NCBI GenBank assembly: GCA_014860455.1
Contig: JACZJQ010000329.1
Coordinates: forward strand, 1 to 44,761
From: Bryobacteraceae bacterium
Lineage (GTDB): Bacteria; Acidobacteriota; Terriglobia; Bryobacterales; Bryobacteraceae
Direction of reading: 5' to 3'
Length of the DNA: 44,761 nucleotides
This document shows, in pieces, positions 1 to 44,761 of this stretch. The notes below the pieces were generated by a model, which worked only from the letters and a program-made list of their open reading frames with translations, had not been told where the DNA came from and did not search any database. Each line of letters starts with the position of its first letter. The stretch's first letter is position 1. Position numbers and translations under genes: made by a program.

Positions 1-360
1 AGGATCGTCGATAGCGACAAGGGCGGGCGGGTGAAGGGCCTCGCCACAATGTCCCTTCAGATGACCCGACTGCACACCGCCAGCGGCGGTTCCGTCGACA
101 TTTCGACCAGCACCATTACTCATGCCGCAAACACCACTAAGAAGAAGGACGCAGTGAAGATCGGAATCGGCAGTGGGGTGGGCGCGGCGATCGGAGCCAT
201 AGCAGGGGGAGGCAAGGGCGCTGCCATCGGCGCTGCCGCAGGCGCAGGCGCCGGAACAGGCGCGGTGCTTGCCACCCATGGTGACTCCGCCGGCTTCCCT
301 AGCGAAAGCGTGCTGCACTTTACGCTGCGCTCGCCCGTCAGAGTCGCAGGAATAAGGTAG
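1..360 (+). CDS. Glycine-zipper domain protein (5' partial)
   Basis: The reading frame is open from base 1 and stops at 360, so only the last 119 residues are present and the start lies outside the window. The middle is a glycine-zipper stretch (GIGSGVGAAIGAIAGGGKG, then further GAAAGAGAG repeats). Such stretches form tightly packed transmembrane or outer-membrane helices. The C-terminus (SESVLHFTLRSPVRV) resembles the tail of acidobacterial exported glycine-zipper proteins, where it often ends in a beta-like segment. The exact function is unknown. A role at the cell envelope is inferred from the zipper motif only. Confidence 0.75.
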   Translation, partial: RIVDSDKGGRVKGLATMSLQMTRLHTASGGSVDISTSTITHAANTTKKKDAVKIGIGSGVGAAIGAIAGGGKGAAIGAAAGAGAGTGAVLATHGDSAGFPSESVLHFTLRSPVRVAGIR

Positions 361-378
361 GGTCACCTCCGAACAGTT

Positions 379-540
379 TTACTCGATTTCGCGCCATCTC
401 GGGTATTTCCTGTTTAGGATGCCCTCGATCCAGACCGGCAGAGACGCCATGATCACCTGGATGAAATAGCCCGCGTTGCCGATCACCCCGGTGAGTGGTG
501 CCGTCAATACGATGAGCACTCCGTCGCCGTTGGATGCCAT
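379..540 (-). CDS. Possible 53-residue hydrophobic small protein
   Basis: An ATG at 540 opens 53 codons ending in TAA at 379. The product begins MASNGDGVLIVLTAPLTGVI, has one hydrophobic segment (about residues 8-40) and ends in a basic and aromatic tail (NRKYPRWREIE). This layout is typical of a small single-pass membrane protein. An in-frame stop at 586-588 leaves ATG 540 as the only plausible start. No convincing ribosome binding site is visible beyond a G-rich run, so the call is tentative. It converges on the glycine-zipper gene. I do not recognise a family. Confidence 0.35.
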   Translation of the reverse strand: MASNGDGVLIVLTAPLTGVIGNAGYFIQVIMASLPVWIEGILNRKYPRWREIE

Positions 541-921
541 GGCCCGAGGGGCCGCCCCCCGCCATTGAAGCTCTGTGCCGCTTCTTCAATAATCATCCAC
601 TCGGACTATCCGTCTCCTCAATATCTGGGAAGCAGGCACCACACTCCTCTATCCAACTTAGGTGCGATGAGGCGTGGCTGCATTTCGCAATCCAACCGTT
701 AGCAGTAATGCCGTGTGACGGTTTTGGCACCCGGCGCTCCCCCCGTGCATACACTGCCACGCTGTACCCCTCCCAGGAGTGGAAGAACAAGCCGAACCCA
801 TATTGCTTCATCGCCCAACTTGGAGGCGCTCTGCCTTTCCACCTCCACCAACCGCCTCTCACGTTGCTGCAAGTTGTCTATTCTTGCTCTGCTCCTCAAT
901 CCCAGCCATGCACATGACAAC

Positions 922-955
922 TGACCACTAATGGTCACATGACCACGACTGGTCA
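922..955 (+). promoter_or_regulatory. Two tandem TGACCA-N4-TGGTCA palindromes (putative activator sites)
   Basis: Exact 16-bp palindromes occupy 922-937 (spacer ctaa) and 940-955 (spacer cgac), two bases apart. The same palindrome recurs at 12739-12792, 18729-18748 (degraded) and 22079-22094, always outside genes. The arms are conserved while the spacers vary, as expected for a dimeric Fis-type HTH. The sites lie about 110-140 bp upstream of a candidate -24/-12 element, which suits an enhancer of sigma-54 transcription. Binding by the activator encoded at 10446-12494 is inferred. Confidence 0.7.
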
Positions 956-1063
956 GGCCAGGAGGCTGCCGCGACACGGGCCTGAGTGGCCGCTGGAGCC
1001 CGAACGGCCCGCCTGTTTGCCGGAGGGACACTCGGCCCGGCTGACAACCGCCATAGCCGGCAA

Positions 1064-1079
1064 TGGCGGATTGCGTGCA
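1064..1079 (+). promoter_or_regulatory. Candidate sigma-54 -24/-12 promoter
   Basis: TGGCGGATTGCGTGCA has the invariant GG and GC dinucleotides separated by ten bases and a TGC at -12, but it deviates from the TGGCAC -24 consensus. A very similar element (TGGCGAGTTGCGTGCG) lies at 22368-22383, again downstream of the TGACCA palindrome. It would start a transcript about 95 bases before the DUF1328-like gene. GG-N10-GC is common by chance in GC-rich DNA, so confidence is limited. Confidence 0.35.
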
Positions 1080-1183
1080 GTAAGGGAAGACGGTCGTCCA
1101 AACAGCGATGAGCCGAAGGAGGCCTCAGATAACTCGCTGATCAGGCGCGAAGGCATGGCATTCAAGACGAAGGAGGTCAAGAT

Positions 1184-1345
1184 ATGGCCGGTTGGACGAT
1201 TCTGTATGCACTCATCGCTGCCACAGGGAGCGCTCTCCCTTTGACTGGCATTCAGTCAGTCGTAGCTCAGGCAGCAAGTCTTCTGTTTACTCTCCTATTC
1301 ATGATTTCTGTACTAACCCGGCTGATTCGGGCTCGTGCCCGCTAA
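1184..1345 (+). CDS. DUF1328-like small membrane protein
   Basis: A 53-codon gene begins at ATG 1184, seven bases after a perfect AGGAGG (1171-1176). The product starts MAGWTILYALIAATGSALPL and has two hydrophobic segments separated by a short turn, ending in a basic tail (RLIRARAR). The W-hydrophobic start, the central TGIQSVVAQAA stretch and the second helix match the layout of the DUF1328 (YtjA) family of roughly 55-residue inner-membrane proteins, which often accompany stress genes. It overlaps or abuts the glucan synthase gene, so the two are probably cotranscribed and translationally coupled. It is also the first gene downstream of the tandem palindromes. Confidence 0.7.
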   Translation: MAGWTILYALIAATGSALPLTGIQSVVAQAASLLFTLLFMISVLTRLIRARAR

Positions 1346-1367
1346 ACTCTGCCGGACGAACGCCAAC

Positions 1368-4300
1368 ATGATAGCCAAGCCGGCGCGGTTAGTGTTTGCT
1401 TTCTATTCGGCGGCGGGCGAAGAACCCGAGCGGGCGTTTTGCGCGTTGAGGGCGATCAGGCGGAGAGGACTCACGTTGCTGCGGGCGGATGGCAGCGTCA
1501 GCGGTGTGCCCGTTGAGGCACGGTACGCGGCTCTCCGGCTTGAAGGCGAGTCGGCGATCATAGCCAGGGCCAAGGGATCCAGCGTTCAGTCCATCGTGAA
1601 GCAACTGCGGCTGACAGGCTCACCCGCAATATTCGTGCTTCATCCGGACCTCGATCATCCCACAACGCCAGGCGAGACGAGCGGGAAACCGCAGACCCAC
1701 AGATCTTCGATCCTCACACGCCTGAAGGAAGATCAGCTCATCTTGGACGCGTCACGCAGCGAACTGCTGGAAGCGGCACGGCTGGATCACGCGCTCCCGG
1801 CGGCTGCCGAGTGGATCATCGACAACGTGTACCTGCTCCGCACTCAGATCGCGGAGGTGCGGCGAAACCTTCCGCGCGACTACCCGAAGATCCTTCCTTC
1901 ACGCAATCCCGACTTCGGACATCCCCGGGTGTACGAAATCGCCCGCGAACTGGTGAGCAGCGCCGAATTCGCCGTCGACAGCGAGAACATCGCAGCTCAT
2001 CTTGCCGACTCCCAGAAAGCTAAACCGCTCACCGTGGCGGAGTTGTGGTTCTTCCCTACCCTGCTTCGCGTGGCGTTGATCGAAGGCTTGACGCAACTGG
2101 TTCTGCAGGTGAACCGTGCACAACAACTTCGGGAAGCGGCGTATCTGTGGGCGAACCGGCTGGGCGCAGCGGCGCGGCTGGACGCAACGGCGCTGGAGCG
2201 CGCACTGCTGCTCATGGAGAATGCGACCTATGCGCTTCAGCCGTATTTCGTCAGCTCGCTCGTGGAGCAACTCCAGGACGAAGACAGTGCGCTGACGCCG
2301 GTACAGCGCTGGGTCGAAGACAGACTCGCTATCCGGCTGACGGAGTTGGTGAGGAACGAACACAGCCGCGAAGCGACGGAGAGGTTGACGACGGCCAATG
2401 CTTTCGAGAGTCTACGGACGCTCTCGCGGATCGATTTCACCGAGATCTTCGAGGCCACCAGTGTGGTGGAGGCGGAACTCCGCCGTGATCCCGGCGGCGT
2501 TTATACCCGCAGCGACTTCGTAACCCGCGATCGCTGCCGCCGGGTGGTCGAGCGACTTGCCAGGCGTTCCAAATGGGAAGAGGTGGCTGTGGCAAGGCGT
2601 GCGGTTGCCCTGGCTGCGGCGGCCTCCGATCCCCGGTTCGGCCACGTGGCTTATTTCCTGATCGATGAAGGCATTGCAGAGCTGGAAGTTGACCTTCAAG
2701 TCGCGCTGCAGTTCAGCACCAGGGTTACCCGCACTGTCCGGCAGAATGCCGTGCCCATTTATCTGGGCGGGATCACCGGCCTCACGGCATGCCTGCTGGC
2801 ACTCTCGCTGGCTTTCGCATGGGAGGCCGGGGTTCGGCATGAGTATTTGTTGGCGGCCCTGGGTGTACTGGCGCTGTTCCCGCTGAGTGAGATGAGCATC
2901 CAGATCGTCAATGCCCTGGTGATCTCGTTGTTGCCTCCCGATCCGCTTCCGAAAATGGATTTTCGCAAAGGCGTGCCGCCCGAGGAGGCCACGCTCATCG
3001 TGGTGCCGATGATGCTCACGTCGGTCGAGACCATTCGAAGTGAGATCGAGAAACTGGAAGTGCGCTTCATCGCCAATCAGTCTTCCAACGTGTACTTCAG
3101 CCTCTTTTCCGATTTCACCGACGCAGAGGAGCCCACAGACCCAAATGACGCTGTACTGGTGGAGACGATCAAGCAGGGGATAGACAACCTGAACACGAGG
3201 TATCCTGGCGGACGTTTCCTGCTGTTTCATCGACAGAGAGAGTGGTCCGAGAGCGAACAGTTCTGGATAGGGCGCGAGCGAAAGCGCGGCAAGATCGAGG
3301 ATTTGAACGCGTACCTTGCAGGTGAAGGATCGGCGGAGATCCTGCTGGCCGGACATCTTCCTCTTACCATCCGTTACGTAATCACGCTGGATTCCGATAC
3401 CCAACTTCCACCCGGAACCGGTCGCCGGATGATCGAGACCATCGCCCATCCGTTGAACCGGGCTGAAATCGATCCGGTCACGCGCATCCGGAAGCGTGGG
3501 TTCACCGTGATTCAGCCGCGCGTCAGCATCGCGCTTCCTGGCGCCACAGTGACGCGGTTCACCCGTGTCTTCGCAGATTCGATGGGCATCGATCCCTACT
3601 GCCAGTGGGTTTCCGATGCCCACCAGGACCTGTTCGGAGAGGCTGCTTTCCACGGCAAGGCCATCTATGATGTCGCCGCCTTCCGTGCGACTGTCGGCGG
3701 CCGCTTTCCCGCGGAGACGATCCTGAGCCACGATCTGATCGAGGGTGCTCACGCGGGCGTTGGCCTGGCAGCAGACATTGAGTTGTTCGAGAACCTGCCG
3801 CTCGACTATGTCGGCTACTGCAAGCGCGCCTATCGCTGGATTCGCGGAGACTGGCAGATCGCACCCTGGATCCTGCCGCAGGTTCCGGCGCCCGGCGGCG
3901 GCAGTGTGCCGAATCCGCTCAGCGCGATTAACCGGTGGCGCATTCTTGACAATCTTCGACGAAGCCTGGTGCCGGTGGCTTCGCTGCTGTTGCTCCTGTT
4001 CGGCTGGCTGATTTCCGCGGCGCCGGGAGTCTGGAGCCTGGTGGTGGGGCTGGCCGTGGTGATCCCAACCTTGGCGCCGCTGCTCGACCGGTTGGCTCGA
4101 CAACTGCAGGGGAGAGTGAACCGTTGGCACGGCGCGAGCGCCGAATTTGTACGTGCCCTTGTCGGCATCGCGTTCCTCCCACACCAGGCATGGCTTTCCG
4201 TGGATGCCATCGTGCGGGTCGCATACCGCCGCCTGGTGAGCCGCCGCCGTCTGCTTGAGTGGCAAACCGCGGAGACGGCGAACTCATCTGTCCTGGAGCA

Positions 4301-7300
4301 AATCGGACCCACCTTCCAGCAGTTGTTGGTGATCTCCGCCCTTTCGGTCCTGGTGATGATCCTACAGGGCATTGAGGGCGCCTTCATCCCCACGGGAGCC
4401 TTTCTCTCGTTGTGGATCATCTCACCCGCGCTGATGCGGTGGCTCGGCCAGCAGGCGCCCAAGGACGCGCGACGGGCGCTCACCAGGGTGGATGCCAGGT
4501 ATCTGCGAATGCTGGCCCGCCGCACGTGGCGTTACTTTGACGATCTTGTGGGCGACGAATCGAACTGGTTGCCGCCAGACAATTCTCAACTTGCGTTGCG
4601 GGTGGAAGTCGCCCAGCGTACATCTCCGACCAATATCGGACTGTGGCTCACTTCCGCGCTGGCTGCAACCGATTTCGGGTACCTGACGATCGACGATTTC
4701 CTCCAACGCCTGGAACGCACCGTGGCGACGCTGGGGAAGCTTGAGCATTATGAAGGCCATCTCCTGAACTGGTACAACACCAGGACGCTGGAGCCGCTGT
4801 TGCCCCGCTATGTCTCGACGGTGGACAGCGGCAATCTCCTGGCGAGCTACTGGGTGCTCAAGAGGGGCTGCGAAGACCTGATGCGGCGCCCGCTGATAAG
4901 CCACGCATGCGTGACTGGTGTGCATGACACGTTGTCGATCCTTCGCGATGCCAGCGGCTGGGATACGCTTATCGCGACCCCGATTCAGGAACTGCATCAC
5001 TTGCTGCGCCGGAAGGTGGACGGGCATCACCTGCTGAGCCGATTGAGCCTGAGCGCGAATGCAATTCAACAACTGAAGGACACAAACCGCTGGCAGGATC
5101 CGTCCGATGAACGAACCTATTGGGTCTCGCGCCTGACGATGGAGCTCGGTTCGAGGAAGCAGACCATTGAGAAGTATCTGCGATGGATGCAGACGCTGAC
5201 GCTGCCGCCGGATTCGTTCGTCGAAAGTCTGGGAGACGATGCCGTCAAGCTCCGCCGAAAGGCGCTTCGTTCCATTCCGTCCCTGTTGGACTTTGCCTCC
5301 GGCGGTCCACCGTCGCTCCAGGCGGTTCTTGCCCTGCGCGAGCGCCAGGGATTGCGGCCGGAGGCGCGAGGATGGCTCGACCAGGTTGCAGCAGAGTTCG
5401 CAGAGTCGCAAAAACAGGCAGCTGAGACCGCCGGGCGGCTGCACACACTCGGAGCCGCGTTTGAGGATTTCGGAGCCGCTATCAACATGGGGTTCCTGTA
5501 CGACCGGAGCCGGAAGTTGTTTGGTGTGGGGTATGCGATCGGCGGCCCGGCGGTGTTCACCAGCCACTACGACCTCCTGGCTAGCGAGTGCCGTTTGGCG
5601 AGCTTCGTAGCGATTGCCAAAGGCGACGTCCCCGTTGACCACTGGTTCGCACTGGCAAGGCCGCGTGTCCTGGTGCCGGACGGCCGGCAGGCGCTGCTCT
5701 CATGGAGCGGCACCATGTTCGAGTACCTGATGCCGCTGATATTCATGCGAACCTATGACAATTCCCTGTTGGATATGGCGTGCCGGGAGGCCGTGCGGCA
5801 ACAGATCTCGTATGGGCGGGAGAACGGCTTACCGTGGGGCGCGTCAGAGTCGGCGTTTAGTGCCCTGGATGCCAATCAGGTGTACCAATACAGGGCCTTC
5901 GGTGTGCCTGTCCTGGCGTTGAAACCGGCATTGGAAGGACACCAGGTGATTGCGCCTTACGCGACGGTGCTCGCGTTGCTCGTGGATCCGGTGCAAGCAA
6001 TCGTCAACCTGAGAAAGCTGGAAGACCACCAAATGGCCGGCGCGATGGGCTTCTATGAGTCGATCGATTTCAGCATCGAAAAGCAGGAAGGCGGGGATCG
6101 TGGCGTCCCGGTCTACACCTACATGGCGCATCACCAGGGCATGAGCCTTACGGCGCTGGACGATGTGCTGCACAACGAAGTGATGCGGCACCGCTTCCAC
6201 GGAGATGTGCGGATCCGCGCCATGGAGGTACTGCTGTTTGAATGCACTCCGATTACATATCCTCCCGCCGAGGAGTTGGGCACCGGACCGGCGCCGATCA
6301 AGGCTCTGACAAAAGATCCCGCTGAACGCATCTGGCCGGAAGAGACAGCGGTCCCTCGCGTCAACATCCAGGGCAACGGACGTTACGCAATCATGCTTAC
6401 CAACTCAGGCGGAGGGTACAGCCACTGGTACGGCTTCGACGTGACGCGCTGGCGGTCCGACGCCACAATCGATTCCTGGGGCAGCTACATCTACATCCGC
6501 GACGTGCGGTCGGGCGAAACGTGGGCTGCGTCTTACCAGCCGCTGGCCGAAGAGGCAGGCGAGAGTTCGGTTCGCTTCGCCCCGGATCGCGCGGAGTTCC
6601 AGCGCCGTTGTTTAGGCATCGAAACGCTGCTGGCGGTGACTGTTGCCCCCGACGACGATGTCGAACTGCGACGCCTGACGGTCACCAATCGTTCCATGCG
6701 CAGCCGCGAACTGGAACTGACAAGCTACGCGGAACTCGCCATGGCGCCGCATCGCTGGGACACTTCACACCCGGCTTTCGCGAAACTGTTCGTTCAGACT
6801 GAGTGGCAGGCCGATGGTGTTCTGATCGCGCACCGAAGACCCCGAAATCCGGAGGATGCGGAGATTTGGACGGCCCACTTCCTGGTTGGGCCGTCCCAGG
6901 ATCTGCAATTCGAAACGGACCGTTCCGGGTTCCTCGGACGCGCCCACACTCCGGCGGCCCCGGATGCGCTCAACGCCAGGCTCTCAGGTTCAGTGGGCAC
7001 TGTTCTGGATCCCATTTTCAGCCTGCGATGCCGCGCCACTCTTGAGCCGCGCGACCGGAGGGAAATCACTTTTATCACGGCTGCAGCTGCCTCACGCGAA
7101 GCCCTGGCCACACTCATTGAGAACTTCCGCCGTCCTGAAACTGTCGGCAGGGCATTCGAAATGGCGTGGACGCGAGCCCAGCTCGAGTTTCGATACCTTG
7201 GAATCGGACCGGCGGTGGCGCATCGCTACCAGGAACTCGCCGGTCATATGCTGTTCCCCAGCGCCGCCTTGCGTCCGCCCAGTGACCGGCTCATGAAGAA

Positions 7301-10259
7301 CCGCCTGGGGCAAACAGTCCTCTGGAAATACGGAATTTCAGGGGACATGCCAATGTTGACGGTGACCATCTACTCGGAACGGCAATTGATGATTGTTCGC
7401 GAGTTGCTCACGGCGCACACTTACTGGCGGCTGAGAGGATTTCATGCCGATCTCGTGATTCTGAATCAGGAGAGCCCCAGTTACGATCTTCCTCTGCATC
7501 AGCAGTTGGTTCGACTGATTGAAGCGCACTCGGCCGAAACAGGGTTGGACCGGCCGGGCGGCGTCTTCCTGCGCGATGGCCATAGCATCCCGGAAGAGCA
7601 CCGCAACTGTATTCTGGCGGCTTCCAGCGTCGTACTGAGTGGCGCACGCGGTCCGCTGCACCAACAACTGGCGGCGCCTGGAGAGAAGCCCTCCGCGCCG
7701 TTCTTTGTCCCTCCGGGCGGCGAGGAAGAGCCTTCGGCGCCACTGCCATTTCTGGAACTGCCGTATTTCAACGGGCTGGGCGGTTTCACTGCCGACGGGC
7801 GCGAATACGCGATCTATCTGACTGCCGGCTGCAACACGCCCGCTCCCTGGGCCAATGTGCTGGCCAATCCTGAATTTGGCTGCGTGGTTACCGAGAGTGG
7901 GCTGGGTTTCACGTGGTGTGGAAACAGCCAGTCAAATCGATTGACTCCCTGGCACAACGACCCCGTGAGCGACCCGCAATCGGAGGCGATATACATCCGC
8001 GACGACGAGACTGGGACTGTGTGGACGCCCACGCCTCTGCCCATCAGGGAACAGGACGCCTATCGCGCGCGGCATGGACAAGGCTCGACTGTATTCGAGC
8101 ACAATAGCCATTCAATCGAGCAGGAGTTGACGGTCTTTGTTCCCATGAGCGATGACGATGGCGACCCGGTGAAGGTCTGCCGACTGCGTCTCCGCAATGG
8201 TTCGACCCGGACACGGCACCTGACGATCACCTACTTCGCCGAGCTGGTGTTGGGAACTGCGCCCGATGAGATGGAACGCCATGTCCGCACTCAGTTTGAC
8301 GAAGAGAGCGGCGCCTTGCTGGCGACGCAGACATGGATGGGCGACTCAGCCGGCGGTGTGGCCTTTGCCGCATCCAGTCCTCGCGCGGCAACTCATTCGG
8401 GCGACCGGACCCAGCTCCTTGGGCGTGACGGATCCACCGCAAAGCCCGGCGCTCTCGGCCGCTCACGTCTGGACAATCGCACCGGCGCTGGTGTCGATCC
8501 GGCGGCCGCGTTGCAGCTGACACTCACGCTCCTGCCGGGCGAGCAGAACGAAGCAGTGTTCCTGCTGGGCGAGGTTGGGACTGTCGAACAAGTGCGCGCG
8601 CTCGTGGCCCGCTATCAGAAGGGTTCGGGGGTGGAAGCCGCGCTGGTTCAGACCCGCGAATGGTGGGATACGAAACTGAGCGTTGTCCAGGTGCACACGC
8701 CTCAGCTCTCGACCGACTTCCTGTTGAACCGCTGGCTGCCCTATCAGACTCTATGCTGCCGCTTCTGGGCGCGATCTGCCACATATCAATCGAGCGGCGC
8801 GTTCGGCTTCCGGGATCAACTGCAGGATGCGATGGCGCTGGTCTACGCCTTTCCCGAACTGACGCGCAGGCACATCCTGACAGCCGCGGCGCGCCAGTTC
8901 CTGGAAGGGGACGTACAGCACTGGTGGCATCCCGATAGCGGCGCAGGCGTGCGCACCCGGTGTTCTGACGACCTTGTCTGGCTTCCGTACGTGGTAGCGC
9001 ACTACGTCAGAGTGACCGGAGATACTACCATCCTCGATGCTGAAGCACCTTTTCTCGAGGGTGAAGATCTTCCCCCTGGCGAGCAGGAACGCTTCTCCAC
9101 TCCGCACGTGTCCACCCAGACAGCATCCGTCTGGGAGCACTGTGTGCGAGCCCTGGAAAGATCCTGGCGGTTGGGACCCCACGGGTTGCCACTGTTCGGC
9201 TCGGGTGATTGGAACGATGGAATGAATCGTGTGGGTATCGAGGGCCGGGGCGAAAGCGTGTGGCTGGCGTGGTTTCTCTGCGACGTACTGCACTCCTTCG
9301 CTCGCCTGGGTGAATCACGCGAATCCGCCGGCGATTCCATCGCCACCTGGCGCCGCCGGGCCGCCAGCCTTTCAGATGCGGTTGAGGGCTCATGCTGGGA
9401 TGGCGAATGGTATCTCCGCGGGTTCTTCGACAACGGCGCACCGCTTGGTTCTCATACCAACAGCGAAGCAAGAATCGACTCGATTGCCCAGTCCTGGGCC
9501 GTCATCTCGGGAGCCGCCGACCCTGAGCGCGCCGCCCTGGCAATGCAGTCAGCCGATCGGCTCCTGCTAGATGAGCAGAATCGCATTATGCGCTTGTTTA
9601 CTCCTCCGTTCGACCACTCGACACCGCATCCGGGATACATCATGGGGTACCCGCCAGGCATCCGCGAAAACGGTGGCCAGTACACGCACGGCGCGTTGTG
9701 GATGGCGTCAGGCTGGGCTCGCCTCGGGCGTGGCGACCGGGCAGTGCGGTTGCTGACTCTGCTCAGTCCGGTCGAGAGCAGCGTCAATCCGAAAATGGTT
9801 GCCAGATATCGCGGCGAACCCTACGTGGCCGCAGCCGACGTGTATTCGTCGCCGGATCACCCTGGACAAGCCGGCTGGACCTGGTACACCGGATCGGCGG
9901 GCTGGATGTACCGTATCTGGCTCGAAGAAGTGCTTGGCTTCAAGCTCAGCGGCGACACACTGCAAATTGCGCCGGTCATTCCAATGCAGTGGGACGGATT
10001 CGAGATACGGTATCGCTATCGATCCACGCAGTACACCATTTCTATCAAGCGCCAGGCCATGGGGGAGTCCTTGATCGAACTGGATGGCCAACCGCTGCCC
10101 GGCGGGTTGATCCACCTGACCGATGATGGGGGGACTCACCTGATAACCATCCGGCTTGACGGCGAAGCGGCAGGCGCCGCCCGCGGGCTGAATGACCAGC
10201 CATCGGAAGCAAGGCAATCCGTTGCGTCGCTGTCGGGAGCGCCTGGCTCAAAGCACTGA
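1368..10259 (+). CDS. ndvB: Cyclic beta-1,2-glucan synthase (NdvB/ChvB type)
   Basis: A protein of about 2963 residues, the size class of Brucella Cgs and Agrobacterium ChvB. The N-terminal half carries membrane segments (around bp 2750-2950 and 3960-4450) flanking a GT84 glycosyltransferase domain. That domain has DSDTQLPPG (bp 3390), HDLIEGAHAGVG and YRWIRGDWQ motifs for UDP-glucose use. The C-terminal half has tandem carbohydrate-binding and GH94 phosphorylase-like modules, with GDWNDGMNRVG (bp 9204) holding the expected acidic residue that sets chain length. The family makes cyclic beta-1,2-glucan on a protein-bound chain at the inner membrane and releases it to the periplasm for osmotic adaptation. 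ATG 1368 was preferred. An in-frame GTG at 1335, inside the upstream gene, is the alternative. No frameshift is seen. Confidence 0.93.
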   Translation: MIAKPARLVFAFYSAAGEEPERAFCALRAIRRRGLTLLRADGSVSGVPVEARYAALRLEGESAIIARAKGSSVQSIVKQLRLTGSPAIFVLHPDLDHPTTPGETSGKPQTHRSSILTRLKEDQLILDASRSELLEAARLDHALPAAAEWIIDNVYLLRTQIAEVRRNLPRDYPKILPSRNPDFGHPRVYEIARELVSSAEFAVDSENIAAHLADSQKAKPLTVAELWFFPTLLRVALIEGLTQLVLQVNRAQQLREAAYLWANRLGAAARLDATALERALLLMENATYALQPYFVSSLVEQLQDEDSALTPVQRWVEDRLAIRLTELVRNEHSREATERLTTANAFESLRTLSRIDFTEIFEATSVVEAELRRDPGGVYTRSDFVTRDRCRRVVERLARRSKWEEVAVARRAVALAAAASDPRFGHVAYFLIDEGIAELEVDLQVALQFSTRVTRTVRQNAVPIYLGGITGLTACLLALSLAFAWEAGVRHEYLLAALGVLALFPLSEMSIQIVNALVISLLPPDPLPKMDFRKGVPPEEATLIVVPMMLTSVETIRSEIEKLEVRFIANQSSNVYFSLFSDFTDAEEPTDPNDAVLVETIKQGIDNLNTRYPGGRFLLFHRQREWSESEQFWIGRERKRGKIEDLNAYLAGEGSAEILLAGHLPLTIRYVITLDSDTQLPPGTGRRMIETIAHPLNRAEIDPVTRIRKRGFTVIQPRVSIALPGATVTRFTRVFADSMGIDPYCQWVSDAHQDLFGEAAFHGKAIYDVAAFRATVGGRFPAETILSHDLIEGAHAGVGLAADIELFENLPLDYVGYCKRAYRWIRGDWQIAPWILPQVPAPGGGSVPNPLSAINRWRILDNLRRSLVPVASLLLLLFGWLISAAPGVWSLVVGLAVVIPTLAPLLDRLARQLQGRVNRWHGASAEFVRALVGIAFLPHQAWLSVDAIVRVAYRRLVSRRRLLEWQTAETANSSVLEQIGPTFQQLLVISALSVLVMILQGIEGAFIPTGAFLSLWIISPALMRWLGQQAPKDARRALTRVDARYLRMLARRTWRYFDDLVGDESNWLPPDNSQLALRVEVAQRTSPTNIGLWLTSALAATDFGYLTIDDFLQRLERTVATLGKLEHYEGHLLNWYNTRTLEPLLPRYVSTVDSGNLLASYWVLKRGCEDLMRRPLISHACVTGVHDTLSILRDASGWDTLIATPIQELHHLLRRKVDGHHLLSRLSLSANAIQQLKDTNRWQDPSDERTYWVSRLTMELGSRKQTIEKYLRWMQTLTLPPDSFVESLGDDAVKLRRKALRSIPSLLDFASGGPPSLQAVLALRERQGLRPEARGWLDQVAAEFAESQKQAAETAGRLHTLGAAFEDFGAAINMGFLYDRSRKLFGVGYAIGGPAVFTSHYDLLASECRLASFVAIAKGDVPVDHWFALARPRVLVPDGRQALLSWSGTMFEYLMPLIFMRTYDNSLLDMACREAVRQQISYGRENGLPWGASESAFSALDANQVYQYRAFGVPVLALKPALEGHQVIAPYATVLALLVDPVQAIVNLRKLEDHQMAGAMGFYESIDFSIEKQEGGDRGVPVYTYMAHHQGMSLTALDDVLHNEVMRHRFHGDVRIRAMEVLLFECTPITYPPAEELGTGPAPIKALTKDPAERIWPEETAVPRVNIQGNGRYAIMLTNSGGGYSHWYGFDVTRWRSDATIDSWGSYIYIRDVRSGETWAASYQPLAEEAGESSVRFAPDRAEFQRRCLGIETLLAVTVAPDDDVELRRLTVTNRSMRSRELELTSYAELAMAPHRWDTSHPAFAKLFVQTEWQADGVLIAHRRPRNPEDAEIWTAHFLVGPSQDLQFETDRSGFLGRAHTPAAPDALNARLSGSVGTVLDPIFSLRCRATLEPRDRREITFITAAAASREALATLIENFRRPETVGRAFEMAWTRAQLEFRYLGIGPAVAHRYQELAGHMLFPSAALRPPSDRLMKNRLGQTVLWKYGISGDMPMLTVTIYSERQLMIVRELLTAHTYWRLRGFHADLVILNQESPSYDLPLHQQLVRLIEAHSAETGLDRPGGVFLRDGHSIPEEHRNCILAASSVVLSGARGPLHQQLAAPGEKPSAPFFVPPGGEEEPSAPLPFLELPYFNGLGGFTADGREYAIYLTAGCNTPAPWANVLANPEFGCVVTESGLGFTWCGNSQSNRLTPWHNDPVSDPQSEAIYIRDDETGTVWTPTPLPIREQDAYRARHGQGSTVFEHNSHSIEQELTVFVPMSDDDGDPVKVCRLRLRNGSTRTRHLTITYFAELVLGTAPDEMERHVRTQFDEESGALLATQTWMGDSAGGVAFAASSPRAATHSGDRTQLLGRDGSTAKPGALGRSRLDNRTGAGVDPAAALQLTLTLLPGEQNEAVFLLGEVGTVEQVRALVARYQKGSGVEAALVQTREWWDTKLSVVQVHTPQLSTDFLLNRWLPYQTLCCRFWARSATYQSSGAFGFRDQLQDAMALVYAFPELTRRHILTAAARQFLEGDVQHWWHPDSGAGVRTRCSDDLVWLPYVVAHYVRVTGDTTILDAEAPFLEGEDLPPGEQERFSTPHVSTQTASVWEHCVRALERSWRLGPHGLPLFGSGDWNDGMNRVGIEGRGESVWLAWFLCDVLHSFARLGESRESAGDSIATWRRRAASLSDAVEGSCWDGEWYLRGFFDNGAPLGSHTNSEARIDSIAQSWAVISGAADPERAALAMQSADRLLLDEQNRIMRLFTPPFDHSTPHPGYIMGYPPGIRENGGQYTHGALWMASGWARLGRGDRAVRLLTLLSPVESSVNPKMVARYRGEPYVAAADVYSSPDHPGQAGWTWYTGSAGWMYRIWLEEVLGFKLSGDTLQIAPVIPMQWDGFEIRYRYRSTQYTISIKRQAMGESLIELDGQPLPGGLIHLTDDGGTHLITIRLDGEAAGAARGLNDQPSEARQSVASLSGAPGSKH

Positions 10260-10445
10260 GCCGCCTGACAACCTGGGAGTCACGCGCTTGCAGCTTGACC
10301 GGAAGCCCGCAATTTGACGGATAGAGCAGGCCGCTTGAGCCAGCATGATCATCCCGCCAGGTTGTTTCGTATTGCGGTGTTCCACAAGGCGAATGCCCTT
10401 CGAGCGGACCACGGAAGGGTTGCCGGTATTCCCCCCAAGACGGCA

Positions 10446-12494
10446 TCAAAGCTCTCTGCGGGAGATCCCGAGCTTGCGCATGAGAGCATTCAGCGTTGTA
10501 CGCGGCATTCCCAGCCGGACTGCGGCCTTGCTGACCACTCCTCCGCTCTCGCGCAGGACGCGGACGATATGATCTTTCTCCACGCGCTCCAGCGTAGAAT
10601 CGCCGGCGGGCGTGGAGGCATCCGCCCGGATCTCGGACAATGGCGCGCGCAGGTTCGGACCGCGGGAGAGGATGACTGATCTCTCGATGAAGTTCTCCAG
10701 TTCCCGCACGTTGCCCGGCCAAGGCCAGGCCATCAGGGCTTTCATGGTCTCCGACGGGATCTTGTCAATCTGCTTCTTCATTTCTCGGGAGTACTTCTGT
10801 GTGAAGTGCCGGGCGAGGATCGGTATGTCCTCCGGGTGGTCGCGCAACGGTGGTGTCGTGATGGGAAACACCTTCAGCCGGTAGTAGAGATCGGTGCGGA
10901 ACAGCTTGTCGCCCATCATTTGCGTCAGGTTGCGGTTGGTGGCCGCGACAAGCCGGACATCAATGGGAATTGTCCTGGTGCCGCCCAGCCGTTCGAACGC
11001 CTTTTCCTGGAGCGCACGCAGGAGCTTGGGCTGCAGATCCAGGGGGATGTCGCCAACTTCATCCAGAAAGAGAGTTCCCCGGTTGGCCAGTTCAAAGCGG
11101 CCGATCTTCTGCGACAGGGCGCCGGTGAAAGCTCCCCGCTCGTAGCCGAACAATTCGCTTTCAAGAAGTCCTGTCGGGATGGCGGCGCAGTTCAGCGTAA
11201 TGAACGGGAAGTTCTTGCGCGGGCTCAGACGGTGGATGGCGCGCGCAACCAACTCCTTCCCTGTGCCGGTTTCGCCGAGGATCAGCACGTTGGCGTCAGT
11301 CGGAGCGACCACTTCAAGTTGTCTCAGCACACGCTTGAAAGCCGCGCTTGCGCCGACCATCTCCTCGAAGTTCTGCGTCACTTCGGCATCATCGTCGGTG
11401 ACGCGCTCATACTGGTCCCGCTCACGCAGATCCTGCACAAAAGTGAGCCAGCGGAACGGAGAGAGTTTCAAAACCGCGGTGGCAACCAGAACCGGGACCC
11501 GTGTCCCATCCTTACGGAGCAACTCTTTCTCATAAGGCGTGCAGGCGCCGAATCTCAAGCCCTCCTCGTGCGCCAGGTCATCGAGCATAGCGTATTCAGG
11601 AGGAGTGAGATCGGGCCAGTGCAACTCACCTGAAAGCAGCTCTTCACGGCGGTAACCGACCATCGAAAGGAACGCATCATTGGCTTCAGGAACGCGGTCG
11701 AACTCACCGGAGACAATTCCTGCGATGCTCGATTCCGCGGGGACCGGGCGGATGCGGGCACGCTTGCGGCGCAGTTTCTCGTCCCTTTCGTGACGTTCGC
11801 TGAAGTCGCGCACCACGCGGGCGAACCCTTGCAGTTCTCCGATCTCGTCCCGCAACGCCATAGTGATCGCGTTGGCCCAGAACTGCGATCCGTCCTTCCT
11901 GACATGCCAGCCTTCATTGCCGAAATGGCCATCCACTTCGGACCGGTACAACTCCTGTTGCGGGTCCAGAACCGGGTTCTCCTCAACGGGGTAGAGGAAT
12001 GAGACGTGCTTGCCCGCCACCTCGTCCGCGCTGTAGCCGTAGATGCGCGCCGCGCCGGAATACCAATCCACTACGCGACCATTCACATCCAGCAGGAACA
12101 GCGCAAAGTCCTGCACCCATGACGGAATCCGTTCATCGCCGGTGTCCTGAGGCTCCTCGATTTGCCCGGCTTTGGACTTGTCACGCAGGACCAGGAGATG
12201 GCGAACGGGGAGCACGTTGCCTTTGGCAACAAACTCCACATCCCACTGGGATCCATCGGGACCGGCCAGCCGGAGAGTGCCCTCATGCTCGCCCTGACCC
12301 AGAAAGGTCCGCCAAAGTTCCGAAAGCTGCGGCTTGAAGCCGGGGTCCGCAAAATCGTCGAGCTTCTGCCCGATGATCTTGCCGCGCGGCAGGCCCAGAA
12401 GTCTGGCGGCGCCGGCGCTAGCGTCATGGTTATTACGGTCGTTGTCCGCGATCAGGATGGGAACGGAAGGGTGATAGACGATCGCCCGGAACAA
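10446..12494 (-). CDS. PAS-PAS-PAS sigma-54-dependent transcriptional activator
   Basis: A 682-residue NtrC-class enhancer-binding protein. Three PAS-like sensor domains occupy roughly residues 1-105, 125-235 and 252-360. The AAA+ domain follows with Walker A GETGTGKE (407-414), the sigma-54 contact loop GAFTGA (454-459) and Walker [10 protein letters not shown] (474-482). A Fis-type HTH lies at about 636-680. There is no receiver domain, so it probably senses a small ligand, redox state or a partner through PAS. No ATG is available: an in-frame stop lies just upstream, and TTG 12494 or a nearby CTG must serve as start. It is divergent from the CheB/CheR kinase operon, with a cluster of palindromes in the shared region that it probably binds. 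Confidence 0.9.
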
Positions 12495-12945
12495 CAGCTC
12501 AAGCTCTCTTGGACCGTGCTCCAGGAGTCAACCGGCGGCGCGTGGCTGTGTGCATGCTGAGGCCAAAACTTCCCCTTATCCCCCCCCGGAACGTGACGAA
12601 GCACCAGCCTTTGCCACGGCAATGGGATCGACATCGACGTCATGGAGGTTCGAGGATTCCTCTTTCACGAGGCACCCATTTATCGGATCCGCTAGCAAAA
12701 AGTTTAGCCCCTGAAGGCAACAGGCGGAACTGGTCAAATGACCAGTCTTGGTCAAAATGACCAGTCTTGGTCAAAATGACCAGTCCTGGTCAGGCGGTTT
12801 CCGGCTTGGAATCGTCAGCATCGAGTCCAGACAGACTCACGAACTGTTTTCCGTGCTCACCATCCGCCCCAGTCTGGCTGAAGCCGGCGTGCGCATTCCG
12901 CTTGACATCGGCAACCCGGCCGCGCCAAGAGTAGTTGAGGGCGAA
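12495..12945. other. Divergent regulatory region
   Basis: This 451-base region separates the sigma-54 activator from the CheB/CheR kinase. It holds three full palindromes and one half site (12731-12792). The reading frame of the kinase stays open upstream through the palindromes, but those codons simply translate the repeats, so the kinase is taken to start downstream. I found no clean -24/-12 element between the palindromes and the kinase start. No other gene was recognised. Confidence 0.6.
12731..12792 (+). promoter_or_regulatory. Cluster of three TGACCA-N4-TGGTCA palindromes at 19-bp spacing
   Basis: Full sites lie at 12739-12754 and 12758-12773 (both spacer gtct) and 12777-12792 (spacer gtcc), with a leading half site TGGTCA at 12731-12736. 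The full sites start exactly 19 bp apart, joined by aaa. Regular phasing and identical arms point to cooperative binding by one dimeric activator. The position between the sigma-54 activator and the kinase suggests control of the kinase, autoregulation, or both. A 29-bp segment covering the first part (12721-12749) recurs exactly at 18719-18747. Confidence 0.75.
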
Positions 12946-15900
12946 ATGGCCACAAAAAGAACGATGACGGCCGGGAGCCAGGATACCGGCGGGAAGCGCC
13001 GCCGGAAGGCGCCTGCAAAGGCTCTTCCCGTGACCTCCAAGCTCCCGTTCCTTGTGGTGGGCGTGGGCGCCTCCGCAGGGGGACTGGAGGCGTGTACGGC
13101 TCTACTGAGTGAATTGCCGGCCGACATTAGGATAGCGATCGTGGTGGTCCAGCACCTTGATCCGACCCGCAAAAGTTTATTGTGCGAGTTGCTCTCAAGA
13201 GTGACCGAGATGCCCGTTGCCGACGTGAAAGACGGGGTTATGCTGGAGCCGTGCCACGTCTATGTGTTGCCTGCCGACAGAGATATGACCGTTCGAAATG
13301 GGACGCTGCGACTTTCGAACCGTCAACAATCGGGAGGCAAACACCTGCCCATCGATCGGTTCCTGACCTCTCTGGCAAGTGATCAGAGGAACGGCGCCGT
13401 CGGCGTCATCCTGTCGGGAACGGGGTCCGACGGGACAGCCGGCTTGGAGGCCATCAAAGCTGAGGGCGGCATCACCTTCGCCCAGAACCCAAGGTCAGCG
13501 CAACATTCCGGCATGCCGGAGAGTGCAATCGACTCAGAGTGCGTAGACTTCATTCTGTCTCCGGTGGAAATTGCGCGGGAGCTCGTGGAGTTGGCGCGTT
13601 CACCCCATGAGGAAAGAGCCATATCCATAAAAGCGCCGCAACCGGAGAACGAGGGGGCCGAGGATCTCCACGAGATCCTCCAGATACTCAGAGCCGCTTC
13701 AACCATCGATTTTTGTCTCTATAAGGTGGACACGATCCGGCGGCGGGTGGCGCGCCGGATGGCGCTGCACAAGATCGAGAACCTCACGCGGTATGCATTC
13801 TACCTGCAGCAGAACCCCACCGAGGTGCAGGCTCTGTGCCAGGATGTCCTGATCCACGTGACGAGTTTCTTCCGGGAGCCGGAAGTCTTCGCGGCGCTGC
13901 AGTCCACCGTCTTCCCGAAATTGGCTTCGAGCAAGCCAAAGGGCGAGCCGGTCAGAATTTGGGTGCCGGGATGCGCAACAGGCGAAGAGGCCTATTCGAT
14001 TGCGATTGCACTGCTGGAGTTTCTGGGCAATCGGGCGGACGATGGCCGATGCCAGGTTTTTGCCACGGATGTCAGTTCAGCCGCCGTTGACAAGGCCAGG
14101 CTAGGCGTCTACTCGGAAGCCGAAGTGGCAGGTGTCTCACCGGAGCGCCTCGCCCGCTTCTTCGTGAAAGTGGGAACAAGCTACCAGATCACCAAGCAGG
14201 TGCGCGACCTGTGCGTGTTTGCCCGCCACAACCTGGGAAAAGACCCTCCTTTTTCCAGGCTGGATCTGGTCAGTTGCCGCAATGTGCTGATCTACCTGGG
14301 CCCGGTGCTGCAGCGGAGAGTCCTGTCCATTTTCCACTACGCCCTGCGACCGCACGGATTTCTTCTCCTGGGCAAGGCGGAAAGCCTCGGCCCGAGTGCT
14401 CACCTGTTCACACCCGTTGATCGTAAGCGCAAGATCTACTTGAGGAACCCTGTGCCGACGGTTCCGTTGTTGGACATGGCAACCGCGGAATCCGGTGACA
14501 GGCCACTGCCCGAATCGACGCGAGGTGCAGACTCTTCAGCCGATCTGCGGGACGCTGTCGAAGCAATCGTCTGGCGCCGCCAGACCCTGGCAGCATTTGT
14601 GGTCGATGTCGATCTCCAGATCATTCATTTCCAGGGCAATACCGGTCCTTATCTGGAACCGACGTCAGGGCCGGCGAGTCTCCACCTGTTCAAGTTGGTG
14701 CGGGAAGGGCTGGTGCTCGATCTCCGCGCCGCGCTTCACAAGGCGAAGAAGGATAAGAGTCATTTTCGCCGGGAAGGCATCCGCATTGCCCATGAGGACG
14801 GTTTCAAGATAATCGACCTTGAGGTGATCCCGATCAGGGACCGCCATGCCAGATGGCCTGACTTTTTGATTCTGATCGAAGAGGCGCGGCGGAAGCCGGC
14901 AGCTTCGACGAGGAGTTTTGGCGGGGGAGAGGTCCTGGCCAGTCTCAAGCACGAGTTGGCATCCACCCGTGAAGAGCTGCAGTCCATTATCGAAGGTCAG
15001 GAAGCGACGAACGAGGAACTGGAGACGGCCCAGGAAGAGCTGCAATCGTCCAATGAAGAACTGACCACACTGAACGACGAGTTGCAGAGCCGCAACGCGG
15101 AACTGGGCCAACTCGCCGACGATCTCAGCAACCTGCTAGTCGGGGTCGACATTCCGATCGTCATTCTCGGAGCCGACCGCCGGATCCGGCGCTTCACCCC
15201 CGCGGCGGAACCGCTGCTGAATCTGATCCCCACCGATGTCGGCCGGCCGATTGGCGATATCAGGCCCAACATTGACGTCCCAGGGTTGGACGGGTTGATC
15301 TCGAAAGTGATCGAAAGAACCAGATCTGTCGAACGGGAGGTCCAGGGCAAGGACGGACGTTGGTATTCCCTGCGAATGAGGCCGCACAAAGGTGCGCAGA
15401 ACAGGATCGAGGGAGTGCTGATCGCACTGATGGACATCGATGCGATGAAGCGTGGCCTGGATCGGGTCCGGTCATCTCGGGATGAAGCAGTCGCTGAAAG
15501 AGACCTCTCGGCCAAACTGCTGGACTTGTCGGGGGCTCTCGTCGTGGTTCGTGATGCCGATGGCCGCACGATTGGTTTCAACCGGGCATGCCAGGAATCG
15601 TCAGGATACTCATTTGAGGAAGTGAGGAACAAACCGCTCTGGAGTTTTCTGTTCGCGCCGGAGGAAGCGGAGGAGGCAAAAGCGCAATTTGCCGCCATCC
15701 GCGATGGGGTGAAGGGGGAGAGAAGCTACGAAACCTCCTGGATCACAATGAACGGAACCCGCAGGGTGATCGCATGGTCAAGCCTCGCACATCGCACCGC
15801 GGACGGCTCCGGCAAACGCGTTATTAGCACGGGTGTTGACATCACCCGGCGCACGCTCATGGAGAATGAACTGCGTCAAAGCCGGGAAAACCTCAGAAGA

Positions 15901-16545
15901 CTGACGGCAGGTCTCATCTCTTCGCAGGAGGAGGAGCGGAAACGCCTGGCGAGAGAGCTTCACGACGACGTGAACCAGAGGATGGCGATGCTGGCAATCG
16001 AGGTGGATCTGTTAGGCCGGGATCTGCCTGGTGCGGCTGGCAGTGTCCACCAGCAAATTCAATCGCTTCGGCAGAACCTGGAACAACTTTCAGATGACCT
16101 CCGCCGTGCGGCTCATCAGCTGCATCCATCGGATCTGGAACACTTTGGCCTGGTGGCAGCGCTGGAGGGTTTCTGCTCCACTTTCTCAAGACTGCATTCG
16201 ATCAGACTCAGGTTTACGCATCGCGGCGTACCCGATTCCATGCCCTCGGAAGTTGCTCTGTGCCTGTACCGGGTTGCGCAGGAGTGTCTGCACAATGTCG
16301 CCAAACATTCCGGCGCCAGCAAGGCCTCGCTGGCGCTAAAAGTGGACAAGGGAGACATCGTTCTTTCGGTGGCCGACAAAGGCGCCGGGTTTGACCCCGC
16401 CCCGGCGGGGCAATCCGGCGGACTCGGACTGATTGGGATCCGGGAACGGGTACGGCTGGTTGGCGGGCGTATTTCAATCCGCTCGTCGCCAGACAATGGC
16501 GCGCAAATCGAAGTCCGGGTGCGATTGGCGGAGGCGCCACAATGA
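12946..16545 (+). CDS. CheB-CheR-PAS hybrid sensor histidine kinase
   Basis: A 1199-residue fusion. An N-terminal CheB methylesterase domain (GASAGG at 41-46, then GTGSDGTAGL) is followed by a CheR methyltransferase with its SAM-binding region (VPGCATGEEAYSIAIAL). Next come a PAS-like module, a coiled coil rich in EELQ/NEEL repeats (bp 14950-15110) and two further PAS domains. It ends with a HisKA_3 dimerisation domain (RELHDDVNQRM, H1006) and an HATPase with GGLGLIGIRERV. No chemoreceptor genes are nearby, so the methylation domains probably tune signalling rather than chemotaxis. Start ATG 12946 was chosen because it follows the palindromes and directly precedes the conserved CheB start. 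It overlaps the next gene by four bases (ATGA), marking a kinase-regulator pair. Confidence 0.9.
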   Translation: MATKRTMTAGSQDTGGKRRRKAPAKALPVTSKLPFLVVGVGASAGGLEACTALLSELPADIRIAIVVVQHLDPTRKSLLCELLSRVTEMPVADVKDGVMLEPCHVYVLPADRDMTVRNGTLRLSNRQQSGGKHLPIDRFLTSLASDQRNGAVGVILSGTGSDGTAGLEAIKAEGGITFAQNPRSAQHSGMPESAIDSECVDFILSPVEIARELVELARSPHEERAISIKAPQPENEGAEDLHEILQILRAASTIDFCLYKVDTIRRRVARRMALHKIENLTRYAFYLQQNPTEVQALCQDVLIHVTSFFREPEVFAALQSTVFPKLASSKPKGEPVRIWVPGCATGEEAYSIAIALLEFLGNRADDGRCQVFATDVSSAAVDKARLGVYSEAEVAGVSPERLARFFVKVGTSYQITKQVRDLCVFARHNLGKDPPFSRLDLVSCRNVLIYLGPVLQRRVLSIFHYALRPHGFLLLGKAESLGPSAHLFTPVDRKRKIYLRNPVPTVPLLDMATAESGDRPLPESTRGADSSADLRDAVEAIVWRRQTLAAFVVDVDLQIIHFQGNTGPYLEPTSGPASLHLFKLVREGLVLDLRAALHKAKKDKSHFRREGIRIAHEDGFKIIDLEVIPIRDRHARWPDFLILIEEARRKPAASTRSFGGGEVLASLKHELASTREELQSIIEGQEATNEELETAQEELQSSNEELTTLNDELQSRNAELGQLADDLSNLLVGVDIPIVILGADRRIRRFTPAAEPLLNLIPTDVGRPIGDIRPNIDVPGLDGLISKVIERTRSVEREVQGKDGRWYSLRMRPHKGAQNRIEGVLIALMDIDAMKRGLDRVRSSRDEAVAERDLSAKLLDLSGALVVVRDADGRTIGFNRACQESSGYSFEEVRNKPLWSFLFAPEEAEEAKAQFAAIRDGVKGERSYETSWITMNGTRRVIAWSSLAHRTADGSGKRVISTGVDITRRTLMENELRQSRENLRRLTAGLISSQEEERKRLARELHDDVNQRMAMLAIEVDLLGRDLPGAAGSVHQQIQSLRQNLEQLSDDLRRAAHQLHPSDLEHFGLVAALEGFCSTFSRLHSIRLRFTHRGVPDSMPSEVALCLYRVAQECLHNVAKHSGASKASLALKVDKGDIVLSVADKGAGFDPAPAGQSGGLGLIGIRERVRLVGGRISIRSSPDNGAQIEVRVRLAEAPQ

Positions 16546-17183
16546 AACGGCCGCGCGTGGTGATTGCAGATGACCATGTACTGGTCGTGGAGGGGCTTCG
16601 GAGAATACTGGAACCTGAGTGCGAGATTGTGGGAACGGTGGGAGACGGCCGCTCACTGTTGAGGGTTGCAGCAGAGATGAAGCCCGATGTCGTCCTCCTT
16701 GACATCTCGATGCCCCTATTGAATGGGGTGGAAGCTGCGCGCATCCTGACGGGAACCTTGCCGGCCACCAAGTTGATCTTCGTGACAATGCATGCGGACG
16801 CAACCTATGTGACTGGGGCCTTCCGTGCCGGAGCCTCAGGTTATGTTCTCAAGCGCTGCGCCTCGAGAGAACTGCTGGCCGCGATCCAAGAGGTGGTCAA
16901 CGGTCGCAAGTACATTACGCCCCTGATTGGAAATGACATCGTGGGCGGCTTGCCCGGCTCGACGCTCTGGCCTGGAGAGGTATCCGGCGAACTGACCAGC
17001 CGTCAACGGGAGGTTGTCCAACTGGTGGCCGAAGGGCGCGCTGTCAAGGAAATTGCCGCGATTCTAAACATCTCCGTTAAAACGGTCGCATTCCATAAGG
17101 CAAATGTAATGCGGCGGCTCCGCATGCACACGACCGCCGAGCTGACGAAATACGCTCTGGATCACGGACTCACCGGGACCTGA
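16542..17183 (+). CDS. NarL/FixJ-type response regulator
   Basis: A 213-residue protein with an N-terminal receiver (acidic D10 and D11, phospho-acceptor D54 in LLDISMP) and a C-terminal LuxR-type HTH (about residues 148-205, LTSRQREVVQLVAEGRAVKEI). Its start overlaps the stop of the HisKA_3 kinase, the usual cognate class for NarL-type regulators, so phosphotransfer between the two is strongly expected. The target genes cannot be read from the sequence. Confidence 0.93.
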   Translation: MKRPRVVIADDHVLVVEGLRRILEPECEIVGTVGDGRSLLRVAAEMKPDVVLLDISMPLLNGVEAARILTGTLPATKLIFVTMHADATYVTGAFRAGASGYVLKRCASRELLAAIQEVVNGRKYITPLIGNDIVGGLPGSTLWPGEVSGELTSRQREVVQLVAEGRAVKEIAAILNISVKTVAFHKANVMRRLRMHTTAELTKYALDHGLTGT

Positions 17184-17233
17184 ACGCGTCGCTATTCGGG
17201 ATCAACAGCCGCGCGGGTGCCGTCTCTTACGCC

Positions 17234-17890
17234 TCACGCATCGGCGCCGCCCCTTGGAGTTTGAAGTCTCAACTTCCGCTCCAACCGCTGTGAGGGCGCC
17301 TGCGAAGCGCCGGGCTCAGTTGGTGCGCCTGTGGAGTTGCGGCCTCCTGCCGTGACGTCGAACACCTCGTCGATCATTCGAACCAAGGCGGATGAAGCGA
17401 ACGGCTTGGGCAGGAACGCGGCATCTTCTGGCAACGCCGGATCGAGATCACCCGACATGAACAAAGTTACAGTCTCGGGGCGTACGTTCCTCATCCTGCG
17501 GTGCAGTTCGCGGCCGTCCAGGCGCGGCATCGACAGGTCTGTCAGGAGCAGGTGGATTGGCCCGGAATGCTGCTGAGCCAGATTCAGAGCTTCTAACCCG
17601 TCTGCTGCATGCAGGACATTGTAGCCATGGCTGCGAAGAACCTCCCCGGCCAGCGTCCGAATCCCGGCCTCGTCGTCTGCAATGAGAATTGTGAAACCCG
17701 GCGCCTCAGCGGCGCCGTTCAGCCCAGGCGCGGACGCATCGGCTGGTCCAACCGGCTTATCGTCTCCTCCGGCAGCGGCCTTTGTAGGGAACCGGCCCAG
17801 CGGAGGCGCATCCGATGGGATTTGCTCTGGCGCCTCGTTTGCTGTGAGCTGTTCCTGATGCGAGCTACTGTTTGGGCCAAGGGAGTTCAT
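17234..17890 (-). CDS. Stand-alone response regulator receiver protein
   Basis: A 218-residue protein with one CheY-like receiver domain (about residues 66-182): acidic pair D72/D73, phospho-acceptor D118 (LLLTDLSMP), switch T/S region LFMSGD and K162 in LPKPF. The first 65 residues are a Pro/Ala/Ser-rich linker with no domain, and the tail is basic and disordered. There is no DNA-binding domain. ATG 17890 is preceded by GAGGAAC at good spacing, which favours it over the GTG one codon upstream. It converges on the NarL-type regulator. It may act as a phosphate sink or partner-binding output for PAS kinases. Confidence 0.85.
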   Translation of the reverse strand: MNSLGPNSSSHQEQLTANEAPEQIPSDAPPLGRFPTKAAAGGDDKPVGPADASAPGLNGAAEAPGFTILIADDEAGIRTLAGEVLRSHGYNVLHAADGLEALNLAQQHSGPIHLLLTDLSMPRLDGRELHRRMRNVRPETVTLFMSGDLDPALPEDAAFLPKPFASSALVRMIDEVFDVTAGGRNSTGAPTEPGASQAPSQRLERKLRLQTPRGGADA

Positions 17891-18029
17891 CACTGTTCCT
17901 CAACGGTTCGAGATCAAGTAAGAGGCACGCGTCGCCTGCACTTAGCTGCAGCGGCGGGGCTTCATGACCAGAGGCTGGTCCGGGAACCTGGCGCGTCGTA
18001 TCGCCCATGGCGTAGCGCGGAACCGTTTG

Positions 18030-18251
18030 CGCAAGATTCGAAATGGAGTTCAGGAAACCGGGGTTCTCCGGCAGAGCCATCCGGGCATCGATACCCCGGA
18101 AGCAGATGGCCTCATCCAACTTCACGGCGACATCGTCTCGAGTCGCTACAATCTGAGCAGGCACTTCCAGAGTCTGGGGCCGCACAGACGCCCGCGCCAG
18201 TCGTCCACACGGCGCGAACACCAGGTTGAGGCCGGACCCTTTGGCGCCGCC
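18030..18251 (-). pseudogene. Slipin/stomatin (SPFH/Band 7) remnant
   Basis: About 74 codons in one minus-strand frame match the core of the slipin family: a KG-GL-LVFAP segment, then RLARASVRPQTLEVPAQIV, ATRDDVAVKLDEAICF and NLAQTVPRYAMG, in the right order and spacing. The membrane anchor expected before it and the remaining Band 7 domain and coiled coil expected after it are absent; the flanking frames encode unrelated low-complexity residues. This is a decayed internal fragment of a gene that would have made a membrane-scaffold protein. An intact flotillin-like relative (FloA) lies at 24785-25765. Confidence 0.6.
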
Positions 18252-18718
18252 CGGCGTCCGAGGGATGCGGATTGTGTTTGCCGCCCTCACGTCATACAGG
18301 CCATCCATGTCTCTCTCCAGTCCAGGCTGAACGAGACCAGTCCCGCCTCGTTCAGCCCGGCTTGCTCCTCCGATATCCCTTGCTCGTGATGCTCGCAGCC
18401 GCCGCTGTTCCGGAGCACTCTTGCGGCACGCGCGCACCACCGATTGAGGCGATTGACCGCGGCGCACCCTCTCCGGGCGCCGCTGATCCCGATGACAATC
18501 CCTTCCCGTCCTCCGTCCGCGCGGCCTGATCTGGCATCGTCTGCCGGCCAGGGAAAAAGTGTCGAAGCCGGGAGCAGCCTTCAGCACCATGACCAGCAAC
18601 CGGAGTCGCCGGCTTCTGCCATGAGAATGGGACCGACTTCGACATGAGTGTGAGGTTCGCCTAGTGCGGTACCCTTGTGTGAGGTCCGCTACCCCGAATG
18701 TTATGCTCTGGCCCGGAT

Positions 18719-18747
18719 CAGGCGGAACTGGTCAAATGACCAGTCTT
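18719..18747 (+). promoter_or_regulatory. Duplicated, degraded copy of the TGACCA palindrome region
   Basis: These 29 bases are identical to 12721-12749. The copy includes TGGTCA (18729-18734) and TGACCA (18737-18742) followed by gtct, but the right arm of the full palindrome is ruined (TAGCTT in place of TGGTCA). It sits just upstream of an IS3 transposase fragment in a decayed zone. It is probably the leftover promoter of a lost regulon member, or was carried there by rearrangement. Confidence 0.55.
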
Positions 18748-18809
18748 AGCTTGATGACTTGCCGGCTCTGAGGCCACTTCGCCATGCCGCCAGTCAGTTC
18801 CAAGTCGGC

Positions 18810-18983
18810 TACCCCAACCTGGCCGGGGGCTTCGTGCCCACGGTGGTGAATCAGCTATGGGTGGCCGACATCACATGCATCCGGCTGGAAGAGGAGTTCG
18901 TCTATCTGGCCGTGATTCTCGACGCCTACTCGCGCCGTGTGATCGGCTTGGCGCTGGAGCGCAAGCTGCAATCGAGCCTGGGC
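18810..18983 (+). pseudogene. IS3-family transposase (integrase core) fragment
   Basis: About 57 codons encode part of the rve integrase core: YPNLAGGFVPTVVNQLWVAD gives the first catalytic Asp (WVADIT), and EEEFVYLAVILDAYSRRVIG gives the second region (LDAYSRRVIG). The catalytic Glu region and the rest of OrfB are missing, the reading frame soon leaves homology, and no terminal inverted repeats were recognised. It is an immobile insertion sequence relic that helps mark 17900-19050 as a site of past rearrangement. Confidence 0.7.
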
Positions 18984-19278
18984 GTCCCTCCACGAGTTGC
19001 TTTCCAGCAGTGCTCGCTTCTGTTTCACCAGCTGTTGCGATTCTGCTAAACCTGAAACAGGCTGTCCAGCGAAAAACCGCTGTTCTGCCAGCTGCGTCTA
19101 CACTCGTGTCTCACGCAAGGGGACAAGCCCATATCAAGCGCTCTCTGCAGTTGCTCAAAAGGCGAAGAAGATGCCTCGTCGTGGACGCGATTGGAATGGC
19201 TTTCCAGCAGATTCAAGAGATTGGAAGTCTCTGGGGTTTTGGCAGCCTTCGCCAGCAGACCGCAAAGCGAACGCGCGT

Positions 19279-19728
19279 TCAGTATTGCCTTGTGCTTTCG
19301 TAGAGTTCGCGAAGAACTTCCTCGATGGTGGTCCGGATCGCAGGTTGCCCCTCTGCCAACCCGGCTGTGACGTCATCGCGGTGCTGCAGGATGTCCTGAA
19401 GCATCCCCGTCAGGCCGGGATCCGACGTTTCCTCGGTTAGCTGGCGGGCTTTCGTGAAGAACTGCGTCGAGTGCTGGCGTGCCACTCCATAGTTTTGCTG
19501 GTTCGCCTCCAGGTAGATCAGGCCCATCAGGTCTCGCAACTCGGCAAGCTTCAACTTCAATTGGAGCGATACGATCCGCGCCTCACCGGCGCCTACCTCA
19601 TCCCGCAGCGCCCTCGCCTTCCCATACTGCGGGACAAAGCCAAAGAGAAACACCACGGCAAGAACCGCCAGGGCGACGATAAGTTTCGTCCGGCGAGTCA
19701 TACCTTGAATCATCCGTGCCTCGTTCAT
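19279..19728 (-). CDS. Membrane-anchored protein of unknown function
   Basis: A 149-residue protein. ATG 19728 follows GGAGGA at seven bases, so it was preferred over the in-frame upstream codon at 19779. Residues 10-35 form one transmembrane helix after a basic stretch (MTRRTKLIVALAVLAVVFLF), giving an inner-membrane anchor. The rest is predicted helical and charged (KARALRDEVGAGEARIVSLQ), like a coiled-coil or four-helix periplasmic domain of the kind seen in chemoreceptor sensors, but no signalling domain follows. No family was recognised. It lies next to the eRF1-like gene in the same orientation, 188 bases downstream of it. Confidence 0.75.
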   Translation of the reverse strand: MNEARMIQGMTRRTKLIVALAVLAVVFLFGFVPQYGKARALRDEVGAGEARIVSLQLKLKLAELRDLMGLIYLEANQQNYGVARQHSTQFFTKARQLTEETSDPGLTGMLQDILQHRDDVTAGLAEGQPAIRTTIEEVLRELYESTRQY

Positions 19729-19916
19729 CTTGTCTTCCTCCATTCCGTGCGCCATCTCCGCAACCAACGCACCCGGCACCGCACTCGGTCGAAGCCGCTG
19801 CCAGCCTTGCTGGCTCCTCTGCCGGCATCACGATCCTCAGTTCGCTCATCGAGCCATGCCACCAGAGGTCCGGTATGGGACACGCGGTTCCGGCCTTTCT
19901 CCGAAAGAGTCATTCG

Positions 19917-20987
19917 CTAGAGCCGGAAGCGCAGCATGGCGCCAACCCCGCCAGCGTCGGCCATAAGCGCCGGATCTTCAATGAACCTCACTTCAGCGCC
20001 GGTTTGTGTCGCCCGTGTCACGAGTTCATCGGATGTGAATACTTCGGTATCCTCGCCCGCATCGCCGCGAATCTCCTTGATCGACGCGCTGAGAATGAGT
20101 TCGTCCACCTGCCCGTTCTTGAGAGCAACGAGGGTTTGGCGCAGGCCAACGGCGCCCAGCCCTCCGGCACGATGTTCGTCGAACAGGCGCTTCACCAGTT
20201 CGGCGTCGTCTCGAGCATCCTGACCTCGCATGGCCTCGATTGTGGCGGAAAGGATTTCTTGCTCGGGGGTGCGGATATCGAGCCGCAACACGTCGACCAC
20301 TTTTTGCGCGAGGAAGTCAGGTAACTGATCCCGCAGCACTGGAATAATGACTTCGTCACCACCGAAGACAATCTTTTCGATCTCTTCCTCCCGAACGGTG
20401 CGGTCTAGCGCTTCAACAATTTCCTTGGCGTGGTGCAGTTGGTAGTTCCGCACGTGACGTTGATACCTCGCCTGAGACCAGCCTCCCACCTGGGTCCGGC
20501 TTACCTTTGTAGAGTTCACCTGCTCCTGGCTAACAATCTTCATCAGGCCGAAGACGAAAATACGGGCGGAATTCGTGTCAGCGATCACGACCGCGTAACG
20601 CCGGTTCTGATCGTAAAGCCGGGCCAGCGTGTACAGATGGGGCTGGTCGCCGACATACAACTGATTCCGGTTCAGGGGAACGTCAAGTTGTACGGCGAGG
20701 AAGAAGTCGCCTTTCCCAGCACACGCGAAGATGGCTAGACCATTGGTTGAGGGTTCCAACTCATCAGCGAGATACTGCCGTATCCGTTCCGCGTCGCGCT
20801 CGAAGCTCAGACGCTCGGGCGAACGCGAGGCAAACGTATTCGCCAAGGCCGCGAATTCCTTGCGAATGAAAGAGGCGAAGTTGGCCCGCCCATGTTGGTC
20901 GGGCTGAGTGTTCAGGTAAATACTAACCACGGGTAGAGTGGTCGGCTCAAACGCTGCAAGTTGATCGAGATGTTCTGAGATGGGCAT
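19917..20987 (-). CDS. Bacterial archaeo-eukaryotic release factor-like protein (baeRF, Rv2629-like)
   Basis: A 356-residue protein with the three-part layout of the bacterial eRF1/Vms1-like family. An N-terminal domain (LPVVSIYLNTQPDQHGRANF) is followed by a middle domain with FVFGLMKIV and the loop GGWSQARYQRH, which sits where eRF1 has its GGQ motif. The C-terminal alpha/beta domain ends in EVRFIEDPALMADAGGVGA. Mycobacterial Rv2629 belongs to this superfamily and is hypoxia/dormancy-induced. A role in ribosome rescue or stalled-peptide release is inferred from the family. ATG 20987 has AGGA at suitable spacing; upstream in-frame codons to 21053 are less likely. Confidence 0.8.
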   Translation of the reverse strand: MPISEHLDQLAAFEPTTLPVVSIYLNTQPDQHGRANFASFIRKEFAALANTFASRSPERLSFERDAERIRQYLADELEPSTNGLAIFACAGKGDFFLAVQLDVPLNRNQLYVGDQPHLYTLARLYDQNRRYAVVIADTNSARIFVFGLMKIVSQEQVNSTKVSRTQVGGWSQARYQRHVRNYQLHHAKEIVEALDRTVREEEIEKIVFGGDEVIIPVLRDQLPDFLAQKVVDVLRLDIRTPEQEILSATIEAMRGQDARDDAELVKRLFDEHRAGGLGAVGLRQTLVALKNGQVDELILSASIKEIRGDAGEDTEVFTSDELVTRATQTGAEVRFIEDPALMADAGGVGAMLRFRL

Positions 20988-21181
20988 AATTGCATCCTGG
21001 CGCGGCAAGCACCCGTCCTGGGGCGCAGAGGTCGCCTTGTGATCATCCTGCACGCGAAGGGCCGCGGGTGCATGAGGTTAGGCAAGCCCGGTTTCCCGAG
21101 TTAGGGCCCCCAAAGTGCAGCGACGATTCTGCATCTCCGATAGCGGCCCCATCTGCTCACTAAGCTGTGGCCCAGCACGGA

Positions 21182-21366
21182 GAACTAGCGATCGTGTCGG
21201 ACGTGATGCACAAAGGAGACTCGCAGACCGCTGATCCGGTGGAGAGCATTGATGTCGTACTCCAGCGCATGCAAAGCCGCAAATGCCGTACGGTCGGGTC
21301 CTGCGGCCAGAGAAAGTGATTAGCTTGATCACCACGGAGAACCTCGGCGATTTCATCAGCGCTTAG
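21182..21366 (+). pseudogene. CBS-domain fragment with frameshift
   Basis: One frame from 21182 reads ELAIVSDVMHKGD, TADPVESIDVVLQRMQ, SRKCRTV. A shift near 21294-21298 then moves to a second frame reading VLRPEKVISLITTENLGDFI and a stop at 21364-21366. Joined, this is a complete CBS domain of the type found at the C-terminus of M50 site-2 proteases and in Hrp1-like stress proteins. The catalytic or first CBS part upstream is missing. It is either a broken remnant or, less likely, a sequencing indel in a small CBS protein. Confidence 0.6.
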
Positions 21367-21490
21367 GTCGCACGGAAACCGGCGACGTGACCCGCCACCG
21401 ATTCGGGCATGGAGTTGCGATGCCGGCCGGGATGGGACCGCCGGAAGCCAAGCGCAGGCAGATTTGAATGAATGTTAGGAGCTAGAACTT

Positions 21491-21688
21491 ATGGCACGCA
21501 AGAGTAACGTGAATCCAGACCATTACAAGACAGCCGGGCGCGATCCGCAGGGCCAGGCAGTTGTCCAGGAGGTGGAGCGTCAGAAGCTCAAGGAAGTACA
21601 ATCCCGGGCATCCCGCGGAATGGAGAGCCCCGTTCCGGTTCCACGACGAAAGAAAGCCCCGGCACCCCCCGCAGCGCCGAAACCATAG
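21491..21688 (+). CDS. Small basic hypothetical protein
   Basis: A 65-codon gene begins at ATG 21491, with TTAGGAG starting 16 bases upstream. The N-terminal half (MARKSNVNPDHYKTAGRDPQ) looks like a conserved motif of small acidobacterial proteins, although this is from memory. The C-terminal half is a Pro/Ala/Lys-rich disordered tail. There is no membrane segment. Function is unknown; the basic charge would suit nucleic acid or ribosome binding, but this is speculation. Confidence 0.6.
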   Translation: MARKSNVNPDHYKTAGRDPQGQAVVQEVERQKLKEVQSRASRGMESPVPVPRRKKAPAPPAAPKP

Positions 21689-21719
21689 GCTGAGCCGGAA
21701 AAGGAGCGGATAGAAATCG

Positions 21720-21869
21720 GTGGCGAAGGATCCTGAACTCGATACCAGCCGGATAGAAGAGCGTTTGCGGAGGATCGAGGTTCTAAGCGGGCCATCGCCC
21801 ACAGCAATCCTCAGGGCCGAGAGTCCTGAGCATCGATCAAGACCACGCCTCCACGGCCCGAGGAGGTAA
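21720..21869 (+). CDS. Possible 49-residue small protein
   Basis: GTG 21720 opens 49 codons to TAA 21867-21869, preceded by AAAGGAG at a rather long spacing. The product begins MAKDPELDTSRIEERLRRIE and is charged and helix-prone, then becomes Pro/Arg-rich. It follows the small basic gene in the same direction by 31 bases, so the two could be a pair. No family was recognised, and the evidence is limited to the start signal and composition. Confidence 0.3.
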   Translation: MAKDPELDTSRIEERLRRIEVLSGPSPTAILRAESPEHRSRPRLHGPRR

Positions 21870-22078
21870 GAGGCAAACGCGTCCAACACACGCTCTTTCT
21901 CCTCGCCCCGTCGAACCAAGTAGCCCAGGCCGGAGGATGACGGCTTTCAGGAGCCTGATTGGATAATTCAGCACTGGGCTCAGATTTTGTCGGCCCACCC
22001 CAAGGTGGTTCAGGCAGGTAGACGTCCAGCACGGAGGAGAAATCCGAGCGGAAGCTCGGATCATACGACAATTCCACG

Positions 22079-22094
22079 TGACCATATATGGTCA
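22079..22094 (+). promoter_or_regulatory. TGACCA-N4-TGGTCA palindrome (putative activator site)
   Basis: A perfect 16-bp palindrome with spacer tata, identical in both arms to the sites at 922-955 and 12739-12792. It lies 274 bp upstream of a GG-N10-GC element and about 570 bp upstream of the first gene of the exported protein/NfeD/FloA block. That distance is long but still workable for a sigma-54 enhancer. It suggests that this block belongs to the same regulon as the glucan synthase and kinase operons. Confidence 0.6.
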
Positions 22095-22367
22095 TATGGC
22101 GCCCTGAGGTCACCGCCGCCCGATGATCGCTTGAAGCACCGACACTCAGGCCACAATGCTCTGTGGCGTCCATATTGGATTCGGGAGCAGAGACGCCACC
22201 GGCCGGAGAAGCCGACTTCCGCGCCGGCAACTGGCGATTGAGAACGTGAAAACCCGTGTAACCGGCAGTTCAACTCCGTCGTCGAGCGCGGAGTCTCCAA
22301 AGATTGCTCCTCGCACGCCGACAGACTACGCGTCACAACTTCGCAACGTGTCCCGCAAGAATCCGTT

Positions 22368-22383
22368 TGGCGAGTTGCGTGCG
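22368..22383 (+). promoter_or_regulatory. Candidate sigma-54 -24/-12 promoter
   Basis: TGGCGAGTTGCGTGCG has GG and GC separated by ten bases and closely resembles the element at 1064-1079 (11 of the first 12 positions agree apart from two bases in the middle). Both lie downstream of the TGACCA palindrome and upstream of the next plus-strand gene. The -24 half departs from TGGCAC, so it may be a weak promoter or a coincidence. Confidence 0.3.
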
Positions 22384-22666
22384 TGATAGGGAATAGCGCT
22401 ATCAATTCGTCTGCCGGCAATCGAGACGGCCGCGGAGGATGTGGAATTGCGACGCGGAGCGATCAAGCCATAACGATTTGACGGAGTTGCGATGGAGAAG
22501 CGGATGCAAATTGAGCGACGGGTCGGAGAGCCAACGGGCGACTCTTAGCACAGCCGCCGATGGGGAGTGATTCTTTCTGGAGGAAACCAGAAGCGCTTAC
22601 TCCAGCCTGGCGGCTTGTGGTTACGCATTGTGAACCAGCATCGATTACCGACTGTTTGGAGGAAAC

Positions 22667-23359
22667 ATGAACTTTAGACTCAGTATTGCTCTCATCTGCA
22701 TTCTGTTCGCTTCGGCGCGTCCAGGCGGAGCGCAATCTACCCCGACCGGCAGCGTGGTCGCAGTCGACCACTCCGTCCCATTCGGAACAGTTCCGGGAAA
22801 GCTGCTTCTGCTTGGCAACTACCTTGTCTTTGTGGACGAACAACAGCCCAGCGCATCGTTCGTGGTGGCGAAGAGCGCGATCGAAAGCCTGAACGCCGAC
22901 GGCCCTGACATCACGGTCCAAACCAACGAAGCGATTCGGAACCGCTCAGGTGAAGTGAGACGCCTCAGTTTCCGTGTTGTTTCCGGCGCAGAGCCCGCAG
23001 TTGTGACCAGTTGGTACGGCGGGGGGATGGCGTCTCCTTCGTCCGCGGCTCCGGCTGGTGTGCCGGCCTCTGGCACGACGACCTATCAGGCGCGCCATAA
23101 CCATCGCTTCGGCGAATGCCGCGGGCGGCTCATCATCGGTCCCGATCAGCTGAGCTACGAGTCCGTTAGTTCGGTCAGCCACTCCCGCCGCTGGGAGTAT
23201 CAGGCGATCAAGGAAACGACGCTCTCGAACCCCTACGAGCTCGAAATCAAGCCGTTCATTGGCGACACCTATGAGTTCCACTTCGACGGGGCGGGTATGG
23301 ACCCCGCTGGCTATAGAGACCTGGTCGACCGGGTCACCTCGGCGCGTGCAAATCGCTGA
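22667..23359 (+). CDS. Exported protein of unknown function
   Basis: A 230-residue protein. ATG 22667 follows TTTGGAGGAAAC, a strong ribosome binding site. Residues 1-23 form a signal peptide (MNFRLSIALICILFASARPG, then GAQ before the likely cleavage). The mature part has two beta-rich repeats, each around 80-90 residues, covering about 30-110 and 145-225. The second (GRLIIGPDQLSYESV, then WEYQAIKETTLSNPYELEI) resembles PH-like or GRAM-like folds, but this is only an impression. Six bases separate it from nfeD, so they form one operon. Location is probably periplasmic. Confidence 0.8.
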   Translation: MNFRLSIALICILFASARPGGAQSTPTGSVVAVDHSVPFGTVPGKLLLLGNYLVFVDEQQPSASFVVAKSAIESLNADGPDITVQTNEAIRNRSGEVRRLSFRVVSGAEPAVVTSWYGGGMASPSSAAPAGVPASGTTTYQARHNHRFGECRGRLIIGPDQLSYESVSSVSHSRRWEYQAIKETTLSNPYELEIKPFIGDTYEFHFDGAGMDPAGYRDLVDRVTSARANR

Positions 23360-23364
23360 AGAAG

Positions 23365-24792
23365 ATGGACCGTAAGATCCACAGTTCGAAGCCAGGCACT
23401 CTGACCGGCAGAAGGGCCGTTGCGTGGTGCGCCGCCGCCACCGCGCTCTTGCTCACTGGTTTGGGCGCCTCGAACGCCCGCAGCGTCGCTGCGCAAACAT
23501 CTACCCCGATCATCTACGTGGTCCCGATCGAGGGCATGATCGACCTTGGTCTCGCGCCCTTCCTGGCGCGAACAATCGGCGAGGCGAAGGAAGCCGGCGC
23601 GTCTGCCGTGCTGCTCGAAATTAACACGTTTGGCGGCCGGGTGGACGCGGCGGTGGCGATGCGGGACACGCTGCTCAACTCGCCGGTCCGGACCATCGCG
23701 TTCGTCAACCAGCGGGCCATTTCCGCCGGTGCGTTGATCGCGCTCGCCTGCGAGACGCTGGTGATGACAGAGGGCGGTACGATCGGCGCCGCTGCACCAG
23801 TCGTCGGCGGGGCTGGCGAAAGCAAGCCTGCGGACGAGAAATCGGTTTCCTACGTACGGAAGGAGTTTCGCGCGACGGCGGAGGTCCGGAAGCGGCCGCC
23901 TGAGTTTGCCGAAGCGATGGTGGACGCCGACGTGGAGATCGCGAAAGTGATCGCCAAGGGCAAGCTGCTCACGCTCACAACCTCGGAGGCGCTCAAGCAC
24001 AAAGTCGCCGACTTGTCGGCTCCATCCGTCGAGGCCGCACTGGCGGCCGCCGGACTACCGGGCGCTGAAGTGCGCCACGCCAGTCAAACATGGGCCGAGA
24101 CCTTCGTGCGCTTTCTGACAAACCCCATCGTCAGTTCGCTGCTGATGAGTCTGGGGCTCCTAGGGCTGCTCGTCGAGATCCGGACGCCGGGTTTCGCCGT
24201 TCCGGGCACGATCGGACTACTCGCGCTCGGGCTCTTCTTCTGGGGCCACTGGATCGTCCGGCTTGCTGGGTGGGAGGAACTGCTGCTGGTGTCGATTGGA
24301 GTTCTTCTGATCGCACTTGAAGTCTTTGTGCTACCAGGGACGACGCTGGCCGGCATTGCCGGTGTTGTCGCTGTTGTGGCCGGATTGGGCATGACTTTGG
24401 TCGGCGCGGGCGCGACGGTCGCTGTTATCGTCGGCGCGCTCGGCCGTGTCGCCATCGCCCTCCTGCTGGCCATGGCCGGAACATTTGCACTCCTCCGTGT
24501 GCTGCCCAGCCTGCCGTTCGGCCGCCGTCTCGTACTCGCAACCGGCATGCAGGCCGATCTCGGCTACGTCTCCACTCCGGACAGCGACCGCCGCTGGCTG
24601 GAACGAACCGGGACGTCCCTCTCACCGCTGCGGCCGGCAGGTATCGCGGAGATCGACGGCACTCGCGTCGATGTCGTATCGGACGGCGGTTTCATCGAAG
24701 CCGGCGCCGCGATCAAAGTTACCCGCGTGGACGGCAACCGGATCGTTGTCCGGCGGGCGTCGACGCACAAGGAAGAGGATACGCATGAATAA
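23365..24792 (+). CDS. nfeD: NfeD family membrane serine protease
   Basis: A 475-residue long-form NfeD. A signal/anchor segment (about 18-43) precedes a ClpP-like serine protease domain (about 47-230) with the nucleophile region [13 protein letters not shown] (S120) and a likely catalytic Lys near 159. Four to five transmembrane segments follow (about 250-390), then an OB-fold NfeD domain at the C-terminus (400-465). Long NfeD proteins degrade or modulate SPFH proteins at the membrane and are encoded beside them. Here the last eight bases overlap floA, which is the classic pairing. It was probably translated with the exported protein upstream. Confidence 0.92.
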
Positions 24793-25765
24793 TTTCGATT
24801 TCACGACGATCGGCGCCTTCGGCCTGCTTATTCCGGTCGTGGTCCTACTGATTGTGTTGCTTTACATTGTCCCGATACCCCTGTGGATCGCGGCGTGGTC
24901 TTCCGGCGCCTCCGTGCGAATGATGACCCTGGTTGGCATGCGGCTCCGGCGCGTGCCTCCGGCAACTGTCGTCAACGCCCGGATCAGTGCGGTCAAGGCA
25001 GGGTTGCAGATCTCCATCGACGATCTCGAAGCCCACTACCTGGCTGGCGGAAATGTTGTGCGCGTTGTCAACGCGCTCATCTCGGCCGACAAGGCGAACA
25101 TCGAGATGCCGTTCAAGCGTGCGGCTGCAATCGATCTGGCAGGACGCGATGTGTTGGAAGCCGTGAAAATGTCGGTGATCCCGAAGGTAATCGTAACGCC
25201 GCGGATTGCAGCCGTGGCAAAGGACGGGATTCAGTTGATTGCCGTCTCGCGGGTAACCGTCCGGACGAATATCGACCGCCTGGTGGGCGGCGCCGGCGAG
25301 GAGACGATCATTGCCCGCGTAGGCGAAGGTATGGTGAGCACCATCGGCTCCGCCGCGACACATAAAGATGTACTTGAAAACCCGGATCACATATCGAAGA
25401 ACATCCTCAGCCGCGGCCTGGACGCTGGCACCGCCTATGAGATTCTGTCGATCGATATCGCCGATGTCGATGTCGGTGAAAATATCGGCGCCAAACTGCA
25501 GATAGACCAGGCGAATGCGGACAAGCAGATCGCTCAGGCGAAAGCGGAGGAGCGGCGCGCGATGGCGGTCGCACTCGAACAGGAGATGCGTGCACGCGTC
25601 GTCGAGGCTGAGGCGGAAGTTCCGCGTGCCATGGCCGAAGCGTTCCGGCAGGGCAACCTCGGCATCATGGATTATTACCGAATGAAAAACATCCAGGCGG
25701 ATTCCTCCATGCGCGAGTCGATCGCCGAGGGTCGCGGGGATGAACCGGCGCCGCCACGACGGTAG
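24785..25765 (+). CDS. floA: Flotillin-like protein FloA
   Basis: A 326-residue SPFH protein. After an N-terminal membrane segment ([20 protein letters not shown]) and a [16 protein letters not shown] stretch typical of FloA, the SPFH core covers about 60-250 and is followed by a helical, charged region rich in Ala/Glu ([20 protein letters not shown]). FloA organises membrane microdomains. The true start is ATG 24785, inside the end of nfeD and preceded by AGGAAGAGG; the longer frame upstream is the nfeD gene read out of phase. The C-terminus matches the family ([16 protein letters not shown]). Confidence 0.95.
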
Positions 25766-25792
25766 GTTCGAGTCTATTGGGGAAAGGTGCAC

Positions 25793-26179
25793 ATGTCCAT
25801 CGAACTGATAGTGTTTGTTGCCGCTTTCCTGCTGCTCCCGCTGCTTCAGCAACTGGTACGCGCTGCGCGCGCGGGACAAGAGGCTGGACGGGCGCAGCCA
25901 GCGGGTCCGCCGTCCTCTGCGGGTGGGCCGCCGTTGCGGGAACAGCAACTCGTGGCACCGGAGGATCGTGCATCGACGGACGAAACTGATGCGCGCAGGC
26001 GTGAGCAGGCGCGAAGACCCCAGAGGCCAGTGGTGCCGGCCTCCGGCGAAAGCACCGGGCGAGGCAGATCGATTCTTGTTTTCCGAGCGCGGCTCGACAT
26101 GCGCCACGCCATTGTGCTGAGAACGGTACTTGGTCCCTGTCGAGCGAGCAATCCACAGGATTGGCCCGAGTCGGACTAG
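25793..26179 (+). CDS. Small membrane-anchored protein downstream of floA
   Basis: A 128-residue protein from ATG 25793 (GGGGAAAGG nearby; a GTG two codons earlier is possible). Residues 1-25 form one hydrophobic helix (SIELIVFVAAFLLLPLLQQL). The middle is a disordered Pro/Gly/Arg-rich linker, and the tail has a short conserved-looking block (MRHAIVLRTVLGPCRASNPQ). It is 27 bases after floA. Similar short genes are often found after floA in acidobacteria, by recall. Function is unknown; a partner of the flotillin complex is plausible. Confidence 0.7.
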   Translation: MSIELIVFVAAFLLLPLLQQLVRAARAGQEAGRAQPAGPPSSAGGPPLREQQLVAPEDRASTDETDARRREQARRPQRPVVPASGESTGRGRSILVFRARLDMRHAIVLRTVLGPCRASNPQDWPESD

Positions 26180-26236
26180 CGGCGCTGAGTGACTTCGCGT
26201 GCGCTCGTCCCCCGAGCCGTGAACTGGTAACGAGAC

Positions 26237-28633
26237 ATGAACACAAACACCAAGGCGCCAACTCCGGAATTGCTCCAGAAGATGGATGCCTACTGGCGCG
26301 CCGCTAATTATCTGTCGGTCGGCCAGATCTATCTCTATGACAATCCGCTTCTGAAGAGGCCGCTTGAGTCTGCGCACATCAAACCGCGACTGGTGGGCCA
26401 CTGGGGCACTACGCCGGGACTCAACTTCATCTACGTCCATCTGAACCGCGTCATTCAACAACTGGACCTCGATGTCATCTACATCACCGGTCCGGGCCAC
26501 GGCGGGCCAGGGTTGGTGGCGAACGCCTACCTTGAAGGCACCTACAGCGAGGTCTATCCGGACATCTCGCAGGATGAGGACGGTCTGAAAAGGCTGTTCA
26601 AACAGTTCTCGTTCCCTGGCGGCATTCCGAGCCATGTTGCGCCGGAGATTCCGGGGTCGATTCACGAGGGCGGCGAACTGGGTTATTCACTGTCGCACGC
26701 CTTCGGCGCCGCGTTCGACAATCCCGGCCTACTGGTCGCGTGTGTCGTCGGCGACGGTGAAGCGGAGACCGGTCCGCTCTGCGCCAGTTGGCACTCGAAC
26801 AAGTTTCTCAATCCGGTCCATGACGGAGCGGTGCTGCCGATTCTGCATCTGAACGGCTACAAGATCGCCGGCCCCACTGTGCTGGCGCGCATTCCAAGTG
26901 GCGAACTTGAAGCCCACTTCCGCGGCTACGGTTACACGCCGCATTTCGTCGAAGGCGACGATCCGATGGAGATGCACCAACTGATGGCCGCGACGCTCGA
27001 CACAGTGGTGGCTGAGATTCGGCATATTCAAACAGAAGCCCGCGCCAACGGATTCAAGACTCGTCCGAACTGGCCCATGATCATCTTGCGCTCGCCCAAG
27101 GGGTGGACGGGCCCGAAACAGGTCGACGGCAAATCGAGCGAAGGCACGTACCGCTCGCACCAGGTACCGATGGGCGACATGAGTCATCCGGGGCATGTGA
27201 AGCTTCTCGAAGACTGGTTGGTAAGCTACCGTCCGCATGAGCTGTTCGATCCATCGGGCAGACTTCGCCCTGAACTGGCCGCCCTTGCACCGAAGGGCGA
27301 GCGCCGCATGAGTGCCAATCCCCATGCCAACGGGGGCCTGCTCCTGCGCGAATTGCGCCTGCCGGATTTCCGGGACTACGCGGTGCACGTGCCATCGCCG
27401 GGCGCCGTGAACGGCGAGGCTACCCGCGTCCAGGGTCAGTTCATCCGCGATGTGATCAAGCTGAATCCCGCCAGCTTTCGAGTGTTCAGCCCTGACGAGA
27501 CAAACTCGAACCGTTGGAACGCCGTGTTCGAGGTGACAAACCGGTGCTCCACCGCGGAAATCGTCGCCGGCGACGATCACGTCGCACCCGACGGCCGCGT
27601 GATGGAGGTCCTAAGCGAACATCAATGCGAAGGCTGGCTCGAAGGCTACCTGCTGACGGGCCGGCACGGCTTCTTCTCCTGCTACGAAGCCTTCATTCAC
27701 ATTGTCGATTCGATGTTCAACCAGCATGCTAAATGGCTCAAGGTGGCAAACGGCATTCCATGGCGGCGGCCGATCGCGTCTCTGAACTACCTGTTGTCCT
27801 CGCATGTGTGGCGGCAGGACCATAACGGTTTCAGCCATCAGGATCCCGGCTTCATCGATCATGTGGTGAACAAGAAAGCGGAGATCGTCCGCGTCTATCT
27901 GCCCCCCGATGCAAACACGCTGCTTTCCGTCACGAACCACTGCCTGCGCAGCCGCAATTATGTGAATGTCATTGTCGCCAGCAAGCAACCTCAGCCCCAG
28001 TGGCTCGACATGGATGCAGCCATCAAGCACTGCGCCGCCGGACTGGGCATCTGGCCTTGGGCCAGCAACGATCGGGGCAGTGAGCCGGATGTTGTCATGG
28101 CGTGCTGCGGCGATGTCCCTACAATAGAAACCCTGGCCGCAGTCGAGTTGTTGCGCGAGCATTTTCCGGAACTGAAAGTTCGCGTGATCAACGTAGTCAA
28201 TCTGATGAAGCTCCAACCCCGCAGCGAACACCCAAATGGCCTGAGCGACAGAGACTTCGACGCGTTCTTCACGAAGGACAAACCGATCATCTTCGCTTTC
28301 CACGGCTATCCGACGCTCATCCATCGGCTCACGTACCGTCGAACGAATCACGACAATCTGCACGTGCGCGGCTACAAGGAAGAGGGCACTACCACGACTC
28401 CCTTCGACATGACCGTCCTGAACGACCTCGACCGGTTTCACCTATTCGGCGACGCGATCGCGCGCCTCCCGCAATTGACGCCCCAGGCCGCATACGTCAA
28501 TCAGTTTGTCCGCGACCGGCTCGTCGAACACAAGCAATACATCGACAAGCACGGCGAGGATATGCCGGAGATTCGCAACTGGAAGTGGAGTCTCAATGAA
28601 GCGCAGATGAGCAAACTGCGCACGGAGTCCTGA
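26237..28633 (+). CDS. xfp: Xylulose-5-phosphate/fructose-6-phosphate phosphoketolase
   Basis: A 798-residue thiamine-diphosphate enzyme that cleaves xylulose-5-phosphate (and often fructose-6-phosphate) with phosphate into acetyl-phosphate plus glyceraldehyde-3-phosphate (or erythrose-4-phosphate). Family signatures are clear: [28 protein letters not shown], and [20 protein letters not shown], which includes the GDG of the ThDP site. The length is normal for the family. It gives ATP through acetate kinase without oxygen and bypasses part of glycolysis. It stands 24 bases before the N-ATPase operon and follows the FloA block, which suggests joint expression during energy stress. The ribosome binding site is weak. 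Confidence 0.96.
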
Positions 28634-30561
<1,928 letters not shown>

Positions 30562-30569
<8 letters not shown>

Positions 30570-30900
30570 CGATCTTCCAAAAGGGCCATCCAAACGGAAA
30601 CCGGCTCTCGGTCAGCAGGTCGGCGCGAAGGCGGCGCGCAAACTCCGCGCGCAGCGCCATGTCACGAGAACCGTCTGGTTCGGCTTGGGCATGATGGGAC
30701 TGATTGGCTGGTCAGTGGCGATCCCCACGGTGCTCGGCGCGGCGCTGGGTATCTGGCTGGACCGGCACTATCCGGGAGGCCGCTCCTGGACGCTGGCCCT
30801 GCTGGTCGCGGGCCTGGCGATCGGGTGTTGGAATGCATGGCATTGGGTTTCGAAGGAGGACAAGGCCATCCAGGAGGAACAGGAGGACGGGGATGAATGA
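30562..30900 (+). CDS. atpQ: N-ATPase AtpQ (AtpI-like membrane protein)
   Basis: A 112-residue protein with a basic N-terminus and two transmembrane helices (about residues 39-62 and 70-95: MGLIGWSVAIPTVLGAALGI, then WTLALLVAGLAIGCWNAWHW). This is the ATP synthase gene 1/AtpI-type partner found only in N-ATPase operons at this position. By analogy with AtpI it probably helps assemble the c-ring or carries Mg2+ or other ions. It overlaps atpC and atpR by eight bases each. Confidence 0.88.
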
Positions 30901-31207
30901 AAACGTAACTCTGGTGCTGCTGGGCGGCGCGGGTGTTCTACTTGGGTTGTTCTTTTTCGGCGGCCTTTGGTGGACGGTGCGGAGGGGCCTTGCTTCGAAA
31001 AGGCCGGCGCTTTGGTTTATAGGTAGCCTGCTACTGCGCACCAGCATCGTCGTTGCCGGGATTTATCTAGTCTCGGGCGGCCGTTGGGATGGGCTGCTGG
31101 CGTGTCTTGCAGGGTTCTTCAGCGCGCGCCTCATCGTGACGCGGCTTGCCAGCCCGCCGGTCGGACATCACAACTCTCCAGTCAAGGAGCCGTCTCATGC
31201 ACCTTAG
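30893..31207 (+). CDS. atpR: N-ATPase AtpR membrane protein
   Basis: A 104-residue protein with three hydrophobic segments (LVLLGGAGVLLGLFFFGGLW, FIGSLLLRTSIVVAGIYLVS, and a third around residues 70-85). AtpR is the second N-ATPase-specific membrane protein and, with a conserved Arg in the middle helix (SLLLRTS), is thought to interact with the c-ring. ATG 30893 follows AGGAGG and overlaps the atpQ stop. An in-frame start far upstream would run through atpQ and was rejected. Its 3' end overlaps atpB by 11 bases. Confidence 0.87.
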   Translation: MNENVTLVLLGGAGVLLGLFFFGGLWWTVRRGLASKRPALWFIGSLLLRTSIVVAGIYLVSGGRWDGLLACLAGFFSARLIVTRLASPPVGHHNSPVKEPSHAP

Positions 31208-31892
31208 CCCCGACGAAATCATCTTCTGGCAGTATGGCCTTTTCAAGCTCAACGCCACGATTGTCTTCACGTGGGCTCTGATGCTCGTGCTGGCACTGGG
31301 CGCGAAACTGATAACCCGCAACATTTCCATCGGCCTGGAACGCGAACGCTGGCAGAATCTTCTCGAAATCATCGTCATCGCCATCGAGAAGCAAATCGAA
31401 GAGGTCGGCCTCAGTCACCCCGGAAGATATCTCGGATTCCTTGCCACGCTCTTCCTTTTCCTGGCGGCGGCCGCCATCTGCACCGTCATTCCCGGCTACC
31501 AGCCTCCGACTGGCTCCCTCTCGACGACGACGGCGCTGGCGCTATGCGTGTTTGCGGCCGTGACGTTCTTCGGCATCGAGGAACGGGGCCTGGGCAACTA
31601 TCTGAAGTCCTATGCGCAGCCGACCCCCATCATGTTGCCGTTCAATATCATCAGCGAAGTCTCCCGCACGCTGGCCCTGGCCGTCCGCCTGTTTGGCAAC
31701 ATGATGAGCGGAGCGATGATCATCGGTATCTTGCTCACCATCACGCCCCTATTCTTCCCGGTAATCATGTCGGCGCTTGGGCTTCTCACCGGCATGGTGC
31801 AGGCCTACATCTTCTTCATTCTGGCCACGGTGTACATTGCGGCCGCGACGCGTGTCGGCAAACCTGAGTCGGAATCTGAGTACAACGAGTGA
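31197..31892 (+). CDS. atpB: N-ATPase Fo subunit a
   Basis: A 231-residue ion-channel stator subunit with five or six transmembrane helices. The essential Arg lies in LALAVRLFGNMMSG, and the TPLFFPVIMSALGLLTGMVQ and YIFFILATVYIAAA helices follow. It forms the half-channels through which ions reach the c-ring. ATG 31197 has AAGGAG upstream and overlaps atpR by 11 bases. The longer frame from 31146 lies inside atpR and is less likely. Confidence 0.94.
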   Translation: MHLSPDEIIFWQYGLFKLNATIVFTWALMLVLALGAKLITRNISIGLERERWQNLLEIIVIAIEKQIEEVGLSHPGRYLGFLATLFLFLAAAAICTVIPGYQPPTGSLSTTTALALCVFAAVTFFGIEERGLGNYLKSYAQPTPIMLPFNIISEVSRTLALAVRLFGNMMSGAMIIGILLTITPLFFPVIMSALGLLTGMVQAYIFFILATVYIAAATRVGKPESESEYNE

Positions 31893-31923
31893 AACAACAA
31901 CACGAGGAACCAAGGAAGACACT

Positions 31924-32205
31924 ATGGATAATATGACGATCATCGCGGTTGCATCGATTGTCACCGCCGGCATTACCACCGGTTTTGGCACGATGGCCCC
32001 GGCACTGGGCGAAGGGAAGGCCGTGGCGACGGCACTGACTTCTTTAGCCCAGCAGCCCGACGCCTCCGCCACCATCACCCGGACTCTATTCGTCGGCCTG
32101 GCAATGATCGAGTCCACGGCTATCTACTGTTTCGTGGTTTCGATGATTCTCATCTTCGCCAATCCGTTCTGGAACCACGTCATCGCCCAGACCGCGGGAA
32201 AGTAA
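31924..32205 (+). CDS. atpE: N-ATPase Fo subunit c with sodium-type ligands
   Basis: A 93-residue proteolipid with two transmembrane helices and the loop AQQPDAS. Helix 1 has PALGEG with E30, and helix 2 has the string IESTAIY (E63, S64, T65, Y68), the set that coordinates Na+ in Ilyobacter-type rings. Two carboxylates in one subunit are typical of N-ATPases. Sodium translocation is thus likely, but whether Na+ or H+ is moved in the cell must be measured. ATG 31924 follows AAGGAAG. The longer frame from 31777 lies inside atpB. Confidence 0.95.
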   Translation: MDNMTIIAVASIVTAGITTGFGTMAPALGEGKAVATALTSLAQQPDASATITRTLFVGLAMIESTAIYCFVVSMILIFANPFWNHVIAQTAGK

Positions 32206-32208
32206 CCC

Positions 32209-33021
32209 ATGCTTATCGACTGGTTCACCGTCGGTGCGCAGGTGGTCAACTTCCTCATCCTGGTGTGGTTGCTGAAGCGCTTTCTCTACAAGCCCATCCT
32301 CGATGCCATTGACGCGCGGGAGAAACGGATCGCCGAAGAACTCGCGGACGCCGGGGCCAAACAGAACGAGGCCCGGGAACAGCGCGACGAATTCCAGAAA
32401 AAGAACGAGGAGTTCGACAAGCAGCGCGACAAGCTCCTGAACAAGGCCAAGGACGAGGCCGCAGCCGAACGGCAGCGCATTCTTGAGGAAGCGCGGCGGG
32501 CGGCCGGCGACCTGCGCGCCAGGCAAAAGGACGCGTTGAAGCGGGAACAAATGAGCCTGTATGACGAGATCGGGCGCCGAACCCGGGAGGAAGTATTTGC
32601 CATCGCTCGAAAGACGCTGACTGACCTCGCCGGGACGAGTCTGGAAGAACGCATGAGCGAGGCATTCACGTGCCGCTTGCGAGAACTGAACGAGGAGGCG
32701 AAGGGGGAGTTCACCAAAGCCCTGAGCACATCGCCGGACGCAGCCCTCGTCCGCAGCGCCTTCGAACTGCCGCCGGCGCAACAAACCGCTATACGACATG
32801 CCCTCAACGAGATCTTCACGGATGAAGTCCGAGTCCGTTTCGAGACTGCGCCGGACGTGATCAGCGGCATCGAACTGACCGCGAACGGGCGAAAGGTCGC
32901 CTGGAGCATCGCGGATTATCTCGCGTCCCTGAATGAGAGCATCGGCGAACTACTGGAAGAACACTCCAAGCCGGAGCCCCAGTCCGGGAACAAACGTGCC
33001 GCTCCAGCGGAGGCTAAGTGA
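32209..33021 (+). CDS. atpF: N-ATPase subunit b with delta-like C-terminal extension
   Basis: A 270-residue protein, much longer than the usual 160. An N-terminal membrane helix ([20 protein letters not shown]) leads to a long coiled coil (about 40-165). The C-terminal 100 residues ([20 protein letters not shown], then [20 protein letters not shown]) resemble the C-terminal part of subunit delta. N-ATPase operons lack atpH, so this extension probably supplies the peripheral-stalk function. The stop overlaps atpA by four bases (GTGA). Confidence 0.92.
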
Positions 33022-34547
33022 GCGCGCCGCCCAATTCCGCCCAAAATGCCCTTGATCGTGCATTCGCTGGCCTTAGGCAGGGGCGCGAGGCCTTCACGCC
33101 TCAACTGACGCCGCGTGAGGTGGGCACGATTGCCAATGTCTCCACAGGCATCGCCCTGGTCTCCGGTCTTCCGGGCGTCGGTTCTGACGAGCTGGTGAAA
33201 TTCCGCGGCGATGTCTTCGGCATCGCATTCAACGTGGACGAAGACGAGATCGGCGTCGTGCTACTCGGCGAATACTGGCATTTGCACGCGGGCGATGAAG
33301 TCGAGCGCACGGGCCGGGTCATGGATGTGGCAGTGGGCGACGGATTGCTGGGACGGGTGATCGACCCGCTCGGCCGGCCCCTCGATGGCAACGGGCCGGT
33401 AGCCTCCAGCGGGCGCCTGCCCATCGAGCGCCCCGCCGCGCCCATCATGGACCGCGCGCCGGTCACTGTGCCGCTCCAAACCGGTCTTAAAGTCATTGAC
33501 GCACTCATTCCAATTGGACGCGGCCAGCGCGAGTTGATCCTCGGCGACCGGCAGACGGGCAAGACCGCGATTGCGATCGACACCATCCTGAATCAACGCG
33601 GCAGGGATGTCCTGTGCGTCTATTGCGCAGTTGGCCAGCGGGCCTCCGCCATCGCGAAGGCCGTAGCCACACTCCGGGAGAAGGCCGCGATGGATTACAC
33701 CGTGGTGGTTGTCACCGAGGGCAACGACCCGCCGGGCCTCGCCTACATTGCCCCATACGCCGCCACCAGCATTGCTGAGCATTTCATGGAGCAGGGCCGT
33801 GATGTGCTGATCGTTTATGACGATCTTACTCATCATGCCCGCGCCTATCGCGAGCTTTCTCTGTTGTTGCGCCGGCCGCCCGGACGCGAAGCGTTCCCTG
33901 GCGATATTTTCTATATCCACTCGCGGCTGCTGGAGCGCGCAACACACTTACGCAAGGAACTCGGCGGCGGATCGCTCACCGCGCTGCCCATCATTGAAAC
34001 TGAGGCACAGAACATCTCAGCCTACATCCCGACCAACCTGATTTCCATTACGGATGGCCAGGTCTACCTCTCGCCGTCGTTGTTCCAGTTGGGAGTGCTG
34101 CCGGCGGTCGACGTCGGTAAGTCAGTGTCGCGCGTTGGCGGAAAAGCGCAGCGGGCAGCCTATCGGTCTGTCGCGGGTGACCTTAAACTCGCCTACTCGC
34201 AATTTGAAGAGCTTGAGACATTTGCCAGGTTCGGCGCCCGCCTGGACGAGGATAACCGCAAGGTCATCGAGCATGGGTTACGTATCCGGGCCTGCCTCAA
34301 ACAGCCGGAGTTCTCCCCGGTACCCGTGTCTGCTCAAATCGCCGTCCTTCTGGCCTTGACCGCCGAACTCTTCAGCGACGTGCCGATTGACCGAATGACG
34401 GATGCCGAGCAGGCCGTCCGCAAGGCGGCGGCAGACATCCCCGCGCAAGTGTGCGAGCGATTGGATAGCGCCGACAGGTTGAGCGATGAGGACCGCGAAA
34501 CGATCATCGGGATCGCTCGCAAGGCGATCCAAGAGTTCACGTCATGA
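33018..34547 (+). CDS. atpA: N-ATPase F1 subunit alpha
   Basis: A 509-residue alpha subunit with GTG start overlapping the atpF stop. Walker A is GDRQTGKT, and the arginine-finger segment is [12 protein letters not shown]. The [21 protein letters not shown]-terminal beta-barrel is typical of the family. It forms the alpha3beta3 head with AtpD. It overlaps atpG by four bases (ATGA). There is no sign of damage. Confidence 0.96.
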
Positions 34548-35458
34548 GCAACACAACCGCAGGCCTGCGTCGCAAGATCGACAGCGCTGGGAATCTTCAA
34601 TCCGTGGTCGGCGCCATGAAGGCCCTGGCCGCTTCGAGTATCGGCCAGTACGAGCAATCGGTGCGCGCGCTGGGCGACTACTATGGCACGGTGCAACTGG
34701 GGTTGGGCGTTTGTTTCCGGGTTCCCGGTTCAGCGGCGTTGATGACTGGTGAGATAGGGCAAAGAGATGCGGGTGCGATCAGCGCGGTCGTATTTGGTTC
34801 CGACCAGGGATTGGTGGGCCAGTTTAATGATGTAGTGGCAGGTCATGCGGTTAAGGCCCTGGGAGAATTGACTGACACACCGCGCATCTGGGCGGTTGGC
34901 GAACGCGTTCATGCGCGCTTGAAGGACGCGGGCCTGCCGCTGGCCGGCCTCTTCACTGTGCCAAATTCTGTAAAGGCCGTCACCCCGCTCGTCGGCCAAA
35001 TCCTAGTGGAAAGCGAGGCGCACCGCAGCCAAGGCGAGGTTGTCGAACTTCATCTTTTCTACAACCGCTCAAGATCCGGAGCGGCTTATGAGCCCGTGAG
35101 TGAGCGACTGCTGCCGTTGGACAAGACCTGGTGGCGCGAGATCGCCGCGCTTCCCTGGCCGGCGAAGAACTTGCCCGAAGTTATGGGCGGCGACACAGAA
35201 ACATCGCGGGCGCTCGTCCGCGAGTATCTCTTCGTTTCGCTCTTCAGGGCGTGCGCCGAGTCCCTAGCGAGTGAGAACGTGAGCCGCTTGGCGGCGATGC
35301 AGCGCGCCGACAAGAACATCGACGAACTCCTGGAGGATCTCAACGGGACATACCATCGTCTGCGCCAGAGTGGCATCGACGAGGAGTTGTTCGATGTGAT
35401 CGCCGGCTTCGAGGCGTTAGCAAAGGGAGCAATCCCTGCCGGGCGGGGATTCACTTAA
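34544..35458 (+). CDS. atpG: N-ATPase F1 subunit gamma
   Basis: A 304-residue gamma-like rotor subunit. N-terminal ([20 protein letters not shown]) and C-terminal ([20 protein letters not shown], then [20 protein letters not shown]) helices form the central-stalk coiled coil, and the middle is the alpha/beta domain ([13 protein letters not shown]). Sequence in the middle is divergent, as usual for N-type gamma. It ends the operon. No terminator hairpin was recognised in the 173 bases before the next gene. Confidence 0.93.
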
Positions 35459-35631
35459 AGGAGAGACACCCAGTGATCAGCGACTCCGAATCCGCCGGAT
35501 CGGAGCGCCAGTGGGACGTTGCGATCCGCAATAATCGCATCGGACTTGAGAACCAACAGCATACGAGGCAGTCAGCTCGAAGGTTAAGGCCAGGATGAGG
35601 TCGCCCGCCGACGCGATAGAATCACGGTTAC

Positions 35632-35886
35632 TCACCGCAACTCCGTGACCCCCTCGCCAGCCAGCATCGAACGGATCTTCGCCTTCACGGCAATCACCGG
35701 AACGAACCTCGGCTTGGCGAGCAGATCCAGAATGAGCCTTCCCTGCTCCACGGCACAACCGACCCTGTAGCCGTCCTTCTGCAGGACTCCAGTGTCCCCA
35801 GCCAGGTTGAATGCAGCCTCGGCGAGTCTCGCCCGTGCAACTCCAATCTGGGCTGGCGGCACGGCAAACTTCATTCGATCAGCCAT
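35632..35886 (-). CDS. Small hypothetical protein of the mobile island
   Basis: An 84-residue protein. ATG 35886 has GGAGGGGGAGA directly upstream, so it is preferred over the upstream in-frame codon at 36045. It begins MADRMKFAVPPAQIGVARAR and ends in VIAVKAKIRSMLAGEG with an alternating hydrophobic pattern and no membrane helix. It overlaps the M15 peptidase gene by eight bases, so the two are probably translated together. No family was recognised; its place suggests a lysis or lysis-control role. Confidence 0.6.
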   Translation of the reverse strand: MADRMKFAVPPAQIGVARARLAEAAFNLAGDTGVLQKDGYRVGCAVEQGRLILDLLAKPRFVPVIAVKAKIRSMLAGEGVTELR

Positions 35887-36286
35887 TCTCCCCCTCCTGA
35901 AACGGGTCCGCCGCGACCGCCGCACGGCCGTTGAGGTATATCCAGCGCACCGGTGCAGCCGCCTCCCGCACGTCGACGTGGATGTAGCCGGCGGCGTGGT
36001 CCACTCCGATGCCTTTGATCCGCGGCGCTGCCCGGACGACTTCATAGAAGGCGCGCAGTGGCATCGCTATCGGGACCAGGTCCGCCGCGGGGCCCTGTGC
36101 GTGATAGCCGGGCTTCGTTTTGCGCGCTTCGACCGGATGCTGCGGACAGCGGTAGGCCGAGTTCACCTTGAGCGGGCCGGCCTTCGCGCGCAGCGCCTCC
36201 AGCACATCGAGCAGTTCCCGTCGGACACCCTCGCGGCCGCAGTGCCGGCAGCGGAGTTCCGCCGATTTGAAGTGTTCCAATTCCAT
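35879..36286 (-). CDS. M15-type D,D-carboxypeptidase/endolysin-like peptidase
   Basis: A 135-residue protein resembling the peptidase M15A family, which hydrolyses peptidoglycan peptide bonds and serves as endolysin in many phages. Candidate Zn ligands are visible: YHAQGPAADL (H62, D69) and YIHVDV (H103, D105). A CRHC pair (C13, C16) near the start may bind a second metal. No signal peptide is present, so release would depend on a holin or passive escape. It overlaps the downstream 84-residue gene by eight bases. Confidence 0.8.
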   Translation of the reverse strand: MELEHFKSAELRCRHCGREGVRRELLDVLEALRAKAGPLKVNSAYRCPQHPVEARKTKPGYHAQGPAADLVPIAMPLRAFYEVVRAAPRIKGIGVDHAAGYIHVDVREAAAPVRWIYLNGRAAVAADPFQEGENG

Positions 36287-36289
36287 GGA

Positions 36290-36439
36290 TCAGACTCCGC
36301 CTTCCGGCGCAACCACCGACACCGGCAGCACGAAAGCATGCCGCTTCATCTCCTGGATCTCAGCCTGCAGGGCCTGGATCCGGACCATCCGCTCCGCCAC
36401 GCCTTTCGGGTCCGGGTCCGGGAATACGACCAGCAGCAA
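36290..36439 (-). CDS. Possible 49-residue small protein upstream of the endolysin
   Basis: A frame opening after a stop at 36455-36457 gives up to 49 residues from TTG 36439, ending in TGA 36290-36292, three bases before the peptidase start. Its C-terminal part (RIQALQAEIQEMKRHAFVLP) reads as a short coiled coil, preceded by a hydrophobic patch (LLLVVFPDPDPK). GTG and ATG codons inside (ATG 36388) are alternative starts. The tight spacing to the peptidase suggests a shared operon. A membrane or lysis-helper role is speculation. Confidence 0.3.
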   Translation of the reverse strand: MLLVVFPDPDPKGVAERMVRIQALQAEIQEMKRHAFVLPVSVVAPEGGV

Positions 36440-36808
36440 CTGTATGGTCTTGGCCTAGGTTCAACACCGCCATGGTTAATCTGCTGTTGTGAATCAGGCT
36501 GCCGCTGCCAATCCGGCAGTGTGTGCCCACCCCGGGCCAGAGGAGGATTGTTGCACAACAGGAATTCATGCGTGGCGCATCGGCCGGAGCGGCGGTGACC
36601 ACCGAACCGACGACCTGGAGAGTCGCTGGTAGGTTGTCGGGGTGACTACCCATGGAGTTTCCATGGAAAGCATTGCATGGAAAGGACTAAGCCTCACGCG
36701 GTTTCTTGGTGACCACCTTGTTGCTGGTCTATCTGTAGCGAAATCGTGGGGTGGGGAGACCCTCGATCAAAAAGGGCCAGGAAGGACCCATTTTCTTCCA
36801 CAGCGGGC
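36440..36808. other. Intergenic stretch in the island
   Basis: No convincing gene in about 370 bases. A minus-strand frame of 97 codons (36360-36653) lacks domains and start signal. A dyad, CCATGG-N5-CCATGG, occurs at 36650-36666. The base composition is slightly lower in GC than the flanks by eye. Confidence 0.4.
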
Positions 36809-37165
36809 TCACTTGAGGGATTCGCATGTTGCTGCAACCGAGTCCGCCTCTGGGCGACAGTCGCAGGCAATCTTCACCAAGGCAACCGCGACCTCCTCAG
36901 CCTTCCAGGCGGGCACGCGCCGGATCACGGCCGACTGCTCGTTGATTACGACTGAACGGCGGCCCTGAGGATCGAACTCCGCAAACACGGCAAACACCGC
37001 TGCCACTGCCGCCCGATCGGCCGTCACGGTTTGGACTTTGGAGCCTACGTGAGGGACTGGCCATTCTGCGCCAAGTCCCTCGGCCTGCAGTCCGGATGCT
37101 CCGGGGAGGACTTCGGCAAAAGTTTTCCGAAGTTCGCGACCGATATGTGATCCGATGGTCGTCAC
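36809..37165 (-). CDS. Hypothetical protein sharing a C-terminal domain with its neighbour
   Basis: A 118-residue protein. GTG 37165 follows AGGAG at five bases. The C-terminal half (FDPQGRRSVVINEQSAVIRR, then VPAWKAEEVAVALVKIA) is nearly identical to the C-terminal region of the 281-residue gene at 37226-38071, both in protein and in DNA. The rest (MTTIGSHIGRELRKTFAEVL) is unrelated to that gene. No family was recognised. A partial gene duplication within the island is the simplest reading. Confidence 0.6.
   Translation of the reverse strand: MTTIGSHIGRELRKTFAEVLPGASGLQAEGLGAEWPVPHVGSKVQTVTADRAAVAAVFAVFAEFDPQGRRSVVINEQSAVIRRVPAWKAEEVAVALVKIACDCRPEADSVAATCESLK
36866..37010. repeat. Direct repeat copy 1 (about 145 bp)
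   Basis: This segment is highly similar to 37370-37514, offset 504 bp. The first 43 bases (36866-36908 against 37370-37412) are identical, and the remainder matches at roughly 80 percent by eye. It lies inside two minus-strand genes in the same frame, so it encodes the shared ARP-WKAEEVAVALVKIA block. It reflects a recent duplication of part of a gene. Confidence 0.8.
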
Positions 37166-37225
37166 AGCGACTCCTGGTATGCCTGCCAGGCTGGCCGATC
37201 CTTCCAAACGATGGGCGGCACGCGG

Positions 37226-38071
37226 TCATTCGCCCGTCACTGTGTTGGCCGGACAAGCATCTTGGCTTCGATCATCGGCCACTTCAAGTCCTGCCCTGGG
37301 CCAATCAACCACTGGGACGCTGTCATGGGGCGCATCAGCTGCGGTAATCGTTCGGCTGCGGCAGCCGTCGGCAATCTTCACCAAGGCAACCGCGACCTCC
37401 TCAGCCTTCCAGACGGGCACGCGCCGGATCACCGCAGACTGCCCGTTCATGACGACCGAACGCCGACCCTCGGGATCGTACTCCTCAAACACGGCAAGCA
37501 ACGCTGCCACTGCCACCCGGGTCAGGCGGCATCCGGCCGGCCCCATGTCCAGGATCACCTGGGCTGTGGAGCGTGCACGTAGCACTACCACTTTTGGCCG
37601 CCGCTCGGCCCAGCACTCGCGGCTGTGCACCATGATCCGCTGTCGCGCCGTGGTCTCGATCACTGCGTATCCCTTTTCTCGCCAGCGGTCCCGGACCAAC
37701 CACTTTCGGCCGAGCTGCCGTCGTTGCACCTGTTCCCAACGGCACAGAGGATGGGAGGGCTTTACACGGAAACACCAGTTCAGTTCGCTCGCATCCACCG
37801 GATCAAACCCTGCCGCCAACATGGCGCCCTTGAACGCGCCGTTGTAGATGTAGAAGCCATCCGGCTCCCTCTCGAAGTCGTGCTTCATGCCGTAGCTGGT
37901 GCGCCGGAACACCGTCTTCGCCGGCGCGAGCACAGCGCGAATCCAATCGACCAAGGCGGACTGTTCCTGAGGCGTAAGCCGTTGGAAAGCCGCGGGATCA
38001 TTGGCAGCCCAATCCATCTCCGCCAATTCATCGCGCTGCCCGCTCGCCTTGTAGATCGCGTAGTAATCCAT
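37226..38071 (-). CDS. Hypothetical island protein with repeat-shared C-terminus
   Basis: A 281-residue protein starting at ATG 38071, with GGAGGTGA nine or ten bases upstream. The N-terminal two thirds (LTPQEQSALVDWIRAVLAPA, RTSYGMKHDFEREPDGFYIY) look like a conserved phage/ICE domain, though I do not recognise it. Residues about 185-245 (GRRSVVMNGQSAVIRRVPVW) are shared with the gene at 36809-37165. No membrane segment. It lies in the minus-strand run of the island. Confidence 0.7.
   Translation of the reverse strand: MDYYAIYKASGQRDELAEMDWAANDPAAFQRLTPQEQSALVDWIRAVLAPAKTVFRRTSYGMKHDFEREPDGFYIYNGAFKGAMLAAGFDPVDASELNWCFRVKPSHPLCRWEQVQRRQLGRKWLVRDRWREKGYAVIETTARQRIMVHSRECWAERRPKVVVLRARSTAQVILDMGPAGCRLTRVAVAALLAVFEEYDPEGRRSVVMNGQSAVIRRVPVWKAEEVAVALVKIADGCRSRTITAADAPHDSVPVVDWPRAGLEVADDRSQDACPANTVTGE
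37370..37514. repeat. Direct repeat copy 2 (about 145 bp)
   Basis: Partner of 36866-37010, offset by 504 bp with a perfect 43-bp core (37370-37412). It lies inside the 281-residue gene, which is probably the donor because its domain is embedded in a longer intact protein, while the smaller gene has only the tail. Confidence 0.8.
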
Positions 38072-38169
38072 ACTCAGTTCACCTCCAAATCGTTGTCGCC
38101 CGCCGCGCCGCCGTCAAAATAGTTGTTCCGACCGAGCCAGCAGTTCACCCACGCGAGGCCACGCCCCCG

Positions 38170-38655
38170 CTAGGTGTAGAACTGAACATCCTCCATCTCA
38201 CAGCGCACGACCTGGACCAGGTGGTCGATGCGGATTGCGTCATCCAGGATGCGAACCGGCAGATACCTGCGCAGGCTAGTGATGTCCAAGAAACGGTGGA
38301 TGGCAGGTTGGGACGGACCCAGTAGCCGTGCGCAGGTGATGTGGTCGTCGATCGTCAGTAGTCGGAAGGGGCCGCGAGCAGGAGTGGCCGGCTGGACCGG
38401 AATTGCTGCCAGCCACTCGGAGCCACGTCCGGCATCGCTGGGGAGAGTGCGGGCTTCCACTTCTCGCATCCCGACCAGGATCCTCTCGATCGCCTTGTGG
38501 ATGCGCTTCACGTTGGTGTGAAGCCTATCGGGCACCCCCAGGGCGCTGCGCGTGATGTTGTCAAACTCGGCTACCGAACGGTGAACCGCGGTCCACTCGC
38601 GCGCGGCGGCGCGGTGGTCGTCGATGGTCATGATGGTTAAGTGTCGTCTGCTCAT
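38170..38655 (-). CDS. Hypothetical protein of the mobile island
   Basis: A 161-residue soluble protein, MSRRHLTIMTIDDHRAAARE at the N-terminus, with helical and charged character and two TIDDH motifs (about residues 9-14 and 100-105) that suggest internal duplication. ATG 38655 overlaps the upstream gene's stop (ATGA), so they are co-translated. No family was recognised. Confidence 0.65.
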   Translation of the reverse strand: MSRRHLTIMTIDDHRAAAREWTAVHRSVAEFDNITRSALGVPDRLHTNVKRIHKAIERILVGMREVEARTLPSDAGRGSEWLAAIPVQPATPARGPFRLLTIDDHITCARLLGPSQPAIHRFLDITSLRRYLPVRILDDAIRIDHLVQVVRCEMEDVQFYT

Positions 38656-39377
38656 AGTGATCCTTGCTCCAATGGTGGTTTTGTGGGTTTTGTCGGTTCG
38701 GGTTTGGCGCTTACCGCCAGAATTGAATCCTGGCGCTGCTGCTGCCGCTCACCTTGTAGAACCGTTGCTGCTGTAATCCGTCCTGGCTGCCCAGTGACCC
38801 CTTGCTGGTGAAAGAGCCGGTTCAACTCGGCCGCCTTCCACTGCGCCCATGAAGAGGTCTCGGCGCCCCACCCCATCTCCTGGAGCATGCGGTCCCGGAC
38901 CTTCCACGGCTCCTTCGGCTCCCGTTGCATTTCCGCCAACACATGCGTGGGAACGGCTTCGCCCTCGACGAGCCGCAGTTTGTAGCGTGCAGGCACATCG
39001 GCGCCGTCCAAGTAGCGCACCGGAGGCCCGTGCTTGCCGAGCGTTTGCAGGGCCTTCCGGATCACCGGGCCGTCCAGGTCGCTCCAAATGCCGATGGCGC
39101 GAACGTCATCGAAGTGAATCATGCGGACGCCGGCCTGGTTGAGCACGGCGGAGGCGTGGGCCACGTCGGCCGGATCCGGCTCGACGGGGGTAGTTGGAGG
39201 TTCGTCCGCAGTGGCGCTGACAAAACCCCCAGCAGCAGGGGCTGCCGCGGCTGGGATGCTTGCCGCGGAATCCGCCGCAGGCTGAACTGCGGGTTGCCAG
39301 TCGCGCCACCGGCCGCGCTTTGCGGGGCTGGACGGCCCGATGGTGGCGCTCGTAGCAGGAGAGCTTCTCGTATTCAT
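38652..39377 (-). CDS. Hypothetical protein with Ala/Pro-rich N-terminus
   Basis: A 241-residue protein. Residues 1-70 are Ala/Pro/Ser-rich and probably disordered. A globular region follows with ADVAHASAVLNQAGVRMIHF and AIGIWSDLDGPVIRKALQTL, which looks like a winged-helix or replication-accessory fold. The tail contains PTKPTKPP, which is a translation of the 9-bp TTTTGTCGG repeats seen in the intergenic region. It lies just downstream of the repeat array and primase gene, in the same direction. No known family was recognised. Confidence 0.65.
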   Translation of the reverse strand: MNTRSSPATSATIGPSSPAKRGRWRDWQPAVQPAADSAASIPAAAAPAAGGFVSATADEPPTTPVEPDPADVAHASAVLNQAGVRMIHFDDVRAIGIWSDLDGPVIRKALQTLGKHGPPVRYLDGADVPARYKLRLVEGEAVPTHVLAEMQREPKEPWKVRDRMLQEMGWGAETSSWAQWKAAELNRLFHQQGVTGQPGRITAATVLQGERQQQRQDSILAVSAKPEPTKPTKPPLEQGSL

Positions 39378-39518
39378 CGTGTTTCCTTGTATCGAAGCCG
39401 GCCAGGAGGTGTCGGCAGGGTTTTGGCGGTTTTGTCAGTTAGCGGTGACGAAATCTCACGACCGTGACTCTGCCCGGAAGTGATAGATTCTATTGGTCTG
39501 TGTTCGTGGCGCCGGGGA

Positions 39519-39545
39519 TTTTGTCAGTTTTGTCGGTTTTGTCAG
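39519..39545 (+). repeat. Three 9-bp TTTTGTCRG direct repeats (array 1)
   Basis: TTTTGTCAG, TTTTGTCGG, TTTTGTCAG in tandem without spacers. The 27 bases are the exact reverse complement of 39715-39741, so the two arrays form a perfect inverted repeat around 169 bp. Two further copies lie at 39421-39438. Confidence 0.85.
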
Positions 39546-39714
39546 CGGGGCGCGTGTCGTGCTCGGGCCAAGGGAGGCGAAAGAACAATGAGAAGACAAG
39601 AAGAAAAGGCGAAGATAAGTCTGAAGAAGATCTTATTATGACAATTGTTCTCCTCTCTCCCACACGTGGTCTTCCGCCCAAGGGGCACCGCACGCACTTC
39701 CGGATGCGCCCCTA

Positions 39715-39741
39715 CTGACAAAACCGACAAAACTGACAAAA
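39715..39741 (-). repeat. Three 9-bp TTTTGTCRG repeats, inverted (array 2)
   Basis: CTGACAAAA, CCGACAAAA, CTGACAAAA in tandem: exact reverse complement of 39519-39545. Two more reverse copies follow at 39858-39875, preceded by a small GTCAGT/ACTGAC hairpin. The repeats lie beside a primase-helicase gene and resemble iterons in size, although their sequence is not a DnaA box. Confidence 0.85.
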
Positions 39742-39944
39742 CCTCTGCAGCCTGGTTTCGGGCAGGGTCGTGATGTGCATCCAGCCTTTTGTTTTCATTG
39801 GGGTACCAGACAGCCATCAAGTTCGCGCACTCGCTCGAGGTCTTGTCAGTGCCAACTGACAAAACTGACAAAACCTCCCGCATGGGCGCATCTGCCGGAT
39901 TTGTCGGTGCCCCGGCTGGCATCCACATCACCCGCTGAGCCGCG

Positions 39945-42446
39945 TCACTCACGACACACCGCCGGATTGACGTCGAATCGTTCCGCGGGGCGCCCACCTT
40001 TCCCCCGAGACGCGCCCGTCGCCCTCCGCACCCACCCGGCGTCCTCCAACTGCCCGATGGCAGTTCGCGCCGACTCTGGGGTGTCGAGGCCCTCCCAGCC
40101 GTTGCGGTAGACGTCACGCACCGTGAACTGCACGCCGAGCGCCCCGGCGCGGATCTTTTCACCGAGGCTGGCCACGGCCATCCGGGAGTGGCTCGCCACA
40201 CAGGCGTAGGCGCGCCGCGCGTGCGACTCCAGATAAGTGCACCAATCCGCGGCGCGTTGCGCCTGGAGCAGCGGGATCTCCGGTCGGGTGTCGCCGTCGG
40301 CCAGGTGCAGGATCACCGCCAGCGAGGGCATCAGACTCCGATACTTAGCCAGGTGCGATTCCATCGCCGGCGACAGACTGCCGGCGCGAAGCCGCACCTC
40401 GAGTTCCTTCCGCCAGGCGCTGAATAACTCTTGCCCCTCGGCTGAGAACCGGAACCGCAGCGGGTCAGCCGGGGAGATATTCACGATGGATTCCATTACG
40501 GCATCCACCGACTGCTCGGCGCGAATGTCGGGCACGCGGTCGATGTCCTCCCAAGCCGGCGAGGTGTCCGGCCATACCAGCACCTGGAGCCGTTGCGCGA
40601 GGCCATCATCGTTGGCGCCGCCGGATACGGCGTCGAGCAGATACGCCTGTAGTTTCGCCGGTTGCAGTCCACCAAACAGCGAGATGCAGAGGTTTTCCAC
40701 GCGCACCGAACCGCGGCCGATGCGGTCGATGGTGTATCCGCCATCTCCGTTCCAGGCTTCCAGGAAAAAGGGCCGCTCGCGCTCCCGCCCCTCGGAATCA
40801 AGCGTTGCGAGCCAGCCCACCAACTCATCACGCAGATAGAGGATGCCCTGCGGGTTCTCTTCCAGAATGGCGTGCAGTTTCTCGATGGTGGCGTCGTTGA
40901 TGATGAAGCGCTCTTGAGGCGGGCGCTCGGGCGACTCTTCCTCGAAACGGTCGAATGATCCGCCTTTCTTGGCCGACTGCGTGGCCCGCGCCTTCCACGC
41001 ACTCTTGCGGATTTCGTGCGCGGCCACATCCCGCTCGTACTCCTCCATCGCAGCTTTGTGAAGCTCGATGGCTGCGGCTTCCATTTTGCGCAAAGGCCGC
41101 AGCACCGTCCGGATGCACGGGCTCTTCATCAACCCCGGGCGCCCCACGATCCCGCCCCACAGGTTCGGCACCACCTCCCAATCGTCAAATCGCTTGGGCC
41201 GGATGCGGGCACGCCGTCCGATGACGCCCGCCAATTCCACGATGGCGGTGGCAGCGGGGAAGTCGACCGGGATCTGGAGGCGCTCCGCGATGTCGCTTAC
41301 CCAGGCTCGCAGCGCCTCGGGCAACAACTCCGGATCGAAGCGGTCGACCTCGGGCAGCGAACCGAGGATCGGTTCGGGCTCTGGCCAGTCATCACCGGCT
41401 TCGACACTGCTGCCATCTGACACGCCCCATCGCTGGCGGAGCGACTCGAGAAGCTCTGGCGTGAGCGCTGCCGTTTCTTCGAGCATCCGCTCCAACTGCG
41501 CCGGTGTGCCGCCTGCCTCCACCCAGTCGGTGATGTCGCCCTTCTCGGCGACTGACAGTTCCACCACGCGAACCGAGGCCGCGACTGGCAGCAATGCCTC
41601 CGCCACGCGTAAGGCATGGCGATGCCCTGGCTTGTCGTTGTCGGGGAGGATGATGCAGTGGCGCGCGCGGAAGTGCGGCGTGTACTCAGGCCGCCATCCC
41701 GCGCCGGCGCCACCTGGATTACAGGATGCCGTCAGGCACCAACTCTCCAGCGTGTGGACGTCCTTCTCACCCTCGACGAGAAACACTTCGCCGGCCGTCA
41801 GGACCTTTGGCAACCGGTAAGGAACCCGCGGGCAATCGCGGAATTCAAAATGATATCCGTCGAGAGAGTGCCGGGTGGGCACGAAGACGGTTCTGCCTGC
41901 ACGTTCGGACTTCTTCCTATCGGGAAGGTACATGCCCGCATCGAGGCCGAGAACAATGCCGTCTGTCGGTACGCCATCCAGATAGCCCGGATCGGTTGTG
42001 CCCGCTTCTTCAACACCGCTGGGCCGGCACTGCACAAAAGTCTTCTTCCCGTCGGGCTTCAGATACCGGATCACTTCAAATAGCAGGACGCCCTCGGCGG
42101 TCTCATAAGGGTAGCGGGCAATCTCTTGCCACTGGGCGGACGGCTTGGGGGGCGTGCTACGAGGAGCCTTGACGGGCAGCGGCCGCCCGACAATCCCGAA
42201 CACGGCGTCGCGAGCCGCGCGGAATTCGGCGCCGCTGATCTCCATTTCCAGGTCGTAAACAGACCCGCCTTGGTTGCACTGGCTGTGGCAGTACCACTCG
42301 CCGGTGTCGGCCTTGACGGAGAAGTTCGGGTCTTTCCCGCTATGGAGGGGACAAGCATAGCGCCACTCCGGCCCACGCTGCTTCAAGTTTGGAAAGCGGA
42401 CTGCGTAGTACTGCGCGACTTCGCAGGAGGTCAGCGGATCGTACAC
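39945..42446 (-). CDS. Primase-helicase with CHC2 zinc finger, Toprim and DUF3987 domains
   Basis: An 833-residue replication protein. The N-terminus has a CHC2-type zinc finger (YACPLHSGKDPNFSVKADTG, then C53 and C57). A Toprim domain follows with VEGEKD (224-229) and DNDKPG (269-274). A DUF3987 helicase-like ATPase domain spans about 380-720 with the Walker A variant GRPGLMKSP (435-443). A winged-helix tail (WEGLDTPESARTAIGQLEDA) completes it. Such proteins prime and unwind phage or ICE DNA. GTG 42446 has AGGAG upstream and overlaps the excisionase-like gene. It lies leftward of the 9-bp repeats, its probable template. Confidence 0.88.
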   Translation of the reverse strand: MYDPLTSCEVAQYYAVRFPNLKQRGPEWRYACPLHSGKDPNFSVKADTGEWYCHSQCNQGGSVYDLEMEISGAEFRAARDAVFGIVGRPLPVKAPRSTPPKPSAQWQEIARYPYETAEGVLLFEVIRYLKPDGKKTFVQCRPSGVEEAGTTDPGYLDGVPTDGIVLGLDAGMYLPDRKKSERAGRTVFVPTRHSLDGYHFEFRDCPRVPYRLPKVLTAGEVFLVEGEKDVHTLESWCLTASCNPGGAGAGWRPEYTPHFRARHCIILPDNDKPGHRHALRVAEALLPVAASVRVVELSVAEKGDITDWVEAGGTPAQLERMLEETAALTPELLESLRQRWGVSDGSSVEAGDDWPEPEPILGSLPEVDRFDPELLPEALRAWVSDIAERLQIPVDFPAATAIVELAGVIGRRARIRPKRFDDWEVVPNLWGGIVGRPGLMKSPCIRTVLRPLRKMEAAAIELHKAAMEEYERDVAAHEIRKSAWKARATQSAKKGGSFDRFEEESPERPPQERFIINDATIEKLHAILEENPQGILYLRDELVGWLATLDSEGRERERPFFLEAWNGDGGYTIDRIGRGSVRVENLCISLFGGLQPAKLQAYLLDAVSGGANDDGLAQRLQVLVWPDTSPAWEDIDRVPDIRAEQSVDAVMESIVNISPADPLRFRFSAEGQELFSAWRKELEVRLRAGSLSPAMESHLAKYRSLMPSLAVILHLADGDTRPEIPLLQAQRAADWCTYLESHARRAYACVASHSRMAVASLGEKIRAGALGVQFTVRDVYRNGWEGLDTPESARTAIGQLEDAGWVRRATGASRGKGGRPAERFDVNPAVCRE

Positions 42447-42667
42447 GGCAGTTCTCCTTCAGGTACTGCGGAGCCAGCCGGGCGGGTATGCGTCTCGATC
42501 CATTGCTCCAAGGCCCCGCGTGGCACACGGACCACCCGGCCTGCGGGCGCACGCAGCGAGGGGAGGGTGCCGTCCTGCATCCAGCGGTAGGCCAGGGCGC
42601 GGGAGATGTTCAGGATGGCAGCAACCTCAGGGGCACTCAACAGCAGCTTGTCTTTCGGGGTCTCCAT
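42431..42667 (-). CDS. Excisionase-like MerR/HTH_17 DNA-binding protein
   Basis: A 78-residue protein with a winged HTH (LLSAPEVAAILNISRALAYR, then WMQDGTLPSLRAPAGR and RVVRVPRGALEQWIE). Small helix-turn-helix proteins of this kind act as excisionases or as regulators of the early operon. It overlaps the primase start by 16 bases and is divergent from 42772. Direct ATAAGA repeats lie immediately upstream of its start (42690-42705). Confidence 0.8.
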   Translation of the reverse strand: METPKDKLLLSAPEVAAILNISRALAYRWMQDGTLPSLRAPAGRVVRVPRGALEQWIETHTRPAGSAVPEGELPCTIR

Positions 42668-42689
42668 GCCCTATAGCGCGACTCACCTG

Positions 42690-42705
42690 ATAAGAGTTCA
42701 TAAGA
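42690..42705. promoter_or_regulatory. ATAAGA direct repeat (possible operator)
   Basis: ATAAGA occurs twice, ten bases apart (42690-42695, 42700-42705), one DNA turn, in the divergent region between the excisionase-like gene and the 348-residue gene. This spacing suits a small HTH dimer. A possible minus-strand promoter, TTGTAC with TCTTAT 18 bases on, overlaps it. Confidence 0.35.
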
Positions 42706-42734
42706 TGAGAACGGTACAATATCGTCATCTACCC

Positions 42735-42763
42735 TGGATTCCATCCCGTCCACGCAGTATAAT
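42735..42763 (+). promoter_or_regulatory. Possible leaderless sigma-70 promoter
   Basis: A perfect TATAAT lies at 42758-42763, but the -35 region is poor (TGGATT at 42735-42740, 17-bp spacing). Transcription would start near 42770, only one or two bases before ATG 42772, so the mRNA would be leaderless. No ribosome binding site is visible before that ATG, which supports the idea. Confidence 0.45.
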
Positions 42764-42771
42764 ATTTCCAG

Positions 42772-43818
42772 ATGTCCAGACGCCGTTTTGCCGACCGCAC
42801 CGCTGCCGATCTGGCCTGGCAGCCGCCCTGCGATGTCACGCCACCCGACCTGACACGCGTTGCCATCAACGCCTGTCTGGACGTCCCGCTCTCGGAAGGC
42901 GAGTGGAACCTGCTGGAGACCCAGGGCTGGAAGGCCGATATCCGGAACCACCGCCGCACTCCGGGACAGGCCGCCGTGATGGTCGAGCAGTGGCGCGAGG
43001 CAGTCGCCGGGCCCGTCCGCCGTGCGCGCGACCACAGCCTGCCTGCATCCTTGCGGGCCGAGGCTGTCGCCCACCTCGTCGCGGTCGAGGCCCGCAAGAC
43101 CGATCCGGTGATCGAATTCCGCACCCGCATCCTCCGCGGCAAGCTTCTGCAGCCAGAGCAGGTCGAGCGCTGGCTTGGCGTCCTCGCGCGCCGCCAGGAG
43201 GCAAAGCCATGGGCGAAGGTTTACGTGTCTGCCGAGGAGGCCGAGGTGGGCGTTGTTCCCATTGGCGTCAGCAACCTGGTCGAGCGCGGCTTCGACACAC
43301 TCGACTATCTCGTGCCGGGCTCGGACCGTGTCCACCACATTCTGGTCTCGACAAAAGGCATCTTAGGGTGGCTACGGTGGCTTTCGGCATGGCTCTGTCA
43401 GCAGTACCGGTGGGAATCCGCCCACGCCACCACGTTCATCCTCACGGACGAGGCGCCGCCGATTCCCGAGACCCACTACGAGGTCGATAGCCGGCGCGCC
43501 TTTCCCGCGCTCACCCGCGTGATGATGACGATCGATCCCACCATGAGTCCGCGCGAGGTGGCGAACCTCTACCGCCAGATCCGCTTCCAGCACTTCGGCC
43601 GCCGCCACCGCTCGATGACGCCCAAGCATGTCGAGTTGGCGAAGTTCTGGTCCACTCATGCCCAGACCACCACGTGGAAGGAACTGATGGCCGAATGGAA
43701 CAGACAGCACCGGCGCTGGGCCTACAAACGGGAGCAGAACTTCGCCCGCGATTGCGCTCAGGCTCGCGAGCGACTGTTGGGGCAGAACCTTGTAAGCGAT
43801 ACAGGGCAGGCGCACTGA
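42772..43818 (+). CDS. Hypothetical island protein
   Basis: A 348-residue soluble protein starting at ATG 42772 (MSRRRFADRTAADLAWQPPC). Central segments (VSNLVERGFDTLDYLVPGSD, ILVSTKGILGWLRWLSAWLC) are mixed alpha/beta. The C-terminal part (MTPKHVELAKFWSTHAQTTT, then WKELMAEWNRQHRRWAYKRE) looks like an HTH. No family was recognised. It overlaps the next gene by one base (TGATG) and is divergent from the replication operon, so it may control or serve it. Confidence 0.7.
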   Translation: MSRRRFADRTAADLAWQPPCDVTPPDLTRVAINACLDVPLSEGEWNLLETQGWKADIRNHRRTPGQAAVMVEQWREAVAGPVRRARDHSLPASLRAEAVAHLVAVEARKTDPVIEFRTRILRGKLLQPEQVERWLGVLARRQEAKPWAKVYVSAEEAEVGVVPIGVSNLVERGFDTLDYLVPGSDRVHHILVSTKGILGWLRWLSAWLCQQYRWESAHATTFILTDEAPPIPETHYEVDSRRAFPALTRVMMTIDPTMSPREVANLYRQIRFQHFGRRHRSMTPKHVELAKFWSTHAQTTTWKELMAEWNRQHRRWAYKREQNFARDCAQARERLLGQNLVSDTGQAH

Positions 43819-44507
43819 TGGATGAACCGCCACCGTCGCTGCGGTTTCAGCGATACCAGTTCTCCCACCGGGCCGGGCGCTGGCGCAAGCGCAGTTACCG
43901 GAGCGCACTGCGTGTCGAGAAGCCGAAGACGGAGCAGGACTGCCACAGGTTGCTTCCGGAACTGGCTCGGCGTATGTACCGACCGAACGGCTCGGTCGAC
44001 CTGGAAGACCTGATGCAAATCGGAGAATTGAAGCTCGCCGAAGGACTGAATCGGTTGAAGCGGCGCGCCATCCACCCGGGGCCGGCTGCACTGAAGTCGC
44101 TGATGGAATCGGCACAATCGGCCATGTTCCACGCGATCGACCAGCAGGTGGTGGGCTTGGAGTCTGGCGGGGATACAGAGGACTACATCACCGAAACGCT
44201 GCCCGGCGCTTCCTGCAACGTTACCGTCATCCGCCGTGGCAGTGGATGGGACCTCGCTCCCGGCGTGACCGCCTCCTGGGGTAGTCCGCTGCCACCGGGA
44301 TCGTGCCAGCCGCGGCCAACTCCGCTTTGTGGCTCGCCGGGTCACTTGCCCCTGAGCAGCGCGGTGAACGATGGGAGCCGCCGGCTGAGGCGGCCGGCGG
44401 TGATGAAGGATGCGGATTGTCATCCGCAGTCGTGTTGGGGTTGGCCGTCGGGGATCCAGCCGTACTGGAGCCAGCCGTCGTCATCGGGTCCGATGAAGCC
44501 GAAGTAG
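43818..44507 (+). CDS. Sigma-70 region 2-like protein
   Basis: A 229-residue protein. Residues about 40-110 (LLPELARRMYRPNGSVDLED, LMQIGELKLAEGLNRLKRRA, then ALKSLMESAQSAMFHAIDQQ) resemble the DLxQxGxLxLxxAxxxF core-binding block of sigma-70 region 2. No region 4 DNA-binding domain is visible. After about residue 125 the sequence becomes low-complexity (Pro/Ser/Gly/Arg-rich) and converges on the gene at 44420-44734, overlapping it by 88 bases. The tail may therefore be spurious and the true gene shorter or frameshifted. Confidence 0.55.
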   Translation: MDEPPPSLRFQRYQFSHRAGRWRKRSYRSALRVEKPKTEQDCHRLLPELARRMYRPNGSVDLEDLMQIGELKLAEGLNRLKRRAIHPGPAALKSLMESAQSAMFHAIDQQVVGLESGGDTEDYITETLPGASCNVTVIRRGSGWDLAPGVTASWGSPLPPGSCQPRPTPLCGSPGHLPLSSAVNDGSRRLRRPAVMKDADCHPQSCWGWPSGIQPYWSQPSSSGPMKPK

Positions 44508-44734
44508 CAGCCGGGGAAGGCGTCCGAGAGCCAGAGGTAAGCCTCGTCGATGGCTTCATCTTCGAGATCCCGGCGACGCAGTTCCTGGAAGATGTCGGAC
44601 TTGGTGCGGATGACCTTATTCACCACGGTGCCCAGAGCGCCTGGGAACCGATCCGTCCGCGAGGGATGGATCCGGAAGGCGACTCCGGGCTGGGTGTAGG
44701 CGTAGTTGCGGGCGTGGCGGACTGGGCGCGTCAT
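44420..44734 (-). CDS. Hypothetical protein of the mobile island
   Basis: A 104-residue protein starting at ATG 44734 (AGAGG about 10-12 bases upstream). It has no membrane segment; aromatic and acidic clusters in the C-terminal half (AIDEAYLWLSDAFPGCYFGF, then IGPDDDGWLQYGWI) suggest a compact fold. No family was recognised. It converges on the sigma-like gene and overlaps its 3' end. Confidence 0.6.
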   Translation of the reverse strand: MTRPVRHARNYAYTQPGVAFRIHPSRTDRFPGALGTVVNKVIRTKSDIFQELRRRDLEDEAIDEAYLWLSDAFPGCYFGFIGPDDDGWLQYGWIPDGQPQHDCG

Positions 44735-44761
44735 GTGCGGATGCCTCTTAGCTGATCTGGT

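Follow-up and report, generated by a model that had tools for sequence, protein, structure and literature searches.

Inverted arrays of a 9-bp repeat beside a DUF3987 primase-helicase gene: a probable iteron-type replication origin in a mobile-element module of a Bryobacteraceae bacterium

In a 44,761-base stretch of a Bryobacteraceae genome (GenBank assembly GCA_014860455.1, contig JACZJQ010000329.1; the whole stretch is called the window here), copies of the 9-bp sequence TTTTGTCRG form short arrays in both orientations next to a gene for a primase-helicase, which raises the question of whether these arrays are a replication origin and, if so, which protein reads them. We consider it probable (roughly 0.75) that they are the iteron origin of a mobile-element module, with the 833-residue product of the adjacent gene as initiator, acting by the mechanism proposed below.

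The arrays and their setting

The window left of approximately 35.5 kb looks like host chromosome, with an N-ATPase operon including AtpR (28658–35458), an adjoining phosphoketolase gene (26237–28633) and others, among them a gene (1335–10259) whose 2974-residue product has matches to glycoside hydrolase 94, to glucoamylase and, below the cut-off, to glycosyltransferase. In the right part an excisionase/AlpA-like gene is followed, leftward, by the gene for the 833-residue protein, the arrays, and ORFs of 241, 161 and 281 residues (Table 1). The 833-residue protein matches Pfam DUF3987 (PF13148) at 5.9e-85, with 286 bits against a curated cut-off of 27, and Zn_ribbon_DnaG at 4.1e-9; it also contains a primase-like stretch and matches PHROG primase/helicase families. 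We read the phrog_66 match of the 78-residue protein as AlpA-like. The 241-residue gene is probably the next gene of the module; neither it nor the 161-residue ORF matches a named family in Pfam or PHROGs, and the 281-residue ORF matches the uncharacterised phage family phrog_9576. No integrase family was found among the island ORFs scanned in Pfam and PHROGs (the contig ends at 44761), no packaging gene in the part of the island within the contig, and no RepA/Rep_3-type Rep family in the Pfam scan of 10 ORFs, the other island ORFs having been scanned in PHROGs only.

The window contains 13 exact copies of TTTTGTCRG compared to 0.69 expected and a maximum of 3 among 100 shuffled sequences, where the original prediction, made from the sequence alone, had counted at least ten. 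Eleven of these fall in 38688–39873, leaving two strays at 6306 and 21985. The two three-unit arrays, predicted to be perfect and inverted, are so: both read AG/GG/AG, each along its own direction, and they are therefore exact 27-bp inverted repeats; a longer pair of 43-nt arms is 84% complementary. The predicted pair to their right is real and lies two bases to the left of its predicted position (39858–39875), whereas only one copy of the predicted left pair is exact. Two units with one mismatch (39841–39849 and 39899–39907) run opposite to the right pair. The nearest exact unit ends 71 bp from the end of the primase gene (39945), and the arrays extend to 39421. As predicted, the repeats also enter the 241-residue gene, whose translation ends ...PTKPTKPPLEQGSL and reads PTKPTKPP where the iterons encode it. 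The predicted AT-rich core is clear in the window, and its positions 39580–39639 (68% AT) are the most AT-rich 60 bp within 35500–44759.

Table 1. Features of the island part of the window that bear on the proposed origin
Feature	Coordinates	Strand	Basis or remark
Iteron pair at the 3' end of the 241-residue gene	38679–38696	+	first copy with one mismatch
241-residue gene beyond the arrays	38652–39377	-	no family match in Pfam or PHROGs
Lone iteron within the 241-residue gene	39217–39225	-	exact copy
Iteron pair	39421–39438	+	39430–39438 exact; 39421–39429 with one mismatch (TTTTGGCGG)
Three-unit iteron array	39519–39545	+	exact copies; exact inverted repeat of 39715–39741
Core between the inverted arrays	39546–39714		45% AT compared to 38.7% for the window; possible melting site
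Three-unit iteron array	39715–39741	-	exact copies
Iteron pair closest to the primase stop codon	39856–39873	-	exact copies
Gene for the 833-residue protein (DnaG-type primase part, DUF3987, C-terminal winged helix; proposed initiator)	39945–42446	-	Pfam, PHROG, model
C-terminal winged helix, last 100 residues, proposed iteron reader	39948–40247	-	alignment of relatives; model
DUF3987 domain, modelled as MCM-like AAA+ ATPase	40203–41276	-	PF13148 match; structure comparison
78-residue AlpA/excisionase-like DNA-binding protein, directly before the primase gene	42431–42667	-	phrog_66, excisionase and transcriptional regulator, 3.4e-10

Scattering of the arrays over the chromosome had been named as the observation that would tell against an origin. 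In the source genome (5,286,262 bases in 356 contigs, 95% complete) a pattern of two adjacent units gave five overlapping matches, all at this locus, and the two-unit array was absent from all 100 relatives searched; the arrays are therefore not a dispersed host repeat, which is ruled out for the two-unit arrays.

Recurrence of 9-bp arrays beside DUF3987 genes

The original prediction proposed a search for the same 9-mer near DUF3987 primases in other genomes, and such searches were positive both from genes to arrays and from arrays to genes, with controls. In the first direction, PF13148 loci were chosen from five groups blind to repeats and with seeds excluded, giving 120 loci (124 minus L187, L226, L259 and L294, the seed L177 lying outside the range), from which 10 without an ORF by our own profile and 12 with less than 300 bp after the stop codon or an ORF of under 350 codons were dropped; of the 98 usable loci three were redundant, leaving 95. 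In 54 of the 95 loci the 300 bp after the stop codon contained an exact 7-mer that recurs 9 bp further on, compared to 15, 5, 14 and 23 loci for lags of 8, 10, 11 and 18 bp, and such a lag-9 repeat was found in every group (2/3, 12/22, 12/24, 17/26 and 11/20). The same lag-9 repeat occurred in the 300 bp before the ORF at 5/76 loci, within its final 300 bp at 13/95 and 300–600 bp after it at 17/94. As a control, the region after the best PF00589 match per gammaproteobacterial genome contained the repeat in 0/30 cases; these ORFs (median 322 codons) are probably mostly chromosomal Xer recombinases, and because this made for a weak control we added mobile-type integrases of the same bacteria (PF13356, Arm-DNA-bind_3), which gave 5/30. 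The strand agreed with the search table in 29/30 cases in each control. The 54/95 loci compared to these low controls indicate that a 9-bp iteron array 3' of the gene is common in the DUF3987 family, while the 41/95 loci that have no exact lag-9 repeat within 300 bp after the stop codon indicate that it is not universal. The window is one clear case of this family array, and the recurrence of such arrays beside DUF3987 genes lends support to the predicted iteron-type origin. Among gammaproteobacterial D5_N replication proteins the gene was followed by a lag-9 repeat in 4/8 cases, which suggests that the 9-bp plan is common to other satellite-type initiators; at two loci (L343 and L344) 9-bp repeats with inverted copies lie 3' of D5-type replication genes.

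The second feature of the window, units in opposite orientation, was less constant. The reverse complement of the direct unit was present within 600 bp at 31/62 loci, compared to 4/62 for a reversed control. Opposite units were separated by gaps of 16 to 220 bp among 21 loci and by more than 1 kb in L143 (of which L155 and L161 are near copies), where about 1.2 kb, transposase-like by eye, lies between the first units and a three-unit array. As a general feature of relatives the AT-rich core did not hold: Wilcoxon tests gave 0.28 for the repeat-blind loci (21 of 102 eligible ORFs had inverted units) and 0.88 for the repeat-selected ones (11/28), some cores being just 21% AT, so that an AT-rich core as a family rule is unsupported. 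The gap rule of this test took a 101-bp gap for the window instead of the 169-bp core, and the window's own row is unusable.

These figures bear on the proposal that the inverted arrays form a folded stem-loop origin or RNA structure, with the sequence repetition secondary, as has been proposed for plasmid pRN1. Positions 39500–39760 do fold strongly as single-stranded DNA (z -8.15), and pRN1 requires a stem-loop of 100 nt downstream of its replication gene (PMC4234260). However, half of the loci with direct repeats (31/62) have no reverse complement within 600 bp, the distance between opposite units varies widely, and the direct 9-bp spacing is the commonest part of the arrangement, and we regard a structural origin of this type as improbable.

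In the direction from arrays to genes, a scan of viral sequences with the two-unit pattern yielded at least 120 stretches, of which 13 encode a tblastn relative of the 833-residue protein; in 12 of these 13 the tblastn match is followed by an array no more than 300 bp beyond its 3' end. The array falls partly within the 3' end of the open frame in L088 and L016, and in L122 an exact array lies inside the gene, ahead of the DUF3987 part. Our own profile found DUF3987-like ORFs in 21/121 viral stretches (among which L113 and L125 seem to be one stretch found twice) and in 14/38 genome stretches; seven of the 21 viral ORFs sit several kb from the array. A scan of viral contigs with a single protein found only seven loci, mostly through the N-terminal primase part, and was kept out of the counts, and phage records gave partial matches only. 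A scan for three units that ignored genes altogether found 38 stretches in 36 genomes of a collection of 84,980 species genomes. PF13148 was present in 19/36 of these genomes, compared to 24/396, 4/99, 25/289, 33/321 and 29/198 in the five group samples, which include their seeds. By our reading of the positions, a PF13148 match is no more than 3 kb away for 15 of the 38 arrays (13 of them 3' of the match, one inside it in L128 and one with copies on both sides in L136). Some of these 15 are near copies, and so are the Celeribacter and Psychrobacter loci within the genome set. The remaining 23/38 have no PF13148 match within 3 kb, and some of them lie in or beside unrelated genes.

Two further patterns were seen among the viral stretches. 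Fifty-six of the at least 120 two-unit stretches have a GC content under 42%, and many of the 26 low-GC sites inspected have a GTTTTGTCAGTTTTGTCAGG core in common, located away from long open frames; at seven low-GC loci a DUF3987-like ORF lies several kb from the array (in L029 only at 3.5e-6), and these arrays may be origins of this kind lying far from the gene. In L071, L032, L120 and L077 the arrays seem, by eye, to lie inside a small ORF that follows the primase gene and frequently has Trp-Leu near its start; a unit of 9 bp preserves its frame.

A 9-mer corresponds to three codons, and a slippage-prone coding repeat or chance repetition with no function would account for the three-unit arrays found in or beside unrelated genes and for the several arrays that lie within open frames. 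Against this stand the excess of copies in the window (13 compared to 0.69) with none in 100 relatives, the enrichment after DUF3987 genes (54/95 compared to 5/76, 5/30 and 0/30), and the maintenance of both unit orientations, which codons do not need; we give this explanation almost no credence. A coding repeat is rejected for the window, and retained for some of the other loci.

In some plasmids iteron-like arrays act as partition, packaging or incompatibility sites, and such a role rather than that of an origin would be in keeping with a weak terminase-small-subunit match of the 78-residue protein (phrog_57, 0.03), which ranks under its excisionase and HTH matches. No ParA/ParB and no further terminase match was found among the island ORFs scanned, however, and the association across genomes is with a helicase gene, which makes a partition, packaging or incompatibility site very improbable.

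The 833-residue protein and its repeat unit

The structure of residues 341–833 was modelled with a pLDDT of 94.3. Its best Foldseek matches are MCM helicases (E 1.3e-4, TM-scores 0.3–0.4), and each of the 50 matches listed by VIA-align for the DUF3987 part is either an MCM protein or a chain from a complex that contains MCM, at just 10–17% identity, the best being 6mii_B (Z 18.2, rmsd 3.5 over 269 residues). When solved structures were searched with a sequence profile, no MCM was listed at E values up to 0.1. MCM replicative helicases carry a C-terminal winged helix. The last 100 residues of the 833-residue protein were modelled (pLDDT 89.2) as helices followed late by two strands, in the order of a winged helix, so that the protein is predicted to resemble MCM both in its AAA+ fold and in this domain, while differing in carrying its own DnaG-type primase part. 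The best structural match of the winged-helix model is the winged helix of VanR (Z 8.5, rmsd 2.0 over 67 residues), a modest match on a scale where a Z under 8 may reflect simply a common arrangement, and Foldseek found nothing for it at E values of 0.001 or below. Structure 1ka8, which we take to be the winged helix of the P4 alpha protein, is not among the structure matches listed, which excludes nothing.

We propose that the C-terminal winged helix (residues 734–833) would bind the 9-bp units (the TTTTGTCAG array) directly after its own gene, and that the oppositely oriented arrays would thereby set two helicase assemblies face to face. The DUF3987 part, if it is the MCM-like AAA+ ATPase that the model predicts, would open and unwind the DNA, probably melting it at the AT-rich stretch noted above (39580–39639), and primers would be synthesised by the fused DnaG-type part.

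Across relatives the repeat unit changes along with the protein. Close relatives mostly have GACAAAA or GACAGAA units, and other lineages have CTGCTAAAA, CCCAAAATA, GCGACAAAA, ACTTTAGC and more. In 34 loci with a clear 9-bp unit (hits weaker than 1e-40 omitted, near copies such as L279 and L280, which share a unit, retained), likeness between units drops with distance between proteins, with a Mantel r of -0.51 for the DUF3987 part and -0.385 for the winged helix (0/2000 permutations in each case). Such a pattern would arise if a reader and its site changed in concert, and is also expected from joint inheritance of repeat and gene. In partial Mantel tests the winged helix gave -0.115 compared to -0.381 for the core, and it is thus unsupported as the better predictor of the unit.

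Individual replicons add to this picture. On the Bartonella plasmid pBT01, TTTTGAAGG replaces TTTTGTCGG beside a diverged relative. A Streptomyces plasmid has a separate primase/polymerase gene and its CTGACAGAA arrays still lie 3' of the YfjI gene, an indication that the array belongs with the DUF3987 protein whatever the type of primase. No 9-bp array was seen at E. coli K-12 yfjI or at its relatives in E. coli C11 and SF-173. Other replication genes are present in addition to DUF3987 on pBT01 (RepC), a Sulfitobacter plasmid (an initiator) and two Psychrobacter plasmids (RepM), so that DUF3987 is not established as the initiator on these plasmids. On a 10.7-kb Rhodovastum plasmid (L166), which encodes ParA and a capsid fusion gene and on which DUF3987 is the only gene annotated for replication, a long inverted repeat surrounds a pyrimidine-rich core at approximately 2430–2540, 3' of the DUF3987 gene.

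Replication origins often double as operators, and the repeats could instead be operator sites at which one of the island proteins, for instance the AlpA-like protein or the primase, controls the 241-residue gene and those beyond it. The arrays precede the next co-directed gene, a promoter-like match (39545–39518, minus strand; one found compared to 0.1 expected) overlaps one of them, and the AlpA of an E. coli phage-inducible chromosomal island (PICI) switches on its own promoter (PMC6092414). However, autoregulation would act upstream of DUF3987 ORFs, where lag-9 repeats are rare (5/76), and the unit tracks the DUF3987 protein even where the primase is of another type; we therefore think operators unlikely as the primary function of the arrays, and return to the iteron origin.

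Comparison with known origins and implications

RepA/Rep_3-type Rep proteins bind longer iterons of about 17–22 bp, compared to units of 9 bp in the window. Phage P4 alpha unites primase and helicase with a winged helix at the C-terminus that binds the origin (ori/crr), which has iterons, and is in these respects like the architecture proposed for the 833-residue protein; the P4 helicase is of the SF3 type and thus differs. Part of the P4 alpha architecture is described in PMC4234260, according to which pRN1 has an essential origin directly after the gene for a primase-helicase that ends in a winged helix. The placement and the predicted winged helix are alike, whereas pRN1 has a stem-loop where the window has iterons.

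The closest counterparts are the PICIs. In SaPIs and EcCICFT073 the origin lies directly 3' of rep, with two iteron sets flanking an AT-rich region; in plasmid tests of EcCICFT073, rep was required and deletion of ori cut the number of colonies (both from passages of PMC6092414). An origin after pri in Gram-negative PICIs is thus already in print (PMC6092414, PMC10111431, in the passages on replication). The window is like these in the placement 3' of the primase gene, the two iteron sets and the AT-rich middle. Taking the pri-rep of EcCICFT073, by its position, to be the gene before the capsid and head decoration genes, we found CTGTCTACC units at lag 9 after it, with inverted copies. This presumed pri-rep comprises D5_N, DUF5906 and Pox_D5 where the window protein has DUF3987, and the units differ; the tested E. 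coli CFT073 island thus appears to use a D5/DUF5906 protein. The island in the window has an excisionase/AlpA-like gene, and in its part within the contig neither an integrase nor a packaging gene was found. From its sequence, the locus is best filed as a PICI-type iteron origin that would be served by a DUF3987 protein, on a 9-bp plan that is frequent in the family.

The PICMI satellites of Vibrionaceae are, in the passages of PMC10803314 that concern them, alike in having AlpA and a primase sought with DUF3987 and DUF5906 profiles, both named in the prim search model, which leaves the match of PICMI115's own prim unspecified. Deletion of prim lowers the copy number of PICMI115, prim being needed for full copy number, and the authors consider its concatemers consistent with rolling-circle copying, which the proposed facing helicases do not require; these passages describe no origin (PMC10803314). 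DUF3987 itself was earlier predicted, not demonstrated, to be a novel helicase (PMC5862659, in the passages on this domain). The word 'iteron' is absent from both papers, and among the matches listed in our literature search no report links DUF3987/YfjI to 9-bp iteron arrays.

DUF3987 genes are present in about 4 to 15% of the sampled genomes of the five groups. It is a tentative extension of our results, to which we give somewhat less than even odds, that the DUF3987/YfjI proteins form a large bacterial family, so far uncharacterised, of initiator helicases that resemble MCM and read origins, each recognising its own 9-bp iteron through the C-terminal winged helix at an origin right after the gene and forming two facing assemblies that start copying, and that they would represent a mobile-element counterpart of MCM double-hexamer loading without a separate loader. 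The array layout is met again beside many DUF3987 relatives, whether bacterial, phage or plasmid, its repeats varying together with the enzyme, and it extends the PICI-type origin plan beyond D5/DUF5906 proteins. A rule for the position of the origin and the spacing of its units makes DUF3987 replicons findable, and makes the initiator testable with small constructs. It also suggests that MCM-like helicases may start replication in bacterial mobile elements.
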